From a virus: a stretch of 64,000 nucleotides of DNA. Made by a program: the position numbers and the translations under genes. How positions within the stretch are numbered: position 1 is the first letter of the stretch; each line of letters opens with the position of its first letter. Below the pieces are notes generated by a model that saw only the letters and a program-made list of their open reading frames with translations, was not told the origin of the DNA and searched no databases. Shown one piece after another: positions 1-64,000 of this stretch. The stretch covers positions 1 through 64,000 of IMG/VR virus record IMGVR_UViG_3300019757_000007, one strand, 5' to 3'.

Positions 1-115
1 CATTTGATCCAACATTGTTTACTGCATTTGCTAATAAATCATCTAGTGAACCAGATTTTGCTGGAACTTGTAATAATGTTGAAGATACTGGTGAAATTTT
101 AATTGTGTTTAACAT
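1..115 (-). CDS. Partial CDS at left edge, unknown product
   Basis: The reading frame starts at the ATG at 115-113 and runs off the left edge without a stop, so only the first 38 residues are visible. AAAGG lies about ten bases upstream of the start. The visible peptide is rich in Ser, Leu and Asn, with no recognisable motif. It is the next gene downstream of the pair at 211-1271, separated by the terminator at 184-212, so it is probably a separate unit. Function unknown. Confidence 0.6.
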   Translation of the reverse strand, partial: MLNTIKISPVSSTLLQVPAKSGSLDDLLANAVNNVGSN

Positions 116-183
116 GGATATACCTTTTAATATTTAATTGAGTTTTGCTATAACTTCGGTTATAAATACATCGGTATTAAAAG

Positions 184-212
184 TGAAAAATAAATAGGAT
201 TTAATCCTATTT
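184..212 (-). terminator. Rho-independent terminator after 211-708
   Basis: On the minus strand a perfect AAATAGGAT / ATCCTATTT stem (192-212) is followed by ATTTTTC. It begins at the stop codon of the gene ending at 211. Confidence 0.75.
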
Positions 213-708
213 ATTTTAAAAATGATTTTTTAATAAATTTACAAAATTTATTAAAATCGATCCATTTAGGATCTTGGTGGGTTTTAGTTTGACCAACTAA
301 AATAGTTCCATTGTTTTTATTTACACTAAAACAATAAACACTATTTACGTTATCTTTAATTGTGTTTTTTTTTAGAGGAATAGTTTGACCTTTTAATCTA
401 TCAAGATCAAAAGTCGCATCATTTTTAGAAGTTTCTTCTTTTAATCTTTCTTTAACCATCTTCTCTAAATCTTGGCGATTACCAGTAGAAAATTTATATG
501 TTTTATTATAGTCATTTGGAAGATATCTAAATTGATTAATAAACTCAATTAAATCTTTTTTCTTAATTGTTGTAATTCCACTTACCTTTTTTTTAAAATC
601 AAAAGTTACGAAATCTATAGATTTTTTTTCTTCTAATAATACAACAACTTGTCTATCTTCATTTCTAAAGATCATTCCTGGTTCTAATATGTGTATTTTT
701 TTTTCCAT
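211..708 (-). CDS. Unknown protein, paralogue of the upstream gene
   Basis: 165 residues, no recognised family. N-terminal and C-terminal blocks match the product of the gene just upstream (711-1271): both begin with a short segment ending PGM and carry a C-terminal V-x-SVY-x-FSVN block, then a Gly-containing strand and PKW. This suggests two small beta-rich domains joined by a variable linker. No signal peptide or membrane segment. The start codon lies three bases after the upstream stop, with AGG-like bases inside the end of that gene, so translation is probably coupled. It ends at a strong terminator. Confidence 0.75.
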   Translation of the reverse strand: MEKKIHILEPGMIFRNEDRQVVVLLEEKKSIDFVTFDFKKKVSGITTIKKKDLIEFINQFRYLPNDYNKTYKFSTGNRQDLEKMVKERLKEETSKNDATFDLDRLKGQTIPLKKNTIKDNVNSVYCFSVNKNNGTILVGQTKTHQDPKWIDFNKFCKFIKKSFLK

Positions 709-710
709 TA

Positions 711-1271
711 TTATTTACCTGCTAACTTTTTAAAAAGTTCTACTGCTTTACCTGCTAATTCTTCTGTTGAAGAAGCATTTATAGAACCAGACGATAAATT
801 TTGTAAATCTTCTGGCATTACTTGTTGAAGAATTGAATCTGCTGGCATCCATTTAGGTTTTTCATCATGCTCATCTTCTCCAATAAGAACTGTTTTCTGA
901 CAAGGATTAACACTAAAAATATAAACACTCTCAACACCATGGTCATTAGGCTGTATTCTAAGAGTCTTATTTACTAATTTATCCATATTAATCATAAAAC
1001 CAGTACAATTTTTAGCTGGTTGGCCAGGAGTACCTGCAACTCCAGTTACTGTTTTAGTACTTTGATCAGTATTAAAATCATCAAGAATTGTTAATCCCTC
1101 GATTTTTTTTGCAAACTTTTTAGCATTCCAAGATTTTTGAACCCCAGGTTTTCCAGGTTTAATTACAATTACATTAATTAACTCTTTTTCTTCATCGATA
1201 GAAGTAACTGTAATTTTTATATCTTTTCCGATAAAACTCATACCGGGGATTAAAGTCGATTCTTTTTTCAT
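711..1271 (-). CDS. Unknown protein, first gene of the promoter-1 unit
   Basis: I place the start at 1271, where AAAAAGGAAAATCC precedes ATG; a start 12 codons upstream is possible but lacks a ribosome site. The 186-residue product shares the V-x-SVY-x-FSVN...G...PKW block with its downstream neighbour. It differs by a Gly/Pro-rich linker in the middle and an extra Ala/Leu-rich helical tail of about 40 residues. It is the first gene after the conserved promoter at 1458-1477, which suggests strong expression. Function unknown; duplication with the 211-708 gene is clear from sequence. Confidence 0.75.
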   Translation of the reverse strand: MKKESTLIPGMSFIGKDIKITVTSIDEEKELINVIVIKPGKPGVQKSWNAKKFAKKIEGLTILDDFNTDQSTKTVTGVAGTPGQPAKNCTGFMINMDKLVNKTLRIQPNDHGVESVYIFSVNPCQKTVLIGEDEHDEKPKWMPADSILQQVMPEDLQNLSSGSINASSTEELAGKAVELFKKLAGK

Positions 1272-1457
1272 TTGGATTTTCCTTTTTATATTTAGATATT
1301 TAGACATCGGTCTAAAAGGTTTATAAAAAAAATAGAATAAAAAAATAAAAATAAAATAAAAAGATAACTTTTTAATTCTATTAAATTACTTATTTCTAAT
1401 TCCTACATTATTTATAACAATAAAATAATATAACTTTTCAATTATACCATCTTATCT
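1272..1457 (-). other. Long AT-rich leader between promoter and first gene
   Basis: This 5' leader (transcribed right to left) holds the GAAA-loop hairpin at 1421-1445, a run of A/T homopolymers around 1325-1370, and a TTTAGAC/GTCTAAA hairpin at 1299-1316 just upstream of the ribosome site. There is no ORF of note. Confidence 0.5.
1421..1445 (-). promoter_or_regulatory. 5' leader hairpin with GAAA loop and U-rich tail
   Basis: Transcribed strand reads TATAATT-GAAA-AGTTATA followed by TTATTTTATT. The same 20 bases occur after the promoters at 45750 and 52418. It begins only a few bases after the likely transcription start, so it is either a 5' stabiliser or an early attenuator. Confidence 0.55.
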
Positions 1458-1477
1458 GATTATAATATATCTATACT
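1458..1477 (-). promoter_or_regulatory. Conserved phage promoter, copy 1
   Basis: Contains the exact 20-mer AGTATAGATATATTATAATC on the minus strand, preceded by TTTATAATAAGT (1485-1497) and followed by AGATAAG. Points toward the 711-1271 gene. Confidence 0.75.
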
Positions 1478-1544
1478 TTAGAGTACTTATTATAAAGTAT
1501 TATATTGTATAGATATCCTGTTTTTATCCCTAAGGATTATATAA

Positions 1545-1600
1545 TAGCTTAGCTTAAGATAGCTATAGCTTAGTATAGTGAGCTAGTTCTTAGCTATTTA
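1545..1600. repeat. AGCT-rich hairpin repeat, copy 1
   Basis: Two overlapping palindromes, TAGCTTAGCTTAAGATAGCTA and the family core CTATAGTGAGCTAG, lie directly 3' of the gene ending at 1603. This is the longest copy. Confidence 0.7.
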
Positions 1601-1602
1601 CT

Positions 1603-2529
1603 TTAAAAATCCGTAGTCTCAAACCTAAGATGATTATCTCTAAATTCGGTCCTACTTTTATTAAAAAAGTAATAATCTAATTTATGCTCGTCTAATTTCA
1701 GCCATTTATTTAGATTAATTAAAGCTAAAAAAGTAGCGGCTCTTATAGCATTAACCTTTCTTTTAGATTTAATTACTGTTTTACCATCAAAATACTTATT
1801 AAATTTTTTAGGTAATTTAATAAAATCTAAAAATTTTAAAGCTGATGGTAATCGATAATCTATTGGAAAATATAAATGTTCTGAATAAGAGTGCAATAAT
1901 AAATGATTTGGTATAACATCTTTAATAAAATACCAAGCTAATATCTCTCGTTTGAAGTATCTATCATTTCCAAAAGATGGAAAAACAGTTCCTAAAAATT
2001 TAATAAAACTATCTATATCTATTTTTTTATTCAAAATTCTTGAAATATATTTTCTAACGTAGTCTACTCGTTCCCGAGAATATATAGTTATATCAAAAAA
2101 ATATTTAGTTGTTTTAATATATTTTTTTCTATTTTTAAAAGATTTATGACTAATACATTTTAATAATTTCTTATAAAATTTATGACGTTTTCGTAAATCA
2201 GAATGAAAAAATAAAGACAACGTTTTATTATCTAGTATTTTATAGATTCTATCTAATAAATCAGAACTGTTAAATAATTGCTTTTCTCCCCAAAAATTAT
2301 AATTATACATATTAATAATAATACTTCTAAGGATTAAATTTTCTGGAGAAATACTTTTATTATCCCCACCATAGATATTTTTTTTATGTTGATAAGATTC
2401 GGTTATTTCTTTTAATAACTTATCTTTTTCATAAGAATCTAAATTACCTTCAGGAGTATCAAAATATTTAATTTTAGGATAACTTTTTAGATCTGTTTTA
2501 GCATTATTAATTATTTTTTTTAATAACAT
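1603..2529 (-). CDS. Unknown protein with faint similarity to queuosine-salvage (DUF2419) proteins
   Basis: 308 residues, basic, rich in Lys, Phe and Tyr. Around residues 225-275 it has DYRLP, then a spaced KFLDFIK segment and AIRAATFLALINL. This resembles the D-YR-P...IRA block of DUF2419/Qng1 nucleosidases, and a NYNFWG motif lies earlier. The family assignment is weak and made by eye. It would fit the 7-deazaguanine genes elsewhere in the window (QueE at 6196, Gat-QueC at 41614). The start overlaps the stop of the 2529-2936 gene by one base, so these are one operon. A general HhH-type fold or an unrelated protein is the alternative. Confidence 0.7.
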   Translation of the reverse strand: MLLKKIINNAKTDLKSYPKIKYFDTPEGNLDSYEKDKLLKEITESYQHKKNIYGGDNKSISPENLILRSIIINMYNYNFWGEKQLFNSSDLLDRIYKILDNKTLSLFFHSDLRKRHKFYKKLLKCISHKSFKNRKKYIKTTKYFFDITIYSRERVDYVRKYISRILNKKIDIDSFIKFLGTVFPSFGNDRYFKREILAWYFIKDVIPNHLLLHSYSEHLYFPIDYRLPSALKFLDFIKLPKKFNKYFDGKTVIKSKRKVNAIRAATFLALINLNKWLKLDEHKLDYYFFNKSRTEFRDNHLRFETTDF

Positions 2530-2936
2530 TATTTATCCTTTATATAAAAAATAATTTTATTATGAGTAATTACAAAACCATTTACATGAAAAAAATCATT
2601 TAATTCTTCTTTAAATTGATTCTCAATATGTTCCATAATTTCCGATTTCATTCCTTTTTCTAATTCTTCCTCAGTTAAAAAATGATCTGGTAACCAGGCA
2701 CCTCTATTATGAAATTTAGTATTCTTCTTTACTAAGAATTTATTATTTAATCCGTCGAGACTAAACTTAACTCTATTTTTATCTAACCAAGTATATACTA
2801 AAGTATCTGAGTATAAATCTATATTTAAGAAAGCCGCTTTTAATATAGCTTGTCTTGGTACCAAATACAGATCATGAGGTTTTTCTTCTGGAACCATTTC
2901 TTGCTCTGCTTCTTGTAAAGTATCCATTAACCCCAT
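2529..2936 (-). CDS. Unknown acidic protein
   Basis: 135 residues, acidic N-terminus (EAEQEMVPEEKPHD), mixed alpha/beta, no membrane segment and no recognised motif. One-base overlaps with both neighbours (2936 upstream, 2529 downstream) place it in a tightly coupled three-gene unit with the coiled-coil protein upstream. Not identified. Confidence 0.75.
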   Translation of the reverse strand: MGLMDTLQEAEQEMVPEEKPHDLYLVPRQAILKAAFLNIDLYSDTLVYTWLDKNRVKFSLDGLNNKFLVKKNTKFHNRGAWLPDHFLTEEELEKGMKSEIMEHIENQFKEELNDFFHVNGFVITHNKIIFYIKDK

Positions 2937-3511
2937 TATTTTACCTTTTCTACTTCAACATTATCAGCTACTAACCTTACTTTATTTTTTTCAGCTTCTG
3001 CTTTTTCTTTACGAATACGTTCGGCTTCTTTTCTAGATTTCTCTTGTTGTTTAAGAGCATCCGCTCGAGCTTTCAAGTCTTTATTTTTTTGAATCATTTC
3101 TTCTATTTTTTTCTGTTCTCTTTTAGCAGCTTCTTCTTCAGCCTCTTTAGTCATAGTTCTTAATAGAGCATGTAACTTCAAAAGTTCTTGAGTATTTCTT
3201 GTGTATACATTCGAGTATCTATCTATAATCTCTTTAATATTTCTATTATCTTCTTGGAATGCAGTAATCTTACTAGTAAGATTTCCACTCTTTTTAAAAT
3301 TAAGGTGATGAGTTTTTTCTAATTTTTCAAATTCTAATAAGAAACCTTTTTCTATTAACTTCTTATTTTCTTTTTTTAAAGAACTAACAGTTGATTTTAG
3401 GTAATCTATTTCTTTAACATAATTATATTTATCATGTACTACACTATTTAAAAAATAAATTAATATAGCTGTTATTATAAGACACCATACTATAGTTTGA
3501 TTTTTTGTCAT
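2936..3511 (-). CDS. Membrane-anchored coiled-coil protein
   Basis: 191 residues. A single hydrophobic helix (about residues 8-24) near the N-terminus is followed by a long heptad-type helix. The region from about 115 to 180 is almost entirely Lys, Glu, Arg, Ala and Gln. This is the topology of an inner-membrane anchor with a long rod, as in i-spanins or phage tethering proteins, but there is no partner lipoprotein nearby and the arm is much longer than a usual i-spanin. Preceded by GGAAAAAAAT before ATG. Lies just after the CCTGTCG hairpin element. Confidence 0.75.
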   Translation of the reverse strand: MTKNQTIVWCLIITAILIYFLNSVVHDKYNYVKEIDYLKSTVSSLKKENKKLIEKGFLLEFEKLEKTHHLNFKKSGNLTSKITAFQEDNRNIKEIIDRYSNVYTRNTQELLKLHALLRTMTKEAEEEAAKREQKKIEEMIQKNKDLKARADALKQQEKSRKEAERIRKEKAEAEKNKVRLVADNVEVEKVK

Positions 3512-3533
3512 ATTTTTTTCCTTTGTAATTTAA

Positions 3534-3564
3534 CGACAGGAAGGCTGGATGAGATTCCTCATCC
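3534..3564 (-). terminator. Hairpin plus CCTGTCG element, copy 1
   Basis: After the gene ending at 3571 the minus strand reads GGATGAGGAATCTCATCC (a 7-base-pair stem, 3547-3564), then AGCCTTCCTGTCGTTAAA. The same TTCCTGTCG follows hairpins at 17708, 45810 and 61084. No long U-run, so termination is not certain. Confidence 0.55.
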
Positions 3565-3570
3565 ATTTTC

Positions 3571-4188
3571 CTAAGTTCTTGAAAAAGCAGCCGCGGCTTC
3601 TCTTTCTTTTAATAATTTTTGATTAACAGTTTCATTAGCTAAAGCTTCTATTTGCTTAGCAACTCCAACTGCATGCCATTTATCTAAACTTAATTGAATT
3701 TGTGAATTTCCTTTATAATTAATATAAATTCTTTTCTTACCTCTAAATTCTCCGGCTCCAATACTACATTGTTTTGTAACACCTTGACCATTTGCAGATG
3801 CTTTTGAACTATCAGTATATACAACAAAGTCGGCATCTCCACCTTCCCCTTTAACAGCCATAAGAATAGCTTCACCCATAGCAAATAAATCCCGAACACT
3901 AATTTTCATAGTTTCTTTTGCAGCTTGATTATATGTAATTCCGGTAGCTTTTGTATTATCTGGAATACCGGGAATAACTGTTACAAATGCTGAGGCTTCT
4001 GGAAATTTTTTACTTAAGTCTACAAACCCAGTAACCTCAAATAATTGTTTGGCAGTATAGTTAATTTTTCCAACAATATGATTATTATATTCTCTTGCTG
4101 GTCCAGAAGTTTGAACTCCTGCTGGTGCGGTTCCTGGAACTGGTGCTCCTGTTTGTACTGGTGCTACTCCTGCTGGTGGTACTGACAT
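3571..4188 (-). CDS. Unknown protein with Pro/Ala/Gly-rich N-terminus
   Basis: I choose the start at 4188 because AAAGGAAAAAAT precedes that ATG; an in-frame ATG nine codons upstream overlaps the neighbouring gene. The first 30 residues are a low-complexity Val/Pro/Ala/Gly/Thr tail containing VAPVQTG, a string also present at the N-terminus of the probable primase at 63481. The remaining 170 residues form a compact mixed domain with a basic GKKRIYINYKG stretch that could bind nucleic acid. No family recognised. Followed by a hairpin with the CCTGTCG element. Confidence 0.75.
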   Translation of the reverse strand: MSVPPAGVAPVQTGAPVPGTAPAGVQTSGPAREYNNHIVGKINYTAKQLFEVTGFVDLSKKFPEASAFVTVIPGIPDNTKATGITYNQAAKETMKISVRDLFAMGEAILMAVKGEGGDADFVVYTDSSKASANGQGVTKQCSIGAGEFRGKKRIYINYKGNSQIQLSLDKWHAVGVAKQIEALANETVNQKLLKEREAAAAFSRT

Positions 4189-4204
4189 ATTTTTTCCTTT
4201 GAGG

Positions 4205-4429
4205 CTATTCGCCAATATGATTGCTAGTTAAATTTTTACCTTGCTCGGTTACATAAAATAACTCTTGTTTACCATATTCTTCATTATTTAAAATAATACC
4301 ATTATCCGGAAGAATTTCAATTTCATATCCGTACATAATATTTTTTAATTTTTCAATGGCATCTTCTTCATTCTTTCCAACTACCGTAGTAATTTCCATC
4401 TCACTGAAGAGAGTTATTTTAAAATCCAT
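4205..4429 (-). CDS. Small unknown protein
   Basis: 74 residues, acidic, with a predicted beta-alpha-beta pattern and a helix EEDAIEKLKNI. The stop of this gene lies just upstream of the ribosome site of the 3571-4188 gene. Its own start overlaps the upstream stop by one base. No recognisable motif. Confidence 0.65.
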   Translation of the reverse strand: MDFKITLFSEMEITTVVGKNEEDAIEKLKNIMYGYEIEILPDNGIILNNEEYGKQELFYVTEQGKNLTSNHIGE

Positions 4430-4854
4430 TAAAATAAATCATCCACATCAATTCCTAAATCTATATCTACTCCATCAACATTTATTGGAGCAGTAGTATC
4501 TAGGTTAGATAATTTGGCTTCTATCGCAGAAGCCCCATCCTCTATTTGAGAAGCGAAAACTCTACCAGTATCATTTTCATATTTTTTTAAATGAGTTTCT
4601 AAATCAGTTAAAAAAGTATCTTGTAATTTTAAAGCATCGGCTTCAGCTTGACTTCCAATTTTAACTGGAACTAGAACCATTTTATGATCCATAGAATCTA
4701 ATAAATTATTTAAACCCTTTTCACCCATTTTATCTTGCTTTCCAGCTAAGAAATATCTTACTCCAAGATAACTTCCTGGTAAATTTAAATCTTTTAAAAA
4801 TGTTGTTTTGTTTGGGATTTTTGAAATAATTTCTTTTAACTTTGTATAAAACAT
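4429..4854 (-). CDS. Unknown protein, possible small HTH at the N-terminus
   Basis: 141 residues. Residues about 18-60 (LKDLNLPGSYLGVRYFLAGK, then a helix ending in MVLVPVK) have the rhythm of a small phage helix-turn-helix that ends in a beta strand. This is inference from spacing only. The C-terminal third is acidic and rich in Asp, ending DIDLGIDVDDLF. One-base overlap with the next gene. Confidence 0.7.
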   Translation of the reverse strand: MFYTKLKEIISKIPNKTTFLKDLNLPGSYLGVRYFLAGKQDKMGEKGLNNLLDSMDHKMVLVPVKIGSQAEADALKLQDTFLTDLETHLKKYENDTGRVFASQIEDGASAIEAKLSNLDTTAPINVDGVDIDLGIDVDDLF

Positions 4855-4887
4855 ATATGTTTCCTTTTATGGCTTTTAGCCCATTTT

Positions 4888-6186
4888 TTAATAACTAAGA
4901 GTTTTAAACTCTCCAGTACATAAGAATGGATCTTCTAACTCATTTACTTCCTTTAATGATTGAACATTCTTTGGGTTTCTTTGAGGTATAAATCTAATAT
5001 CTGATGCTATGGTTAAATTATTATTCTTTGGTATTAAATTCGATTTTCTACCCAGTTTAAAATAATCATAAGGTGCTCCTTCTTTAAAGGCTACTGTATA
5101 TATCTCTGGCTTTAATTTATATAAAGAAATAATAGCATTTCTATTAAGTAAATAATCCTTTTGAGATAAAGTAGTTTCAAAGAATTCGGTATGTATATTA
5201 TTATTTTTTGAACTTACTGGTTCGCTAAATTTTCCATTTACATTTTCTATAGTTAATTTTTGAGATACTTCTTCTGGATCAATTACATAAGATGTATTAT
5301 CATAAGTATTCTTTACAGAATGTTTACAGCTAATAAATCTATTACTAAATGTATTTCCAAAATAATTTCCATTTTTAACTATTATAGGTTGAGACTGAAC
5401 TTGAACTGTACTATCCTTTTCAAATAAAGCACATTCGGTACTTTGATTTCTCCAAGATGATGGATCTTTAAAATCTATCATAATTAATTCAGTACAGTTT
5501 TTTGAAACTCTTGCATCAAATCCCTCATCAAATCCATATTCTATTGGATTTAAGGAGAATGGATAAGTGCCAAGCATATACTCAATATTATCATAATTAC
5601 TTTTATTAACTGGAAAACTTAAATCGGTATAACCAGTTGAACTCATATTCTCAGTACAATAATTCTGAACGCTAAATCCAGAACCATAAGTATCTATTAA
5701 TATTTTTGGTAATTTTTCAAATATAAGAGTTGTACTTTTCTTAAACCCACCAGAGCCATTTACTTCCGTATTTACAGCTCCTAGAGTTTTCTCCCTTTCT
5801 AATTTATTCATTATAATTGATTTTAATATGATATTAGAATCGGTTAAATCAGCTCCCGCAATTGCTTCTTTACTTGTATCAAAATCAGCAGTTACTACAT
5901 TATAAAAATTATTATAAAAAGTAACTCCTTGTTGAGACACATTAATTTCAATAAAATATAAATTACTATTTAAGGCAGTAATTAATTCTATTGGAACTTG
6001 ATTCAATTTTAATTGAGCTAATGGAATTTTTTTATTAACTAGGGATTTACTTTGAGCAAAATAACCTATATTTACAGCACCAAAATTAGCTTTATGAAAA
6101 GCTAATACAGTTGGGTCTAATGAAGCTACATCCGCGGAATTAAAATGGATAGTAGCTTTTATATTATAATATAGATTAGAAGCCAT
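4888..6186 (-). CDS. Unknown 432-residue protein, possibly structural
   Basis: 432 residues, no signal peptide, rich in Asn, Ser, Thr and aromatic residues, with many short beta strands. This is the composition often seen in virion or baseplate proteins. Five cysteines are scattered without a metal-site pattern. The start is preceded by GGGGTATTAAATGG. It lies between QueE and the 4429 gene in the same direction, with a short TGGGCT/AGCCAT hairpin (4870-4885) after its stop. No homologue recognised; the structural role is a guess from composition. Confidence 0.75.
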   Translation of the reverse strand: MASNLYYNIKATIHFNSADVASLDPTVLAFHKANFGAVNIGYFAQSKSLVNKKIPLAQLKLNQVPIELITALNSNLYFIEINVSQQGVTFYNNFYNVVTADFDTSKEAIAGADLTDSNIILKSIIMNKLEREKTLGAVNTEVNGSGGFKKSTTLIFEKLPKILIDTYGSGFSVQNYCTENMSSTGYTDLSFPVNKSNYDNIEYMLGTYPFSLNPIEYGFDEGFDARVSKNCTELIMIDFKDPSSWRNQSTECALFEKDSTVQVQSQPIIVKNGNYFGNTFSNRFISCKHSVKNTYDNTSYVIDPEEVSQKLTIENVNGKFSEPVSSKNNNIHTEFFETTLSQKDYLLNRNAIISLYKLKPEIYTVAFKEGAPYDYFKLGRKSNLIPKNNNLTIASDIRFIPQRNPKNVQSLKEVNELEDPFLCTGEFKTLSY

Positions 6187-6195
6187 TTAATACCC

Positions 6196-7056
6196 CTAAT
6201 CTAATCGTCTGTCTACATGTATTCTTGGAGAATATCTTAGACCATTTTGTAGAGCCATTTTTGAAGATGCGTCTTTAGATGCTTCCCAAATATCTCTATC
6301 TTTATCCAATGGATCTTCTGGAGTCCAAGGCATAACTAGAATATTTCTATTTTCAAAACCAGCTTCTTTTACAAGATTAATTAATTTGAATAATAAGAAG
6401 TTATCTTTAGCGCCTTCTTTATACACAAATTTAAAATTAATTGGATAATGAATTAAATAAGTTTTACAGTTATCGATAACTTTTGAATACATCTCAAAGA
6501 TTTCATCATCAGTTAAAGAACCAGCATAACATTCTTCTGCATCAATTTTTGGACTAATAGTTAACATAGTATTGATACCTAAATCATTTTTAATAGTATT
6601 AAAAGTTTTTAGTACTTTAAGAACCACATCATCTTTACTTAAAAGATTTCCATTACTCTCAATTCCTAAATAATCCAAAGACTTAGATTCTAAATCTTGA
6701 CCCCAATGAAATATCTGAGGGATAAATTCAATAAAATGTAAAGGTTCCCCACCTGTAATAGTCATTCTTTTAATTTCTTTTCCAGCCATTTCAGTTTGTA
6801 CTTTTTCAGTTAATGAACCAAGTTCATCTTTACCATCTTTTACAAACCAAGAATATTTAGAATCACACCAAGTACAAGAAGCAGAATAGCAACCGGCTAA
6901 TCTAATATATAAAGATGGTTCTCCAATAGCCCCACCCTCTCCTTCTAAACTACAAAACCATTGACTAATCTTTGGAAACTTATTAATAGTATCAAAAAAT
7001 AATTTCTTATCTTTTAAGTTATTATTTTCTGTTATTAAATCTCTTTCATTTTTCAT
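6196..7056 (-). CDS. queE: QueE-like radical SAM enzyme (7-carboxy-7-deazaguanine synthase)
   Basis: 286 residues. QueE converts carboxy-tetrahydropterin to 7-carboxy-7-deazaguanine, an early step toward preQ0. The N-terminus shows the family pattern: SLEGEG (36-41), IGEPSLYIRLAGC (44-56), then the Fe-S cysteines C56, C61 and C64 and DSKYSW. ITGGEPL around residue 100 is the SAM-binding GGEP motif. The cysteine spacing is CX4CX2C rather than the usual CX3CX2C. The length is slightly above bacterial QueE. Together with Gat-QueC at 41614 it implies a phage 7-deazaguanine route; QueD, FolE and the DNA-inserting enzyme are not in this window. Confidence 0.9.
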   Translation of the reverse strand: MKNERDLITENNNLKDKKLFFDTINKFPKISQWFCSLEGEGGAIGEPSLYIRLAGCYSASCTWCDSKYSWFVKDGKDELGSLTEKVQTEMAGKEIKRMTITGGEPLHFIEFIPQIFHWGQDLESKSLDYLGIESNGNLLSKDDVVLKVLKTFNTIKNDLGINTMLTISPKIDAEECYAGSLTDDEIFEMYSKVIDNCKTYLIHYPINFKFVYKEGAKDNFLLFKLINLVKEAGFENRNILVMPWTPEDPLDKDRDIWEASKDASSKMALQNGLRYSPRIHVDRRLD

Positions 7057-7107
7057 TTTCTTCCTTTTTAATTTAGGTATATACTATTATATCTTTAATA
7101 TCTTATA

Positions 7108-7611
7108 CTAGTTCTTCTTTTCTTTATTTATATTATCCCACGGAAAATTAATCCAACCATCTGGTTTTTCTAATCCCCAATAATCGGCTCTTTGTGGAGA
7201 TTCATTATGAACTGGTTTCTTATTTTGATATATACAAGCCACTTTAGAATTAATTTTTTCAGAATGAAAAAACCCTCTAATTAATTTAACTGTTTCTCCA
7301 GAATCAATTAAATCATCAACAATTAATACATTAATTAATCTATCTTCCGCTGGATTTAATAAACCTAATTTTTCAATTTTTGCAATACACGTATTAATTT
7401 CAGTACTGGCTCTATTAATATTATCTCTTAATTGCACACTAATACTTTCTACATTTTTAACATCTAAACCATATGCAATATATTGAGCTGGAACTAGACC
7501 GCCTCTAGCTAATCCAATAATCACATCAGGATAAAAATTACTAGCTTTCACTTGTTTAATTATTTCTCTAACACCATTTTCTATATCATTTATTTCGATA
7601 TTTATTGCCAT
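7108..7611 (-). CDS. Purine-type phosphoribosyltransferase
   Basis: 167 residues, the length of xanthine/guanine-type enzymes. The PRPP-binding loop VLIVDDLIDSGET is complete, preceded by the IGLARGGLVPA segment that closes over PRPP in type I phosphoribosyltransferases. Such enzymes join a base to PRPP. Here the base could be a purine or a deazapurine, given QueE next door; that link is inference. The 3' end holds a Trp-rich tail (PDGWINFPWDN). Its start overlaps the end of the 7602-8087 gene by ten bases. Confidence 0.88.
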   Translation of the reverse strand: MAINIEINDIENGVREIIKQVKASNFYPDVIIGLARGGLVPAQYIAYGLDVKNVESISVQLRDNINRASTEINTCIAKIEKLGLLNPAEDRLINVLIVDDLIDSGETVKLIRGFFHSEKINSKVACIYQNKKPVHNESPQRADYWGLEKPDGWINFPWDNINKEKKN

Positions 7612-8087
7612 ATCATTCCTTTTTTATTTTTAATAATCTTAGCCGATTTATAATTATGTACTTCTCCCATCCGAGGAATATCTTCTCTAATTTTATACGC
7701 ACAAATTCTTCCCGTCATTCTATGAACTGACTGGATCATCCAAGGATAGATATAATGTTCTTTTCTATCATGAAAATCACCATTATCTAATTTAGCATAA
7801 TAAAACCGGTGGATATGGTTTAAAACGATATGTTCATTATTTAAAAGAATTTTTCCATTTTCCGAATTAGTCACAAAGTAATTATAATCTTCAATTTTTA
7901 TACAAACATCCGTTTCTTTAAAAACTATGTACTTATCCATAATAATTTCGTGATCTGGATATAATTTTAATAGATCGGGTATACTAAATAATATTACCAA
8001 TACCCTTCCACTTCTCCAATTACTTGGAGCCAGGTTTTCAATTTCAGTTCCTCTTGAAAATACTTTAGTAAATACATTTCTACTCAT
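7602..8087 (-). CDS. Unknown protein
   Basis: 161 residues, mixed alpha/beta, with histidine-rich patches (HIVLNHIHRFYYAK, DRKEHYIYPWMIQSVHRM). A regular metal-binding motif is not evident. The stop is followed at once by the phosphoribosyltransferase start, and its own start overlaps the 8080-8409 gene by eight bases. Not recognised. Confidence 0.72.
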   Translation of the reverse strand: MSRNVFTKVFSRGTEIENLAPSNWRSGRVLVILFSIPDLLKLYPDHEIIMDKYIVFKETDVCIKIEDYNYFVTNSENGKILLNNEHIVLNHIHRFYYAKLDNGDFHDRKEHYIYPWMIQSVHRMTGRICAYKIREDIPRMGEVHNYKSAKIIKNKKGMIWQ

Positions 8088-8409
8088 GATCGAGCCAAAG
8101 ATTAGGAATTAAACGACCTACTTTTTGCATTAAAGTAGAACATTCTTTTTTATTGATATTTTCTGTTTGATCAAAACTTCTTTTTTGAAAATCCTCAATC
8201 TCTTTTATTAATTCTAAAAGTTTTTCTTTATCATGATAATCATTTTCATAATTACTTAAAGAACCCCAATATTGAGCAACTCTTTTTAATTTAGTATTTA
8301 ATAGTTCTAAAATAAAAAAATAATCAGTATCCCGATCGTTATATATTACTTTTCTATAAGCTATTAAATTACCAAGTCCAACGAAAAATCTACTTATTTT
8401 TCCTAACAT
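8080..8409 (-). CDS. Small unknown helical protein
   Basis: 109 residues, mostly charged helices, beginning MLGKISRFFVGLGNL. AAGGAAATAAA precedes the ATG. No motif recognised. Overlap with the downstream gene indicates a coupled operon from 9.3 kb to 7.1 kb. Confidence 0.7.
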   Translation of the reverse strand: MLGKISRFFVGLGNLIAYRKVIYNDRDTDYFFILELLNTKLKRVAQYWGSLSNYENDYHDKEKLLELIKEIEDFQKRSFDQTENINKKECSTLMQKVGRLIPNLWLDHE

Positions 8410-8418
8410 TTTATTTCC

Positions 8419-9297
8419 TTATTTAAAATATATTCCAGTTTTTTCAAATAAATCATCATTACTAAATTGATATAATTCATCTAAAAAGATAACGCTATCT
8501 TTATAAGTAGCTATTGGATAATCCATTATATCTTTATCATGAGTTCTAATAATATAACCCATTTTAATTCTACCATCATCATTCATAACTATTAAAACAT
8601 CCTTATTCTCAATATTAACATAACTATTATTTAAGTGATAATTAATTCTTAAAAGACTTTGAGGAATAGTAAAATTATCTCTCCATCTATATCGATAATT
8701 TAATCGGGGATCAATACTCTTATAATAAAGACCAAAGGCAAAATTATTATATTCATTTCCAATACTATGATTTTCCATAAAATTACGAGAATGATAATCT
8801 ATTACCCTCACTCTAGCTGTTTTACGATTACTTCTATATAATAAATTATATATACCACAATAATCATTGTCTAATGATAAAAAGATTAATAAAGTTTCTA
8901 TAAACATAATACAAAATAAAGCTGGTATTTCAAATAATGTAAATAAATTTAAACCGAAAAAATTTCCTATATACCATTTATTTTTTTTATAAGTTACATT
9001 CATAAATACATGTAATTGATTCATATAATAATCAGGTAAAACTATATTATGTTTCCCAAATTTATTAAATAATTTAAGAATTTTTAAGAATAAAAAGAAA
9101 CGGGTATGATAAAAAAGTAAAAAGGTAAAATCCCTAATTGGATATATCACCATACGCATAATTGGGTTACTATTAAAATTTCTATATAAATTATGAGTAA
9201 TCGAATAATAAAACAGAGTAAGTATTATTATATCGACCCCATTATCTTTTAAATTAAATCTTTTTTTACTTTTAAAATTTTTATAATCATATATCAA
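8419..9297 (-). CDS. Probable membrane protein with TTG start
   Basis: 292 residues. Hydrophobic segments lie near residues 22-36, 55-75 and 115-142, the last being the most convincing transmembrane pair. The C-terminal half is soluble, Tyr/Asn/Arg-rich. The start is a TTG codon at 9297-9295, chosen because AAGGAGG sits at ideal spacing upstream and no in-frame ATG is near. It overlaps the end of the polymerase exonuclease gene by 11 bases. No family recognised. Confidence 0.7.
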   Translation of the reverse strand: MIYDYKNFKSKKRFNLKDNGVDIIILTLFYYSITHNLYRNFNSNPIMRMVIYPIRDFTFLLFYHTRFFLFLKILKLFNKFGKHNIVLPDYYMNQLHVFMNVTYKKNKWYIGNFFGLNLFTLFEIPALFCIMFIETLLIFLSLDNDYCGIYNLLYRSNRKTARVRVIDYHSRNFMENHSIGNEYNNFAFGLYYKSIDPRLNYRYRWRDNFTIPQSLLRINYHLNNSYVNIENKDVLIVMNDDGRIKMGYIIRTHDKDIMDYPIATYKDSVIFLDELYQFSNDDLFEKTGIYFK

Positions 9298-10390
9298 AAA
9301 ATACCTCCTTGTTTAATTTTTTAAATCTTAGCAAATCATCTTGCTTAGTATAATGTAAATTATTTCTAAAAGTATACATTAGTGACCTACCATTAGTAGT
9401 AGCACTCATAATACTATTATTATAATTATTTAAAGACCACTGTAACTCCATAAATTTTAATTTATTATCTAATAAATATACAATAAGTGTATCGAAAATA
9501 TTGTACGTAAGATAACCAACTATATTATTAAGATAATTCCAATTGAATCCTCCAGGTAAATCTAACTTATTTATTTTTAACTCTACTTCAGCTACTGTAT
9601 TTAATTTATAATTAGGTAACGATTTACCTAATCCCCCACCCATTTGATCTACTGGTTTATATAATTTTAATATATCTACCTTTAGATAATCTGGCCAATC
9701 GTAAGAATTTCCTCTTTTTTGAATTTGAGCAAACTCCGATATAATTCTAGCTGCTTTATCTTTACCAACTAAGTTAATTAGTCGGTTAGTTATATAAGGA
9801 TCATCAAACAGATCACTATTAAATCCAATTAAGAATAAAGATTGTTCATCTATTCTATCTTTAAAGAAAGCCGATAATAATTCAACCTCATCTTTAAATG
9901 GAATAACATTTATTTCTATATTGGGAATTTTATAGGCTGGATTAGTTACACATAAATCATCGTATAACTTTCTTACCTCTTCTTGAATAACAGCTGTGTC
10001 TCTAATATTTGGATACATCATTCCTGCATTTGGATCATTAGTAAGATTGGCCTGTAGTTGAGTTAAGTAATAAACATCTACTTTATTTAAAACTGAATTA
10101 TAGGCCGCTATTGCATTTACTTGCCTACTAGCTTTTTCTGGATCTGGAAAGTATGGTTCATCTACCCAAGTCTCAATATCATAATAAGTTTTATTAAGAA
10201 CTTTTAACTGAGGATCTGGTTCAATAAACCCTTTCTTTTTAAAATCATGAAAAGCATAAGCACTTGGATTAAAATCAACATTATAAAATCTATAAAATTT
10301 TAAATCTTCTTTTATTCTATTCATCAATTCTTTTTTTACTTTATTATCTAGAATTACTTGATGATTAGTAAATGGAACTTTTGGTATCAT
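9287..10390 (-). CDS. Family B DNA polymerase, 3'-5' exonuclease (N-terminal) piece
   Basis: 367 residues. The three DnaQ-type exonuclease motifs are in order: Exo I YYDIET (69-74), Exo II FNSDLFDDPY (190-199) and Exo III YNIFDTLIVYLL (296-307). The 200-residue spacing matches the T4/RB69 gp43 arrangement. The protein ends about 60 residues after Exo III, before motif A (the DxxSLYP of family B polymerases), so it has proofreading but no polymerase catalytic residues. The start overlaps the stop of the palm/thumb piece by four bases (ATGA). The C-terminal piece is therefore encoded upstream of the N-terminal one. Confidence 0.88.
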   Translation of the reverse strand: MIPKVPFTNHQVILDNKVKKELMNRIKEDLKFYRFYNVDFNPSAYAFHDFKKKGFIEPDPQLKVLNKTYYDIETWVDEPYFPDPEKASRQVNAIAAYNSVLNKVDVYYLTQLQANLTNDPNAGMMYPNIRDTAVIQEEVRKLYDDLCVTNPAYKIPNIEINVIPFKDEVELLSAFFKDRIDEQSLFLIGFNSDLFDDPYITNRLINLVGKDKAARIISEFAQIQKRGNSYDWPDYLKVDILKLYKPVDQMGGGLGKSLPNYKLNTVAEVELKINKLDLPGGFNWNYLNNIVGYLTYNIFDTLIVYLLDNKLKFMELQWSLNNYNNSIMSATTNGRSLMYTFRNNLHYTKQDDLLRFKKLNKEVFFDI

Positions 10391-11352
10391 AATTTTCCTT
10401 CAAATAGTTTTTCAAATTGAACAATCTTCATATTAATATTAATATCCATAATTCTATCATAATCAATTTTTATATCCAATTCCTCAAATAGCTTTTTAAT
10501 TTCTATCAATTCCTCTTCTTTAAATTCGCTTTCCGATGGAAATGCAATAACATTAATTTTTCTATCCATTAGCTCTATTGGTAATTGATACTTACTTATT
10601 ACTGGTTGAGAATAAGTTCTTTTAATTAATAATTCTCTACTAATTTTAATAGGTACTAAAGAAATACTATCTCCTGGTCTAAGTTTATCATTAAATAAAT
10701 AATTATAAAGCATAGCTCCTTTAATATGAATAGGTATCGTTTTCTTTTCGGATAACGGCCATTTCTTTGGAGTAATAAATTCAGCGAATTTAAAATTATT
10801 AATACTGTCCCCTAATTGCTTAACATATTTATTTTTAATCTCTTTAAAAATTATATTATATATTTGAGGTATACTCTTTAAGTCGGTTCTAATAGTTAGT
10901 ACTTTATAAATATCAGTAAGTAAATTAAAAGTAATCCCACTACAATCCGCTTTAAGTATTTGACCACCAGTTTTCTTAATTTCTAATTCCTGATAAAAGG
11001 TACCTTCCATCCAAATTTTAGCTAATGCATAAAACTTTTTAGTATTAAAGAATCCTCTATAAGCAACAACCTCTGATTTAAAATCCATCATATTATATTT
11101 TGGATTTATATTGGCTCTTTTAAATAAAAGAGTATCGTATATATTTTTATATTTTATATTAGCATCTTTAGCTACTTTTTGACTATAATCAACAGTCTTC
11201 AAAGAACTATCAAATTTACTAAAGGGTAATTTTAAAATATTATAGGTACTATCGGTATCCGCATATTTTAAGTTAGGTTTAAACTCTATTGTATCGATAA
11301 AGTTTATATCAAAAACTCCATCTAAGTCATCAGCCATCGCAATCGTGTTCAT
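10387..11352 (-). CDS. Family B DNA polymerase, palm motif C and thumb (C-terminal) piece
   Basis: 321 residues. Motif C is KYADTDSTY (29-37), with both metal-binding aspartates. Then come KKFYALAKIWMEGTFY (105-120), the basic KKxY block that follows motif C in T4 gp43, and later PIHIKGAMLYNYL, which matches the FHIRG-LTYN block of the T4 thumb. The ending IVQFEKLFEG corresponds to the clamp-binding tail ASLFDMFDF. Motifs A and B (fingers) are absent here and in the exonuclease piece. It begins only about 28 residues before motif C. The three pieces would have to assemble to make an active polymerase. Confidence 0.9.
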   Translation of the reverse strand: MNTIAMADDLDGVFDINFIDTIEFKPNLKYADTDSTYNILKLPFSKFDSSLKTVDYSQKVAKDANIKYKNIYDTLLFKRANINPKYNMMDFKSEVVAYRGFFNTKKFYALAKIWMEGTFYQELEIKKTGGQILKADCSGITFNLLTDIYKVLTIRTDLKSIPQIYNIIFKEIKNKYVKQLGDSINNFKFAEFITPKKWPLSEKKTIPIHIKGAMLYNYLFNDKLRPGDSISLVPIKISRELLIKRTYSQPVISKYQLPIELMDRKINVIAFPSESEFKEEELIEIKKLFEELDIKIDYDRIMDININMKIVQFEKLFEGKL

Positions 11353-11360
11353 TAACTCTC

Positions 11361-11657
11361 CTATAATGCTACATAAATTATTAAGTTAATAATAACAGAA
11401 AAACCAACCATATATTGAAATATATTTTCATAAATATGATTAAATACTCCCGAAGTATTATTTCTAAATTCATTTCTAGTATTATTATAATACATATCTA
11501 TTGCATTTTTTAATGGACGAGCATTATGAAGATTAATATCTTCTTCGTCTATACCATATTTTAAATATTGTAGTTTATAATTATTATCAACTACCTCTGT
11601 TTTTATATTTCTAGGATTGGATGAAAACGACCAAAAGGTTGCTTTATTTACATTCAT
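11361..11657 (-). CDS. Small protein with C-terminal membrane anchor
   Basis: 98 residues. A soluble N-terminal portion rich in Asn and Tyr is followed by one hydrophobic C-terminal helix (about residues 80-98, YMVGFSVIINLIIYVAL), the layout of a tail-anchored protein. Its start shares one base with the upstream stop. It sits just before the polymerase pieces. Function unknown. Confidence 0.68.
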   Translation of the reverse strand: MNVNKATFWSFSSNPRNIKTEVVDNNYKLQYLKYGIDEEDINLHNARPLKNAIDMYYNNTRNEFRNNTSGVFNHIYENIFQYMVGFSVIINLIIYVAL

Positions 11658-12106
11658 TATTTACCTTTTAATTTATTAAAATAAAATAAAAAATATATTT
11701 CCATTAATATATTTTTATTTATTTTATATCTAGTGCAAATATTATCTTGCATAATATCAAATTTCAAATTACAGTACTCTATTTCCCATATAATTCTGAA
11801 AATTGTATTATACAAGTCCCGATCTAAATTAATTCCGGTACTTTTTTTCATTTCTCTTTCAAGTTTATTTATATTCATACTTAAACCTAATTCAATATCT
11901 TTTAAATCCTTATAATTGCACCAAAAACAATATCCATCTTTGGCCTGAACATAAACGTTATTTATACTATTATGTAAATTATGGAATTTTAAAATAGTTA
12001 AAGTTTCTCCTAAATAATTTTCTAATCTTTTATTTGCTCCAACTCTTGTCATTTTTACTGATACGAACTTTACTTTCGTACAATACGGGACTCTTGTTAT
12101 TCTCAT
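11657..12106 (-). CDS. Unknown protein
   Basis: 149 residues. N-terminal beta-rich part with a CFWCNY stretch, C-terminal helical part. Possibly a small SH3-like barrel at the start (VPYCTKVKFVSVKM...), by rhythm only. First gene of the run toward the DNA polymerase pieces. The ribosome site GAAAGG precedes the ATG. Confidence 0.68.
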   Translation of the reverse strand: MRITRVPYCTKVKFVSVKMTRVGANKRLENYLGETLTILKFHNLHNSINNVYVQAKDGYCFWCNYKDLKDIELGLSMNINKLEREMKKSTGINLDRDLYNTIFRIIWEIEYCNLKFDIMQDNICTRYKINKNILMEIYFLFYFNKLKGK

Positions 12107-12160
12107 ACTAACCTTTCAATAATATCTATGTATAAGTATTACTAGCTTAGTACCAAAATA

Positions 12161-15133
12161 CTAAGTAGTTAAATAATTATAATAGTCTTCAAAATTCTTT
12201 ATTAATAGTTCTTTAAACAGTAATAAATCCTTTTCTAATTTTAATATATTATCTTCCGATAACATACACCTATGTTTTAATAATATCTCTAATTCTTTTT
12301 CAAACAATTTTAAAGCTTGATATCTAGATTCTTTACAGCTAAATAAATTACCCTCGCTTTTTTGGGCTAAACTATCTAATAAATTATCTTTCTTTTTACT
12401 ATTTAATATCATGTATTGAGAGTTTCTATCTTTTTCATAATCAGTATCATCTGATGAAGCAAAGTAATTAAAATTTTCTCTCATTCTTTTCGGTAAATTT
12501 ACAACATCTATTTTATTTAAGAATGAATCTAGTACTTGCTTTTGCGCTAAATCTAAATCTCTTTTTTCATCAGTCTCTAAATTAAAATCTAAACCAAATT
12601 CTTGATTAAATGTTTTATTATATTTATTATAATATTTATCATCCCCATTAAAAAAAGATCTTAATATTAATTCTGGATAAGGCATATCAATAAATTTTTT
12701 AAATAAAGGGAATTCGTTTAATGTTTCATTATCTAATAAAGAAATATATCTACAAAAATTAGTCATCATTAATGAACTCATCGAGTTAGTTCCAATTAAT
12801 TTTAAATTTTCTTTCGTTAAAGAAGGAAGTTCCTTTTCAAATATATTTTTACTTATATTATTACTAATAGTATTTATCATCTCAGATGGAAAAAATATTG
12901 AGCTCAATTGAGTAGAATATTCTTCTCCTTTGCCATAATAATTAGACTCTTTTATTTCTAGAAAATCGATCGCCCCATTCTTTAATAATTTATTATGTCC
13001 TTGCTTAGTACTAAAATATATTTTTACTGGTTTCCCAAATTTATCCTGAACAGCTTGCTCTATAATTTTCATTAGCCCCAGATATAAAAAAGCTGGGAAA
13101 TGAGTATAAGTAAAATTATTATCTTTTAATAGTTTATTTCTATCAATAGCTAAAGCGTTATCATTATTTATATGAATTGAAACAATTGATATATCTTTAA
13201 TACTTTCATTATCTATTGGAATAGTTGTAGGTCGGATATAATGTCCTAATTTACTTCTATTTGAAAAAAGATTTAACCCAATAAGATTAGGAATAAAATT
13301 AAAACCCCGAACTGGCACATTAGACGCCTCTCCCATATTTTTTAAATCTTCTTCTTTGAATAGTTTTTCACTCAGCCAATTAACAGCGTATCTATCATGC
13401 AATTTTTTAAAATTAATTCCTTTTAAAATCAATTCCGCTGGTATACTTTTTACTTCAAGCAAAGCTATTTTGGGGCGATTATGTAATAGTTTTAGTTTTC
13501 TAGATTTAAATTTAGTATCATCTACTATAATTAATTCTTCTACACCATTTTGAAAAACATCAGAAATATTTGGAACCATAGAAACTTGAACATATTTTGA
13601 CCTAGATTTCTTTTTTAATACAAAATGTTCGTCTTCTCTTTTAAATATTTTACCTAGATTTAATTTATCTAAATATAATCTTTTATCCTCTGGAACATCC
13701 AGTATCATTTGATAAAAATCATAAAAAGGTATTAACGATAATTTATCTGGAGAATTAAATCCTGCCTCATAGCTATCAATAGATATACCTAAACTAGATC
13801 CAAATATTGGACTAAGTTGATTTAATAAATTTGATGTCATTCTACCTAGATAATTGCTTTTTTTAAATAAATCTATTAAAGATATTTTATTTATACCTTG
13901 TGGAGTTAATCTTATATCCTCTTTATATAGAGAAGTATTTGTAATTTTAAAATTAGATAAAATAGAAAAAGTAACTCTAGTTCTCTTAAAAACATCAAAT
14001 AAAGTTGTTATGATATTTTTTCCAATAAATACTAAATCATGAGCTATTTTATTTTTAATTTCTCTTAAATCTAAAGTATCTATTTTATAATGAAGATTAT
14101 TTAATATAAGAATACTCCAACAAAAAATCTTTTCTCTTTCCTCTTGATTCAATTTACCTAAAATTGTATCTTTAATATGGTGTTGATAATCTTCATAAAT
14201 ACCTGGAATAGAGTTAAGATGCATATTTGTCTGAGAATAATAACCTTCCTCATTGCATAATACAAAACCATTTATATCGTCTCGATGGGAAGAATTTATA
14301 GTTACTAAATTAGATAAACTTTCTGGATGAGAAGATTTAAATAATATATCTTTATTATTATGCTCTATGTAGTTTATATAGTGAAAATTATTATTTAGAT
14401 TATTATCAATTCCATTTTTATATACTACTTTATTATCTTTAATTTGCATAAGATATTGGAAACTATCATCTCCAAAAGAATCGTTGCTATAGTTTTTTCT
14501 AACCATATGTCGTACTAGGTCATTATCAGAAGCATATCTAAAATTTCCATTATAATACATATCCTGTATATTTAACTCTTCAATATTAAAAGTAAAATTA
14601 GTACTATAATTAGATAAATCTTTTTTTTCTAAGAAATTAAAAATATTAGGCAATAAAAAAGAATCTTTCATAAAGAAAAGTAACTTTGGTTTATTTAAAT
14701 AACCCATTACCTCATTTAGATAAGGCCCAGATGGATATTTAGAATGATTTTGACGATAAACTCTTTCTAATAAAACTCCAATATTTTTAGATATATCAGT
14801 TCTATAAAATAAATTTTGTGGATTAGTACTAAAATCATTATATTCAATATTACTGTAATTATTACTTACGTCAAACATATTATCTTTATCGAAATGACAA
14901 ATTACCGAAATATTCTCAAAATTTAAATCTAAAAGATGTTTTGAATTTTTTAGATTATTTAAAAAATGCCTGCTTTCTAAATCCGAATTAAGTACGACAC
15001 TTAATAAGGAATAATTACCTCCATTATTTAATTTTATAGTCTCAATATTTAATGTAAAATTAAAATCTGGTATATGAGAATTTTTTGCAGTTTCATCTAT
15101 AATATTAAAAATATTATTAAATGTGTTTTCCAT
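12161..15133 (-). CDS. Large orphan protein, 990 residues
   Basis: The second-largest protein in the window, unrecognised. It is soluble, Asn/Lys/Leu/Ser-rich, with alternating alpha and beta stretches throughout and no transmembrane segment, Walker motif, nuclease motif or polymerase motif visible. The C-terminal 130 residues are strongly helical and charged. No low-complexity repeats. It stands alone between the spacer at 12107-12160 and the terminator at 15166-15204, close to the DNA polymerase pieces. A virion or replication role is possible, but nothing in the sequence decides between them. Confidence 0.75.
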   Translation of the reverse strand: MENTFNNIFNIIDETAKNSHIPDFNFTLNIETIKLNNGGNYSLLSVVLNSDLESRHFLNNLKNSKHLLDLNFENISVICHFDKDNMFDVSNNYSNIEYNDFSTNPQNLFYRTDISKNIGVLLERVYRQNHSKYPSGPYLNEVMGYLNKPKLLFFMKDSFLLPNIFNFLEKKDLSNYSTNFTFNIEELNIQDMYYNGNFRYASDNDLVRHMVRKNYSNDSFGDDSFQYLMQIKDNKVVYKNGIDNNLNNNFHYINYIEHNNKDILFKSSHPESLSNLVTINSSHRDDINGFVLCNEEGYYSQTNMHLNSIPGIYEDYQHHIKDTILGKLNQEEREKIFCWSILILNNLHYKIDTLDLREIKNKIAHDLVFIGKNIITTLFDVFKRTRVTFSILSNFKITNTSLYKEDIRLTPQGINKISLIDLFKKSNYLGRMTSNLLNQLSPIFGSSLGISIDSYEAGFNSPDKLSLIPFYDFYQMILDVPEDKRLYLDKLNLGKIFKREDEHFVLKKKSRSKYVQVSMVPNISDVFQNGVEELIIVDDTKFKSRKLKLLHNRPKIALLEVKSIPAELILKGINFKKLHDRYAVNWLSEKLFKEEDLKNMGEASNVPVRGFNFIPNLIGLNLFSNRSKLGHYIRPTTIPIDNESIKDISIVSIHINNDNALAIDRNKLLKDNNFTYTHFPAFLYLGLMKIIEQAVQDKFGKPVKIYFSTKQGHNKLLKNGAIDFLEIKESNYYGKGEEYSTQLSSIFFPSEMINTISNNISKNIFEKELPSLTKENLKLIGTNSMSSLMMTNFCRYISLLDNETLNEFPLFKKFIDMPYPELILRSFFNGDDKYYNKYNKTFNQEFGLDFNLETDEKRDLDLAQKQVLDSFLNKIDVVNLPKRMRENFNYFASSDDTDYEKDRNSQYMILNSKKKDNLLDSLAQKSEGNLFSCKESRYQALKLFEKELEILLKHRCMLSEDNILKLEKDLLLFKELLIKNFEDYYNYLTT

Positions 15134-15165
15134 ATAGGTCCTTTGTATATTTTATTTTTTAGACG

Positions 15166-15204
15166 AATAAAAAAAGTATTTGAATAGTTAACTATTCAAA
15201 TACT
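15166..15204 (-). terminator. Strong Rho-independent terminator
   Basis: Perfect inverted repeat AGTATTTGAATAG/CTATTCAAATACT (15175-15204), then TTTTTTATT on the minus strand, ending the gene at 15188-16102. The stop codon is inside the stem. Confidence 0.85.
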
Positions 15205-16102
15205 CTCTTCTTAAATATGCTATAAAAGCATCTAAGAATTCATCTTGTAATTTTATATCTCTAGCACTTCCACCAACAGTCATTCGACCACCAGCGTTCT
15301 CACCAAAGAAATTCTGGAGTGGTTCGACCACTCCATTTTCTCCAAAATATCGTTTAGCTATTTTTTCATTCTTACATGACATACTAATAGTATTACTACC
15401 AATATTATAATGTACCACTATATCATTTGAAATATCATTTACTAGATAACCATCTAGTAAAAAAGTATCTCCTTTATAAACAACCATTACTCCAGGTAAC
15501 GATAGCTCTTTAACTAAATGACTATTTTTAATAATCTCTTTTTTTTCAATAAAATTTATATTTCTTTCTTTTACGTCATCTGGCACATTAAACATAATTA
15601 AATCTTTAATACGAAGTATTAATTTATGTACCATTCTTGAAATATCTTCAGAATCGTTTATATTATTGAATTTCCAAGAAGATACCAAGCTACCAATAGC
15701 TAAGAATTTCTCTTGTATATTATTATTTATTTTATTGTATTTATGTTCCATAAACCAATGGAATCCATTAATATCAACATTGCCTATTAATTGACATAAT
15801 TCTAAAACTAACTTAGTTGGTTTTAGAAATCCTGCCGCCCACATAATGCCTAAAATAGCATCAGTGTCTATATGGGATACGATAAAATTATCATATACCT
15901 TATCGATTTTCTGTTTATAAAAACTTAAACATGCTGGTGGATTATCTTCGAATTCTCCATGATGGAGTAATTCAACTTCTGCTCCATCTTTGACTCCAAA
16001 ATAATCATTGCCGTATTCAGTTTCAACCGCAACTAAACCTTTAACTTTTTTTGAATATTCCAGAGCAGCAGTATAACTTTTACATTTCTGGACAGTTAAC
16101 AT
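15188..16102 (-). CDS. Putative DHH/DHHA1-like phosphoesterase
   Basis: 304 residues. FIVSHIDTDAILGIMWAAG near residue 75 resembles motif I of DHH phosphoesterases (H-x-D-x-D-A/G), and a second acidic block IGNVDINGFH follows. Near the C-terminus NAGGRMTVGGSARDI looks like the Gly-rich loop of a DHHA1 domain. A clear DHH triad is not visible, so the assignment is tentative; a divergent nanoRNase-like or cyclic-nucleotide enzyme would fit. It would be a second member of the superfamily beside RecJ at 45827. Starts with GGAGG upstream. Confidence 0.75.
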   Translation of the reverse strand: MLTVQKCKSYTAALEYSKKVKGLVAVETEYGNDYFGVKDGAEVELLHHGEFEDNPPACLSFYKQKIDKVYDNFIVSHIDTDAILGIMWAAGFLKPTKLVLELCQLIGNVDINGFHWFMEHKYNKINNNIQEKFLAIGSLVSSWKFNNINDSEDISRMVHKLILRIKDLIMFNVPDDVKERNINFIEKKEIIKNSHLVKELSLPGVMVVYKGDTFLLDGYLVNDISNDIVVHYNIGSNTISMSCKNEKIAKRYFGENGVVEPLQNFFGENAGGRMTVGGSARDIKLQDEFLDAFIAYLRREYLNS

Positions 16103-16114
16103 AATACCTCCTTG

Positions 16115-17548
16115 TTATTTTTGCTCTTCTGTTTTTACTATAGCTGGATCAGTATTATTAATATTAACGTCCTGCATTTCCATTGTCTGAGTTTTTTCCA
16201 TCTCTGCAATAACCTCATCTAAGCTTTTCTTTGGCTCTTCTTCAACAACTTCTTCCGTTGCTTCTACATCATCTTCAGTATTAGGTTCTGGTAAAGTTTC
16301 AACATCTTCTGTTGTTTCTGGTTGTGGATTTTCAGCAGCTTCGATTCTCTCTAAATAATCAAATAAACTAAAATCGTTTCTATCTAAAGAAACATTTTCT
16401 GGTAAATCATCCATTAACTCAGGATATAATAACATTGCACCATTTACGAAATTAATTAACTTTGTAGTTAAATCTTCATCTTTAATAATTACATTAAGGT
16501 AAGATTTACCAAAGATTAAATTCTCTTCTTTATAGTTTTCACCAGCACCAAATAAGATAACTAAATCTTCTGGAACTTCATCAACTGCCATATTATCAGA
16601 ATTTCTTGCTGAGGGATTGTTTTCAACAATGTTACATCTTTTTAATTCTTCTGGTAATAATCTAATAACTACTTTGCTTTGATTATGACCAGTACCAGTA
16701 GTTTTAATTACAGCAATGATATTATTTAATAAATATTGCTCGAAATCAAATATAACGTCATCTAGCTTTTGATCTTTATAAAAAATATCATATGAGCTAT
16801 CATATTTAACTGTTAATTGATCAATACTATAAGCAATTCTAATTAATCCAAGAATAATATTTTTTAAAGCTGGTTTATTTTCTTTAAATTCTTTTAGTAA
16901 AACACCAGATGAATTCATTTCAATAACATTAATAAAGTTTTTTACTTCTTCATTATTTGCAAAATCATTTAATAAATAATCTTTTGTAAGGAATGAATGC
17001 ATGTATTTACTACCACTTAAAGTTTTAGATGGCGTAAAATTGTTCTTAAAAATAGTTCCTAAAGAATGAGCCGGTGGATTTAATGGTACTACATAAGCAG
17101 TATTTGCAACAAGTTCACATTGATCTTGAGGATAACCACTCGTTCTTAATTCATTAGCTAAGTTAGCTAATTCTGCTCTAATTCTATCTGAATTTTGCTC
17201 TCTATTCATATCTCTATTATATGAATTTACGATAGTAGTAAGTCTCGTATTTTTATACGTTTCTAAATCTTGAGCCGTTGTAATTCTTTGCGGTCTATTA
17301 TTTACCACTTGTTCCATTGTTTGTCTACCACCAGTTTCTGGAGCAGCAGCTGCATCAGTTTGAGTAGCACCTGGCGCATTTAAGATATAACTATCTTGTA
17401 ATGTTCTTGTATTTACATCAAATGTATTTCCCGTTTGATCTTCGAATGTAACTGTATTACCTTGTATAGCATTAACCTTAACTGTTAATGTTGGCGAACC
17501 GTGAGCCACGTTTCTCATTTCTAAATTTTGACCTAAGTGAATATCCAT
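16115..17548 (-). CDS. Unknown acidic-tailed protein, first gene of promoter-2 unit
   Basis: 477 residues. The N-terminal 50 residues form a small beta-rich segment (VKVNAIQGNTVTFEDQTGN). A Gln/Asn-rich helical linker follows, then a central globular region. The last 75 residues are almost all Glu, Asp, Thr and Pro, a strongly acidic, probably disordered tail. Such tails occur on phage scaffolds, DNA mimics and SSB-type hubs; no choice can be made. First gene after the conserved promoter at 17624-17643 and its leader hairpin, so probably highly expressed. Strong GGAGAAATG ribosome site. Confidence 0.8.
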   Translation of the reverse strand: MDIHLGQNLEMRNVAHGSPTLTVKVNAIQGNTVTFEDQTGNTFDVNTRTLQDSYILNAPGATQTDAAAAPETGGRQTMEQVVNNRPQRITTAQDLETYKNTRLTTIVNSYNRDMNREQNSDRIRAELANLANELRTSGYPQDQCELVANTAYVVPLNPPAHSLGTIFKNNFTPSKTLSGSKYMHSFLTKDYLLNDFANNEEVKNFINVIEMNSSGVLLKEFKENKPALKNIILGLIRIAYSIDQLTVKYDSSYDIFYKDQKLDDVIFDFEQYLLNNIIAVIKTTGTGHNQSKVVIRLLPEELKRCNIVENNPSARNSDNMAVDEVPEDLVILFGAGENYKEENLIFGKSYLNVIIKDEDLTTKLINFVNGAMLLYPELMDDLPENVSLDRNDFSLFDYLERIEAAENPQPETTEDVETLPEPNTEDDVEATEEVVEEEPKKSLDEVIAEMEKTQTMEMQDVNINNTDPAIVKTEEQK

Positions 17549-17585
17549 AATTCATTTCTCCTGTTTTATTTAAATTTTTTGTACA

Positions 17586-17614
17586 ATAAAAAAATAGTAT
17601 TTTTCAATACTATT
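17586..17614 (-). promoter_or_regulatory. 5' leader hairpin / attenuator after promoter 2
   Basis: The RNA would begin with a perfect nine-base-pair stem AATAGTATT-GAAA-AATACTATT (17593-17614), then TTTTTATTG. It has the form of an intrinsic terminator but stands about ten bases after the promoter and upstream of the gene it serves. Confidence 0.6.
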
Positions 17615-17623
17615 GTCTTATCT

Positions 17624-17643
17624 GATTATAATATATCTATACT
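17624..17643 (-). promoter_or_regulatory. Conserved phage promoter, copy 2
   Basis: Exact 20-mer AGTATAGATATATTATAATC on the minus strand, with ACTTTAAAATAAGT about 10-25 bases upstream. Drives 16115-17548. Confidence 0.78.
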
Positions 17644-17707
17644 CTGAAGTACTTATTTTAAAGTCAAAAAGTATAGATAAGGCCATAAAATCCCTAAAGA
17701 TTTTTAA

Positions 17708-17742
17708 CGACAGGAATACAGACTAAGGTTTTACCCTTAATC
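17708..17742 (-). terminator. Hairpin plus CCTGTCG element, copy 2
   Basis: GATTAAGG-GTAAAA-CCTTAGTC stem (17721-17742, one G-U pair) overlapping the stop of the RNAP beta C gene, then TGTATTCCTGTCGTTAAA. Promoter 2 follows 65 bases later. Confidence 0.55.
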
Positions 17743-19809
17743 TATAATAATATTTGCTTCGAGCAATTCCTGTTCCGCTTCTAATTTTCTAGCAGCTATT
17801 TCATCTTCTGTTAAAAATTCCATACCAATCATCTTCAATGCATTATTGATAGTTTTTTTGGTATTACTTTCATATCTTTCTTTCATTTGATATTCGCCAT
17901 CTTTAATAATTTTCATTAAAAACGATTCTTTATCTTCCATACTATCCGATTTAAAAGTAAATAACTCTTTTAAGATATTGTTATTTTCTTTATGAGATAA
18001 TAAAGCAGCCGTTGTTTGCCAAGAAATATGTTGACCACCTTGCTTCTTTCTACCTCTTGTTGGTTGACCAGTAGTTTTACTATAACTATTAGTAAACGCA
18101 ATAGCATTATATTTAGAATTACTTGTATGATATAATTTGCTTAGGTAGTTTTCTCCACAATAACATTCAATTTCTTGTTCATAAAAACTATCTATTTTAC
18201 TTGATTTAAAGATAGTACTTTCAAACCCAAGATAAGTTCTTAAGTACATCATTAATTTATTTTCAAATTTAATTTTACTTTTTGAATTTAGATCTATTCC
18301 AAATCTTTCTCCGTACTGAGCAATAAAATCTTCATAATACTCAGCATAAGTAATATCATTAAAGTTTCTAAAATAAAAATATAATTTATCTTTGACTACA
18401 TTTTCTCTTAATTCACTTAAGTTATTAGATAAAATTTCTTTAACTGATAAGTAATATTCTTCATCAGTTCTTTTAATTAAATTTTCATTAACGAATTCAA
18501 TTCTTTCTTTAAAATCAAGTAAATCATCAGCACCTTCTATATCTCGAACAATCTTACTCATAGCTAATTCAAAAATACTTCCCCAGTTATTTCTACCAAA
18601 GATTCCTAATGGATTAAATATCATATCAAATGGTAAACCAGTCTTTGGATCTTTAGGCATTAAATCATCTGGAATAACTAAACCAACCACACCTTTACCA
18701 GCATATAAGTTAGTGAACTTATCTCCTCTAGAAGTATTCTCAGTATAACTAGTATCAACCTCAATAATATAATCAATATCATCTGGATCTAAATTATAAT
18801 TATCTCTCATATCATTTAGAACTGATTTAGGTACAGTTTCCATACTAATATATTGATTATATAAAGTATCACTTAATTCATCAATTTTATCTTGAGGTAG
18901 TTTTAAAGAAGTAAAACATTTAGTTAAATCTTCTTTAGTAGTTTTTTGCGAATTGTCGTAAAATTCTAATTCATCAATAAGTTCTTTTGTATAAAGATAA
19001 GCTTCTCTATTTTCATTAAAAGTTTTTTTAGTAATAGTATGTACTCTGATGTTATCTACAGTACCACCTTGAATACCTTTAAAACTTTTAGTATAATATT
19101 TTGATTCTGTATGTTCATCTAAATTAATTACTTCCGTTAAGAAGAATTCAGATGCATCTATCATATAGTAACTTAAAATGTTTTCAGTATTTAATTTATC
19201 CCCTAATTTAGGTAAATAATCAATACCATTTTTTAAGAATCTCATCTGTTTAGTAACTGGAATAAACATCTTATCGCTATATTCTATTTGAGTTTTCTTA
19301 CTAAATGATTCAGAAATAACAACAGCATCATCAGCCGCGTATCCAAAGAAACTACTAAATAAAATATTCGCTCTATATCCAATTCTCGGCATTTTAATTT
19401 CTGGCAGCATATTAGTATAATCAAATAATAAAGCCCCTTTCTTAAAACTCTTATATTCATCAGCAATACAATATTTTAAACTAAGACTATTATTAATTAA
19501 TTTTTTATGACCAGGTACTTGTTTAAATATCATTCTCTTTTCAGTAGTATAATATAATATAAGTATTTCTTTTTGATAGAATAAAACTATTCCGTCATCT
19601 TCTGCAATTTCCGAATAAGGAGAATTGATTTCTGATAATGAACTATAGTATTTATCAATAACAATAGGTGTTTCCGTTTTTTTAGATACAACTACTTGGG
19701 TTAGCTGTTTAGAAGCCATTTGCAATCTGCTTGGATCTACATTATTAGCAAATGGTACGAATGTTTCTATTTGTGGACTAAACAATACTACATTTTTATC
19801 TTGTTTCAT
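17737..19809 (-). CDS. Non-virion RNAP beta subunit, C-terminal catalytic piece
   Basis: 690 residues, matching bacterial beta from just after the fork region to its end. PFANNVDPSRLQMASKQL (19-36) equals the PFLEHDDANRALMGSNM block. GYRANILFSSFFGYAADDAVVISE (144-167) equals the NxLVAFMPWxGYNFEDAIVISE block. RGDKFTNLYAGKGVVG (361-376) with FNPLGIFGRNNWGSIFE (398-414) equals the GDKMAGRHGNKGVV...NPLGVPSRMNVGQILE region. A GGQHISWQTTAALLSH block near residue 615 equals the GGQRFGEMEVWALEAYG region that contacts beta'. The N-terminal half of beta is the separate gene at 22261. Confidence 0.95.
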   Translation of the reverse strand: MKQDKNVVLFSPQIETFVPFANNVDPSRLQMASKQLTQVVVSKKTETPIVIDKYYSSLSEINSPYSEIAEDDGIVLFYQKEILILYYTTEKRMIFKQVPGHKKLINNSLSLKYCIADEYKSFKKGALLFDYTNMLPEIKMPRIGYRANILFSSFFGYAADDAVVISESFSKKTQIEYSDKMFIPVTKQMRFLKNGIDYLPKLGDKLNTENILSYYMIDASEFFLTEVINLDEHTESKYYTKSFKGIQGGTVDNIRVHTITKKTFNENREAYLYTKELIDELEFYDNSQKTTKEDLTKCFTSLKLPQDKIDELSDTLYNQYISMETVPKSVLNDMRDNYNLDPDDIDYIIEVDTSYTENTSRGDKFTNLYAGKGVVGLVIPDDLMPKDPKTGLPFDMIFNPLGIFGRNNWGSIFELAMSKIVRDIEGADDLLDFKERIEFVNENLIKRTDEEYYLSVKEILSNNLSELRENVVKDKLYFYFRNFNDITYAEYYEDFIAQYGERFGIDLNSKSKIKFENKLMMYLRTYLGFESTIFKSSKIDSFYEQEIECYCGENYLSKLYHTSNSKYNAIAFTNSYSKTTGQPTRGRKKQGGQHISWQTTAALLSHKENNNILKELFTFKSDSMEDKESFLMKIIKDGEYQMKERYESNTKKTINNALKMIGMEFLTEDEIAARKLEAEQELLEANIIID

Positions 19810-19817
19810 TTTTTTCC

Positions 19818-21548
19818 TTATTTATGACTTGTTCTAGATATTAATTGTCCACATGTTGGACATTGACAAGGAGAGGTAAGTTCAGTAAGAGTTTGGTAGT
19901 AAGTATCCTCAAATTGTTCAGCACAATTACCACAAATGTATTTTCTTACTGTATCTTTTTCTTCTTTATCTCCATTACTATCTAAAGGAATTTCAACATC
20001 TTCGCTATCTTTTAATAGTTCTTTTGCAAAATTAAATGCATTTCTTTCTTCTGATATTTCAATTAAAGTATTCGCAACTGTTTTATCATCTCTAATTTCG
20101 ATAAATCTTGGATGCATTAAACTCCAAATTTCAATACCATCTTTAATATTATCATCGGATAATGTAATATCATTAGCTCTTACTTCTACAATTTTACCTA
20201 AGTATTTTTCTTGATTGTTCCAAATCTCATGTTTCCTATCTTCTGTAAAACCACTTGTTTTACTTTTTAATAAACCATCTTCACTTTCAATAAAAATAGC
20301 TCCAAGAGTATTCTTATATTTACCAGAACCTTTTTCAAAACCAACTATTTTATAATCAGAACTAAATTCATTTTTAAATTTAATACAATTCGTGCTTTTC
20401 CCAGATTTAAATAGTCCAGAAGCTTCTTTTAGGATTATACCTTCTTTACCCTCTTTTAATTTATTCTCAAAATACTTAATTGCCCCTTGTAATTGATTAA
20501 TTCCAAAATACTTATAATCGACTAATTGTATATGTTTAAAATCTTTTAATTTTTTTAAACAACTTTTTAAAGCTTCAAATCTAGAAAGATTATCCGATTT
20601 TAATAAAGCAGAATTAGTTAAATCCCAAACAGTATATCTAATTTTAGATTGTAATTCCTCAAAGGATTGACCAAAAGTTTCTTCTAATGCAGCTATATAT
20701 TTTTTTAATTCCGCCTTAGTTAATCCTTCTTCCTTTTTATTATAAATAGTAGTAAGTGCTTTAAATACCCCATTACTAGTTAATCTATCTAAACCTTCAA
20801 TAGTAAATTCCCCATGAAGAACTGATTTATCATGAACCATACTTTTAAGTTGTTTGAACTCAGCTGCTAATTCTTTAAAATTAATACTAATCGGTTTTAA
20901 TCTTCTAGATTGAAATCCATTTCCTGATTTTAAATCACTACAATCATTTATACTCGCAAATGAAAATAAACCATCAGCTTTTTCTTGAGCTATATAAAAT
21001 CTAGTATTATTTTTTTTAGCAATACTATATTTAGAAACTCTTTTTACTATATTACTAATTCCAGGAAAAGAAACAGCTCCCATATATTCAGGTAAAGGTA
21101 AACAATAAGGAATTCCAGTATTAATTCCCTTTTCTGACATACCAATTTTTAAATCTCTATCTATTATTTTTTGGACAAGAGATCTGGTCTCGTTATCACA
21201 AGACCTAAGTATTTCGCATAATTTTTCATTTGCTTTATTTCCAGTTAATTTATCAACTAAAAAAGCTTTATCTAATTGAGCCATAGCTTCTACAATATCG
21301 TTTATAGGTAGGCTAAAATATTTTGATTTAGTTTTTAATAATTTATTAGGAACATTTTTTATTCCAAAAATAATAAATGGACTATAAACATAATTAAAAT
21401 ATTGTTTAACTATTTTCTTTTCGGTATTATTTATACTAGAATAAAACATCGCTAATTCATTTCTTTTTTCATTAGTACCAGTAAGGGCTGAGATTCTATT
21501 TAATACTTTATATAATTCATTATTAAGTAATACTATTTTATTTATCAT
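19818..21548 (-). CDS. ATP-dependent DNA ligase with C-terminal zinc ribbon
   Basis: 576 residues, close in plan to T4-type ligases. The nucleotidyltransferase motifs are visible: motif I EKADG with the adenylated lysine K190, SRR shortly after, LHGEF (motif III), EGIILKE (motif IV) and CIKFK (motif V). A helical DNA-binding domain precedes motif I. After the OB-fold region there is an added C-terminal segment with CGNC and CQCPTCG, a four- or five-cysteine zinc ribbon not usual in this ligase type. Lies between RNAP beta C and the SSB-like gene, so a replication/repair role inside the nvRNAP cluster is likely. Confidence 0.92.
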   Translation of the reverse strand: MINKIVLLNNELYKVLNRISALTGTNEKRNELAMFYSSINNTEKKIVKQYFNYVYSPFIIFGIKNVPNKLLKTKSKYFSLPINDIVEAMAQLDKAFLVDKLTGNKANEKLCEILRSCDNETRSLVQKIIDRDLKIGMSEKGINTGIPYCLPLPEYMGAVSFPGISNIVKRVSKYSIAKKNNTRFYIAQEKADGLFSFASINDCSDLKSGNGFQSRRLKPISINFKELAAEFKQLKSMVHDKSVLHGEFTIEGLDRLTSNGVFKALTTIYNKKEEGLTKAELKKYIAALEETFGQSFEELQSKIRYTVWDLTNSALLKSDNLSRFEALKSCLKKLKDFKHIQLVDYKYFGINQLQGAIKYFENKLKEGKEGIILKEASGLFKSGKSTNCIKFKNEFSSDYKIVGFEKGSGKYKNTLGAIFIESEDGLLKSKTSGFTEDRKHEIWNNQEKYLGKIVEVRANDITLSDDNIKDGIEIWSLMHPRFIEIRDDKTVANTLIEISEERNAFNFAKELLKDSEDVEIPLDSNGDKEEKDTVRKYICGNCAEQFEDTYYQTLTELTSPCQCPTCGQLISRTSHK

Positions 21549-21584
21549 TGTATATTTTCCTTTTTAATTTAATGGTTTCTATTT

Positions 21585-21610
21585 AATAATCTAGGTTAAC
21601 CTAGATTATT
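21585..21610. terminator. Palindromic hairpin after the SSB-like gene
   Basis: Perfect AATAATCTAGGTT/AACCTAGATTATT palindrome just past the stop at 21612. The downstream base run on the minus strand is AAATAG, so a U-tract is missing; perhaps a stem that stops 3' decay. Confidence 0.5.
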
Positions 21611-21611
21611 T

Positions 21612-22139
21612 TTATTGTGGCATTGTAGGAACTTGTGGTGCCTGCGGAACTACTGGAGTACTTGGTATGCTAGGAGCTTGTGGTACTTCTGGTGAAGTTG
21701 GAACTGTTGGTACTACTGGAGTATTAGTTGCAGGTACTTGTGGTGTAAGAGGAGCATTTGGAGCCTCTACCGCTGGATTTGGAACTGCAGTTGCTGGTTC
21801 TGTTGGTTGACCAGGTTGTAGTTCTGGAGTAGCAGCTGGAGCTGATTCCGCACCTGGAAGTACTAAAGAAGAAACCATTAATTGATATTCAGTATTTCCA
21901 TTCCATGTATTTTCTTTGAATTCTCCATCCATTGAAATTGACTTACCTTTTAGATTTTGTGGATCAAAGGCTTTTAAAGCTGCTACTGAAGCATCATCGA
22001 ATAATAAGAATTTGTAAGATTGATTTGCGCCATTTGCATCTGGTAGTTGAATATAACCTGTTGCGTAATCTTTATTTTTCTTGCTTAAGTTAACGTATGC
22101 TGCTGTAATTGTTCCTGTGTAAGTTTGTGTATTTGCCAT
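21612..22139 (-). CDS. SSB-like OB-fold protein with Pro-rich tail
   Basis: Start set at 22139, where AAAGGAAATAAAAAA precedes the ATG; an in-frame ATG 15 codons upstream has no ribosome site. 175 residues. The first 90 form a five-strand pattern typical of an OB fold (TYTGTITAAYVNLS..., LKGKSISMDGEFKENTWNG, YQLMVSSLVL). The last 80 are a Pro/Val/Ala/Thr-rich linker ending TMPQ. Bacterial SSBs end in an acidic DDDIPF-like tip, which is missing. Inference: single-stranded DNA binding. Position next to ligase and RNAP fits a replication factor. Confidence 0.7.
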   Translation of the reverse strand: MANTQTYTGTITAAYVNLSKKNKDYATGYIQLPDANGANQSYKFLLFDDASVAALKAFDPQNLKGKSISMDGEFKENTWNGNTEYQLMVSSLVLPGAESAPAATPELQPGQPTEPATAVPNPAVEAPNAPLTPQVPATNTPVVPTVPTSPEVPQAPSIPSTPVVPQAPQVPTMPQ

Positions 22140-22260
22140 TTTTTTATTTCCTTTTAAATGTATATATTTTGTGATTTTTATCACAACCTTAATTGGTATC
22201 GACCAAGTTCTTTCTGTATCTAATATATCTTTTCTATAGTATCTGGAACTCTATATCCAG

Positions 22261-23433
22261 TTATGTAGCAGTTTCTATCTTTCCAAAAACATTTAATTCT
22301 GTTTCGGAAGTAAATATTAGATTCAGGGCAGTGTTTTGAGAAGAGATACTAATTGGACAAATTTTTCCAAAACCACTTGGATTATTTTCTGTCCAAGATT
22401 TTGGTAATCTACCATCTCTAATAATACTAATTGCTTGCGATACCTTATGAATTAAGGGAGCCGGAAATGGAAGGCTTAAGTCGTATAAATTTCCTCTATG
22501 TAAGTTCTTATTAAAACCAGTAGTCATAATACTTAACTCATTCATAGTTGGTAAAAAGTTCTGGTTATTTTTATCAATAATACCATACAATAATCTTAAA
22601 TAAATTTCAAATATTGGTCTTATTAAATATTCGAGTAGTACTACTCTTCTATTTTTTAAGTCCGCCATATTAATTTCTATTTTCTCTTCATTAATAACTA
22701 TAATCTTTTTAAAGATATCCGATAAAGTATTAGTCTCGAAAAAATTATTGAACATATCTCGATAATATTCTAATAATAATTGTTCATCTAAAAACTTAGC
22801 TACATCCATCTCTTCAAAGAATTCCACCTTATGAAAATTGAAAAATTTAATAAACTTTTTAAATTCCTCTTTTGTAAATCCAGGTTTTTTAATATATTTT
22901 AATTTTATTAATTCCTCAATATACTGTGGATCTTTATCAAAAAATATTTTTAAGAATAAATCTAATTCCATAGACTTACCTTTAAATTGAATTGTTCCAG
23001 CTATGAAATCAAAGGTAAAGTTAAATACTGCATTAACATTTGCAAATATTTTATTTTTTCCTTCTTCTGGTAAATAGATTCTATCTATCGGAGCCTTCTC
23101 TAAGAATAATAAAGGAACATAAACCATATTATTTAAAATATAGTAATTGTCTTGGACTAATTTTGGTACTAAAAAGGTTATAGTATTTTTATAATCCTTA
23201 TAACCTTGATTAACTATAACCTTATCATAATAAGAAGTATTTAGATTTAGATAAGTAGGATTCATAGTTTCGTATGAAATATCAAAAGTATATTCTGGAT
23301 CTAATTTCTTAATCCTCTTAAACATATCTTCTAATATAAATTCTAATTTCTCAGCGTCGGCTTTTCTAAAATCTTTTACCAGCATATTTCCTGGAGCCAT
23401 TTCTTTTTGCTTGTCGAATTTAATTAAATTCAT
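22261..23433 (-). CDS. Non-virion RNAP beta subunit, N-terminal piece
   Basis: 390 residues. The last 40 (351-390: NPSGFGKICPISIS..., then NVFGKIETAT) match bacterial beta [21 protein letters not shown]...N-x-GF-ET, the fork region next to the rifampicin pocket. DLSLPFPAPLIHKVSQAIS just before it corresponds to the segment ending ALGPGGL. The N-terminal lobes are divergent and shorter than in bacterial beta. The protein stops exactly where the 17737-19809 protein resumes, so the two together make one beta. Ribosome site AAAGGAAGTAA overlaps the end of the upstream gene. Confidence 0.9.
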   Translation of the reverse strand: MNLIKFDKQKEMAPGNMLVKDFRKADAEKLEFILEDMFKRIKKLDPEYTFDISYETMNPTYLNLNTSYYDKVIVNQGYKDYKNTITFLVPKLVQDNYYILNNMVYVPLLFLEKAPIDRIYLPEEGKNKIFANVNAVFNFTFDFIAGTIQFKGKSMELDLFLKIFFDKDPQYIEELIKLKYIKKPGFTKEEFKKFIKFFNFHKVEFFEEMDVAKFLDEQLLLEYYRDMFNNFFETNTLSDIFKKIIVINEEKIEINMADLKNRRVVLLEYLIRPIFEIYLRLLYGIIDKNNQNFLPTMNELSIMTTGFNKNLHRGNLYDLSLPFPAPLIHKVSQAISIIRDGRLPKSWTENNPSGFGKICPISISSQNTALNLIFTSETELNVFGKIETAT

Positions 23434-23812
23434 TTACTTCCTTTATTTTACAAGTACTTGGATACTCTAATACACCCTTTTCTTTATTAATAAATTTAAT
23501 ATCTAAACCATTATTCGTTATAATTTCCCAACCAGTTTTTTTAGATACTATGAAAATATTACAATATAAGGTTTTATTATTTTTAAAATTTTGTTGATTA
23601 TAAGATACTATTTTATTATAATCGCTGTTCTGTTTAGCTATAAAAAAACTAAAAATACTAATAGTTAAAAATAGTATAAAACCAAAAATAATATTATTTC
23701 TTTTTTCTAATTTTTTTAACTTTTCTTCCTCCTCAGAATAATCTTCAACTATTCTTTCTCTATTAGCCGATTTAATTAGCTCTTTTAATTCTTTTTTATC
23801 TTCTAAATTCAT
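23420..23812 (-). CDS. Small single-pass membrane protein
   Basis: 130 residues. A charged, helical N-terminus of about 37 residues is followed by one hydrophobic segment (about 38-57, IIFGFILFLTISIFSFFIA) and a C-terminal domain of about 70 residues. N-in/C-out topology is suggested by the Lys/Arg content before the segment. Overlaps the RNAP beta N start by 14 bases. Unknown function. Confidence 0.7.
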   Translation of the reverse strand: MNLEDKKELKELIKSANRERIVEDYSEEEEKLKKLEKRNNIIFGFILFLTISIFSFFIAKQNSDYNKIVSYNQQNFKNNKTLYCNIFIVSKKTGWEIITNNGLDIKFINKEKGVLEYPSTCKIKEVNEFN

Positions 23813-23831
23813 TTACTTCCTTTTCTTTGTG

Positions 23832-24101
23832 CTACATAAATAATACATAATAACTCACAAAATAAATATAGTAAAATAAAGTAGCAAATGCTACTTTATC
23901 TGCTTCTGTTTTAAAATGTTTCGTTAATGTTCTATCAGAATATAATAATAGTAGAATAATATATAATATAAATAATATAAAAATACTGATAATAAAACCA
24001 GTTATTTGTAATAATCCACTTACTATTACTAATAAAAATAATAGTACTATATAAATATTATGAAATACTTTAATTAAAACTTTAAATAATTTCATTCCCA
24101 T
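23832..24101 (-). CDS. Small multi-pass membrane protein
   Basis: 89 residues, almost wholly hydrophobic: helices near residues 12-32, 33-53 and 68-89. No soluble domain. The start is either residue 1 or Met3, both inside the end of the 24092 gene. Holin-like size, but no lysis gene is adjacent. Unknown. Confidence 0.62.
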   Translation of the reverse strand: MGMKLFKVLIKVFHNIYIVLLFLLVIVSGLLQITGFIISIFILFILYIILLLLYSDRTLTKHFKTEADKVAFATLFYYIYFVSYYVLFM

Positions 24102-24301
24102 ATCGTAAATATACTAACATATTCTACTATTCCCATTAAAATTAGTAGGCATATACATTCTATTGGACTAATGTCATTTAAATAATGATTTTCATTCATG
24201 AATAGAGCCATAAAGAAGAAAGTTATTATTCCAAATGCGACTATTCCTATTGTTGATTGAAAATACATACCGAAGATATCTCCGGTTAAGAACGCTTCCA
24301 T
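24092..24301 (-). CDS. Small two-pass membrane protein
   Basis: 69 residues with hydrophobic stretches at about 14-32 and 46-66. The start codon shares one base with the RNAP beta' C stop, so it is translationally coupled to the polymerase gene. Function unknown. Confidence 0.62.
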   Translation of the reverse strand: MEAFLTGDIFGMYFQSTIGIVAFGIITFFFMALFMNENHYLNDISPIECICLLILMGIVEYVSIFTIWE

Positions 24302-26307
24302 TAGTAGTAGATATCTAAGATATCATTATACATATGAGTAGTTCCTTCGCTAAATTTTGCTTTATAAACATTTGAAATAGCTCTATTACTAAAGTTATAA
24401 AATATTGATAATTTAGGATCTAACTGCTCAATTACATTTTTCAATGCTACCTGTTTAACTATCTCTTTATCACTATATCTAATTAATAATCCATCTTCAT
24501 CATAGAATAATAATGATAAAATCATTTCAAAATAAATACTAAGAATATTATTTTGAGTAATTACTTCTACTAGATTACCATAAATATCGTTAATACTTCT
24601 AAGAGCATCATCTTTTCTATTTTTATCAATTAAAGAAACAATTCCATTTAGAATCTTAACAGAATCATCATTAAATGGTAATTCATTTACAGTAATAGTT
24701 AATACTTCTTTATTATTTTCTTTATCTTCATGTGTATCTAAAGTAATATGTTCTTCATTTGGATATTTCTTAGCTAAATAACCTTTGATATAATCTATAT
24801 CTTCCGGTGCTCCAACTATTGAGTCTCCACCTACTACAGTTGATCTCATAAATATTTTAGATATTTCTCTATCTTCCTCAGTAATAAAAGCTCCACCAAA
24901 GTGATGCGTTCTAAGAACAGATTGAATAATACCTTCCGCAATATAAGAACCAAGACTAGCTCCAACATGTTTACTTGTTGGTTGTTTACTACCAAAACAT
25001 TTTTTACAAATACCAAAACCATGAGTCTTACATCTAATAGGAGATCTTAATTTAATATCAGTTCCTATTAATTCAGTTTCTGTTCCAGTTAATTCTCTTT
25101 CTTCTGTTCCAGCATCATACCATCTATATTTTAAAGACATTAGATGATCTTTATCTAAAATAGTAAATTTCTCATAACTTTTATTTTCATGAGATATATC
25201 TTCTTGACAATCTTCGATATCAATTCTAAAATTTAAAATACCAGTACTAAAGAAGAATTTTCTTTGTAGTTCTCCACCCTTTGGAATAGCATCCTGTCTT
25301 TGCATTAATGCTAGTCTAGCTGAATCTCCAGTACCAAAGTACTCTTCTTGAGTTAATCCATCAAGTAATGAATTTTCTATATTTCTAGGAAAAGCCTTTC
25401 CATAAATATCTGTTGGAATACCTGTATTACTAGCTGCTTTAAGTAACTGAACTGATTTCAGTCTAGCTCCAGAATCATAAACCTTATCTAGAATATTTTC
25501 TTTATCTTTTTCAACCTCTGGTCTAATAAAGTTTTCGAAAAGAACTAGATTTTGATGGAAAGCTAAATATGGTTCTACTTGAATCATATTCTTTTTGTAT
25601 TCCTCAATAGCATCGCTTCGTACACTAAAATCATCTAATTTAAAACTTGGATTACAGCTACTAATAACTGTTCCTACTTCTAAAAATAATTTATTTAACT
25701 CATGAACCCAATTATAAAATTGATTTTTATCTTTAGTGAATTCGATCTTTTTCCAAAAATCATAAGTCATTTTCATAAGATTCTTTTTATTTAAAGCTAC
25801 TCTATTTGTATAATAAACTTTAAATTTATCATCAATATGAACTTCTTCATTATGAACTTCCTGATTTTCATCCCATTCAGTATCATTTAAACTTCTATTA
25901 ATTAACCATTCAGTTAAATGAAGACCATCCTCGTTACCTTGAATAGGAAGTTGTTCTATATTAATAATTAATTTACCAGCTGAGATATCTTCGATATTAA
26001 TATATTTTTCTCTTAACTCTGCAAAATCTTTTACAGTTACCTTTGTACATTCATTATTTTCAATATTATCTAACATAATTTTTGTATACATATAAGAAGC
26101 ATAAATACTCTCATGTTCATAACTGAACAGTAAAGAATCTCTATGTTCGAATTCCACTAAATTATTTACGAAATGATCGTGGAAATCTTCTCTTGCTTGT
26201 TTTGAATGAAGTGCGACAGAAATCATAGTATCACCATCATAATCATGGTTCGTAAATTGAGAAACATTACTAGATATTTCTTTTACTCTATTTCTTTTTA
26301 TTTGCAA
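24301..26307 (-). CDS. Non-virion RNAP beta' subunit, C-terminal catalytic piece
   Basis: 668 residues beginning 20 residues before the catalytic loop HDYDGD (21-26), the NADFDGD equivalent with all three metal-binding aspartates. A bridge-helix-like segment YDSGARLKSVQLLKAA (277-292) and a trigger-loop-like segment from GLTQEEYFGTGDSARLAL (317-334) to LQRKFF (347-352) follow. RCKTHGFGICKKC (425-437) is the second zinc site. GSYIAEGIIQSVLRTHHFGGA (453-473) equals [24 protein letters not shown]. The upstream half is the gene at 28012. No alpha or omega subunit is seen, as expected for phage enzymes. Confidence 0.95.
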   Translation of the reverse strand: MQIKRNRVKEISSNVSQFTNHDYDGDTMISVALHSKQAREDFHDHFVNNLVEFEHRDSLLFSYEHESIYASYMYTKIMLDNIENNECTKVTVKDFAELREKYINIEDISAGKLIINIEQLPIQGNEDGLHLTEWLINRSLNDTEWDENQEVHNEEVHIDDKFKVYYTNRVALNKKNLMKMTYDFWKKIEFTKDKNQFYNWVHELNKLFLEVGTVISSCNPSFKLDDFSVRSDAIEEYKKNMIQVEPYLAFHQNLVLFENFIRPEVEKDKENILDKVYDSGARLKSVQLLKAASNTGIPTDIYGKAFPRNIENSLLDGLTQEEYFGTGDSARLALMQRQDAIPKGGELQRKFFFSTGILNFRIDIEDCQEDISHENKSYEKFTILDKDHLMSLKYRWYDAGTEERELTGTETELIGTDIKLRSPIRCKTHGFGICKKCFGSKQPTSKHVGASLGSYIAEGIIQSVLRTHHFGGAFITEEDREISKIFMRSTVVGGDSIVGAPEDIDYIKGYLAKKYPNEEHITLDTHEDKENNKEVLTITVNELPFNDDSVKILNGIVSLIDKNRKDDALRSINDIYGNLVEVITQNNILSIYFEMILSLLFYDEDGLLIRYSDKEIVKQVALKNVIEQLDPKLSIFYNFSNRAISNVYKAKFSEGTTHMYNDILDIYY

Positions 26308-26319
26308 TCTTTATCCTTT

Positions 26320-26862
26320 TTATTTGGCTTTAGCCTTTTCCATTTTAATTCTTTTTAAAAGAACATCTTTTATTCTATTTATATCTGTTGTTTTTTTAGT
26401 AGCCAATTCTTTTTTCTCAGCTGAAACTTTATCTGGATGCCATACTTTTAATAATAATTTCCATTTATCCTTAACCTCTCTTTCGGTGTAAGGATAGTCT
26501 AAATTAAACAATTTTTCTCCTTGTTTAATTTCTTCTATTATATTACCAGTATCCGTTTTTTTATATAGTTCCTCGATATGTTTTTTAAATATCCAATTAG
26601 CCATATGATTATAACGGAGTTTTTTATATTTATCTCTAAATAAATCTTTATGTAAATAAATATATTCTACATCATGACCTAAGTCAGTTTCTTCTTTAAT
26701 TACTGATGCTACCGTTTTAGCTGAAATTATTATTTGAATAAATAACCCAGCTAAAAATCCCCATACATATAACATTACCGTAGTAAAAAAATAAGTTAGT
26801 ACTGCAAGAAAAAGAATAAGTTTAATATTATCACTAGAATACTTTATTATTTTTTTTAACAT
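26320..26862 (-). CDS. Membrane-anchored J-domain protein
   Basis: 180 residues. A hydrophobic region at about 14-48 holds one or two membrane helices. The C-terminal 60 residues are a J-domain: a helix EREVKDKWKLLLKVW, the HPD tripeptide at 142-144, and a following helix ending in IKDVLLKR. J-domains stimulate Hsp70 (DnaK) ATPase. The phage has no Hsp70 in this window, so the partner would be the host DnaK near the membrane. It sits between the two halves of nvRNAP beta', which suggests co-expression early in infection. Confidence 0.85.
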   Translation of the reverse strand: MLKKIIKYSSDNIKLILFLAVLTYFFTTVMLYVWGFLAGLFIQIIISAKTVASVIKEETDLGHDVEYIYLHKDLFRDKYKKLRYNHMANWIFKKHIEELYKKTDTGNIIEEIKQGEKLFNLDYPYTEREVKDKWKLLLKVWHPDKVSAEKKELATKKTTDINRIKDVLLKRIKMEKAKAK

Positions 26863-26872
26863 TTCAATTCCT

Positions 26873-27148
26873 TTAAATTGCTTTAATTGTTACCTTAGTT
26901 AAATGAGAAGTCCATTCGTCTGGAATGTTGAATAATTCTCTTCCTTTTTTAGTAATGTCAACATGATTATAATCAACGTAACCTAGATGAGCCTGACCAT
27001 TATGTCCAAAAATATCAAAGATTTTATCTTCACCAATATATAAATTTTTATTTTTTAATTCTATATTGGCTTGAAAATCTCTTAATTTTGGCTCCCCATT
27101 AATGGTCTGAGTAATATAAATATTACTCTTTCCATAATTAATTATCAT
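26873..27148 (-). CDS. Small unknown protein
   Basis: 91 residues, beta-rich with a short helix at the end, no motif. Overlaps the start region of the J-domain unit by none and the upstream gene by 11 bases. Unknown. Confidence 0.66.
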   Translation of the reverse strand: MIINYGKSNIYITQTINGEPKLRDFQANIELKNKNLYIGEDKIFDIFGHNGQAHLGYVDYNHVDITKKGRELFNIPDEWTSHLTKVTIKAI

Positions 27149-27695
27149 CTATCTTTCCAGCTTTAGTAGGTAATATTAATTCTTCTTCTGGATGATTATC
27201 ATGAAAATTATTTAATTGATATAATGGATCTTCTAAAAATTCTTTCGGATATAACCCATTTCTAAACGCATGAGCATTATTTCTTTTTATGATTTTTAAA
27301 AAAGCTTTTTCTTCTTTTTTATTTCTAACCGCTACTAATAGACCATTCCCACCATTTAAAGATTCTTTATCCCAAGCTAAAAAATATTGTTTAAATAGTT
27401 TATCACCATCTATAGAAAACCATTTTTTACCATTTTTAATTTCGCCATCTGATACTATAGAATCCGGTTTAACTTTAACATTATTTTTTGATTGATTAAC
27501 TTTTTTAGGAGTTCTTTCTTGTTTAATATCTATACAGCCTGTTAAAATTTCTTGAGTAATTAATTCAATTTTATCCTGCTCTCCATTTGAAATTAACTCT
27601 TCTGTCGTACTTTCGATAGTATCTTTAATTAATTCAATTTCTAAGTCAGAAAAACCTAAATTTTTTAAATGTTTAACTTTTATTTTTTTTGCCAT
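27138..27695 (-). CDS. Internal-start product of the 27138-28010 frame
   Basis: Alternative 185-residue protein from Met106. The ribosome site AAAAAAGGAAATACA before ATG is as good as any in the window and would hardly arise inside a coding region by chance. It starts MAKKIKVKHLKN. It may be the original gene, with the upstream one fused by loss of its stop. Confidence 0.5.
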   Translation of the reverse strand: MAKKIKVKHLKNLGFSDLEIELIKDTIESTTEELISNGEQDKIELITQEILTGCIDIKQERTPKKVNQSKNNVKVKPDSIVSDGEIKNGKKWFSIDGDKLFKQYFLAWDKESLNGGNGLLVAVRNKKEEKAFLKIIKRNNAHAFRNGLYPKEFLEDPLYQLNNFHDNHPEEELILPTKAGKIDDN

Positions 27696-28010
27696 TGTAT
27701 TTCCTTTTTTATTTTTAAGTTCTTTTGCTAGTGCTTTTTTTGGTAGAGTTCTATGTTCTTCTTCTGTTTTAGCTTTTAATAAATTAGCATAATTTTGACC
27801 AATTTGAGGAATTTTTAAATGTCTTTGAACATCTTCTCTTGATAATAATTTCTTAATGAAATATTTAGCTGCTTTAACATCTTCGCCTTTTTTAGCTTCT
27901 ATAATAATATTTAAAAAGCTATCTAAACCTTCTTTAATATTTGCTAAATCTCCATCTACTAATGTCATTAAAAACGATAATCTATACTTTAATTTTTCTA
28001 CTTTTTTCAT
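27138..28010 (-). CDS. Unknown protein, apparently two genes joined in frame
   Basis: 290 residues. The first 100 are helical and Lys/Leu-rich. At residue 106 there is a second methionine (27695) preceded by AAAAAAGGAAATACA, an excellent ribosome site identical in style to intergenic ones here. The sequence encoding residues 98-105 looks like a spacer read through in frame. Residues 106-290 contain a small helical N-terminal motif (LKNLGFSDLEIELIKDTI), a linker rich in Lys/Asn, and a C-terminal globular part. Two products (full and short) are likely. No family recognised. Confidence 0.72.
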   Translation of the reverse strand: MKKVEKLKYRLSFLMTLVDGDLANIKEGLDSFLNIIIEAKKGEDVKAAKYFIKKLLSREDVQRHLKIPQIGQNYANLLKAKTEEEHRTLPKKALAKELKNKKGNTMAKKIKVKHLKNLGFSDLEIELIKDTIESTTEELISNGEQDKIELITQEILTGCIDIKQERTPKKVNQSKNNVKVKPDSIVSDGEIKNGKKWFSIDGDKLFKQYFLAWDKESLNGGNGLLVAVRNKKEEKAFLKIIKRNNAHAFRNGLYPKEFLEDPLYQLNNFHDNHPEEELILPTKAGKIDDN

Positions 28011-28011
28011 G

Positions 28012-29496
28012 TTATATTTCCTCAGCTTCTAAAGCTTGTATTTTTGTGTTGTAAATTTTTCTTACGGCCATTTTCATATTATTTAAATAAATTTTGGAAA
28101 AAGCAGAACCTTTCTCTTGTAACGCTCTGACATAATCAGGTGCTTCATTCATTGCTTCGAAATAATATTTTCTGTATTCATCCGGAATACCTATTTCTGT
28201 AAACTCAGGTATTTGATAAATATCATCCTCTGAATCCCCGTAGCTTCGAGCTATAGAATAACAACTACTACTAAACTTCCATAAGTTAGGTTGTCTTTCA
28301 GTAAGTACCCTAAAATCTTTCATTTTCTTTTCTAAGAAGTTTTTAAAATCTTCATCAGGTAAAGTAATTTCAAAATTATTATTGAACCTATCATAGATAT
28401 ATTGGATATATTCCACCACGTCAAAACTATTTTGAGAACCATCCTCATCAATAATACTAATCTCTTTATCTTCATATTCTACGAATAAATATCTTAGTAA
28501 TTCTGGTAAAAATATTTTCTTAATACTTTCTTCTGGTAAACCTAATTGATATGGTTTTAAAACTGGATTTGGAATAATAACAGCTCTCTGACTAAATTCT
28601 ACTGTTTTTCCAGTTAAAGATTCTCTTACATAATTATCTTTCTTTTGAAAATTAAATTGTAATATTTCGTGATATACATCATCAATACTTTGCTGATACT
28701 TATAAACAGTATTACCAAAAAAATCAGAATTTGTATTATAAAGATTATCAAGAACAGAAGTCCCTTTGGAAATATTTTTAAGTATTTCAATATAAGCCTT
28801 TGTAATTGGATGTGGTAAAATCTTAGTATTACTAATTTTTACTACCTGTCTACTATTTGGAGGAGTTACTAAAATATAATTTAAGAAAACATATTTTAAA
28901 TAATCTTCTTTAATACTACCAGTTAAATGATGTCGGTACTTCCATTCTACTGGAATTCCTTCCTCAGGTGGTTTTGCCATTAAATCATGCAATAAAAAAA
29001 ACAAGTCCTTTAAGGAATTAATATCAAAAACTGGATGATCAATAAAATCTTTATCACCTTCCGCTATTTTAGTACTTTTGATTAACTTATATTTCTTAAG
29101 ATGGAAATAATAAGGTGCTTCTTTATTACTATTATATGCATGTTTTGATAAAATATTTTTAATACTATTATGACCGAAAATATCTTGTAAAGCATTCTTA
29201 AAATCGGGGTTTACTATAAAGATACCAGCGGGTAACATTATTTTAGCGAATTGAATATTTCTAGATTCATTCTTAGAACATTTTACATTACAGTTTGTAC
29301 ATACTTTACTAGCATTTATTTTGCCAAATACTTTTCCACACTGACATTTATATATCTTTTCTGGGCCAAAAATTTGCTCCGAATAGAGCCCATCTTTAGT
29401 AAAAGTATCATGTTTGTTACTTGTAAAAATACTTGGGTTAGTGATTTCTTCTAAATCGTCGACACCAGCGTATTCCTTAAAATTAAGTACTATCAT
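28012..29496 (-). CDS. Non-virion RNAP beta' subunit, N-terminal piece
   Basis: 494 residues. The N-terminus follows bacterial beta': DGLYSEQIFGPEKIYKCQCG (35-54), with zinc-ribbon cysteines C51, C53, C66 and C69 (C73 nearby). LVTPPNSRQVV (209-219) equals VLPPDLRPMV. GKTVEFSQRAVIIP (296-309) with LKPYQLGLP equals the GKRVDFSGRSVI...LKLHQCGLP block. TERQPNLWK near residue 410 corresponds to LNRAPTLHR. It ends before NADFDGD, which begins the next RNAP gene at 26307. Four genes separate the two halves, counting the internal-start product. First RNAP gene to be transcribed in the cluster. Confidence 0.94.
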   Translation of the reverse strand: MIVLNFKEYAGVDDLEEITNPSIFTSNKHDTFTKDGLYSEQIFGPEKIYKCQCGKVFGKINASKVCTNCNVKCSKNESRNIQFAKIMLPAGIFIVNPDFKNALQDIFGHNSIKNILSKHAYNSNKEAPYYFHLKKYKLIKSTKIAEGDKDFIDHPVFDINSLKDLFFLLHDLMAKPPEEGIPVEWKYRHHLTGSIKEDYLKYVFLNYILVTPPNSRQVVKISNTKILPHPITKAYIEILKNISKGTSVLDNLYNTNSDFFGNTVYKYQQSIDDVYHEILQFNFQKKDNYVRESLTGKTVEFSQRAVIIPNPVLKPYQLGLPEESIKKIFLPELLRYLFVEYEDKEISIIDEDGSQNSFDVVEYIQYIYDRFNNNFEITLPDEDFKNFLEKKMKDFRVLTERQPNLWKFSSSCYSIARSYGDSEDDIYQIPEFTEIGIPDEYRKYYFEAMNEAPDYVRALQEKGSAFSKIYLNNMKMAVRKIYNTKIQALEAEEI

Positions 29497-29684
29497 GTAA
29501 TATTTCTCCCATTTTCATAATCGGGGCTATCTAATTCATGTTCTACTACCGAACATGTATTTCTATGATTTGGTAAATTACCATCTCTTTCTTTAGCGCA
29601 AGTTATTGCGTGGTCCTCAACTGTGAATGAATCAACTATATTTCTATAACCTAAATCCGAATCAATTACGGTGTATATTGTCAT
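29493..29684 (-). CDS. Small unknown protein
   Basis: 63 residues, mixed composition with two Cys (C29 and about C44), no motif. Four-base ATGA-type overlap with the start of RNAP beta' N, so coupled. Unknown. Confidence 0.6.
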   Translation of the reverse strand: MTIYTVIDSDLGYRNIVDSFTVEDHAITCAKERDGNLPNHRNTCSVVEHELDSPDYENGRNIT

Positions 29685-29685
29685 C

Positions 29686-29868
29686 TTAACCCTTTGTATT
29701 TTTTAATATCGCGATATTATTATATGATATATTGTCTAGATCCCGAATTAAATTTATTGTTTTACCAATATGAAATCCACCCATTGGAACCATTCTTATT
29801 ATTTTGTCGTTCTCAGTAAATCTAGGCTTTTGCTTTTTTATAGCAACTTTCTTTTTTTTACGAGCCAT
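29686..29868 (-). CDS. Small basic protein
   Basis: I set the start at 29868, after AAAGGACAAAAT. 60 residues with a very basic N-terminus (ARKKKKVAIKKQK), then a small beta-rich part with VPMGGFHIGKTINLIRDL that resembles a short KOW/SH3-like strand pair. May bind nucleic acid. An in-frame ATG five codons upstream is less likely. Confidence 0.62.
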   Translation of the reverse strand: MARKKKKVAIKKQKPRFTENDKIIRMVPMGGFHIGKTINLIRDLDNISYNNIAILKNTKG

Positions 29869-29940
29869 ATTTTGTCCTTTCATATGTACTATATTTTATC
29901 TATTATAACTAAGAATAGTCAAGGCTATACTCCAGTTAAT

Positions 29941-30279
29941 TTAATAGCTTATTTCTAAACTAAACCCATTTTTTTTATTAACTTTTTTTATAATCTTTTC
30001 TGTAATAATACACCATCTATTATGTATAATTACACTATTATATCCAAAGTTAGCGGCTTCCCCAGTTAGTACTAATTTATTTTTAACTACTCCATTTGCA
30101 GTAGTACATAATTGGAATTCATTTTCTAAAAAAGTTTTATTTGCAAGTAACTTTATTATATCTCTTTTTATAATCTTTTTCTTTCCATCATCCCCTAGTA
30201 GGACAATTGCTTTACTATGACTATGAAAAGTATTTTCTGATTCGAACCATTCTAGGGACTTAATTATGTATGATTTCAT
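29941..30279 (-). CDS. Unknown protein of a tandem family (member 3)
   Basis: 112 residues. Begins MKSYIIKSLEWFES and ends near KKNGFSLEISY. The same N-terminal K-x-Y-x-IKS-x-EWF and C-terminal GGF-[IL]-x-E elements occur in the two genes upstream. The middle has diverged most in this copy. It overlaps the previous paralogue by 20 bases. Confidence 0.72.
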   Translation of the reverse strand: MKSYIIKSLEWFESENTFHSHSKAIVLLGDDGKKKIIKRDIIKLLANKTFLENEFQLCTTANGVVKNKLVLTGEAANFGYNSVIIHNRWCIITEKIIKKVNKKNGFSLEISY

Positions 30280-30622
30280 CTAGAATAAATCCGCCTCTTC
30301 TATTAATTTTACGAAGGGTTCTTTCTGGAATAATTAAAATATCGTACCAACTCTTATAAAATGTTCTAGTGACCTCTTCTACTTGAATACCATTGTATTC
30401 TTTCATAAATTTTACTCTGAGGTCGCCATTTTTTAATATAGTCCATATATTATCTGATTCTTTAATTATTTTATTACAAAAAGGAATCATATCCCTATTA
30501 AAAGATTTAATTCCTGTAGTATATCCATATGAATTTGTAATTGGACATCTCCAACTATAAGAATCGGATGATGTTTTATTTTTACGAAACCAAGCTTCTG
30601 ATTTTATTTTATATACCTTCAT
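30260..30622 (-). CDS. Unknown protein of a tandem family (member 2)
   Basis: 120 residues. MKVYKIKSEAWFR at the start, SWRCPI then a D-x2-PFC-x-KI helix, a FYKSWYDILIIPERTL block and RRGGFILDE at the end. It matches member 1 over its whole length: WECPV, LDFCDKIF, FYEGWYDEIEFP, KGGFILNE. Conserved Trp and Cys positions suggest a real fold. Function unknown. Confidence 0.75.
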   Translation of the reverse strand: MKVYKIKSEAWFRKNKTSSDSYSWRCPITNSYGYTTGIKSFNRDMIPFCNKIIKESDNIWTILKNGDLRVKFMKEYNGIQVEEVTRTFYKSWYDILIIPERTLRKINRRGGFILDEIIHN

Positions 30623-30950
30623 TTAAAATAAAACCTCCTTTAATTTTTTTAGTTTTAAGAGTTGTTACTGGAAATTCAATTTCATCATACCACCCCTCAT
30701 AAAAATACCAATGATCTTTTGAATTAGATAGATTATTATCTTTTATAATTAATGTACTTTTTCCTCTTCTGCTTAAATCCGGATCATGTTTATGAAATAT
30801 CTTATCGCAAAAATCTAACATTAATTCATTAAATTTCTCCTTATATAAATTAGACCCAGAACCTTCTACTGGACATTCCCAAGTTTTAAAATGTTTACCC
30901 CTAGTAAAGCTAAGAAACCATTCCTTTGATTTGATTTTATAAGCTTTCAT
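30609..30950 (-). CDS. Unknown protein of a tandem family (member 1)
   Basis: 113 residues from Met at 30950, chosen because the frame's family start MKAYKIKSKEWF begins there, one base after the upstream TAA, with GGTGGG as ribosome site. The longer frame would overlap the CGGC-tailed gene. It shares WECPV, DFCDKIF, GWYDEIEFP and GGFIL with member 2. Confidence 0.75.
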   Translation of the reverse strand: MKAYKIKSKEWFLSFTRGKHFKTWECPVEGSGSNLYKEKFNELMLDFCDKIFHKHDPDLSRRGKSTLIIKDNNLSNSKDHWYFYEGWYDEIEFPVTTLKTKKIKGGFILNEGI

Positions 30951-30951
30951 T

Positions 30952-31428
30952 TTAGATACACCCACCACAGGAACCACTTCTCCAATCTCTCTGTTCTATA
31001 CCTAGTATTAATAATTTAGTACTTTCTTCTGTTAAAGTAAATCCATTTAATTCTAATAGTTCGACTATCTTTTTAAATTTATCACTTAATAAAAAGTCTT
31101 GTTCTGTTATACCATCATGATAATTATTCCAGTGTTCCTCGTAGTTATCTCCAAATTCCCAAGCACTATAAGTACCAGAAATTCCAAGATGTTCTGTCAT
31201 CCAATGTCCATACTCATACTTATCTATAGGTTTTCCATACTTATCACATTCACTTGGTAAATAGTTTCCATTTACTTTAAATACCCAATGACCAGAACAT
31301 AAATTTGGATAGCCTCCAGTCCAATTTACATTAATAATATCAATTGGTATTAACTTCGGCTTTGCTTCTACTGTTAAAGTAGGATCTATCGTATAATCTA
31401 TATTTGATAATCTCTCATTAATATTCAT
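30952..31428 (-). CDS. Unknown protein ending in CGGC
   Basis: 158 residues, Trp/Tyr/Gly-rich in the middle (YEYGHWMTEHLGISGTY, EFGDNYEEHWNNYHDG), with a helical C-terminal half and the tail DWRSGSCGGCI. The vicinal cysteines at the very end could bind a metal or be redox-active. No family named with confidence. First in the run of four genes down to 29941. Confidence 0.72.
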   Translation of the reverse strand: MNINERLSNIDYTIDPTLTVEAKPKLIPIDIINVNWTGGYPNLCSGHWVFKVNGNYLPSECDKYGKPIDKYEYGHWMTEHLGISGTYSAWEFGDNYEEHWNNYHDGITEQDFLLSDKFKKIVELLELNGFTLTEESTKLLILGIEQRDWRSGSCGGCI

Positions 31429-31439
31429 TATTGTTCCTT

Positions 31440-31766
31440 TTAACTAACCTCGTATTTGTCATAAAATTTTTGAAAAGCCGACTCTATATTTTTATAAGAA
31501 TGTCGTACAAATAAAAAAATTATACCTAATAAATAAATTCCATCAAAAAAGTATTCTTTATGTTCTAGTGAAAATAAAATTTCAATACCATAAACCATAA
31601 AAGAAAATAAAATTAAAGCTACAAAATAAACTAACCATAAATTAGATATAGTCTGATTAATAATTTTCCATCTTGTATTATTTTCAATCTCTTTCGTTAT
31701 TTTATACTTACCAGTTTCTTCATTTTTTTCTATATTATATTGATGTTCTAATACATCTGTTCTCAT
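31440..31766 (-). CDS. Small two-pass membrane protein
   Basis: 108 residues. Hydrophobic segments at about 42-64 and 76-89 with a short loop between, and soluble charged ends on both sides, consistent with both termini in the cytoplasm. Unknown. Confidence 0.66.
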   Translation of the reverse strand: MRTDVLEHQYNIEKNEETGKYKITKEIENNTRWKIINQTISNLWLVYFVALILFSFMVYGIEILFSLEHKEYFFDGIYLLGIIFLFVRHSYKNIESAFQKFYDKYEVS

Positions 31767-31775
31767 AATATTTCC

Positions 31776-32174
31776 TTATTTTCCTGTATTGATTAAGTAT
31801 TTTAATGCATGACTAACATGCTTGCAATGTTTTTTATTGCAATTCGGATTTGTACTTGTTGGAGCTTCGTCTAAAAATCCTTCTGGGATTAATAACGACC
31901 CTGCTAGTTTTAAACAATAAGCTCGACGAAAAATAAAATCATGACAAGAACAATAAACTTGTACTTCAGTATTAGGTTCTATTTTGGCAACCCCATTTCT
32001 TCCTCTAATTTTTACCGTGTAAATTTGAGGACCACCATATTTATTTTTTAAAGTAGTATTTTTACTTCTAAGTACTAACTGTTTAGTTTGACCATTATGC
32101 TCGTTAGTTTTATATAAGTTAGTAACTCTAATATCTTCTGTATTACCATCCATTAATTCATGTGCTCGTAACAT
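31776..32174 (-). CDS. SWIM-like zinc-binding protein
   Basis: 132 residues. VQVYCSCHDF (about 78-87) and NKKHCKHVSHALKYLI (about 113-128) form the C-x-C...C-x-H pattern of SWIM zinc domains, with an insertion of about 30 residues between the halves. SWIM domains bind DNA or proteins in recombination proteins and MULE transposases, and similar small SWIM proteins occur in large phages. Extra Cys in RRAYCLK and NPNCNK. Role here unknown. Confidence 0.72.
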   Translation of the reverse strand: MLRAHELMDGNTEDIRVTNLYKTNEHNGQTKQLVLRSKNTTLKNKYGGPQIYTVKIRGRNGVAKIEPNTEVQVYCSCHDFIFRRAYCLKLAGSLLIPEGFLDEAPTSTNPNCNKKHCKHVSHALKYLINTGK

Positions 32175-32207
32175 TTTTATCCTTTTTAATTTAATTTAAT
32201 TTTGATT

Positions 32208-32255
32208 TAGCTAAGAACTAGCTCACTATAGCCAGCTATCTGTAGCTAGCTATCT
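32208..32255. repeat. AGCT-rich hairpin repeat, copy 2
   Basis: Immediately 3' of the gene ending at 32250. Minus strand contains TAGCTGGCTATAGTGAGCTA then GTTCTTAGCTA; forms nested stem-loops. Confidence 0.7.
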
Positions 32256-33086
32256 TAATATTTTTAATTCCATTATGTTAATTATTTTTCTAGCCTCATA
32301 ATTATGTAATCTTCCATCAAAAAAATCTTCTTCTGTTATATTTTGGGAAGTACAATAAGGTAAATAATTTAAGTTTATAGAAGGATTAATTTTTATTCTT
32401 TCCTTATTTCTTTTTACTAAATAACCATCTTGTACAATAACCAATGTTTTTGCAGACATTCTTTTTTTAAATAATCTATCTCCTTGACCCATAACGATAT
32501 TTGAATTGTGATTTTTAGGCAAGATTAATTCATATATATCATCTCGTAATTGGTAAATTTTTACCCCTTTTTCTTCCGGAGTAAAAAAACTAATAGAACC
32601 TTTATTTTTTTTCATACTTAAAGAATTATCTTTTTCTTTATCATCTAATGGTGGGATATCTCTTTGATTCATTTCTAAAGTTTCTGTAATACATAAATTA
32701 TCTAATTCAGCGTTAACTCTTGTTTCTATAGCTAAAGATTTTCGACGTATTCTTCTTAAGTAATCGTCCATCACTGTATTTTGTCCATTATATGGATTAA
32801 TAGATAATGGGATTCTATTAATTGCTCCATACACATCATTTCTAGAAGAAACTGATCGCGGATATGGAGAGGCACCTGATGATGGAACTGGAGGTGCAGG
32901 TGGTGGATGTGGAATCGATCCAAATAAATTACCTTCTTGACCACTTTGTATTATTTGATTCCTTTCTAGTCTTAACTGCCTTATATGTTCTTCTTTTTCT
33001 AGTCTTAATTGCCTTATATGTTCTTCTCTTCTTCTTTCTAAAGCCAATTTTTTAGCACGTTCGTGTCTATTAATACTTTGATCCAT
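32250..33086 (-). CDS. Unknown protein with repeated coiled-coil heptads and Pro-rich linker
   Basis: 278 residues. The N-terminus holds a charged helix in which EEHIRQLRLE occurs twice in tandem. A Pro-rich linker (HPPPAPPVP) follows, then a Ser/Tyr/Arg-rich region, and a C-terminal globular domain of about 110 residues. The encoding DNA has two near-identical 33-base units at 32969-33034, so the coil can gain or lose repeats. Possibly a virion or tethering protein; not recognised. Confidence 0.72.
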   Translation of the reverse strand: MDQSINRHERAKKLALERRREEHIRQLRLEKEEHIRQLRLERNQIIQSGQEGNLFGSIPHPPPAPPVPSSGASPYPRSVSSRNDVYGAINRIPLSINPYNGQNTVMDDYLRRIRRKSLAIETRVNAELDNLCITETLEMNQRDIPPLDDKEKDNSLSMKKNKGSISFFTPEEKGVKIYQLRDDIYELILPKNHNSNIVMGQGDRLFKKRMSAKTLVIVQDGYLVKRNKERIKINPSINLNYLPYCTSQNITEEDFFDGRLHNYEARKIINIMELKILR

Positions 33087-33090
33087 AAGA

Positions 33091-33918
33091 TTAATCCTCT
33101 TTATTTTTAAATAACTCCTTAATTGCTATCGGAGCAAAGTTTGTATTTTCTATACTACAATTTCTAAAATTCCACCAACCAGCTTCAGGATGATCTTTAT
33201 CCTCTTGAACTATTCTACTATGAGTATGTCCATGAATATTATCAGATATTCCAAAATCTGGAGCCATTCCAAGTAAAGTTTCTATTCTAGGTTGAATAAC
33301 ATTATTTGGATTTTTAGTACGCTTAGTCCATTTCTCTTCTGTAATAGTAGCGGGATAATGACTAAATAAAATATTTTTCATATCTCCATTTACTTTTATC
33401 TGAAGATTCAATGAACTAAAAAGTTCGTCCTTACTTGCCGCAATTTCTAATCTAGAAGATGTTTCCCATTTATTCAATAATCTATAACTACCCCGAACTA
33501 CGTGTTCGCAATCTTTATAAACATGATCCCCTTTTCTATCATGATTCCCAAGAATCATGATAATTCTTCCATTTAATCTTGGAAGAATTTCCTGGATACC
33601 TTTCCAAGCAAAATCACCTAAACATAAAACTAGTTCGTCTGGTTGAACTTCAGTATTCCATCTATGAATTAACCATTCATTATGAATATCAGTAAGTCCT
33701 TTCATCTGTTCTTTTTTTTCTGGAAGTAGTTTTAATGTTTCTGGAATGAACCAATCATTCATATTTACTTCTTCCTTTAAAAAACCATCTTCTACCATCT
33801 GTTCCATTCTACATGATTCAAATCTTAAAATACCATCATGATTAAAATGTGGATCCGAACACACTTTTGTATTTTCATCTATTTCTGAAAATAAATGATA
33901 TAATTTATTTTTAAACAT
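33091..33918 (-). CDS. Calcineurin-like metallophosphoesterase
   Basis: 275 residues. All metal-ligand motifs are present in order: SDPHFNH near residue 21, CLGDF (about 97-101), GNHDR (about 118-122), FSHYP (about 190) and IHGHTH (about 231-236). These define the two-metal phosphoesterase family. Substrate not deducible; relatives cut cyclic nucleotides, nucleotide caps or phosphoproteins. In a phage with several nucleotide-handling enzymes a role against host signal nucleotides is possible but unproven. Confidence 0.9.
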   Translation of the reverse strand: MFKNKLYHLFSEIDENTKVCSDPHFNHDGILRFESCRMEQMVEDGFLKEEVNMNDWFIPETLKLLPEKKEQMKGLTDIHNEWLIHRWNTEVQPDELVLCLGDFAWKGIQEILPRLNGRIIMILGNHDRKGDHVYKDCEHVVRGSYRLLNKWETSSRLEIAASKDELFSSLNLQIKVNGDMKNILFSHYPATITEEKWTKRTKNPNNVIQPRIETLLGMAPDFGISDNIHGHTHSRIVQEDKDHPEAGWWNFRNCSIENTNFAPIAIKELFKNKED

Positions 33919-33920
33919 TT

Positions 33921-34043
33921 TTATCCTTTTTTAATTTCTTTTATGACATATTTTATATGTTCTATTGGATGTAAAGTATAATATATCTGTCGAATAAAAA
34001 AAGATTTATAATTAAAGTTTTTTATATAATTATAGATATTCAT
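33921..34043 (-). CDS. Possible 40-residue small ORF
   Basis: Begins MNIYNYIKNFNYKSFF and ends KEIKKG, with GGGGA nine bases upstream and a stop immediately before the phosphoesterase ribosome site. Basic, aromatic-rich. It fills an otherwise empty gap in a gene-dense strand, but codon content alone cannot prove it. Confidence 0.35.
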   Translation of the reverse strand: MNIYNYIKNFNYKSFFIRQIYYTLHPIEHIKYVIKEIKKG

Positions 34044-34085
34044 TAAGAATTCCCCAATCCAGTACTTTTGTCTTTATTATCAAAT

Positions 34086-34457
34086 TCAAAGTTCTTCCTC
34101 CTTATAATCTTCATGTAATTCCATAATTATTCTTTGAGTCGATTCATTAAGTTTATTAATATCGAACCATTCTCCTGGATATTTAGTATTAGTAAAACCA
34201 TCCCATATTAATAATTGAATCCTATTTTTATTATGCTTGTCAAAATTAACCATAAGCATACCCTCTTTTTTTGGTAGATATTCTCCAAAGAAAACTCTCT
34301 CAGAATAAACAGTAGCTAAGTCTATAGGGGCTTTTTCTATTACATTCATTCCGATAGCCATATCTACAGCCGCTTCATAAGAAGTTGATTGAGCTTTAAT
34401 TATTTTCTTCTCTGCTATAAATTCTAAAAATTTTAATTCTTCTTGAGGATTACTCAT
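34086..34457 (-). CDS. Unknown protein
   Basis: 123 residues, with an N-terminal helix, a central hydrophobic beta-rich part (GEYLPKKEGMLMVNFDKH) and an acidic C-terminus. GGAGAAAG precedes the start. No motif recognised. Lies in the unit starting at the 34967 gene. Confidence 0.68.
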   Translation of the reverse strand: MSNPQEELKFLEFIAEKKIIKAQSTSYEAAVDMAIGMNVIEKAPIDLATVYSERVFFGEYLPKKEGMLMVNFDKHNKNRIQLLIWDGFTNTKYPGEWFDINKLNESTQRIIMELHEDYKEEEL

Positions 34458-34476
34458 TTTCTTTCTCCTATTTAAT

Positions 34477-34671
34477 TTAACTTAGACTAAAGCTTCCTGC
34501 TTTTTTAGTCATGTTTAATTTAGTCGGACTAGCTTTCTTTTTTGCTAATTCGGCTAATCCAATTCCTTTATCTTCATATATCTGAGATATTCTATTATTC
34601 GAATCGATGGTCATCTTAGCATCCATACTATCCCACATATCATATAATTCTTGTTTTCTTTGTCTAGTCAT
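34477..34671 (-). CDS. Small unknown protein
   Basis: 64 residues, charged helix first (RQRKQELYDMWDSMD), then a Lys/Ser-rich tail. Four-base overlap with the upstream gene. No recognised motif. Confidence 0.6.
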   Translation of the reverse strand: MTRQRKQELYDMWDSMDAKMTIDSNNRISQIYEDKGIGLAELAKKKASPTKLNMTKKAGSFSLS

Positions 34672-34967
34672 AAGTATCCTTTAAAAATAAAACCATTTTT
34701 TTTATTCTCTTTTTTTAATGGGTTTCTATATTTTTTTAACTCAGTTCTATAAAATTCAGTATCTCCTTCATTTTTCCAAACAACAGACTCTAAATTTTTA
34801 ATATATTTTTGAGAAACAGCTCCATCTTTTTCTAATTGTTCAATTAACTCGATTATCTCAATGGCCTCTTCCATTTTAAGAGTCCCTTTATTTAATATAA
34901 AATCTTTATATTCGTCTAGTTTTTTAAAAATTATACTTAATTGTCCAAATGATAAACGTGTGTCCAT
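34668..34967 (-). CDS. Small helical protein, first gene after the 35.2 kb promoter
   Basis: 99 residues, almost all helix with Glu/Lys heptads, ending KKNGFIFKGYL; that tail resembles the end of the tandem family at 29941-30950. Ribosome site AAGGAAAAAGT. Its mRNA would carry the long RNA leader at 35030-35214. Confidence 0.66.
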   Translation of the reverse strand: MDTRLSFGQLSIIFKKLDEYKDFILNKGTLKMEEAIEIIELIEQLEKDGAVSQKYIKNLESVVWKNEGDTEFYRTELKKYRNPLKKENKKNGFIFKGYL

Positions 34968-35029
34968 ACTTTTTCCTTAATAAGTAATCTCCTTTAAAAT
35001 AAAAATTAACCAAACAAAAAATGATCCCG

Positions 35030-35214
35030 CACCACCTTTCAAGCAGTTAAGCTATTCATTAATGATAGTCCAGACCCTTACCTTAATCCTAGTACCTTGT
35101 GGGTAAGCTAGTTTCTTGTCCTGATTGAATCTCCATTATTGAATACCATAACTCTATCGAGATAGCCGGTAATCCGAATGTCGTGAAGTCTTTCATTCAC
35201 AATATTCTTTTATT
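35030..35214 (-). ncRNA. Candidate structured RNA or long leader
   Basis: About 185 bases without an ORF, clearly richer in G and C than the genes around it, and starting right after a conserved promoter. On the minus strand the RNA can form GTGAA-N8-TTCAC, CTATC-TC-GATAG, CTAG...CTAG with CTTACC...GGTAAG, and CTAT-N9-ATAG helices. It ends near GGTGGTGCGGGATCATTTTTTG. No match to tRNA, RNase P, tmRNA or a known riboswitch was seen by eye. It could be a stand-alone RNA or a leader of 34668-34967. Confidence 0.5.
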
Positions 35215-35215
35215 C

Positions 35216-35235
35216 GATTATAATATATCTATACT
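35216..35235 (-). promoter_or_regulatory. Conserved phage promoter, copy 3
   Basis: Exact 20-mer AGTATAGATATATTATAATC with ACTTTAAAATAAC upstream (35244-35256). Followed by GAATAAAA rather than AGATAAG. Points to the RNA candidate at 35030-35214. Confidence 0.75.
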
Positions 35236-35260
35236 TTAGCTATGTTATTTTAAAGTTAAT

Positions 35261-35824
35261 TTAAGCTTTTTTTTGCGAATATAACAACTGTTCTAATAAA
35301 AAAAGAGACGTTTCCGTACTTCTTAAAGCTCCAGGAATATCACTAAATTCATTAATAATTAAAGATTTAGCTACATCTAGACTTTCGCCTAACCAGTTAG
35401 TACCTCTCCAATTTCGTCTATCAAAAATTTTATCGTCGTTAACAGCCAGTCCAATTCCCCAAATTCTATCATAAGGACTAGCTTCTACAAAGAATCTATC
35501 TTTATGTTCTAATATTTGAGGTCTTAATTTATCGTTATTGAACTTAAGATAATTTCCAAGAATTACAACAGGCATTGCAATTTTTTCCCACTTTTCTTTA
35601 TTAAAATTCTTAACTTGTCTTCCAAACGCTTTAACTGCTTTTGGACTTCTTTCTTTAAGAATTTTTTCCATCATCTCTTTATCATCAAAACATTTAGCTT
35701 TATGGTACATCATAAAGTGTTCTGCGGTAAAGAAATTATTTCCTTCCCTATCTCTAAAAGGAGCATCTCCCCATTGAGAGAATATACTACCATAAAAAAA
35801 TACATGTGTGTCTGTAATTACCAT
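35261..35824 (-). CDS. NADAR-family protein (YbiA-like N-glycosidase)
   Basis: 187 residues, full family length. Family signatures are present: FSQWGDAPF, FFTAEHFMMYHKAKCF, KVxGRQ-type KAFGRQVKNF, FVEASPYDRIWGIG and NWRGTNWLGESL. NADAR proteins remove ADP-ribose from guanine bases or act on riboflavin intermediates. They are linked to NAD/ADP-ribose biology, and some phages carry them against ADP-ribosylating or NAD-depleting defence; that role is an inference here. Ends directly at promoter 3. Confidence 0.93.
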   Translation of the reverse strand: MVITDTHVFFYGSIFSQWGDAPFRDREGNNFFTAEHFMMYHKAKCFDDKEMMEKILKERSPKAVKAFGRQVKNFNKEKWEKIAMPVVILGNYLKFNNDKLRPQILEHKDRFFVEASPYDRIWGIGLAVNDDKIFDRRNWRGTNWLGESLDVAKSLIINEFSDIPGALRSTETSLFLLEQLLYSQKKA

Positions 35825-36217
35825 TTAGTCTTCCTTTTCTTTTATTGCTTTTATCTCAGAATTAAGATTTTTTAATTCTAACATTCTTTCTTCTATTTCT
35901 TCATTAAGCTCTAATAGAACTTGAGAAGATTTCTGTAACTGTTTAGATACTTCTTCTACAGAAGCGTGTTGATTTTCTGGATTATCGACCTCTTCTGTTA
36001 ATCCAAATTCATGAACTTCTTTTAATTCAGACCCCTCTAACATATTAGAATTAATTTGATCCTCTTCTTTTAATTCAATACCTTTTACTTTATGAACTAC
36101 CATTTGAAAAGCCCCAATTAAATTAATGAATTCCTCTACTGAGTAATCGAACCGTTTTCCATCTAGAGTTCCACCAAACTTAGTTTTATCATTAGACATA
36201 TATACTTCTATATTCAT
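35825..36217 (-). CDS. Unknown acidic helical protein
   Basis: 130 residues. The N-terminal 45 residues are alpha/beta. The rest is a Glu/Lys/Leu helix with heptads (LELNEEIEERMLELKNLN), probably an oligomerising coiled coil. Abuts the NADAR gene by one base. Unknown. Confidence 0.68.
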   Translation of the reverse strand: MNIEVYMSNDKTKFGGTLDGKRFDYSVEEFINLIGAFQMVVHKVKGIELKEEDQINSNMLEGSELKEVHEFGLTEEVDNPENQHASVEEVSKQLQKSSQVLLELNEEIEERMLELKNLNSEIKAIKEKED

Positions 36218-36221
36218 TTTA

Positions 36222-36917
36222 TTATTCTCCTAAACCTATTATTTTTGATTGACCACTTATCGAAGTCTGATTACTTCTTGTTTCGGAATTATTAGCCATT
36301 ATATTACTTTGACCACTTGTTGATAACCCATTGTTTTCTATATTACAATTATTAAATAATATAGCACTTTGTCCTGATGAATCTAGTCTAGTAAACTTAA
36401 CAAGACTATCCGAGATAGTAATATTACTTTGTCCAGATGTTCTAACAGTACAATGAGTTATCTTTCTATTTTTTATATCAATTTTACTTTGACCTTGGGC
36501 TCTAATTTTACCAATAATGATATCAGTATCTTTTAGATAATATGTTTTTGATTTATTCATATCCATATTATTAACAACAGAACCATTATTTATAGTAACC
36601 CCATTAATAGTAATTGTCGAATTTATATTATTATCTCCAATTATTTGAGTAATATTATAAGCTTCTGGATTCTCGGCTTCCTCAACATCTAATTCCAAAG
36701 ATAAAACTTGTTCTTTTACTCTTGGAATATAAGGCCCAAATACTTTTAACTCTCTTACATTTAATTCTATATGACAACCCGATCCAATATTAATACTAAC
36801 GAATTCGTCTAAAGTATTATTTGATTTAGCTACCTTTTCATCTGAAGTTGAATTTAAAGCTTCTTGGATTTTTCCAGTTAAATTAAAATTCTTTTCTTGT
36901 CTATCTCTAAAACTCAT
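36222..36917 (-). CDS. Beta-helix-like repeat protein
   Basis: 231 residues. The last 110 residues contain five turns of about 22 residues, each centred on xSGQSxI or xQGQSKI (AQGQSKIDI, TSGQSNITI, SSGQSAILF, TSGQSNIMA, ISGQSKIIG). This is the regular spacing of a right-handed beta-helix or adhesin-type (DUF2807-like) solenoid. The N-terminal half has no repeats. No signal peptide. May be a virion or surface-binding protein; identity unknown. Confidence 0.8.
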   Translation of the reverse strand: MSFRDRQEKNFNLTGKIQEALNSTSDEKVAKSNNTLDEFVSINIGSGCHIELNVRELKVFGPYIPRVKEQVLSLELDVEEAENPEAYNITQIIGDNNINSTITINGVTINNGSVVNNMDMNKSKTYYLKDTDIIIGKIRAQGQSKIDIKNRKITHCTVRTSGQSNITISDSLVKFTRLDSSGQSAILFNNCNIENNGLSTSGQSNIMANNSETRSNQTSISGQSKIIGLGE

Positions 36918-36935
36918 TTTATTCCCCCTTTAAGT

Positions 36936-37157
36936 TTAAATATACGTTATACTTATAATTTTATAATCTTGATTTTTTATTTTTTTATCAAGATTAAATT
37001 TTTTTATGAATTTAGCTTCGGCTTCTTCAAACATATTTTCTCTATTTTTTATAAGTACTTCTATAACTTCTACTTCTCCAATTTTCCAAAGGGAAGATTT
37101 ATCTTTAATATTATATTTAAAAATAAAATCTTCTAAATCTCCTTGATTTTTAGACAT
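36936..37157 (-). CDS. Small unknown protein
   Basis: 73 residues from Met at 37157. This start overlaps the upstream stop by eight bases; a longer frame reaching 37232 would lie wholly over the GNAT-like gene. Charged helical protein ending in a beta strand YKIISITYI. Unknown. Confidence 0.62.
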   Translation of the reverse strand: MSKNQGDLEDFIFKYNIKDKSSLWKIGEVEVIEVLIKNRENMFEEAEAKFIKKFNLDKKIKNQDYKIISITYI

Positions 37158-37527
37158 TGGTTGTAGTTTCGTACCATAAAATATCTTCCGCACCAAATTC
37201 TGGGTTAATCCCTTTATTTGGCTCGAATCCATATTTAGTACAAAGTGCTCTCATTGCATTGCTAGGATTTGGAACTAAGATACTGTATCCTAAAGATTCT
37301 ATAGTTTTAAATAAATTCCAAGTATTTCCTTGTCTTGGGAATTTGCTTGTAATTAACGAGATAATAATATGTTTATTTTCATTTTCTTTTACTTCCGGTC
37401 TCCATAAATAACCATGAAATAACCCTTCTGTAAAACCTATTTTATTAGCAAAATCGTCCCCTAATGTTATCATTCCTTTTTCTTTACTACCTGGTACTTC
37501 TTCAAACTTTATTAAATTATCAAACAT
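37150..37527 (-). CDS. Possible GNAT-like acetyltransferase
   Basis: 125 residues. The second half, RQGNTWNLFKTIESLGYSIL followed by PSNAMRALCTKYGFEPN, resembles the acetyl-CoA-binding and final strand of GNAT folds (RGxG-like turn, then N-x-A-x3-Y-x-KxGF). The usual R/Q-x2-G-x-G/A is not perfect. GNAT enzymes acetylate proteins, tRNAs or small molecules. Tentative. Confidence 0.7.
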   Translation of the reverse strand: MFDNLIKFEEVPGSKEKGMITLGDDFANKIGFTEGLFHGYLWRPEVKENENKHIIISLITSKFPRQGNTWNLFKTIESLGYSILVPNPSNAMRALCTKYGFEPNKGINPEFGAEDILWYETTTNV

Positions 37528-37542
37528 TATTTTTCCTTATTT

Positions 37543-37722
37543 TTATTGTACTATAATAACTATTCTATATTGCCAATTTCCCCAAATCTCTTCTAAAGAA
37601 ACGTAAGGATAATCGCACCAATGACCATATTCATCTTCTTGTTTTTGAATTTCATATTCTAAACCATGTTCATCTACATAACTTTTAAACTCTTCTAATT
37701 TTTCTTTTTGTATAGAAGTCAT
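37543..37722 (-). CDS. Small unknown protein
   Basis: 59 residues from Met at 37722 (GGAATCTTAAA upstream, one base after the upstream TAA). Charged helix, then YGHWCDYPYVSLEEIWGNWQY, aromatic-rich. Unknown. Confidence 0.62.
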   Translation of the reverse strand: MTSIQKEKLEEFKSYVDEHGLEYEIQKQEDEYGHWCDYPYVSLEEIWGNWQYRIVIIVQ

Positions 37723-37723
37723 T

Positions 37724-38029
37724 TTAAGATTCCGTCTTTTCTTGTACTTCCGATACATTGATATCAGTTACTTGGTAACAATCACTATCAGTCCATCTAT
37801 CATATGATATATTAGCAATAGCAGTTCCACTAATAGAAACAGTACAAAATTGATTATCTTTTTCTACAGTAAATGTTTCCCACCAATTAACATTAGTACT
37901 ATGATCCGTTTTATCTTCATCCGAATCAATAGGATTATATTTATAACCAGCTTTTGTAAAAACCATATTTAATTCAGCTTCGTCTAAATCAACATCATCT
38001 ATAATTTTTTCAATATCAGCTTTTAACAT
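37724..38029 (-). CDS. Unknown acidic protein
   Basis: 101 residues, Asp-rich, with a beta-strand-rich C-terminal half (FTVEKDNQFCTVSISGTAIANI). One- to four-base spacing to both neighbours. Unknown. Confidence 0.65.
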   Translation of the reverse strand: MLKADIEKIIDDVDLDEAELNMVFTKAGYKYNPIDSDEDKTDHSTNVNWWETFTVEKDNQFCTVSISGTAIANISYDRWTDSDCYQVTDINVSEVQEKTES

Positions 38030-38209
38030 TTAAGATTCCTTCTTTTCCTGTAATGTGTAATAACATAAGTATCCAAAAGCCAAACTTAAGAATACTCCTT
38101 GACCAAACCCCATATTTACCGGATGTATTAATCCTGAGAAAAATAAAGAACCACCCATAAAATTACTTAGGTTATGGGATTTTTTATAATCTGGAATTAT
38201 TAAATTCAT
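38030..38209 (-). CDS. Small membrane protein of 59 residues
   Basis: Below the size of most gene finders. ATG at 38209, ribosome site AAAGGAAAAAA, stop at 38030, one base past the next start. Residues 15-52 are hydrophobic with Gly and Phe (GGSLFFSGLI..., VFLSLAFGYLCYY), enough for one or two membrane helices; the tail is KEKKES-like and charged. Unknown. Confidence 0.6.
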   Translation of the reverse strand: MNLIIPDYKKSHNLSNFMGGSLFFSGLIHPVNMGFGQGVFLSLAFGYLCYYTLQEKKES

Positions 38210-38221
38210 TTTTTTCCTTTA

Positions 38222-38256
38222 TCTAATAACTAGCTCTCTATAGCCAGCTATCCTAT
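38222..38256. repeat. AGCT-rich hairpin repeat, copy 3
   Basis: Plus strand ACTAGCTCTCTATAGCCAGC directly after the stop of the 38258 gene. Core has CTCT in place of CACT. Confidence 0.65.
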
Positions 38257-38257
38257 T

Positions 38258-38509
38258 TTATTCGTCTATAACTTCACATTCATCTATATTTTCAGTATCC
38301 AATAAAGAATCAATAATTTTCTGTAAGTCTTCATTTGCTACAGTATCTCCAGTTTTTGAATGATATATAGCACAACTACCTTCTCCATCCTGACCATAAA
38401 TTTCACACTCTTGCATCCATCCACAGATAGAATTCCAATCATATCCTAATGTTTCACCATGACTATTTATATCGCTTGAATCACATGTCCAATTTTGCTC
38501 TAATGCCAT
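38258..38509 (-). CDS. Small acidic cysteine-containing protein
   Basis: 83 residues, strongly acidic, with five Cys/Trp-rich positions (WTCDSS, YDWNSICGWMQECEIYG, GSCAIYH). The Cys spacing is irregular. Ribosome site AAAGGATATAAA. Unknown. Confidence 0.62.
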   Translation of the reverse strand: MALEQNWTCDSSDINSHGETLGYDWNSICGWMQECEIYGQDGEGSCAIYHSKTGDTVANEDLQKIIDSLLDTENIDECEVIDE

Positions 38510-38541
38510 TTTATATCCTTTTTAATTTAATTTATTTTTAT

Positions 38542-38575
38542 TTAGCTGGTAGCTAGCTATCTATAGCCAGCTACT
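38542..38575. repeat. AGCT-rich hairpin repeat, copy 4
   Basis: GGTAGCTAGCTATCTATAGCCAGCTA on the plus strand (two shorter pieces: GGTAGCTAGC and CTATAGCCAGC) just after the 38582 gene stop. Confidence 0.65.
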
Positions 38576-38581
38576 CTATTT

Positions 38582-38797
38582 TTAATTCCAGTTATCTATA
38601 ACTTTAGATAAATCATCTCTTAACTCTACTATAGAATCAATAGGAAGAACTCCTACTAAATCCATAATTTCGTAGCTAAGATCATCTATCTTTTCATCTA
38701 ATTCTTCATTAGAAGAGTATTCTATAGTCATAACATCCTCTAATACCAAACACTTATCGTTTTCTTTTACTATAGGAAGAACTTTTATTACTCCCAT
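38582..38797 (-). CDS. Small unknown acidic protein
   Basis: 71 residues from Met at 38797, where AAAAGGTTTATAATG both ends the clamp-loader gene (TAA) and starts this one. Acidic helix rich in Asp/Leu, ending KVIDNWN. Coupled to the clamp loader, so perhaps a partner of it; no evidence beyond position. Confidence 0.64.
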   Translation of the reverse strand: MGVIKVLPIVKENDKCLVLEDVMTIEYSSNEELDEKIDDLSYEIMDLVGVLPIDSIVELRDDLSKVIDNWN

Positions 38798-39834
38798 TAT
38801 AAACCTTTTCTTTTTCCTATCTCTAGAAAACATTTATTGATAGTACTCATTAAATGCAAGTTAGGGAATTTTTTAAGATCTATATCTTGATAGTTTTCAT
38901 GAACAATATTCTTAACATCTAAATGAAAAGGACCTTCTTTGATTCTATCAAAAATAAAATCATAATCTAAAGTCATATCATTTTTAGTAACGTCTAAAAT
39001 ATTTTTATAGTATTGACCAAGAGTTGGATCATTCATAACGTTTGATAATAAAAGATTTATTTTTTCTGGAGTAAGTAATTCTACTGATTGAATTAAATAA
39101 GTAATTAATTCAAGTATGTACTCTTCATTGTTATTAGTACTTTTAAATTCTCCAATACCACCGAGAGTTTTAACTCCATTTACTTCACTTATATTAATCT
39201 CTAAATTGTTTACTAAATCTCTTAAACCTTTAGCAATATTTTTATAAGTAAATTCCCATACTTTTTCTTTATCATATTTAACTTCTTCTTTATCAAGAAT
39301 ACCTAAAAGATAAGCAAAAGCGGTTTCAGGTTGAATCTCTTTAAAATTTAATCTAAAATTAAATCTAGTTTTTAAAGCTTTATCTAATCCTTCGACTCTA
39401 TTTGTATTAGCAATAAAAGTAGTATTATGTTGATACTTCTCCATAAGATCTACTTTTAACATTGTTTGAGCTTCTTTACTTAATTTATCAGCTTCTTCAA
39501 TAAGTACGACTCTTTGATGACTTTTACCTTTACCTGGAACTAACCAAGCTTTTAATTCTTCGATATCATTAACACCTTTACCAACCATATGATAATCTTT
39601 AGGTTCTAATAAAAGCGCTGCTTTTAAGATATCCGCTAATGATGATTTACCAAAGCCACCAGGTCCATAATTTAATATATTTCCAGGTACATTTTTATTT
39701 TGAACCATACTTACAAATTTTTTCTTAATCTCTTCCGGAGACATTTCTTCTTCATTTAATATATTTGGAAAGATTAAATCATCCATTATTTTAGGTTGAT
39801 GTTTTTTATACCAGGCTCTATTATCTACTTGCAT
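38797..39834 (-). CDS. Clamp-loader ATPase (AAA+, T4 gp44-like)
   Basis: 345 residues. Walker A NYGPGGFGKSS (55-65), Walker B VVLIEEAD (109-116), sensor 1 TTFIANTN and the arginine-finger block ALKTRF, all in the order of sliding-clamp loaders. EEAD replaces the bacterial DEAD. The C-terminal 150 residues are helical like the collar domain. It would load a sliding clamp for the split family B polymerase. The clamp and small loader subunit are not evident in this window. Confidence 0.92.
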   Translation of the reverse strand: MQVDNRAWYKKHQPKIMDDLIFPNILNEEEMSPEEIKKKFVSMVQNKNVPGNILNYGPGGFGKSSLADILKAALLLEPKDYHMVGKGVNDIEELKAWLVPGKGKSHQRVVLIEEADKLSKEAQTMLKVDLMEKYQHNTTFIANTNRVEGLDKALKTRFNFRLNFKEIQPETAFAYLLGILDKEEVKYDKEKVWEFTYKNIAKGLRDLVNNLEINISEVNGVKTLGGIGEFKSTNNNEEYILELITYLIQSVELLTPEKINLLLSNVMNDPTLGQYYKNILDVTKNDMTLDYDFIFDRIKEGPFHLDVKNIVHENYQDIDLKKFPNLHLMSTINKCFLEIGKRKGL

Positions 39835-40198
39835 TATTTTCCCTTTTAATTCTTTTTATAACTTTTAATATAGTATCTTGATTTTCTTGATAATCTAAAT
39901 CATTTACTTCGCACGTTTTTATATAATATTGACTCTTATATAAAGTTAACTTTTCTTTTAGTACTACTAATAAATCTTTTGCTGATATTTTTTTAGATCT
40001 TTCTGTGTTGAAATAATCTAATTTCATTCTGGTAAAATTTTTATTAAAACCATAAATATTAAAGTTATATAAACTTTTTCTTTTATCTGTTTTCTTTAGC
40101 ATATATATATTATATAGACGCCCATCTTCACCGTTATTAATATAAAAAGTTACCTCCGGATAATTGATTTTATTTTCTTCGCTTTTGTCAGAATCCAT
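39821..40198 (-). CDS. Unknown protein upstream of the clamp loader
   Basis: 125 residues from Met at 40198 (AAAGGGGAAAAA upstream). Beta-rich start (YPEVTFYINNGEDGRLYNIYML), helical end, basic. Overlaps the clamp-loader start by 14 bases. Unknown. Confidence 0.66.
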   Translation of the reverse strand: MDSDKSEENKINYPEVTFYINNGEDGRLYNIYMLKKTDKRKSLYNFNIYGFNKNFTRMKLDYFNTERSKKISAKDLLVVLKEKLTLYKSQYYIKTCEVNDLDYQENQDTILKVIKRIKRENNASR

Positions 40199-40392
40199 TT
40201 TTTCCCCTTTCTCCATAATAAAGTTAATGGTAAAAAATACAATTTAGTACTAAAAATAATTTGGGCTTTAGTTACTTCCCAAGTAATTTTTGATTCTGGG
40301 TTATAACGTCTTACGAATCGACCATACTTACTTTGATCACCATCTTTTATTAACCATTTATAAATTTTTAGAATATTTTCTTTTATTTTCAT
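40150..40392 (-). CDS. Small basic protein, perhaps membrane-associated
   Basis: 80 residues, very Lys/Arg-rich, with one hydrophobic stretch (IIFSTKLYFLPLTLLW, about 45-60) and a KKWILTKAKKIKSIIRR tail. Overlaps the next gene by 49 bases, more than is usual here, so the true extent may be shorter. Confidence 0.5.
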   Translation of the reverse strand: MKIKENILKIYKWLIKDGDQSKYGRFVRRYNPESKITWEVTKAQIIFSTKLYFLPLTLLWRKGKKWILTKAKKIKSIIRR

Positions 40393-40871
40393 GTATCGAA
40401 TCCCCCAAAAAAATCAACTATATTGTCTTCATACCCATATTTTTTAATTAAAAAAGTCATAGCTAATGTATAGTCTTCATAATCATCTCCAATATTTTTT
40501 GTATCAAACCCAAAGATATTAGCTATTAATGGTAATACATGCCATAAATCCCAAGAACTATTTCTACAATAAATTAAAAAATCTTTCGGTTCTTTTAATT
40601 CTTTAATAGTATCTATTTCTTTTCGATCCATTTTTTCCTTAAAAAATTTCTGTTTTCTCTTATACTCATTTATAAAAAAGTTTATATGAACACTAACTGA
40701 TTTATCTATATCAATATCCTTATTATAAATACAACCAGTTTTTTTATCAACTACCATTTTTAAAAAAGATTCTAGTGTAGGATACTTATTTAATAATTCA
40801 GGAACTTCCTCTTCCAATCTACTATATTGATAGCTATCCAAAGAAGATAACCGAATTTCATTATTTATCAT
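40389..40871 (-). CDS. Unknown protein
   Basis: 160 residues, helical, with acidic C-terminus and WDLWHVLPLIANIFGFDT in the last third. Four-base ATGA-style overlaps on both sides. Unknown. Confidence 0.68.
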   Translation of the reverse strand: MINNEIRLSSLDSYQYSRLEEEVPELLNKYPTLESFLKMVVDKKTGCIYNKDIDIDKSVSVHINFFINEYKRKQKFFKEKMDRKEIDTIKELKEPKDFLIYCRNSSWDLWHVLPLIANIFGFDTKNIGDDYEDYTLAMTFLIKKYGYEDNIVDFFGGFDT

Positions 40872-41236
40872 TTTTTCCCCTTATTTTTCTTAATTAATTT
40901 TCTAATACATTTAGCATTTTTTAAAGTACCTTTATTGATAATACTCTTCGCAAATATTTCCTCATTAATTACTTTTAAGAATCTATATTTATATAACTCT
41001 ATTGTCTTTGGAATAGAGATTTTTTTATCATCTTTAATAAAAAAACCACGCAATAAAAAAGTTCTTATATTTAATAAATGTTTTAAAGACAAAGAACTTA
41101 TTTTTTTAACTTTTCTTTTTCCATCTATCCAACATTTATTTTGGCATGCGACTGATACTAAAATTAATGGATACCTAGAACCCTCTCCTAACTTTATAAA
41201 GTTAGGAGAGATAATTTTTTCTTGTTCTAATATCAT
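40868..41236 (-). CDS. Unknown basic protein
   Basis: 122 residues, Lys-rich, ending LIKKNKGKK. Contains SVACQNKCWIDGKRKVKK, a Cys pair plus basic patch that could bind nucleic acid. Coupled to its neighbours by short overlaps. Unknown. Confidence 0.66.
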   Translation of the reverse strand: MILEQEKIISPNFIKLGEGSRYPLILVSVACQNKCWIDGKRKVKKISSLSLKHLLNIRTFLLRGFFIKDDKKISIPKTIELYKYRFLKVINEEIFAKSIINKGTLKNAKCIRKLIKKNKGKK

Positions 41237-41246
41237 ATTACCTCTT

Positions 41247-41603
41247 TTATAATTTAGATATTCTATCCTGATAAGATCTATTTTTAGCTAGAAAATAATC
41301 CGCTATTATTTGAAAGTTAATTATTTTTTTAACTTTTACTTCTTCATCTTCCTCGATATTATCTATTAAAGTATCTCTTAATTTATTTATATAAATATAT
41401 AAATCATTACAGAATAAATATTGTTTTATATATACTTCTCTTAACGTTCCAGTACTTAAACAATTATTATGAAACTCCCGTTTTATAAAAGAATCGATTT
41501 TATTTTCAATAGTATTACTATTAATACCTGCTCGCTTTATATTAATAATACTATCTAGTAATAATAAGTGACTACCGTCTAAATTTCTTGAAGAATGTTC
41601 CAT
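41247..41603 (-). CDS. Unknown helical protein
   Basis: 118 residues, helical throughout, with Cys at about 51 and 68. AAAGGGTTAATA precedes the ATG. No motif. Lies just downstream of Gat-QueC. Confidence 0.66.
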   Translation of the reverse strand: MEHSSRNLDGSHLLLLDSIINIKRAGINSNTIENKIDSFIKREFHNNCLSTGTLREVYIKQYLFCNDLYIYINKLRDTLIDNIEEDEEVKVKKIINFQIIADYFLAKNRSYQDRISKL

Positions 41604-41613
41604 TATTAACCCT

Positions 41614-43029
41614 TTATAAGTCTAATTTTTTTTCAGCAGTATCTCTTAGAATACAACTACCACATTTACCACACTTTTCTCCATTTATCGGATAGTAACA
41701 ACTAAACGATAATTCTAATAATTTTTCTAAAGTACTTTCTCTGAATTCATTTTTGAAATCTTTAAGAGTATTAGTCTTAGTGCGATTCATATAAGGAGAA
41801 ATAATTTGAGTATTTTGATAAAACTTACCACCAGCATTTAACATCTGTTCAGTACATTCAACCCACTTACTATTATTATCTCCAAATACCATTCCTTCCG
41901 AAAGATTTAAACCAAGTACGATAATATTATTATCTCCTCGTTTTCCTTCTTTCTGCATAGTAGCATTTAAAGCCATACAAAATAAAGTATTTCTATATGG
42001 AACATAAGATATATTTTCTTCTGTTTCTCTAGCATCTCCAACCGCATCTTTGTCAGCTATTTTTAAATAATCTCCAGAAATATTAGAAAATCCTTTGATC
42101 ATATCACTAGCTTCTACCACTCTTAATTCTATAGATAATTCTGGAAACTTCCCTATATAAAAACCAAGTAATCTTTGACAAGCTTCTATTTCCACTTTAC
42201 TAGCATTAGTACCATAATCAAAATAAGTTAAAATAACTTTTTGCTTCCCAATATCTTTATTATCCAAAGATCTATTTGATCTACTTTCTAATTTAGCCAG
42301 AATATAATAAGCACTCATGCTTATATCCATACCAGCACTAAAAGCAATATTTACAGTATCAATTCTCTTTCTAGTACTACTTGTAATTACTTGATTCTTT
42401 TCATTATCAAAATTAGAACATTGTTTTACTTGAACTTCATTTACTTCTTTTTCCCAAAGACCCATACCTTTATCATAAGCTTTTATACCATCAGTTGGAT
42501 AATCCATATCAAATACAAAATATGTAAATAGACCTTCTAGATTATCTATTTCTGATTCATTAATATATTTAAATAATTCAGTATCCACTGAAATATCTAT
42601 ACCATTTGGAAACTTTTTAGAACGATTATTTAATTCCCTAATATTATTAAGTACCTCTTTATCATTACTAATAGTACCATGAACCCAATAATATTGAGCC
42701 ATTCCTTTATTCCAATATGGTGGAATTAATACATTGTTTGCTTCCTCCTCTGGAATTTGTCTACTAAACCATACCATAGTAATACCTTCATCTGGATGAT
42801 GAATATTTATAAAATCCTTTAATATAGAAACATCTTGAATAAAGGTTTCTTCATCTTTTGATCTAATAATTAATGGTTCATGTTCAGCCATTTCTCCAAC
42901 TACAAATAAACTGTACTCATCCGATCCTTTAACATTTAAAGTATCTATCGTACTAGCTATATTTCCGGATAAAGATGCTCTTAAAGCATCATCTTGATTT
43001 TTATAATATTTACTTACTATTTGACACAT
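41614..43029 (-). CDS. queC: Gat-QueC: class II glutamine amidotransferase fused to QueC
   Basis: 471 residues, twice the length of QueC. The N-terminus begins Met-Cys, giving the nucleophile Cys2 of class II (Ntn) glutaminases. YWVHGTISN (114-122) and DTELF (149-153) match their glutamine-binding blocks. The C-terminal half is QueC: PP-loop FSAGMDIS (230-237) and a four-cysteine zinc site C444, C453, C456, C459 (YYPINGEKCGKCGSC). QueC makes preQ0 from 7-carboxy-7-deazaguanine. Gat-QueC fusions are known from phages and have been tied to 7-amido-7-deazaguanine DNA. With QueE it supports modified phage DNA. Confidence 0.93.
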   Translation of the reverse strand: MCQIVSKYYKNQDDALRASLSGNIASTIDTLNVKGSDEYSLFVVGEMAEHEPLIIRSKDEETFIQDVSILKDFINIHHPDEGITMVWFSRQIPEEEANNVLIPPYWNKGMAQYYWVHGTISNDKEVLNNIRELNNRSKKFPNGIDISVDTELFKYINESEIDNLEGLFTYFVFDMDYPTDGIKAYDKGMGLWEKEVNEVQVKQCSNFDNEKNQVITSSTRKRIDTVNIAFSAGMDISMSAYYILAKLESRSNRSLDNKDIGKQKVILTYFDYGTNASKVEIEACQRLLGFYIGKFPELSIELRVVEASDMIKGFSNISGDYLKIADKDAVGDARETEENISYVPYRNTLFCMALNATMQKEGKRGDNNIIVLGLNLSEGMVFGDNNSKWVECTEQMLNAGGKFYQNTQIISPYMNRTKTNTLKDFKNEFRESTLEKLLELSFSCYYPINGEKCGKCGSCILRDTAEKKLDL

Positions 43030-43199
43030 TACATTTTTTCCTTATCTTGTTTATATTTTTTTATTAATCTCTTTGTCATATTTGGAGAAACATTATTATT
43101 TCTACAATAATACCTTATATTTTCTTCCTGTATATTAAATTTTCCAGATAGAATTTCTATATGAGTATCCATTCTTACTTTAGAATATGAACGGGGCAT
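43029..43199 (-). CDS. Small basic protein of 56 residues
   Basis: ATG at 43199 with AAAAAAGGTCAATT upstream. Stop TAA overlaps the Gat-QueC start as TAATG-type coupling. MPRSYSKVRMDTHIEILSGK, then a Cys/Arg/Asn-rich part and NMTKRLIKKYK. The pattern (two short helices separated by a turn) could be a small HTH. Unrecognised; may regulate or support Gat-QueC. Confidence 0.6.
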   Translation of the reverse strand: MPRSYSKVRMDTHIEILSGKFNIQEENIRYYCRNNNVSPNMTKRLIKKYKQDKEKM

Positions 43200-43233
43200 A
43201 ATTGACCTTTTTTAATTTAATTTTTCTTTATAA

Positions 43234-43262
43234 TAAAAAAAATAAAAGCCGAAGCTTTTATT
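43234..43262 (-). terminator. Rho-independent terminator with UUCG loop
   Basis: AATAAAAGC-TTCG-GCTTTTATT (43241-43262) followed by TTTTTTATT on the minus strand, ending the TAXI-like gene. Confidence 0.85.
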
Positions 43263-43273
43263 TTTAACTTAAG

Positions 43274-44287
43274 CTATTTACCAGCTTTAACTTTTTTCAT
43301 TTCGTCTTCTTCGATGTACTCAAATTCATCCCAACCTAAGTTTTCTTCATCTTCCATAAATTGAGCAGCGCCTTCCCAACCAAGTAAATCACTTTCCTCA
43401 GCTAAATCTGGAGCAGCATCTGCAATACAAGTCGCTAGCATTCTCATACCTTGATTCTTGATTACATCTTTACTTCTTTTACTAATCTTTTTAGAAGCTT
43501 TACCAATAAGTAATGCTCTCGAAGAGATTGTTGGAATATTAATTAACTTTCCATTCACTTTATATGAAACCACTGCTGGTTCAAAGAATGGTGCTCTCAT
43601 AGCGATAGCTGCATGATTCATTTCAACTAGCATATATTTACCACTATTTAAAATCTTTTGAGCATCAGCAAATGGTGAACTACCAACTAACATAATAGGT
43701 TTACCGGAATTGATCATACTTCCAACATCAGCCATAACTTTTAATCTAAAATTTAAACCTAATTTATTACTTAAAGCTTTTGCAACTACACTTGAACCAG
43801 AGTTACTTACGATTATCTGATCTTTTAATGTATTGATATCTAAAGTTACTGGTTGAACATTTCCAATTGCATTATTAAATTTATCTCCTAGCATTGAGAA
43901 CATATCAGCATCTGGATTTTCTGGTTTATATCCAAATGGAATAAATATATTTACTGGCTCTTTATCTAAGTAAGCAATTACTTTCAATTTTTTATCGTTG
44001 ATTTTTGAATTCTCAGAAGCTAAAACCATCAGAGTTGCAATATCGGTCATACCAATTCTATACTTCTTAGTCATAAGACCATCAATATTATCAACCGCAC
44101 CAGTCGCTTCAGTTGAAATATAATCATCTCTATTAATATCTGTATTTGGACAGTACTCTAAAATTTCAGTTGCATATTTAATATACGTTCCAGTTGGTTT
44201 ACCTGTTCCCCATATTCTATTTTTTGCTCCGAAAGCACTTACACTTAATAACATAACACTTAGTGCTAATAATAATAATTTTTTCAT
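43274..44287 (-). CDS. Secreted TAXI-family solute-binding-like protein
   Basis: 337 residues with a clear signal peptide (MKKLLLLALSVMLLSVSAFG). The mature start RIWGTGKPTGTYIKYATEIL resembles the GTG-x2-G-x-YY motif of TAXI (TRAP transporter) binding proteins. ATGAVDNIDGLMTKKYRIGMTD matches the later TGGSVxNxxLLxxGexdxGixQ block in spacing (longest run given here is 20). The C-terminus has an acidic tail (EDEENLGWDEFEYIEEDE). No TRAP membrane subunits are nearby. It stands next to two membrane proteins and would act in the periplasm; why a phage makes it is unknown. Confidence 0.8.
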   Translation of the reverse strand: MKKLLLLALSVMLLSVSAFGAKNRIWGTGKPTGTYIKYATEILEYCPNTDINRDDYISTEATGAVDNIDGLMTKKYRIGMTDIATLMVLASENSKINDKKLKVIAYLDKEPVNIFIPFGYKPENPDADMFSMLGDKFNNAIGNVQPVTLDINTLKDQIIVSNSGSSVVAKALSNKLGLNFRLKVMADVGSMINSGKPIMLVGSSPFADAQKILNSGKYMLVEMNHAAIAMRAPFFEPAVVSYKVNGKLINIPTISSRALLIGKASKKISKRSKDVIKNQGMRMLATCIADAAPDLAEESDLLGWEGAAQFMEDEENLGWDEFEYIEEDEMKKVKAGK

Positions 44288-44307
44288 TTTTTTCCTTTTT
44301 TAATTTA

Positions 44308-44335
44308 ACTAAGCTAAGCTGCTTAGCTTAAGACA
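44308..44335. repeat. AAGCTAAGC hairpin related to the AGCT family
   Basis: AAGCTAAGC/GCTTAGCTT palindrome (44311-44329) after the 44348 gene stop. Shares AGCTTAAG with copy 1 at 1545. Confidence 0.5.
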
Positions 44336-44347
44336 GTTGTTCTAAGT

Positions 44348-44518
44348 TTAGTAACCTTGATGGTAACCACTAGAATTACTTGAAGTACTTGAAGTACTTG
44401 GTTTATTCATAACAGCAATAACACCTGCAACTATAACTACCCCAATTACTATTTTAGAAATTAATTTCCACTTTTTATTTGCTCCAGTTATTTCACTGTA
44501 ATCTATATCATTTGCCAT
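44348..44518 (-). CDS. Small single-pass membrane protein of 56 residues
   Basis: ATG at 44518. A basic stretch NKKWK precedes a hydrophobic helix (about 20-37, ISKIVIGVVIVAGVIAV), then a Ser/Thr tail encoded by a repeated ACTTCAAGT and ending SGYHQGY. N-in/C-out topology is expected, placing the tail in the periplasm beside the TAXI-like protein. Unknown. Confidence 0.65.
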   Translation of the reverse strand: MANDIDYSEITGANKKWKLISKIVIGVVIVAGVIAVMNKPSTSSTSSNSSGYHQGY

Positions 44519-44521
44519 TTT

Positions 44522-45271
44522 TTATTCTCCTTCTATTTCTGCAATTTTACTTGCTGCATCAATCTCTGCTACTGCATTACAGTAATCAGTATCTATAGCG
44601 TCAAATGCTTCTAATGTTAACATTTCATTAACTTTAGAGTCTCCAGCCATTGTATTAAGTTTATCAGCAATATCTGCAAACTCATCTTTTAATTTATAAT
44701 CTTCTACCATATCTTCAAACGACTTATTATTTTTATAAACCATTTTAACATTCTTTGTAACTAAGTCAACTGCTTTCTTAGCTGCATCATACATAGTTTG
44801 TAAAGATTTATTAGTTTTTTCATTTTTAGAAGTTCCAAGTTTCATTTTAAGTTTAGAAAGATGTCCTTCCATTTCAACTAAACCAGCTTTCTTTTGCTCG
44901 TATACTTTATGTCTTTCTATAATTTGAAGCTTAAGATGTTCAATGGCATTATCTCTTGCTTCAGCAATTCTAACCTGAATCAATTTTCTTTTTATTTTAT
45001 CTTGGATAATAGGATCAGCATCTTTTAAAGCTTTGAATCCATATTTAGCTGCAATACCAAAACCAATTAAAGCAATAGCTGCTACAATTCCGCTTAAAAT
45101 ATTTATAAAAAACATTCCAGCTAGAAGTATTCCACCCACTAATAAACCACCACCAATAAGATGTTGTTTATTTATATTAAGAGGCTGCTTTTCAAATTCT
45201 TGAATAGCCTGATTCTCTTTACCAATATTCTCTTTCAATTGTCCAAATGACAATAAATTATTTTTCCCCAT
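44522..45271 (-). CDS. Membrane protein with long cytoplasmic coiled coil
   Basis: 249 residues. Two adjacent hydrophobic helices (about 39-57 and 60-78, Gly-rich: LIGGGLLVGGILLAG..., GIVAAIALIGFGIAA) are followed by about 120 residues of helix with Lys/Glu heptads. Reminiscent in plan of PspA-like or of phage membrane scaffolds, but no sequence match. It forms a set with the small membrane protein and the TAXI-like protein downstream. Confidence 0.75.
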   Translation of the reverse strand: MGKNNLLSFGQLKENIGKENQAIQEFEKQPLNINKQHLIGGGLLVGGILLAGMFFINILSGIVAAIALIGFGIAAKYGFKALKDADPIIQDKIKRKLIQVRIAEARDNAIEHLKLQIIERHKVYEQKKAGLVEMEGHLSKLKMKLGTSKNEKTNKSLQTMYDAAKKAVDLVTKNVKMVYKNNKSFEDMVEDYKLKDEFADIADKLNTMAGDSKVNEMLTLEAFDAIDTDYCNAVAEIDAASKIAEIEGE

Positions 45272-45311
45272 TTTTTCTCCATTTTAAATTTAATGTTTCT
45301 TCGTGTTAATT

Positions 45312-45327
45312 GAACGCATCGGCGTTC
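45312..45327. other. Short GC-rich hairpin
   Basis: GAACGC-ATCG-GCGTTC, a six-base-pair stem standing between 45271 and 45374. No U-tract on either side; perhaps a stabiliser at the end of the 45374 message. Confidence 0.45.
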
Positions 45328-45373
45328 TACTTTGGCTTAATCGAAATGATTATCATCCCCCCAAATTATATTA

Positions 45374-45685
45374 TTATTTCTTTGTGGTTCTTTTGCCATC
45401 TTTCTTTCCTTTAGTATATTTTAACTTCTTTAAAATATCTGGATGTCGATCTAAATATTTAATAACATCTTCTTCATTGACTTCCTTCTCTTCAAGAGGA
45501 AAAAGTTTAAAGTAGGTTTTTATCATCAAAGCTGCTACAACAGAATGAGTCAAAATTATACCAAATGGTATTAAATTGTAGGTTAAAATCTTTTCGACTA
45601 AAGAAATAGTAGTTGGGGCTATAAAATAAAACCCTGTACTAAGTGTTAAAAAACTACCAATCTCAACACCATCATTTTTCCTCAT
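45374..45685 (-). CDS. Small membrane protein, first gene of promoter-4 unit
   Basis: 103 residues from Met at 45685 (AAAGGAAGAAAGTT upstream). Hydrophobic segments about 8-28 and 35-58, then a Lys-rich tail ending GKKDGKRTTKK. First gene after the conserved promoter at 45750. Unknown. Confidence 0.66.
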   Translation of the reverse strand: MRKNDGVEIGSFLTLSTGFYFIAPTTISLVEKILTYNLIPFGIILTHSVVAALMIKTYFKLFPLEEKEVNEEDVIKYLDRHPDILKKLKYTKGKKDGKRTTKK

Positions 45686-45712
45686 AACTTTCTTCCTTTC
45701 TAATAGAAGTAA

Positions 45713-45737
45713 TAAAATAATATAACTTTTCAATTAT
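45713..45737 (-). promoter_or_regulatory. 5' leader hairpin with GAAA loop, copy at promoter 4
   Basis: TATAATT-GAAA-AGTTATA then TTATTTTATT, identical to the element at promoter 1. Confidence 0.55.
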
Positions 45738-45749
45738 ATCATCTTATCT

Positions 45750-45769
45750 GATTATAATATATCTATACT
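45750..45769 (-). promoter_or_regulatory. Conserved phage promoter, copy 4
   Basis: Exact 20-mer, preceded on the minus strand by CTTTATAATAAGTAATGTAA. Lies about 40 bases after the CCTGTCG hairpin of recJ. Confidence 0.78.
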
Positions 45770-45809
45770 TTACATTACTTATTATAAAGCTATCTTTAGC
45801 TAAAACTAT

Positions 45810-45846
45810 CGACAGGAAATGAAGAGTTACGGATTATCCGTAACTC
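45810..45846 (-). terminator. Hairpin plus CCTGTCG element, copy 3
   Basis: GAGTTACGGATAATCCGTAACTC stem (10 base pairs, 45824-45846; longest run split as GAGTTACGGA/TCCGTAACTC) including the recJ stop, then TTCATTTCCTGTCG. Confidence 0.6.
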
Positions 45847-47524
45847 TTTCAAAGTTTAAAATTCTTAATGATAATTTTTCGCTTCCTCTAAATGTATCAA
45901 TATCTGGTTTAAAAGTAATATAGTACTCTTCTCCTTTAAGTGGTTCTTTATCATGGAAGAAAAATAACCCTTTAAAATTAAGCATACCTTTTGAATCAGT
46001 AATACTTAAAGTTTGGTGATTTTTTTGCTTTCCGATAATATTAAATGATTTAATTGTAGCTCTAGTAGTAAATGCTGGTCTTGGAAATTTTTCCCCGAAT
46101 GGTTCAAACTTCTGTAATCTATGATATAAATCAATATCGATAGTATTTATATCTACATATCCCATACTAGAAATTTTTGGTTTAAATTGGTCTTTTTCAA
46201 TAAGACTGGATTTATGGATTATCTTTTTATAGAATTCATCGAAATTATCTTTATGAACTCCAATACCTAATGCTACCTTATGTCCTCCAACATGATCAAT
46301 TAATGAATTAATATCGTCATCCCTAAACATACCAAGTATATTAATATCTCCAACCGATCTACCACTACCCGAATAGATTCCTGTTTCTTCATTAAGATTT
46401 AATACAATACAAGGTTTTTTATATTTCTCAGCTAATCTACCAGCAATAATACCAAGTACTCCTTTATATTCTTTATGGAAGTTTCCAGGAATACAAATGA
46501 AATTAAGATTATCTATCCCATTTACTTTCTTAGGGAGAAACTCCTTATATCTATACTCTACATAGTCTAATAATTTCTGTTGTCTTTCTTTTCTAGTATC
46601 ATTTATATTTCCTAGATATTCAAACCATTCTAAAGAAGCTTTATCATCTTCTTGTATTAAAAAATTAGCACCATCATCTGCTTTTGTAATTCTTTGGGTA
46701 GCATTAATTAATGGAGTAAATCCAAATGCTATATCTTCGGCAGTAGGCGAATCATTTTTAGTTTCTAGAAAAGTTTTAGCATACGCTCTTGGCGAGTTCT
46801 TTATTTTGCTATTTACTAAATAATCTTGGACGAAGAATCTGTTAAGATGTTTATTAACTGGCATAACATCAGATAAAGTAGTTAAAGCTAATTCTCCTAA
46901 AAATTCATGATACATATCAATATCTAACTTGTACTTTTCGGCTATTGCTTTAAATAAAAACCAACATACTACGCTTCCAGAAATATCTGGATAAGGAAAG
47001 TTACATCCAGGTTGATGTGGATCAACTACAGCTAACCCTTCTTTACTATTTGATAAAGGCCATATTTCTGGATCAATTTGGTGATGATCGTTAATAATAA
47101 CTTTAGCTCCAATAGAATGAGCTTGATCAATAGCCGCTTTAGCAGTAATACCATTATCAAAAGTAATATATAAATCAGCTGGAAATTTATCTACATGTAA
47201 TGGTAGAAATCCATAACCTTCTTTTCTATTAGTAATTGTCATATTTAAATTTGGATAATGAAAATATTTCTTAAAGAAAAACCAAGCGATAGTATATGTT
47301 CCTAGTCCATCCATATCACTATCATGTACTAAACATATTCTTTTATTTTGCGATACTGCTTCTACGAACATATCTACTGCTTTTTCCATATCTTTAAATT
47401 CTAAAGCATTTGGTATTTCTTCTATTGAAGATATCTGTTTTTCGATATTTAATTTCCCTTTTAAAATATCTTCTATTTCTTCTATGTTATTAAATTGTTT
47501 TAAATTTAAATATTCTGCATCCAT
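45827..47524 (-). CDS. recJ: RecJ-like single-strand 5'-3' exonuclease
   Basis: 565 residues from Met at 47524 (AAAAGGGAAAAAT upstream). All RecJ/DHH motifs are visible: HDSDMDG (67-73), TFDNGI, INDHHQ and TTLSDVMPV. The DHHA1 part has GVLGIIAGRLAEKY, SGSGRSV and GGHKVALGIGV, and an OB-like C-terminus follows. RecJ degrades 5' ends of single-stranded DNA in recombination and mismatch repair. Full length and apparently active. Followed by the CCTGTCG hairpin and promoter 4. Confidence 0.94.
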   Translation of the reverse strand: MDAEYLNLKQFNNIEEIEDILKGKLNIEKQISSIEEIPNALEFKDMEKAVDMFVEAVSQNKRICLVHDSDMDGLGTYTIAWFFFKKYFHYPNLNMTITNRKEGYGFLPLHVDKFPADLYITFDNGITAKAAIDQAHSIGAKVIINDHHQIDPEIWPLSNSKEGLAVVDPHQPGCNFPYPDISGSVVCWFLFKAIAEKYKLDIDMYHEFLGELALTTLSDVMPVNKHLNRFFVQDYLVNSKIKNSPRAYAKTFLETKNDSPTAEDIAFGFTPLINATQRITKADDGANFLIQEDDKASLEWFEYLGNINDTRKERQQKLLDYVEYRYKEFLPKKVNGIDNLNFICIPGNFHKEYKGVLGIIAGRLAEKYKKPCIVLNLNEETGIYSGSGRSVGDINILGMFRDDDINSLIDHVGGHKVALGIGVHKDNFDEFYKKIIHKSSLIEKDQFKPKISSMGYVDINTIDIDLYHRLQKFEPFGEKFPRPAFTTRATIKSFNIIGKQKNHQTLSITDSKGMLNFKGLFFFHDKEPLKGEEYYITFKPDIDTFRGSEKLSLRILNFERVTDNP

Positions 47525-47575
47525 ATTTTTCCCTTTTAATTTTATCCTTAATATATCTATTAGAACTAAGTCCAA

Positions 47576-47612
47576 GATAGCTAAGAACTAGCTCACTACC
47601 TCCAGCTATTCT
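47576..47612. repeat. AGCT-rich hairpin repeat, copy 5
   Basis: Plus strand GCTAAGAACTAGCTCACTAC, then CTCCAGCTATT, between the recJ start region and the terminator at 47634. Confidence 0.65.
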
Positions 47613-47633
47613 AGTTTTTTATTTATCGGTACA

Positions 47634-47662
47634 ATAAAAAAAATAAGACCGAAGTCTTATTT
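47634..47662 (-). terminator. Rho-independent terminator with UUCG loop
   Basis: AATAAGAC-TTCG-GTCTTATT (47642-47662) then TTTTTTTATT on the minus strand, overlapping the stop of the 47662 gene. Confidence 0.85.
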
Positions 47663-48102
47663 TAATTATCAACTTCTATATGTTTTATTGTAAAGAATTT
47701 TTTATATATAAAAGTCTCTCTATTACTATATAATAAATAACCGAAGAATAAGTTACATACAAAATTTAACCAATCGATATTTTGATTAGCTATTGTATAC
47801 CAGGTATGATAAATAACTATTAATAAAATCCAATAATAAACAACTCTTCTATCATTTAACCATAAAAAATAAATAATTAAATCATAAGCGGCTATATAAT
47901 AGGCAGCTACTAAATCTTGAGATAATGTTTTCTTCTCTGATAAATTAGCAATATTATCTCCAAATATATCTGTAAATACTCCTAATCCAATTACAACATG
48001 ACTAATTACTAACCAAGCCAGAAAAAAATAGAATAGTGTATGTAGAGAAGGACTTCTATTATTTGGATTTAAAAATCTTTTTACTTTTTCTTTAAATGTC
48101 AT
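47662..48102 (-). CDS. Multi-pass membrane protein
   Basis: 146 residues. Hydrophobic helices at about 22-45, 70-86, 88-107 and 110-127; Trp/Tyr-rich, with a Lys/Arg N-terminus. Four-pass topology likely. Unknown role, with its own terminator. Confidence 0.7.
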   Translation of the reverse strand: MTFKEKVKRFLNPNNRSPSLHTLFYFFLAWLVISHVVIGLGVFTDIFGDNIANLSEKKTLSQDLVAAYYIAAYDLIIYFLWLNDRRVVYYWILLIVIYHTWYTIANQNIDWLNFVCNLFFGYLLYSNRETFIYKKFFTIKHIEVDN

Positions 48103-48111
48103 TTTCTACCT

Positions 48112-48615
48112 TTATCTTATTAAGGGTAAATATTTTTTTACTATATCTGGTACCCAATATGGAAATCTATTACATAATAATTCACCTACTTTAAAGTAGG
48201 TGAATTTCTCTGAACTTAAATCTGGATATTTTCTTTTTTCCATACAATCATGGGTAATATAATTATGGAAATCGGCACATTCTTTAAGTGTCCAATTACT
48301 AAAATCTATCGCTGGTTTAGTTAGATTATGATTTAGATAGTGAACATTAATCCAATCATTTAACTCTTTATAATTCTCATTAATAGTATCTTCATCTTTC
48401 AAATCTAATATCTCACAAATATAAGTAAGAATACAATAAAAATTATCATTAACAACTGCAATACTATGTTCTCCCGAACCACCACCAATTAATATTGTAT
48501 ATGATGAGGCGGTAGTTTCAGCCCCCATTCTAGTATCTTCTTGTTTTAAATAATAAGTTTCTATATTTAAAATACTAGGTAAAATATCATGGTCTAATGC
48601 ATCTATATAACTCAT
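48112..48615 (-). CDS. Unknown protein
   Basis: 167 residues. TASSYTILIGGGSGEHSIAVVNDNFYC is a beta hairpin with a GGGSGE turn (27 residues described by position 36-62, given here only in part). The rest is helical with WTLKECADFHNYI. No nucleotide-binding motif. Ribosome site GAAAGGATAAAA. Confidence 0.66.
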   Translation of the reverse strand: MSYIDALDHDILPSILNIETYYLKQEDTRMGAETTASSYTILIGGGSGEHSIAVVNDNFYCILTYICEILDLKDEDTINENYKELNDWINVHYLNHNLTKPAIDFSNWTLKECADFHNYITHDCMEKRKYPDLSSEKFTYFKVGELLCNRFPYWVPDIVKKYLPLIR

Positions 48616-48631
48616 TTTTATCCTTTCATTT

Positions 48632-48661
48632 GCTGGCAGCTAGCTCACTATAGCCAGCTAC
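48632..48661. repeat. AGCT-rich hairpin repeat, copy 6
   Basis: GCTGGC...GCCAGC outer stem with the CTATAGTGAGCTAG core, overlapping the stop of the 48658 gene. The cleanest stem of the family. Confidence 0.7.
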
Positions 48662-49161
48662 TGTTTAAATAATTCCTGATCAGTTAAAGCTTCTTTATAA
48701 CTATCAGAACCATAATAAGAATCAACCTCAACTACTTCTATTGATATTTCCTCTTCGTCTTCATTTGCTTGTTTGTACTCTTCTATTAATTCTTGATCAA
48801 TTATTGTATAAGTAGTAGTATCTCCAAACTCAATAGTAGTAACAGCATATAATGTTACTGGTTGAACTTCTCTAAAATTATCTTCTTCTTTTAACCTATG
48901 GAAATATTCGATAGTACCTTTAAGAAGAGTTTCTTTATTTGGAATATTATAGGTACCAAATTCTTTTATAATAAGTTCTTCTGTAGCTAAAATACAATCC
49001 GTTAATTTACCATATTTATATTGGAACTTATCTTTTTTACCATTATTTGTAAAACCTAATCTTACTTCTACCTCATTTTCAGTACAAGCTGAAAGTTTAC
49101 CTACAAATAAACCACCTTCGTTTTTTAAAATAACAATATCGTTTTTTTTCATTTTTATCAT
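48658..49161 (-). CDS. Unknown protein, related in plan to 49528-49845
   Basis: 167 residues. The N-terminus, NDIVILKNEGGLFVGKL followed by an EVEVRLG strand, resembles GDISILLQPEGFYLGRI...ILQIG in the gene at 49528; each is followed by a helical segment. This could be a small beta-barrel. The C-terminus is acidic. Starts with ATGA coupling to the frameshifted gene upstream, and AAAGGAG before ATG. Confidence 0.68.
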   Translation of the reverse strand: MIKMKKNDIVILKNEGGLFVGKLSACTENEVEVRLGFTNNGKKDKFQYKYGKLTDCILATEELIIKEFGTYNIPNKETLLKGTIEYFHRLKEEDNFREVQPVTLYAVTTIEFGDTTTYTIIDQELIEEYKQANEDEEEISIEVVEVDSYYGSDSYKEALTDQELFKQ

Positions 49162-49531
49162 TTTTTTTCTCCTTTTTCATTTATAAAGCAACTTAATGCC
49201 CGACCTCTATATTCATTTATTCTTGTCATCATTGAAGATAAAGAATCAAAATTAATTTGATTTTCATTATCAATATTATTAGTATCTGTTATAGCATAAT
49301 GGTTTTCATTATAACAAGTTAAGAAAACAGAAGTTTCTACTAACCCAAAAATCCAACCATCTTCGTTACCATCATCTATCTCTATAAAATCAATTATATA
49401 ATAATCATCCCCTTCCGTAATAATTTGCTCAGAATAAAGTTTTTTTAATTCTTCTGGAACAACTAAGTTTTTATTACCAAACCAATTTTCTAAATTTTCT
49501 AGGGTGTTTTTATTTCAACTGTTAACGTCAT
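49158..49531 (-). pseudogene. Frameshifted gene (or programmed -1 frameshift)
   Basis: The ATG at 49531 is coupled by ATGA to the upstream stop. It opens MTLTVEIK, then meets TAG after ten codons. A -1 shift in the A5 run at 49507-49511 joins it to an open frame of about 112 codons (TLENLENWFGN..., ending ALSCFINEKGEKK), which stops by ATGA overlap at the next start. The second frame has no start of its own. Either one A has been lost or ribosomes slip at A-AAA-AC. Trp/Asp-rich protein; function unknown. Confidence 0.72.
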
Positions 49532-49845
49532 AATTTTTTTTCCTCATCTATTTTTTTTAGCAGAGCCTGATAATATTCAAGCATCATTTTTTCCATTTTT
49601 TCCGGTTCCTTTAATTTAAATTGACCTACTAAATCAATAAGTCTTTCTTCGCTAGCGACCTTAAAACATTGATTCAGAGCAATTTTTCTAGCAGATATAT
49701 CAGATGAATTAATTCCAATTTGAAGAATACTTTGTACTTCATTCTTCTCATATATTCTACCAAGGTAGAAACCTTCTGGTTGTAATAATATAGATATATC
49801 TCCAATATTAAGTAAATCTATTTCGTTTATTGTATTATTTATCAT
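49528..49845 (-). CDS. Unknown small protein
   Basis: 105 residues. A beta-rich start (NIGDISILLQPEGFYLGRIY) and helical end (EKMEKMMLEYYQALLKKI). ATGA overlap with the frameshifted gene, one-base overlap upstream. Shares its opening with 48658-49161. Unknown. Confidence 0.66.
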   Translation of the reverse strand: MINNTINEIDLLNIGDISILLQPEGFYLGRIYEKNEVQSILQIGINSSDISARKIALNQCFKVASEERLIDLVGQFKLKEPEKMEKMMLEYYQALLKKIDEEKKL

Positions 49846-50300
49846 TAACTTTCCTTTATTAATTTTCTACCGATGTACTTAAACTTACCTTCCAATAAAC
49901 CACAATTAATTTTTGTAGTTAATAGAAGTTCCTGTAACTGATTTAAATTTATTTTTACTTCAAAATGGTATGGATGTAAAAAGAATATTTGAGTACTATA
50001 AGTACCTTTAGATAATCTGAGAAATCTCCAACCCTCTAAAAACTTCTCTTCAAAAACTATTACCTCATCTCTTGCTGGATAAATAGCTTGTCGAGTATTA
50101 TAAAAATCGCTTAATTTTGGAGGTATTTCGCCTTTCACTACTTTACCAATTACAGCTGTTTTTATATTAGAACCGGTTGCCAATTTAGCTCTTAATAAAA
50201 ATTGATTACCTTTTAATTTTGGTAGATCATCTATTTTATAAGTATCTAATAACGATAACATACCTAACTTATCTGCTTGAATTAAATCATTACGAAACAT
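49845..50300 (-). CDS. Unknown protein, tandem paralogue of the next gene
   Basis: 151 residues. Matches the 50290-50784 protein block by block: LGMLSLLDTYK, NQFLLR, IPPKLSDFYN, YPARDEVIVFEEKFLEGWRF, HPYHFEVKI, GLLEGKFKYI. Conserved Gly, Trp and His residues suggest one fold kept after duplication. Function unknown. Confidence 0.74.
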   Translation of the reverse strand: MFRNDLIQADKLGMLSLLDTYKIDDLPKLKGNQFLLRAKLATGSNIKTAVIGKVVKGEIPPKLSDFYNTRQAIYPARDEVIVFEEKFLEGWRFLRLSKGTYSTQIFFLHPYHFEVKINLNQLQELLLTTKINCGLLEGKFKYIGRKLIKES

Positions 50301-50784
50301 CTTTATTTCCTTCCGGTTCTCTTAATAAAGTTTTATTAGTATGTTTAAATTTACCTTGAAGAATCCCATTCTTAATTTGAATATTTTCCATTAATTCAGC
50401 AAAATTAGTATCTGAAATTTCAATATCAAAACCATAAGGATGTTGGATAATTACCCAAGTTCTACTACTTCCATATCTAAAACTTTTAAATTTCCAACCC
50501 GCAAAAAAATCTTCTTTATAAATTACCACTTCCTCTTTATTAGCTGGATAAGTAAGATCATTATTATATCTACGAAAATCTAAAAACTTTTTAGGTATTG
50601 TCCCATTTTTATTTAATCTTGTAATAATAACTTCTTTTCTACTATGTTGTGGTCTAGCACGATTTTCCAAATAATACAACTTTAATAAAAATTGATCTTC
50701 TTCTAAATCAGTTACCTCCGATAATTTTATGGTATCTAATAAAGATACCATACCTAATACTTGAGCACTTATTTGGGTTACCAT
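50290..50784 (-). CDS. Unknown protein, tandem paralogue
   Basis: 164 residues: LGMVSLLDTIK, DQFLLK, TIPKKFLDFR, YPANKEEVVIYKEDFFAGWKF, QHPYGFDIEI, GILQGKFKHT. About ten residues longer than its partner, with a charged tail EPEGNKDVS overlapping the next start by 11 bases. Ribosome site GGAAAAAAT. Confidence 0.74.
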   Translation of the reverse strand: MVTQISAQVLGMVSLLDTIKLSEVTDLEEDQFLLKLYYLENRARPQHSRKEVIITRLNKNGTIPKKFLDFRRYNNDLTYPANKEEVVIYKEDFFAGWKFKSFRYGSSRTWVIIQHPYGFDIEISDTNFAELMENIQIKNGILQGKFKHTNKTLLREPEGNKDVS

Positions 50785-50807
50785 ATTTTTTCCTTTTCTA
50801 ATTAAAT

Positions 50808-50835
50808 AAAAATTAAGAGACTAAGCCTCTTAATT
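50808..50835 (-). terminator. Rho-independent terminator
   Basis: AATTAAGAG-GCTTAGT-CTCTTAATT (50811-50835) then TTTATTT, past the HD-hydrolase stop. Confidence 0.75.
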
Positions 50836-51663
50836 TTAAACATGCACTTTTAATTGATCACATAAAGCTTTTGCTTGAGATACAAACATAGACTCTTTAT
50901 ACTTCCCATTTTCAACTTGATGCACTAAGAACTCTAAGAACTCTATATACTTATTAAGGGTACCTTTTTTTATAAAGTATTCTTTACTTCCAAATAAGTT
51001 AAACCACTTATCGACCATTTTACAATACCAGAAATCTTCATTAAATGTATCGATATTATCTTTCATGAATTGGAATTCATCCATAGAACTCATTCCTTCT
51101 TCGATAGTACAATGACCAATTAATGAAGTTACTCTGTCTGTAATATATCTATTTTTAAATAGTTGTTCTAACTTAGCTTGGATCTGCTCTAGCGTAACGC
51201 TAGTATCTTCAATAACATCATGGCCAAGTAAAGCTACTGCAAGAACAACTCTATTGATAAAGGATAATTCATCTGAGTTATTATCTTCCATTACCATAAA
51301 GGCGCAAGCGATTGGATGACAATAATATGGAGTTCTCCCATCATGTCCTCTAACTGCATTTCTTGGACTTAACGATTTCTTCATATGGGCTTCAGATATG
51401 AATCCAGCAAAGTTTGCTAATTTATTTTGAAGATCATCAATTACAATTTCCCCTTCAATTAAATGAAATAGATCTAATTCTCTTACTTGAGCGTCTGGGT
51501 AATTGCAAATAAAATCATTGATATTTACATTATGTTCTTGTACTGTTTTAAGTACCTTGATTAAACCACCAGCTGCAATAATTGCTTTTTCATTTTTAGC
51601 TTTATTCAGTACATTTAAATTACTATTTTTTATTATATTTTCTATAATTTTATTGTCGAACAT
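50836..51663 (-). CDS. HD-domain hydrolase resembling SpoT/MESH1 (p)ppGpp hydrolases
   Basis: 275 residues. The core has HDGRTPYYCHPIACA (107-121), ALLGHDVIEDTSVT (144-157) and later NRYITDRVTSLIGHCTI. This is the order of SpoT-type HD enzymes (H-x-G-x2-Y-x2-HP, LLHDVIEDT). HP116-117 and HD148-149 are the expected metal ligands. SpoT-like HD proteins remove pyrophosphate from (p)ppGpp. The extra N-terminal 90 residues and C-terminal 80 are helical. Inferred role: damping the host stringent response. Confidence 0.85.
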   Translation of the reverse strand: MFDNKIIENIIKNSNLNVLNKAKNEKAIIAAGGLIKVLKTVQEHNVNINDFICNYPDAQVRELDLFHLIEGEIVIDDLQNKLANFAGFISEAHMKKSLSPRNAVRGHDGRTPYYCHPIACAFMVMEDNNSDELSFINRVVLAVALLGHDVIEDTSVTLEQIQAKLEQLFKNRYITDRVTSLIGHCTIEEGMSSMDEFQFMKDNIDTFNEDFWYCKMVDKWFNLFGSKEYFIKKGTLNKYIEFLEFLVHQVENGKYKESMFVSQAKALCDQLKVHV

Positions 51664-51695
51664 TTTCTTTCTCCGTTTTTAATTTAAAGTTTTTA

Positions 51696-51713
51696 AAGGG
51701 ATCGAAATCCCTT
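51696..51713 (-). terminator. Hairpin terminator after the Nudix gene
   Basis: AAGGG-ATTTCGAT-CCCTT stem followed by TAAAAACTTT on the minus strand. The U-tract is weak. Confidence 0.55.
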
Positions 51714-51727
51714 AAGTTGTTTAATGC

Positions 51728-52348
51728 TTACGCATCAACCTCAGTTGGTAATAATAACTCATCTAAGTTTCTACCACCTTTTGTCATATAACCAGCTAAT
51801 TCTTCTTTTGGAACTAATTGTTTAGCCATAATAAATTCAGCTAATTCTTCAGGAACTGAAGAAGCCATAGAAGATTTTAATACATGAGCTAAACCTTTAC
51901 CTCTAGCAACCTCACCAAGAAGTACTAAATTGTATCCCATTACTTCAACATTAAAACCTTCCGCTGTATGTAGGTTTCTTTGTATCTTTTCCATCTTTTC
52001 CATAGATACTTCAACTGCATATAAATGAGACGTTAATGTATTATTTGGTCCAGTAGGAAAGTTATGTGTACAAATCTCTTCTAATTTTTTAGGCTTAATT
52101 TTATAAGCTACTTCTTCCATAGCTTCTCTAATAACAGCTTGCGCTGCATTTTCACCTGCATCAACTTTACCACCAATAAAACCTAATCTACCATCTGATC
52201 TATTTACCATAAGAACTGCATTGTAAACTTTATCTCTTTGATCAGCTGGAACCGATTCTTTATTTTCCCAAGGCTTAATACCTTTTACATATACTGCTAC
52301 AAATGACGCGTTCGCCGATCCTACTGTTCCTGTTACTAATTTTTTCAT
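51728..52348 (-). CDS. Nudix hydrolase
   Basis: 206 residues. Nudix box GKVDAGENAAQAVIREAMEE (60-79) has the G-x5-E-x7-RE-x2-EE pattern, with Ala in place of the last Gly. A GRLGFIGG segment precedes it. Nudix enzymes cut nucleoside diphosphates linked to another group (ADP-ribose, NAD, Ap4A, dNTPs, capped RNA). The C-terminal 90 residues are an added helical part. First gene after the conserved promoter at 52418, in a genome that also has NADAR and MazG. Confidence 0.92.
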   Translation of the reverse strand: MKKLVTGTVGSANASFVAVYVKGIKPWENKESVPADQRDKVYNAVLMVNRSDGRLGFIGGKVDAGENAAQAVIREAMEEVAYKIKPKKLEEICTHNFPTGPNNTLTSHLYAVEVSMEKMEKIQRNLHTAEGFNVEVMGYNLVLLGEVARGKGLAHVLKSSMASSVPEELAEFIMAKQLVPKEELAGYMTKGGRNLDELLLPTEVDA

Positions 52349-52380
52349 TTTCTTTCTCCGTTTTTAATTTAATTTAGAAT

Positions 52381-52405
52381 AAAATTAATATAACTTTTCA
52401 ATTAT
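52381..52405 (-). promoter_or_regulatory. 5' leader hairpin with GAAA loop, copy at promoter 5
   Basis: TATAATT-GAAA-AGTTATA then TTAATTTTATT on the minus strand, a third near-identical copy. Confidence 0.55.
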
Positions 52406-52417
52406 ATCATCCTATCT

Positions 52418-52437
52418 GATTATAATATATCTATACT
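52418..52437 (-). promoter_or_regulatory. Conserved phage promoter, copy 5, at the strand switch
   Basis: Exact 20-mer on the minus strand, with ACTTTAAAATAAGT upstream (52444-52457). The plus-strand arm starts 80 bases away at 52519; no comparable plus-strand core is visible, so how that arm is started is not clear. Confidence 0.78.
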
Positions 52438-52518
52438 CTGTTGAACTTATTTTAAAGTAATTTTTAGGACCTTTTTATTAGTAAGGAACCAAACTCTATA
52501 AATAAAAAAGGAAATTCA

Positions 52519-53223
52519 ATGGGTAGGAAGAAAAAGAATATAATTGATGTTATTACAGACTTTAATAAAAAACATGGAAATTTTTATGATTATTCTTTAA
52601 TAGATTATAAGAATAGTAATAGTAAATTAAATATACTATGTCCAATACATGGATCTTTTTGGCAAACTTCTAATAATCATAGTCAGGGCCAAGGATGTCC
52701 TAAATGCCGTTCAAATAATAAAAAAACTTTAGCAGAAACCATTAACGATTTTAAAAAAGTTCATGGTAATAGATACGATTATTCTAAGGTTAATTATATA
52801 AATACTACTAAAAAAGTTGAGGTTATATGTAAAATAAAAAACCATAAATCATTTTTAGTTACTCCGAATAATCATAAAAAAGGAAGTGGGTGTCCATTAT
52901 GTAATAATAGTAAAGGAGAAACTTTAATTTTAACTTTTCTAGAAGATAATAATATTCTATTTAAAAAGGAATATACTTTTTCTAATCTTCCAAGAAAAAG
53001 ATTTGACTTCTTTCTAGAAGAATTAAATTTATGTATAGAATTTGATGGAAAACAACATTTTGAACCGATAGAACATTTTGGTGGAAAAGAAACATTTAAT
53101 TGGCTTAAAAGATCGGACAATCTTAAGAACCAATTTTGTAAAGATAATAATATTAAATTATTACGAATATCTTATTTAGAAATAAATAAAATTAAAGAAA
53201 TATTAAAAGGAAATATATGTTAG
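52519..53223 (+). CDS. Free-standing homing endonuclease, Vsr-like PD-(D/E)xK type
   Basis: 234 residues. Two N-terminal repeats of about 55 residues share HGN-x-YDYS-x-V-x-Y and end in zinc-type CP-x-C pairs (CPIHGSFW...CPKC; NHKSF...CPLC). The C-terminal 100 residues hold KRFDFFLEELNLCIEFDGKQ, then H-x7-HFGG and an RISYLEI strand, as in Vsr/EDxHD homing endonucleases such as I-Bth0305I. It cuts DNA to spread its own gene. It overlaps the RNAP beta gene by seven bases, which suggests recent insertion at that start. Confidence 0.85.
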   Translation: MGRKKKNIIDVITDFNKKHGNFYDYSLIDYKNSNSKLNILCPIHGSFWQTSNNHSQGQGCPKCRSNNKKTLAETINDFKKVHGNRYDYSKVNYINTTKKVEVICKIKNHKSFLVTPNNHKKGSGCPLCNNSKGETLILTFLEDNNILFKKEYTFSNLPRKRFDFFLEELNLCIEFDGKQHFEPIEHFGGKETFNWLKRSDNLKNQFCKDNNIKLLRISYLEINKIKEILKGNIC

Positions 53224-56200
53224 AACATGATAATAGAGATACAAAAATTAAAATAAATTTTCAAAATAAAGTAAATGATACTTTAAGATTCTATGAGAAA
53301 TTTGCTAAAGATGGGTTATTAATAGAATATGCTTATTTAGATAAGACTAAAAATATTACTTATCATACAGCATTAGGAGATGTTAAACATTTCCCAAAAG
53401 AAAGATTAAATACATTTTTAATTAATCTTTATAATAAAATAACAACAGATAAAATAGGGACATTACCTAATCATAATCAGAAAACAAGAATTGATTTAAA
53501 AAATAAAACAAGTAATGTTTATTACTCATTAAGAATGTTTGGATTTGATAGTCCATTATTTATTATGTTTATGGTAAATAAAGGGTTAATGGGAGCATTA
53601 ACTTATTTTGGAATTAATAGTAACCTTACAAAGACTAAGGATAAAGGGGCTTTCTTAAGTGTTAAGATTCATGATAAGAATGGAGATTTAGGATATTTAA
53701 ATACTTATGCTAAAGATTTACATCACGAATATTTATTAAATGGATTAAGAAAAGAAGCTAATAAGATATTCCCATTAAAGGAAGAAGATTTAACTAGTAC
53801 AGAAGTACTTCAAAAATATTTCCAGAACTATTATAATGTTCAAAGATACCTAAATTATAAAGAAGCTCCGAATAGTTTTATTGATGTTACTACTAAAAAG
53901 ATTCTAAAAACGTATGGATATGACACCGATTTCTTTAAGTTATATGGGGAGTTTATGCCACATAAACTCATGAATGATAAAGTAGAAGATATTAATAATC
54001 TAAAAAATCAAAGAGTTCGTATGTCTGAAAGTATCGCGCATGCGGCTTATAAAGTACTACAACAAGGTATTATTCATATGAAGAATAATAAGAATCAATT
54101 TAATATTAAATTAGATATTGATAAGAACTTTATTACAAAAGAGCTTATGAGTTCTGGTATGTTGCAGTATACTCAAACTATTAATCCTTTAGAAGAATTA
54201 ATTCTGAGTACTAAGATTACTAAATCGGGTATTGGTAATATGAAGAAAGAGCAAATTACTTTAGAAAGAAGAGATTTAAATCCATCTTATTTTGGGACAA
54301 TTTCTCCTTCGACTACTAATGAGTACGGTAATATTGGTATGAATCAAACACTTAGTAATAGAAGTATTATTAAAGATAGATTCGGAAGTATTCTTATTAA
54401 ACCTTTTGATAATCATCAGAATCCTTTGGATGCTTTATCTGCTACTGATTCATTATCCCCATTCTTTGAATTTGATGATACTACTAGACGTATTATGGGT
54501 AATCAACAGTTTGCTCAGTTTGCTCAAATAGATAGACCGGATGAACCATTAATTCAAACTGGTATGGAAGGGATTATTCCTTACTTAGTATCAGATAGAT
54601 TTGCTATTAAAGCTAAAGATGATGGTAAAGTAACTGGTGTTGGAGAAGAACTTAAATTAACTTATAAAGATGGTACTAAAGATCAATACTCTGTTAAAGA
54701 TAAAAAATCTAGAACAAAGCGTGGTATTTTTATGCCTATTAAATATTCGGTACTTGTAAAAACGGGAGAGAAAGTTAAGAAAGGTCAATTACTGGCTGCT
54801 ACTAGTTCTCTAAAAAGTGGAAAATTAGCAGTAGGTAAAAATCTAAATGTAGCCTTAATGGGGTACAGAGGAATGAATTATGAAGATGGTTGGGTAGCAG
54901 CTGAAACTATTGGAGCTAAATATACTAATACTCTTTATAATAAAATTACTATTCCTATAGATACTGGAGCTAAAATTTTAAAATTTAATATAGCTGATGG
55001 TACGGATACTAAACCTGGAGAAGTTCTAGTTGAATATAGAAGTGGAAATGTCAACTTAGAAGATATTGTTAATAATGAAATCCAAATAGAAAATGGAGAT
55101 GATGATCTTTTAGTTGGTAGAGAAGTATCTGGTGGAACTATTAAACATAGAAGTCCAGGTGGGAAAATTAAAGATATTAAAATTCTTTTAAATGGTACAC
55201 AGATAGATAATAATGTTCTTCAGGCTTGGAAAACATTAACTAAAGATATTAAAAATAAATTAAAAGTTTGTGACGATATTTTAGATCCAGTAAAAAAATT
55301 AGATTGTCAAAATAGTATTGAAAATATTGAGTCTTTAAAAGTAGGTTCTCATAAAGTAAATAATAATGAATTTGATGGTTATATTATTGAGCTATTTATA
55401 GAAAAAGAAAATCCAGTTGGAAATGGTAGTAAGTTTGCCTTACTTGGAGGTTCTGGAGGTAAAGGAACTATTCAATATCAAATTCCAGAAGGAAAAGAAC
55501 CAGTATCTGTAGATACAGGTTTAAAGATTGAATTTATCCCAACACCCGCATCTAATATTTCAAGAAAGAATATGTCTGTTGTTTTAAGTCTTTTTGTAGG
55601 TAAAATTGTTTACTTCCTTAATAAGAAAGCACAAGAGTTAATATTTGCTGGAAAGATACATCAAGCCGAACAACTATTATTGAAAACATATAGTTATTTA
55701 GATAGGACTAAAGAAAGCAATATCCTAGAAGATCTTAAATTATTTTTCGATCAAAGTACTAAAGATATTATTACTTATGTGCGAAAATGTAATCCTAGAA
55801 GTAAACCAGCATTTCCATTGTTAGTTACTCCATTTAAGAATAAAATTACTATGCCTGATATAGAAAAAGCAGCAGCTGTAATTAATATTCCATTAAATGA
55901 AAAGGTCAGAATTCCAGAAGAAGATAATATTATTACTGAGTATTCAGTACCTGTAGGTATATTCCCAGTAGTTTACTTAGAACATTTCCCTAAAGAGATG
56001 TCGGGAATAAGAGCAAATATTAAAGCTAAAAAACAATTTACAACTGGACAAGGTAGATCAGGAACTAAGGATGGTGATGGAGCTATTAAGTTAGGAGTAT
56101 ATGATTTATTTGCGGTTGCTAGTAAAAAAGCTTCTTCTGTTATTACTGAATTACATATGATGAAATCGGATAATGAGGTAGGTAGTAAAAAACTTAGAAA

Positions 56201-56342
56201 TAAGATACTTAAAGATGGTCTAATTGTGGATCAAGATGATATTGAGATTACTCAAGAACTTAAAGATAATGCAAAAACTAAGAAGTTAGTAGATACTTAC
56301 TTCAGAGGAGCATTACTAGATCCGAATTTATCAGGAGCATAA
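53217..56342 (+). CDS. Second (probably virion) RNAP beta subunit, one piece
   Basis: 1041 residues covering a whole beta. NQRVRMSESIAHAAYKVLQQ (264-283) equals RRxRxVGELLxNQFRIGL. INPLEELILSTKITKSGIG to NPSYFGTISPS (322-364) equals the fork region. PFFEFDDTTRRIMGNQQ (about 432) equals PFLEHDDANRALMGANM. GYRGMNYEDGWVAAE equals GYNFEDAIVISE. LLGGSGGKGTIQY replaces GRHGNKGV. GRSGTKDGDGAIKLGVYDLF near residue 950 equals GGQRFGEMEVWAL. Distinct from the split beta at 17.7-23.4 kb. Phages of the phiKZ kind pack one RNAP in the virion, and this is the likely part of it. Confidence 0.93.
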   Translation: MLEHDNRDTKIKINFQNKVNDTLRFYEKFAKDGLLIEYAYLDKTKNITYHTALGDVKHFPKERLNTFLINLYNKITTDKIGTLPNHNQKTRIDLKNKTSNVYYSLRMFGFDSPLFIMFMVNKGLMGALTYFGINSNLTKTKDKGAFLSVKIHDKNGDLGYLNTYAKDLHHEYLLNGLRKEANKIFPLKEEDLTSTEVLQKYFQNYYNVQRYLNYKEAPNSFIDVTTKKILKTYGYDTDFFKLYGEFMPHKLMNDKVEDINNLKNQRVRMSESIAHAAYKVLQQGIIHMKNNKNQFNIKLDIDKNFITKELMSSGMLQYTQTINPLEELILSTKITKSGIGNMKKEQITLERRDLNPSYFGTISPSTTNEYGNIGMNQTLSNRSIIKDRFGSILIKPFDNHQNPLDALSATDSLSPFFEFDDTTRRIMGNQQFAQFAQIDRPDEPLIQTGMEGIIPYLVSDRFAIKAKDDGKVTGVGEELKLTYKDGTKDQYSVKDKKSRTKRGIFMPIKYSVLVKTGEKVKKGQLLAATSSLKSGKLAVGKNLNVALMGYRGMNYEDGWVAAETIGAKYTNTLYNKITIPIDTGAKILKFNIADGTDTKPGEVLVEYRSGNVNLEDIVNNEIQIENGDDDLLVGREVSGGTIKHRSPGGKIKDIKILLNGTQIDNNVLQAWKTLTKDIKNKLKVCDDILDPVKKLDCQNSIENIESLKVGSHKVNNNEFDGYIIELFIEKENPVGNGSKFALLGGSGGKGTIQYQIPEGKEPVSVDTGLKIEFIPTPASNISRKNMSVVLSLFVGKIVYFLNKKAQELIFAGKIHQAEQLLLKTYSYLDRTKESNILEDLKLFFDQSTKDIITYVRKCNPRSKPAFPLLVTPFKNKITMPDIEKAAAVINIPLNEKVRIPEEDNIITEYSVPVGIFPVVYLEHFPKEMSGIRANIKAKKQFTTGQGRSGTKDGDGAIKLGVYDLFAVASKKASSVITELHMMKSDNEVGSKKLRNKILKDGLIVDQDDIEITQELKDNAKTKKLVDTYFRGALLDPNLSGA

Positions 56343-56343
56343 A

Positions 56344-56622
56344 ATGACGGTTACTTTAGAAGTAAATAAAGAATTAATAACAGAATCTATGTTTGGTGGA
56401 GCAGGTAAAAGATTAATTCAAAATCAATTAGATAGAAAAGTACGGGATAGAATGAAACATCATGAAACTATGGCCGATATGAGAAAAACGGCAGATCGAG
56501 TAAACGCTCGATCTAAAGAAACTATTAAAGATGAAGTTAATAAGGTAGAGATATCTGATAAATCTTCTTCTTATGGTCCAAGACCAAAAACAAAGCCTAA
56601 TCCATATGATAAATATTTATAA
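56344..56622 (+). CDS. Small unknown protein after RNAP beta
   Basis: 92 residues, basic and helical in the middle (RKVRDRMKHHETMADMRK), ending GPRPKTKPNPYDKYL. It begins one base after the beta stop, so it is co-translated. Could be a virion companion of the polymerase; unknown. Confidence 0.66.
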   Translation: MTVTLEVNKELITESMFGGAGKRLIQNQLDRKVRDRMKHHETMADMRKTADRVNARSKETIKDEVNKVEISDKSSSYGPRPKTKPNPYDKYL

Positions 56623-56633
56623 AGGAAATTGAT

Positions 56634-56795
56634 ATGTTAACTAAAAGCACTAGTCAAGTACTAGTAAATAAAGCCAGAGGTTCTGGAGATAAATTATCTC
56701 CTGATATGAAGAAAATAGAAGAAAGCGCTAAACCAGTTAAGATTAACGATAAAATGGTTATAGATTTATACGGAAATAAACAGAATAAAAAGTAA
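56634..56795 (+). CDS. Small basic protein of 53 residues
   Basis: ATG at 56634 with AAAGGAAATTGAT upstream. MLTKSTSQVLVNKARGSGDK, then KPVKINDKMVIDLYGNKQNKK. No membrane segment. Too short for most gene finders. Unknown. Confidence 0.6.
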   Translation: MLTKSTSQVLVNKARGSGDKLSPDMKKIEESAKPVKINDKMVIDLYGNKQNKK

Positions 56796-56796
56796 A

Positions 56797-56850
56797 TAGC
56801 TGGTCAGCTATACTAAGCTATAGCTGGCTATAGTGAGCTAGCTATTAGCA
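56797..56850. repeat. AGCT-rich hairpin repeat, copy 7
   Basis: TAGCTGGTCAGCTA palindrome plus CTATAGCTGGCTATAGTGAG then CTAGCTATTAGC. The only copy on the plus-strand arm, in the same orientation to its gene as copy 2. Confidence 0.72.
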
Positions 56851-56881
56851 AAATAAAAAAAATAACAAGGAAAAAATTAAA

Positions 56882-58429
56882 ATGTGGATATATAAAAATA
56901 AAGTAATAACAGAAATACCACCAGAGGCAATATCTTTTACATATAAAATAACTAGATTAAATATAGAGGATGATAATACAAGCCCAATTTATTATATAGG
57001 AAAAAAGAATTTTTATAGAAAATCAAGAAAAAAAATATTAGAATCGGATTGGATGGAGTATTATGGTTCTTCTGAATGGTTAAAGGAACATGTTAAAAAA
57101 TATGGTTCTGATAATTTTGAAAGAGAAATATTAGAAATATGTTTTTCTAAATCCGAGGCTACTTATAAAGAGGTTAAACTATTAATAGAGAACGAGGTTC
57201 TTGAAGTAGATCATACTAATAAAATGAAAAAATTATATTATAATCTAAGTATTCTTGGAAGATATTCTACGAATAAATTTTTTACCAAATCAGATTTAGA
57301 AAAATTAAGTTATTATAAAAAACAACCGGATAAATATATAGATAGATTTGCTGTAAATAATGGAGTATCTACTAGATTTTTAAACTCGGAACTTTACGAT
57401 ATAGAGGAATTTTTATTGGAGAACCCAGAATGGACTTTAGGTACTGGAATAACACAAAAATATAAAGATATGATTTGTTGTACTGATGGTATAGAAAATA
57501 TATATATAGAAAAATATAATATTGATACTTTTCTTGAAGAAAATAAATTATTTTATAAAGGTAGTAAATTTAAAGGAAAATATAAAAGAATTAATAATGG
57601 AATCGAAGAAAGAAGAATTCCTATCAATGATGTTTTACCGGAAGGATTTGTACTAGGTGGAATAGTCAATATTGATTATAATAATAAAATAAGATTAATT
57701 CATTATAAAAAATACACAACTATAACCATACCTGACTACCATAAGGATTCTTATTTAGAAGATGGTTGGGAAATATGTCCAGATGATTTTAATATTTCTA
57801 CTTTCTCTAGATGGATAAATAAGGATTCTATAAATAAAAAAATAAAATTATCGGAAATTAATTCCTATCTAACAGATGGTTGGGAATTAGGAAGATATAA
57901 TAATTATAATAAAAATAAGGTATCTATAGTTAAGGATGAGGAAATTAAATATATATCTATAGATGATATCGAATCGTATATAAAAGATGGGTGGATTCTA
58001 GGTGGGAAAAAAATTGGTTCTTTAAAAGAGAGAAATTTAGTATTAGTTAGTGATAATAAAAATAATAAAAAAACTATCCCTATTAATAATCTAAAAGATT
58101 TTTTATCAAAAAATCCAGAATGGAAAGAAGGATTTACCCCAAAACATAAATTTAATACAAAAAATCAAGTATTTGTATATGATATTACTAAAGATAATTT
58201 ACCTCTTATAGTTACTCCAGAAGAATATAAAAATAATAAAAATTTAGTTCTTAGAAACACGGTACAATTACAAAAGAAAAAAGGGTTAACTAAAACAGAA
58301 ATAAATAGAATAAATAAATATTATCTTGAGGTATATCCAAAAAGAAGAAAAATCCCAACTTATAAATATCATAATTCAACCGTAGATAAAATATTAAAAG
58401 ATATTGAGGAGTATAGATATGGTAAATAG
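56882..58429 (+). CDS. GIY-YIG-type homing endonuclease (Seg-like) with DGW repeats
   Basis: 515 residues. The N-terminal 110 match Seg-type GIY-YIG nucleases: FTYKITR...YYIGKKNFYR (19-48), SDWMEYYGSSEWL and NFEREILEICFSKSEA. GIY is changed to FTY. The C-terminal 300 residues contain at least four units ending in a Y-[LI]-x-DGW-x2 or P-E-[GW]-x2-G turn (SYLEDGWEI, SYLTDGWEL, SYIKDGWIL, NPEWKEG). These are probably DNA-reading modules. Sits 0.5 kb after the second RNAP beta. Confidence 0.85.
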   Translation: MWIYKNKVITEIPPEAISFTYKITRLNIEDDNTSPIYYIGKKNFYRKSRKKILESDWMEYYGSSEWLKEHVKKYGSDNFEREILEICFSKSEATYKEVKLLIENEVLEVDHTNKMKKLYYNLSILGRYSTNKFFTKSDLEKLSYYKKQPDKYIDRFAVNNGVSTRFLNSELYDIEEFLLENPEWTLGTGITQKYKDMICCTDGIENIYIEKYNIDTFLEENKLFYKGSKFKGKYKRINNGIEERRIPINDVLPEGFVLGGIVNIDYNNKIRLIHYKKYTTITIPDYHKDSYLEDGWEICPDDFNISTFSRWINKDSINKKIKLSEINSYLTDGWELGRYNNYNKNKVSIVKDEEIKYISIDDIESYIKDGWILGGKKIGSLKERNLVLVSDNKNNKKTIPINNLKDFLSKNPEWKEGFTPKHKFNTKNQVFVYDITKDNLPLIVTPEEYKNNKNLVLRNTVQLQKKKGLTKTEINRINKYYLEVYPKRRKIPTYKYHNSTVDKILKDIEEYRYGK

Positions 58430-58703
58430 AAGCTCCCAAATAACATTAGAATATTTAAATAGTTATTTTCCTTATCTTCAGAATCAAGTTCTAAACGAAG
58501 TAAATAAAAATTTTAAAAATATTCCAGATGAGGAAGTAGATAATTTAGTACAACATTTAATCCGTTCTAAATTATCAGATAAGATGAAGAATCTAAAAAC
58601 ATTTAAACAAGAATTAACAGAATTGGGTATTATAAAACCTAAAGAAGAAAAAAAAGAGGATATATTAAATGAAAAGAAACATACATCAATTAAGCGTAAA
58701 TAA
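58419..58703 (+). CDS. Small unknown helical protein
   Basis: 94 residues from Met at 58419 (TTGAGGAGTATAGAT upstream). The start lies inside the end of the nuclease gene. Helical, acidic then Lys-rich, ending HTSIKRK. Coupled by overlap to 58669. Unknown. Confidence 0.64.
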   Translation: MVNRSSQITLEYLNSYFPYLQNQVLNEVNKNFKNIPDEEVDNLVQHLIRSKLSDKMKNLKTFKQELTELGIIKPKEEKKEDILNEKKHTSIKRK

Positions 58704-59019
58704 ATCTCTTATCTTAGAAGAGGCTAAAGAACTCCAGAAATTATCTAAAGAAGAAATTCAAACTAAAAAAGATAAGTTCGGAAAAATGGCAAAAGGATTA
58801 AAGAAAGGAAACTTTACTTCTTATTGTCAAAGTCATGGATATACTACAGGAAGCCATCCAGATTGTATTGCTAAAGCTTTAAAAGAAGCAGATGATACTG
58901 GTAATAGTACTTTAAAAAGAAGAGCTGTACTGGCTAGAACATTTGCTGGGATGGCTAAGAAAAGAAAAGAAAATAATGCCGCTAAATTAAATAATTCTGT
59001 GGCAAGTTCTTATAGTTAG
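58669..59019 (+). CDS. Small basic unknown protein
   Basis: 116 residues, Lys/Ala-rich helices around a short GNFTSYCQSHGYTTGSHPDC segment that could bind one metal (Cys, His, His, Cys). The helical C-terminus LKRRAVLARTFAGMAKKRKE suggests nucleic-acid or virion binding. TAG stop. Unknown. Confidence 0.68.
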   Translation: MKRNIHQLSVNKSLILEEAKELQKLSKEEIQTKKDKFGKMAKGLKKGNFTSYCQSHGYTTGSHPDCIAKALKEADDTGNSTLKRRAVLARTFAGMAKKRKENNAAKLNNSVASSYS

Positions 59020-59095
59020 TAATGATATATTAATGTATATAATATCATTATATTATCAACAAATGGATACTATAATATTATATATGGAGTTAAAG

Positions 59096-59479
59096 ATGAA
59101 GAAAATAAATGAATTAAATGTATTGGTAGTAGACGATTCTAAAACAATTTGTAGAATTAATAAAATGATAGTTACTCAAATGGGAGTAAATAATTGTGAT
59201 ACAGCAGAAGATGGTTCTGTGGGATTAAAATTATTTATGAAAAATGATTACGACTTAGTACTATCAGATATTAATATGCCAGTAATGAATGGTTTTGAGT
59301 TCGTTGCCGAAATACGTAAAAGAAAATCAAAAGATGAATGTCCGGTATTTATGATTACTACAGAGGGTGGCAAACAAGAAGTACTTAGAGCTCTAAAATT
59401 AGGAGCAAATAATTATTTAGTTAAACCATTAGATAAAGATAATTTAATACAGAAAATAGAAGATTTATACCAAGCTTAA
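59096..59479 (+). CDS. cheY: CheY-like response-regulator receiver protein
   Basis: 127 residues from Met at 59096 (GGAGTTAAAG upstream), a single receiver domain with nothing fused. Acid pair D13/D14 (VVDDSKT), phospho-acceptor D58 in LSDINMPVMNG, T88/T89 and K110 (VKPL) are all kept, so it can be phosphorylated. FMITTEGGKQEV followed by LKLGANNYLVKP is very close in sequence to CheY of Campylobacter/Helicobacter. It could compete at the host flagellar motor or with CheA. A palindrome follows the stop. Confidence 0.92.
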   Translation: MKKINELNVLVVDDSKTICRINKMIVTQMGVNNCDTAEDGSVGLKLFMKNDYDLVLSDINMPVMNGFEFVAEIRKRKSKDECPVFMITTEGGKQEVLRALKLGANNYLVKPLDKDNLIQKIEDLYQA

Positions 59480-59495
59480 GAACTACTAGTAGTTC
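59480..59495. terminator. Palindromic hairpin after cheY
   Basis: GAACTACT/AGTAGTTC directly past the TAA. No U-tract, so a weak terminator or 3' stabiliser. Confidence 0.5.
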
Positions 59496-59541
59496 ATAGA
59501 GATATAAATAATAAAAGAAAAATAATTTAAGGAAATAGGAA

Positions 59542-60264
59542 ATGATTTATTATTATAATGACGAGGAAATTATAAAAGTAAGAATAAAAGAACCCGAAGA
59601 TGATAGTAAATTTACTATGACTTCTGAGATTGAGTACCTGCAGCAAATGGATATTAAAAATTTTAATTACTATGTATTTGAAAGTGATATAGAAAAGCTT
59701 TCATATGAAGAATTTGAGTACTGGTATCAACAATATTTTAGAGATTGGATTAGTGATTTAAATGAGGATTATTTAGATATAGATTTAGAAAACCTCGAAA
59801 GAAATTTTAAGAATCCAGATGAAAAAAGATTCTTTCTAAAGAAAATAGTATTCTTTGTAATGCATATATTTCCTTATGAGATATTAAAAGATATAATGTT
59901 GGATATTCAAAAATATCCAGAATTGGCTGGAGATTTAGATTTAAATAATTTATACGAAGGTGATTTTTATAATATATTTGATATAGATAATCCAAATGTA
60001 ATCCATTTAAAAGCCTGTATTCAAAAGTTACTTAATCATAGAATAGTTAAATTAAAAAATTGGATTAATATTTTAGATGATTTTAGTACGGTATCTAAAA
60101 AAGATACTTTAGAAGATAGTGTTGCTTTATTAGATTCTCATATAGATAAACAGAATATGTTTAATAATATGTATATTGAAATTATAGATGGTACTCCTTT
60201 AGAAAAGATTACTAACTTATTTAATATTTATATTGAAAAAGACTTTTTAAACCTTAGTGTTTAA
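59542..60264 (+). CDS. Unknown acidic protein
   Basis: 240 residues, rich in Asp, Glu, Tyr, Phe and Ile; helical. Contains FEYWYQQYFRDWISDLNEDY and a later DLDLNNLYEGDFYNIFDID region. No motif. GGAAATAGGAA upstream. Ends in a stem-loop. Confidence 0.7.
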   Translation: MIYYYNDEEIIKVRIKEPEDDSKFTMTSEIEYLQQMDIKNFNYYVFESDIEKLSYEEFEYWYQQYFRDWISDLNEDYLDIDLENLERNFKNPDEKRFFLKKIVFFVMHIFPYEILKDIMLDIQKYPELAGDLDLNNLYEGDFYNIFDIDNPNVIHLKACIQKLLNHRIVKLKNWINILDDFSTVSKKDTLEDSVALLDSHIDKQNMFNNMYIEIIDGTPLEKITNLFNIYIEKDFLNLSV

Positions 60265-60269
60265 AAGTC
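60241..60269 (+). terminator. Stem-loop at the end of 59542-60264
   Basis: GACTTTTTAAAC/GTTTAAAAGTC with one bulge, around the stop codon; no strong U-run follows. Confidence 0.5.
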
Positions 60270-60303
60270 TGAACTAAATTGAAGATAAAATTAAAGGAAA
60301 AAT

Positions 60304-60786
60304 ATGAATACTAAAATTGTTCTTAGAGACTATAATGAATTAAAATTTATAGCTCAAGATGGTGACTCAACTAGAAAAATAGATGATAAATTAAATCTAT
60401 TATTAAAATATATCGGTTCTATGGAAATGGATATTGATGAAATATTAATTAACCCAAAAGGAGATGGTGGTAAAAACCTAACTTTTGTAAATAATAATTT
60501 ATCTCCAGAAAGAAATTTCTATAATGTAAAAATTCCAGAAAGCTGGACAACTTCTGTATCATTAAATGATAATCAAGATAAAATTTATTGTAAAAAATGT
60601 AATTTTATGGTTTCTCCTGATTCAGTATATCATTTTCCAGATGAAAAAATATTAGAATCTGGAACTGCTGGTGAAGCAGATGCTGTTTATAGAAAAGCTT
60701 TATATCAAGATAGATTAGATGATAATACAAAAGATACTGTTTGCCCAGTATGTTCAAGTATTAATAGATTCGCTACTTTAGCATAG
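60304..60786 (+). CDS. Unknown protein with C-terminal zinc ribbon
   Basis: 160 residues. YCKKCNFMV (about 98) and VCPVCSSI (about 147) give a CxxC...CxxC zinc site at the C-terminal end, 45 residues apart. The N-terminal half is helical then beta-rich. Zinc-ribbon proteins near RNAP genes can be transcription factors; inference only. Ends with TAG. Confidence 0.74.
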   Translation: MNTKIVLRDYNELKFIAQDGDSTRKIDDKLNLLLKYIGSMEMDIDEILINPKGDGGKNLTFVNNNLSPERNFYNVKIPESWTTSVSLNDNQDKIYCKKCNFMVSPDSVYHFPDEKILESGTAGEADAVYRKALYQDRLDDNTKDTVCPVCSSINRFATLA

Positions 60787-60795
60787 GAACTTATT

Positions 60796-61062
60796 ATGAA
60801 ATTAACTACTAGAAATCTTAGTTTTAGTCAAAGTATCGAAGAGGCCGATTTAAATGCAATAGCAAAAGCTGCTAATGGTAGTACTATGAAAAATACTTGG
60901 GATAGTATGACTAAAGGTATAGGTAATATGTTTAAAGATAAAAATACTACTAGACCAAGTTCAAAACCAGGTACTCATGTATCTACTTCAGAAAAAGAAA
61001 TTAATAATCCAACTTATAATCCCGACGCTGGAAAACCAGATTGGTTCGAAGCTAATACATAA
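60796..61062 (+). CDS. Small unknown protein
   Basis: 88 residues, starting MKLTTRNLSFSQSIEEADLN, with a Ser/Thr/Pro/Lys-rich disordered middle and NPDAGKPDWFEANT end. Ribosome site TAGGAAC. Followed by the CCTGTCG hairpin. Confidence 0.66.
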   Translation: MKLTTRNLSFSQSIEEADLNAIAKAANGSTMKNTWDSMTKGIGNMFKDKNTTRPSSKPGTHVSTSEKEINNPTYNPDAGKPDWFEANT

Positions 61063-61065
61063 GAT

Positions 61066-61090
61066 AATCCCCTTCGGGGATTTCCTGTCG
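61066..61090 (+). terminator. Hairpin plus CCTGTCG element, copy 4
   Basis: AATCCCC-TTC-GGGGATT (61066-61082) then TCCTGTCG on the plus strand. The only copy on this strand, again next to a promoter-like region. Confidence 0.6.
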
Positions 61091-61108
61091 TAGTTAAAAC
61101 TACACTTT

Positions 61109-61164
61109 ACTTTAAAATAACTCCGAACTAAAGATAGTATTAATAGATATTATAGGCTATAATA
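61109..61164 (+). promoter_or_regulatory. Probable promoter, partial match to the family
   Basis: ACTTTAAAATAA then CTAAAGATAG, as upstream of the conserved promoters, followed by GATATTATAGGCTATAATAA instead of the exact 20-mer. Points to the intein-bearing gene at 61184. Confidence 0.4.
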
Positions 61165-61183
61165 AAAAGAAAAGGAAATAAAA

Positions 61184-62347
61184 ATGCAGAAATTGCACAA
61201 TACAAAAATTGAAAATAATCGTACGATATTGGATATAGAAAATAGATTTGAAAGTGTCGGTGAAGATGGTAAGTTGATTAGTCAAGAAACTATTAACATG
61301 GTAGAACATACAGTACAAGATCAATATCAGGTACTTTCTAAAAATGATTTTGGTAAAACCCCACAGAGAATTAATATTGGATTTTTTAATAAGAAAACTG
61401 ATTTTAGAGTATCTGGTAAAGATAGTATAATTGCTTTTAATAAAGAAACGGCAGAAATTGTTTCACCAAGTATAGAAGAAATTAAAAATCATCCTTATAG
61501 ATATTTAATGATTTATAAATATCCTTTCTTTGATAATATTTGGAACGATGAAATAGAAATTAAATTAGAAGATATACCTAATGATTTTCATAAGATAATT
61601 CTAGATGAAAATTTTGGGGAATATTTAGGGAAGTTATTAAAAAAATTAACTCGAATGGTTCAAGTAGATGGAGTTACTGTAAATGATCTTGGAGTATTAG
61701 ATATCGATTTTAGAAGACGAAAAGTTCTAGAAACTATTATTCAAGTACAAGGTACTAATAAATTTAGTATTAATAAAAAGATATTACTTAATAGTAATCC
61801 AAGTTTCTTAATGGGAATTCTAGAAGGATTCTTTGATACTGAAAATACTAAATATTTTAATATTCCAGAAACTATTAATGTATATACTATAAGTACAATA
61901 TTTAATTTATTAAGTGCTTCATATAGTATTAGATTAAATAGAGAAAATGAAGTTAAAAAAGGTATCTTTACAGCTAGGTTTAAATTGCCTAATTCATTAA
62001 ATGAGTTTCCAAATAATTTAAATAATGATATTTTTAGAAAACACAAATACCTATTTTTACCAAACAAGGTAGGGGAATTTGATAATTTTAAAATTAAATT
62101 TTTAAAAGATTCTAGAAATTATATTAAAAATAATACACCAGAAATAACTCAAAAATATATTGAAAATGGTTTTACAGAAATGATGTATTTAGTTAATAAT
62201 GGATTAATAGAATTAATCCCTACTTGGGATTTAGTATTTAATAAAATTCCAGAAGAAGAAGCTAAAGAAAATATGATGTATGATTTAATTATGGAAAATG
62301 ATAAAGCTCATAATTTCCAATTAAATAATTTACCTATGTTACATAAC
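61184..62347 (+). mobile_element. Intein (LAGLIDADG type) in the RNAP active-site loop
   Basis: Covers residues 1-388 of the 61184 frame. The N-terminal segment LHNTKIENNRTILDIENRF has the spacing of block A after the usual C-x2-GDT, but with HNT and no cysteine. VSGKDSIIAF (77-86) stands where block B (T-x2-H) should be, without the His. So only the C-terminal reaction looks intact. It is either the large part of an atypically split intein or a decaying one. Confidence 0.7.
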
Positions 62348-62524
62348 TCTGATGGAGATATTATGGGGGTAATTGGATTATTTACAAAACAAGCTTGTGC
62401 TGATGCTAGAAAACATTTCTCTGCTGAGAATAAATTAAAATTTAAAGATCCAGTTAGTTCAAATGTTATGAACTGGGGAATTAAAACGGATGCCCAAGTT
62501 GGTTGGTATAATGCTACAAAATAA
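61184..62524 (+). CDS. RNAP beta' catalytic-loop fragment carrying an intein
   Basis: 446 residues. Residues about 1-388 are an intein: C-terminal block MMYDLIMENDKAHNFQL then PMLHN (364-388) ends in His-Asn before Ser389, as in splicing blocks F and G. SFLMGILEGFFDTE (207-220) is a LAGLIDADG motif, and DENFGEYLGKLLKKL (141-155) is a decayed first one. The C-extein (389-446) starts SDGDIMGVIGLF, the end of NADFDGD, and ends IKTDAQVGWYNATK, equal to PSQDVVLGLYYMT. A beta' N-half with NAD is missing and Cys1 is not seen. Own ribosome site AAAGGAAATAAAA. Confidence 0.85.
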   Translation: MQKLHNTKIENNRTILDIENRFESVGEDGKLISQETINMVEHTVQDQYQVLSKNDFGKTPQRINIGFFNKKTDFRVSGKDSIIAFNKETAEIVSPSIEEIKNHPYRYLMIYKYPFFDNIWNDEIEIKLEDIPNDFHKIILDENFGEYLGKLLKKLTRMVQVDGVTVNDLGVLDIDFRRRKVLETIIQVQGTNKFSINKKILLNSNPSFLMGILEGFFDTENTKYFNIPETINVYTISTIFNLLSASYSIRLNRENEVKKGIFTARFKLPNSLNEFPNNLNNDIFRKHKYLFLPNKVGEFDNFKIKFLKDSRNYIKNNTPEITQKYIENGFTEMMYLVNNGLIELIPTWDLVFNKIPEEEAKENMMYDLIMENDKAHNFQLNNLPMLHNSDGDIMGVIGLFTKQACADARKHFSAENKLKFKDPVSSNVMNWGIKTDAQVGWYNATK

Positions 62525-62696
62525 AAAAGAAATTGAGAGTTTACTAAAGGATTTTCAAGTTGACTCAACTGATTTAGGTAAAATAAAAACTGAATTAATA
62601 AAAACACAAGGTATTGAGTTTATAGAGAAATATGATATTTTATTAGATGAAATAATACATGAAAAATTATATAAAAATAAATTAAGAAGGAAATAA
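62511..62696 (+). CDS. Small unknown helical protein
   Basis: 61 residues from Met at 62511, overlapping the end of the beta' fragment gene by 14 bases; a longer frame starts at 62490 but overlaps further. Helical, charged, ending KLYKNKLRRK. Directly before mazG. Unknown. Confidence 0.6.
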   Translation: MLQNKKEIESLLKDFQVDSTDLGKIKTELIKTQGIEFIEKYDILLDEIIHEKLYKNKLRRK

Positions 62697-62697
62697 A

Positions 62698-63345
62698 ATG
62701 CAATTAAAAGAATATATAGATTTAGCTTTAAGAACGGAAAGTTCATTAAGCCCATTGACAAAAGAAGTTGAAGATAGAGGTCTAACGAATAGAACTTTTC
62801 ATGGAGTAATTGGAGTAAATACAGAAGTAGGTGAAATGATTGAATGTATTGAAAATGGAAAATTTAAAGCTGATGAACCAGAAAATGCTCCGGACTGGGT
62901 TAATTTATTAGAAGAATGTGGAGATGCCTTATGGTACTTAGCTATTAAGATAGATGAGTTATTTGGATTAGATTATGATCATTTTCAAGATTCTTTAAAT
63001 AGAAACTCAGTAGATACTTTAGATAAAAGAACAATAGAAGAATTAATTGAAAGATTAAGATTCTCTGCTAATGAAGAATTAGATTACTCTAAAAAAGTTA
63101 TGATGTATGGAAAAGATGATGATAATATGTTAAAATTTCAAAATTGTACTTTCGTTCAATTCTTATTAATTATTAGAATAATCAATAAAGTTACTAAAAA
63201 AGCTGATAGCATTGAACAAGTTATGAAAGTAAATATTGCTAAATTAAACCAAAGATATCCAGATAAGTTCTCAACAACAGATGCCGATATTAGAGATTTA
63301 GTATCAGAAAGAACTATTCTAGAAAGTTTACCAACACCAGAATAA
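62698..63345 (+). CDS. mazG: MazG-like NTP pyrophosphohydrolase
   Basis: 215 residues. The EXXE...EXXD motifs are present as GVNTEVGEMIE (39-49) and LLEECGDALWYLA (70-82). A later KVNIAKLNQRYPDKFS is the usual end of the MazG fold. MazG cuts NTPs or dNTPs to NMP and PPi, and phage MazG also acts on (p)ppGpp. The middle 90 residues carry an insertion. With the HD hydrolase at 50836 it gives the phage two possible (p)ppGpp enzymes. AAGAAGGAAATAAA before ATG. Terminator follows. Confidence 0.9.
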   Translation: MQLKEYIDLALRTESSLSPLTKEVEDRGLTNRTFHGVIGVNTEVGEMIECIENGKFKADEPENAPDWVNLLEECGDALWYLAIKIDELFGLDYDHFQDSLNRNSVDTLDKRTIEELIERLRFSANEELDYSKKVMMYGKDDDNMLKFQNCTFVQFLLIIRIINKVTKKADSIEQVMKVNIAKLNQRYPDKFSTTDADIRDLVSERTILESLPTPE

Positions 63346-63364
63346 GATAGGAATACCCTATCTT
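63344..63364 (+). terminator. Hairpin after mazG
   Basis: AAGATAGG-AATAC-CCTATCTT, eight base pairs, one base before the stop region and followed by TAGG. Moderate terminator. Confidence 0.55.
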
Positions 63365-63480
63365 TAGGCAAGATAATAATGATATTATCCAGTAATATAC
63401 AACGGCTTCTTTAAGAGCTTGCAGTATAAACAAAATGAAATTTATAAAAAATAAATAATACAAAAATTAAGGAAAATAAT

Positions 63481-64000
63481 ATGTCACAAACTAACTCAAA
63501 TGTAGCTCCAGTTCAAACGGGTGTCCTAGCAGGGACTTCGAATATAAATCTAGAAGATGTACAAAATTATTGGAATAAGATAATTAAAACTGAACAACTT
63601 CAAGAGGACGAGACTGCAAGAATAGTTTTTCAAGCAAGAGTTAAACCTAATTTAGCAACACAGTATGAAAATTTAAAGAATTTTGAAATTACTGAAAGCA
63701 AACAATTAAGAACGGCGGTAGATGTTTTTAGTTATATTGAAGAAAAGACTAGATCTTTACCACATCATGATGTTGGTATAAGTATCAGTTCAGCCGTTTA
63801 TAATTACGATCCGACAAATGTTAATGAAAAAGGAAATGTAAAAGCTCCTAGTTATAATACTCTTAAAAAGATTAATTCATTAGTATTTGATATCGATGCT
63901 CACATTAAAGGGTCTAAAGAAAGATTTCATATTTATACTTTAGATGATAAATATATCCAAGTTGTTATTCTTAGATCATATATTGAAATTATGGATTTAT
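63481..64000 (+). CDS. Probable DNA primase (AEP-type), truncated by the window edge
   Basis: The frame opens at ATG 63481 (AAGGAAAATAAT upstream) and continues past the right edge; 173 residues visible. NSLVFDIDAHIKG (132-144) resembles the FDxD motif I of archaeo-eukaryotic primase/PrimPol proteins, with the following KERFHIYTLDDKYIQVVIL as the next strands. The N-terminal 20 residues are low-complexity with VAPVQTG, shared with the gene at 3571. The other primase motifs lie outside the window, so this is tentative. Confidence 0.6.
   Translation, partial: MSQTNSNVAPVQTGVLAGTSNINLEDVQNYWNKIIKTEQLQEDETARIVFQARVKPNLATQYENLKNFEITESKQLRTAVDVFSYIEEKTRSLPHHDVGISISSAVYNYDPTNVNEKGNVKAPSYNTLKKINSLVFDIDAHIKGSKERFHIYTLDDKYIQVVILRSYIEIMDL

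What the first reader, a model, noticed from the sequence alone, without database searches (positions are those of the whole stretch)
9287..11352. DNA polymerase in inverted pieces with the fingers domain missing
The exonuclease piece (DIET, FNSD, YNIFD) and the motif C/thumb piece (KYADTDS, KKFYAL, FHIKG-like) are separate genes overlapping by four bases, with the C-terminal piece first. Motifs A (SLYP) and B (KxxxNSxYG) are in neither, nor anywhere I could find in the window. At least three proteins must combine. Inteins or homing insertions could have driven the break-up.
Basis: seen in the sequence. Interest (0 to 1): 0.75.

Follow-up and report, generated by a model that had tools for sequence, protein, structure and literature searches.

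The report
Phage DNA polymerase in three subunits
These two genes encode the proofreading end and the tail end of a phage DNA-copying enzyme whose middle part is a third, separate gene lying beyond the sequenced fragment; related phages carry all three pieces, always with the tail piece ahead of the front piece, so an enzyme that is normally one protein must be assembled from three.

Summary
Window 9287-10390(-) encodes the N-terminal/3'-5' exonuclease part (E) of a T4-type family B DNA polymerase; 10387-11352(-) encodes motif C, thumb and C-terminus (C). C comes first, with a 4-base ATGA overlap. Motif A, fingers and motif B (M) are absent from the 74.6-kb record but not from the phage group: related contigs carry a separate ~420-aa M gene, 2.7-72 kb from E (complete beside E and C in G003, G007, G012, G013; cut by the contig end in G006). 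Every contig lacking M ends within 15 kb downstream of E. The window's nearest relatives very probably have M on contig G016. All catalytic residues are kept across the three proteins, E and C are under strong purifying selection (dN/dS 0.04-0.07), and no other replicative polymerase was found. Sister contig G014 has a two-piece version in the same permuted order (C, then E-M). In four relatives C is cut again at DTD|S by a split intein. Best reading: a heterotrimeric, gene-permuted family B replicase assembled without covalent joining. Split phage PolBs are known (T4-like gp43A/B; phiKZ), but in two pieces and cut elsewhere. New variant of a known kind.

The parts
9287..10390 (-). E subunit: N-terminal part plus 3'-5' exonuclease domain of a T4-type family B DNA polymerase, 367 aa, ends just before motif A
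   Evidence: PF03104 E 5e-12; phrog_262 78-350 E 4e-33; RB69 gp43 97-355; exo residues conserved
10387..11352 (-). C subunit: motif C (YADTDS), thumb and C-terminus of the same polymerase, 321 aa, starts after motif B
   Evidence: phrog_262 575-824 E 1e-20; RB69 gp43 612-812; thumb half of the model is confident and the model matches RB69 gp43 by Foldseek E 2e-4
10387..10390 (-). 4-base ATGA overlap, stop of C and start of E; suggests translational coupling
   Evidence: coupling is inferred
10169..10180 (-). exonuclease motif I DIET (T4 D112/E114)
9800..9823 (-). exonuclease motif II region FNSDLFDD (T4 D219)
9491..9505 (-). exonuclease motif III region YNIFD (T4 D324)
11248..11265 (-). polymerase motif C YADTDS; in four relatives a split intein interrupts it at DTD|S, here uninterrupted
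11023..11040 (-). KKFYAL, KKxY motif near the thumb
10402..10416 (-). FEKLF near the C-terminus, conserved in relatives as Fxx(L/I)F; resembles the T4 gp43 clamp-binding tail
   Evidence: clamp binding is inferred
1..9286 (.). arm downstream of E up to the contig end; in relatives the third gene (M: motif A, fingers, motif B) lies further along in this direction

Best explanation
The two genes encode two subunits of a three-subunit T4-type family B replicase. E carries the N-terminal part and the 3'-5' exonuclease. C carries motif C (part of the catalytic carboxylates), the thumb and a clamp-binding-like tail. A third protein, M (~420 aa, gene outside this contig), carries motif A (the other catalytic carboxylate), the fingers and motif B. 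The C and E genes overlap and are probably translationally coupled. E, M and C then assemble non-covalently, so that the palm, divided between M and C, closes only in the complex. Gene order is permuted (C, then E, with M further downstream). The likely route is a circular permutation of the gene (tandem duplication and partial deletion, or transposition of C), giving the two-piece C | E-M form still seen in G014, followed by an E|M break and drift of M. Shown: the pieces, their conservation, the existence of M in relatives, the permuted order, the two-piece relative. Inferred: non-covalent assembly, activity, coupling, the evolutionary route, and that this particular phage has M.
For: M found as a separate ORF in the same contig as E and C in G003, G007, G012, G013; with E in G006, where both C and M are cut by contig ends; alone in G009 and G016. 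Catalytic residues conserved across E, M and C against T4 gp43. dN/dS 0.036-0.068 (E) and 0.040-0.051 (C). No intact PolB, PolA, PolC/DnaE or phiKZ-type polymerase in the relatives searched. Contigs with E but no M all end within 15 kb downstream of E. G016 holds M and complements G001: of 68 ORFs shared by G007 and G013, 28 are only in G001, 16 only in G016, and the 6 in both all fall on a single locus in each contig, one multicopy family; the two contigs end in the same tandem repeat, 97 of 97 bases identical. G014 has C followed by one E-M ORF. Tree: split clade 100% support, G014 its sister at 100%. No intein half at the ends of M or window C, none in E by Pfam, no intron near the genes.
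Against: M is not in the window's own record, so its presence in this phage rests on relatives. The G001-G016 link crosses two samples and uses a short low-complexity overlap. No assembly or activity was tested. The single-chain model of M gave no convincing fold match, possibly because of shallow alignment and missing partners. M shows higher dN/dS (about 0.17, one pair). All contigs are incomplete metagenome assemblies, so another polymerase could lie in unseen parts.
Confidence: 0.87

Rival explanations
1. E and C are decaying remnants of a polymerase gene; another polymerase replicates the phage.
For: The record has no M; broken gene order looks like damage.
Against: Strong purifying selection and intact catalytic residues; the same pieces in many contigs; M present and conserved in relatives; no other replicative polymerase found.
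Confidence: 0.04
2. The three pieces are joined into one chain by protein trans-splicing or RNA trans-splicing, so the mature enzyme is an ordinary single-chain polymerase.
For: Split inteins do interrupt the C piece of four relatives, and phage genes are known to be rejoined by split inteins and introns.
Against: No intein halves at the ends of M or window C or E; no Rfam intron in 58.7 kb around the genes; each piece begins with its own start codon and ends at a stop close to a conserved position.
Confidence: 0.06
3. The window's phage has lost M and uses E and C for something else, for example E as a stand-alone proofreading exonuclease.
For: M not in the record; phiKZ-type phages keep the exonuclease and most of the polymerase in separate proteins (PMC5312081, PMC7824862).
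Against: The record ends 9.3 kb downstream of E and relatives keep M further out on that side; C with an intact motif C and thumb has no obvious use without M; G016 points to M in the nearest relatives.
Confidence: 0.03

Closest known systems
T4/RB69 gp43 family B DNA polymerase
   Same: E, M and C all match its family profile (phrog_262) and together cover exonuclease, motifs A, B, C, thumb and the tail
   Different: three genes, permuted order, about 140-aa insertion in M between motif A and the fingers
Split gp43A/gp43B of T4-like phages (Aeromonas phages 25 and 44RR, Acinetobacter phage 133)
   Same: T4-type polymerase in separate polypeptides; phage 25 gp43A and gp43B co-purify and have polymerase activity (PMC2988022)
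   Different: two pieces, normal order, cut inside the fingers between the R-x3-K motif and motif B (phage 133); here the cuts lie before motif A and before motif C
Split family B polymerase of phiKZ-type jumbo phages (PHIKZ082 + PHIKZ050; AR9 gp132 + gp152)
   Same: split T4-related polymerase with genes tens of kb apart, in phages with two multisubunit RNA polymerases, as here
   Different: two pieces, cut between motif A and the fingers (PHIKZ082 has exo plus an ADLDIVSTYP motif A, PHIKZ050 has fingers, B and C); here E and M are parted before motif A, and C is parted from M
Fractured genes with split inteins and a homing endonuclease between the halves (Dassa et al. 2009, own knowledge); Aes123 PolB1 split intein of Aeromonas phages (PMC11923092)
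   Same: in G003, G004, G007 and G011 the C piece is cut at DTD|S into IntN and IntC ORFs, with an endonuclease-like ORF between in G003 and G011
   Different: the E/M/C breaks themselves carry no intein, and the window's C is uninterrupted

Membership tests
T4-type family B DNA polymerase | exonuclease motifs I-III with their acidic residues | tested here: met
   window E aligned to T4 gp43
T4-type family B DNA polymerase | motif A (D..SLYP), fingers R/K, motif B (K..NSxYG) | tested here: inconclusive
   absent from the window's record; present in the separate M gene of relatives
T4-type family B DNA polymerase | motif C DTDS and thumb | tested here: met
T4-type family B DNA polymerase | single polypeptide | tested here: not met
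T4-type family B DNA polymerase | polymerase and proofreading activity | not testable with these tools
   needs purified E, M, C
gp43A/gp43B split polymerase | two pieces in N-to-C order, cut in the fingers | tested here: not met
   cut sites and order differ
phiKZ-type split polymerase | two pieces cut between motif A and fingers; phrog_3011 and phrog_2927 | tested here: not met
   phrog_2927 matches only part of M in G003 and G009; E ends before motif A; E has a partial phrog_3011 match, E 5.5e-10, so a distant kinship is likely
split-intein fractured gene | IntN and IntC in separate ORFs at the break | tested here: not met
   not at the E/M/C breaks; met only for the extra cut in the C piece of relatives

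The most novel reading that the evidence does not exclude
The replicase of this phage clade is an obligate heterotrimer in which no single protein holds a complete active site, and the ~140-aa insertion in M between motif A and the fingers has become a docking platform that made stepwise splitting and gene permutation tolerable; intein-bearing relatives build it from four primary translation products.
Probability: 0.35. Interest if true: 0.75.

Novelty: new variant of a known kind. Interest (0 to 1): 0.62.

Why it matters
Family B polymerases are textbook single-chain replicases; only two-piece phage forms turned up in the literature searched. A three-piece form with two new cut sites and permuted gene order, a living two-piece relative (G014) and inteins still entering the catalytic motif gives a rare stepwise series for how an essential enzyme is broken into subunits. 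It also offers natural split points for building controllable polymerases, and a warning that annotation pipelines will miss the replicase of these phages or call it truncated.

Tried and rejected
Pseudogene or remnant: rejected on dN/dS and conserved catalytic residues. A second polymerase elsewhere: families A (PF00476), C/DnaE (PF07733), B (phrog_262, PF00136), phiKZ-type (phrog_2927) and the pol-lambda fingers domain (PF10391) gave nothing above cut-offs beyond the pieces themselves. Introns near the break points: none by Rfam. Relatives in GTDB genomes: none found with the E alignment. Isolated phages: the listed hits of E and C are T4-like and other family B polymerases at about 24-29% identity; M has one weak hit, an apparently unbroken ~1000-aa ORF in the uncultured phage LR756508. 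Structure models: only the thumb half of C was confident and the model matched RB69 gp43; the motif C half and M were poor alone, and Foldseek with M found nothing useful. Correlation of E, M and C distances (r 0.83-0.92 over 15 pairs, falling to 0.26-0.77 without the outgroup) is too weak to use as evidence. A scan for more two-piece relatives of G014 found only itself. One blastn call (109) used a wrong query and says nothing. No paper on a three-piece PolB was found, within an open-access library only.

Full report
OBSERVATION. The window is bases 1-64000 of a linear 74,566-b virus record. On the minus strand, ORF 10387-11352 (C, 321 aa) is followed by ORF 9287-10390 (E, 367 aa) with a 4-base ATGA overlap. 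E matches the family B exonuclease domain (PF03104, E 5e-12) and phrog_262 (T4-type DNA polymerase) positions 78-350 (E 4e-33); C matches the same family at 575-824 (E 1e-20). Positions ~350-575, which hold motif A, the fingers and motif B, are absent from the whole record. The profiles map E to RB69 gp43 residues 97-355 and C to 612-812.

THE MISSING MIDDLE. Relatives were fetched from IMG/VR with E, C and alignments of each. Where both pieces can be seen, C precedes E on the same strand, usually directly adjacent (G000, G001, G002, G003, G004, G007, G008, G010, G011, G013), sometimes with one to three genes between (G005, G012, G015; in G006 only the end of C is on the contig). Scanning those contigs with phrog_262 reveals a third gene, M (~420 aa), with motif A (DAxxLYP), R-x3-K and a K-x-(T/S)-L-N-(S/T)-x-Y-G motif B: complete and together with E and C in G003 (92 kb), G007 (227 kb), G012 (137 kb) and G013 (273 kb); with E in G006, where both C and M are cut off by contig ends. 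G009 (182 kb) has M near its left end, without E and C. M lies about 2.7 kb (G006), 9 kb (G003), 18 kb (G012), 38 kb (G007) and 72 kb (G013, opposite strand) downstream of E. Every contig with E but no M stops within 15 kb downstream of E, the window at 9.3 kb. So the fingers piece is best explained as lying off the contig.

THE WINDOW'S OWN CLADE. G001 and G010 (E and C ~55% identical to the window's) end within 15 kb of E. A further contig, G016 (66 kb), holds a complete M. G001 and G016 both end in one 33-bp repeat array inside a gene tail, with 97 of 97 and 71 of 71 identical bases. Their gene content is complementary: of 68 ORFs shared by G007 and G013, 28 occur only in G001 and 16 only in G016; the six found in both all map to one locus in each contig and are one multicopy family. 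G001 and G016 come from different samples and the overlap is low-complexity, so this link is strong but not proof. It puts M about 25 kb downstream of E in the window's nearest relatives.

IS IT FUNCTIONAL? Against T4 gp43, E keeps D112/E114, D219 and D324; M keeps the motif A Asp and (S/A)LYP, R482 and K486 equivalents, and motif B Lys/Asn/Tyr/Gly; C keeps DTDS, KKxY and a C-terminal Fxx(L/I)F. dN/dS is 0.036-0.068 for E, 0.040-0.051 for C, and about 0.17 for M in the one usable pair. No intact family B, family A, family C or phiKZ-type polymerase was found in the contigs searched. The model of C has a confident thumb half and matches RB69 gp43, while the half with motif C is of low confidence alone; the model of M is poor at both palm parts. 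This would fit a palm that forms only when M and C meet, but poor models can also come from shallow alignments.

HOW THE PIECES COULD JOIN. M and window C carry no intein halves by NCBIfam, E none by Pfam, and no Rfam intron lies near the genes. Non-covalent assembly is therefore the best inference, with precedent in Aeromonas phage 25, whose gp43A and gp43B co-purify and polymerise (PMC2988022).

HOW IT AROSE. G014 (86 kb) has a C piece followed directly by one 809-aa ORF with exonuclease, motif A, fingers and motif B. The split clade is monophyletic (100%) and G014 is its sister (100%) in a small tree with intact phage polymerases; the ~140-aa insertion between motif A and fingers appears in M and in G014. 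So the permuted order C-(E-M) probably came first and the E|M break second. G014 carries an intein in motif A and another at motif C. G003, G004, G007 and G011 have the C piece cut once more at YADTD|S (YSDTD|S in G007), IntN at the end of one ORF and IntC at the start of the next (profile support for G003, G007, G011; G004 by sequence), with an endonuclease-like ORF between in G003 and G011. Endonuclease-like ORFs directly follow E in G001, G005, G006, G011 and G015, and M in G016. Mobile elements thus crowd these genes, but the permanent breaks lie roughly 15-30 residues upstream of the intein sites, so their role is plausible and unproven.

COMPARISON. Split phage family B polymerases are known. 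T4-like gp43A/B is cut in the fingers, in two pieces and normal order (Acinetobacter phage 133). The phiKZ group has a two-piece polymerase (PMC5105663; PMC5312081; PMC7598289), which in phiKZ is cut between motif A and the fingers: PHIKZ082 ends with a motif A-like ADLDIVSTYP, PHIKZ050 holds fingers, B and C. The present clade also has two sets of multisubunit RNA polymerase pieces (window phage), like phiKZ phages, but its polymerase is cut at two other places, has three pieces and a permuted order. I found no report of a three-piece family B polymerase, in an open-access library only. Verdict: new variant of a known kind.

Noticed in passing
window 17737-19809(-), 24301-26307(-), 28012-29496(-), 53217-56342(+); L001:6293-7621(+), L001:7623-8894(+): Pieces of what look like two multisubunit RNA polymerases of the phiKZ jumbo-phage type, in a phage whose DNA polymerase and clamp loader are T4-type; that pairing crosses the jumbo-phage groups of PMC7824862.
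   Followed up: partly
window 6196-7056(-), 41614-43029(-); L007:11472-12776: QueE-like radical SAM and QueC-like genes, with FolE and QueD-like genes in relatives: a 7-deazaguanine pathway, perhaps for DNA modification. The QueE-like gene of L007 itself appears to hold an intein.
   Followed up: no
window 38797-39834(-), 45827-47575(-), 19818-21548(-); L001:482-3592(+): Other replication genes: T4-type clamp loader, RecJ-like nuclease, ATP-dependent ligase, primase/helicase-like protein.
   Followed up: partly
window 52519-53223(+); L001:5560-6300(+); L005:11049-11777; L068:11328-12227: Endonuclease-like ORFs of one family (zinc-finger repeats DUF4379/DUF723 plus a nuclease-like C-terminus), repeated through these genomes and often next to the polymerase pieces.
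   Followed up: partly
window 12161-15133(-): A 990-aa ORF just upstream of the polymerase genes with no significant Pfam or PHROG match.
   Followed up: no
L001:9649-11054: Seven tRNA genes at the right end of the record.
   Followed up: no
L129 (G001 left end) and L130 (G016 start): Contigs of this clade break in tandem repeats inside gene tails, which may explain why the third polymerase piece so often falls off the assembly.
   Followed up: yes
G007 55865-57415, 86035-87036, 120528-121928, 135124-136563, 147606-148790, 182525-183643: A multicopy protein family of unknown function, at least six copies in G007, all matching one locus in G001, G013 and G016.
   Followed up: no
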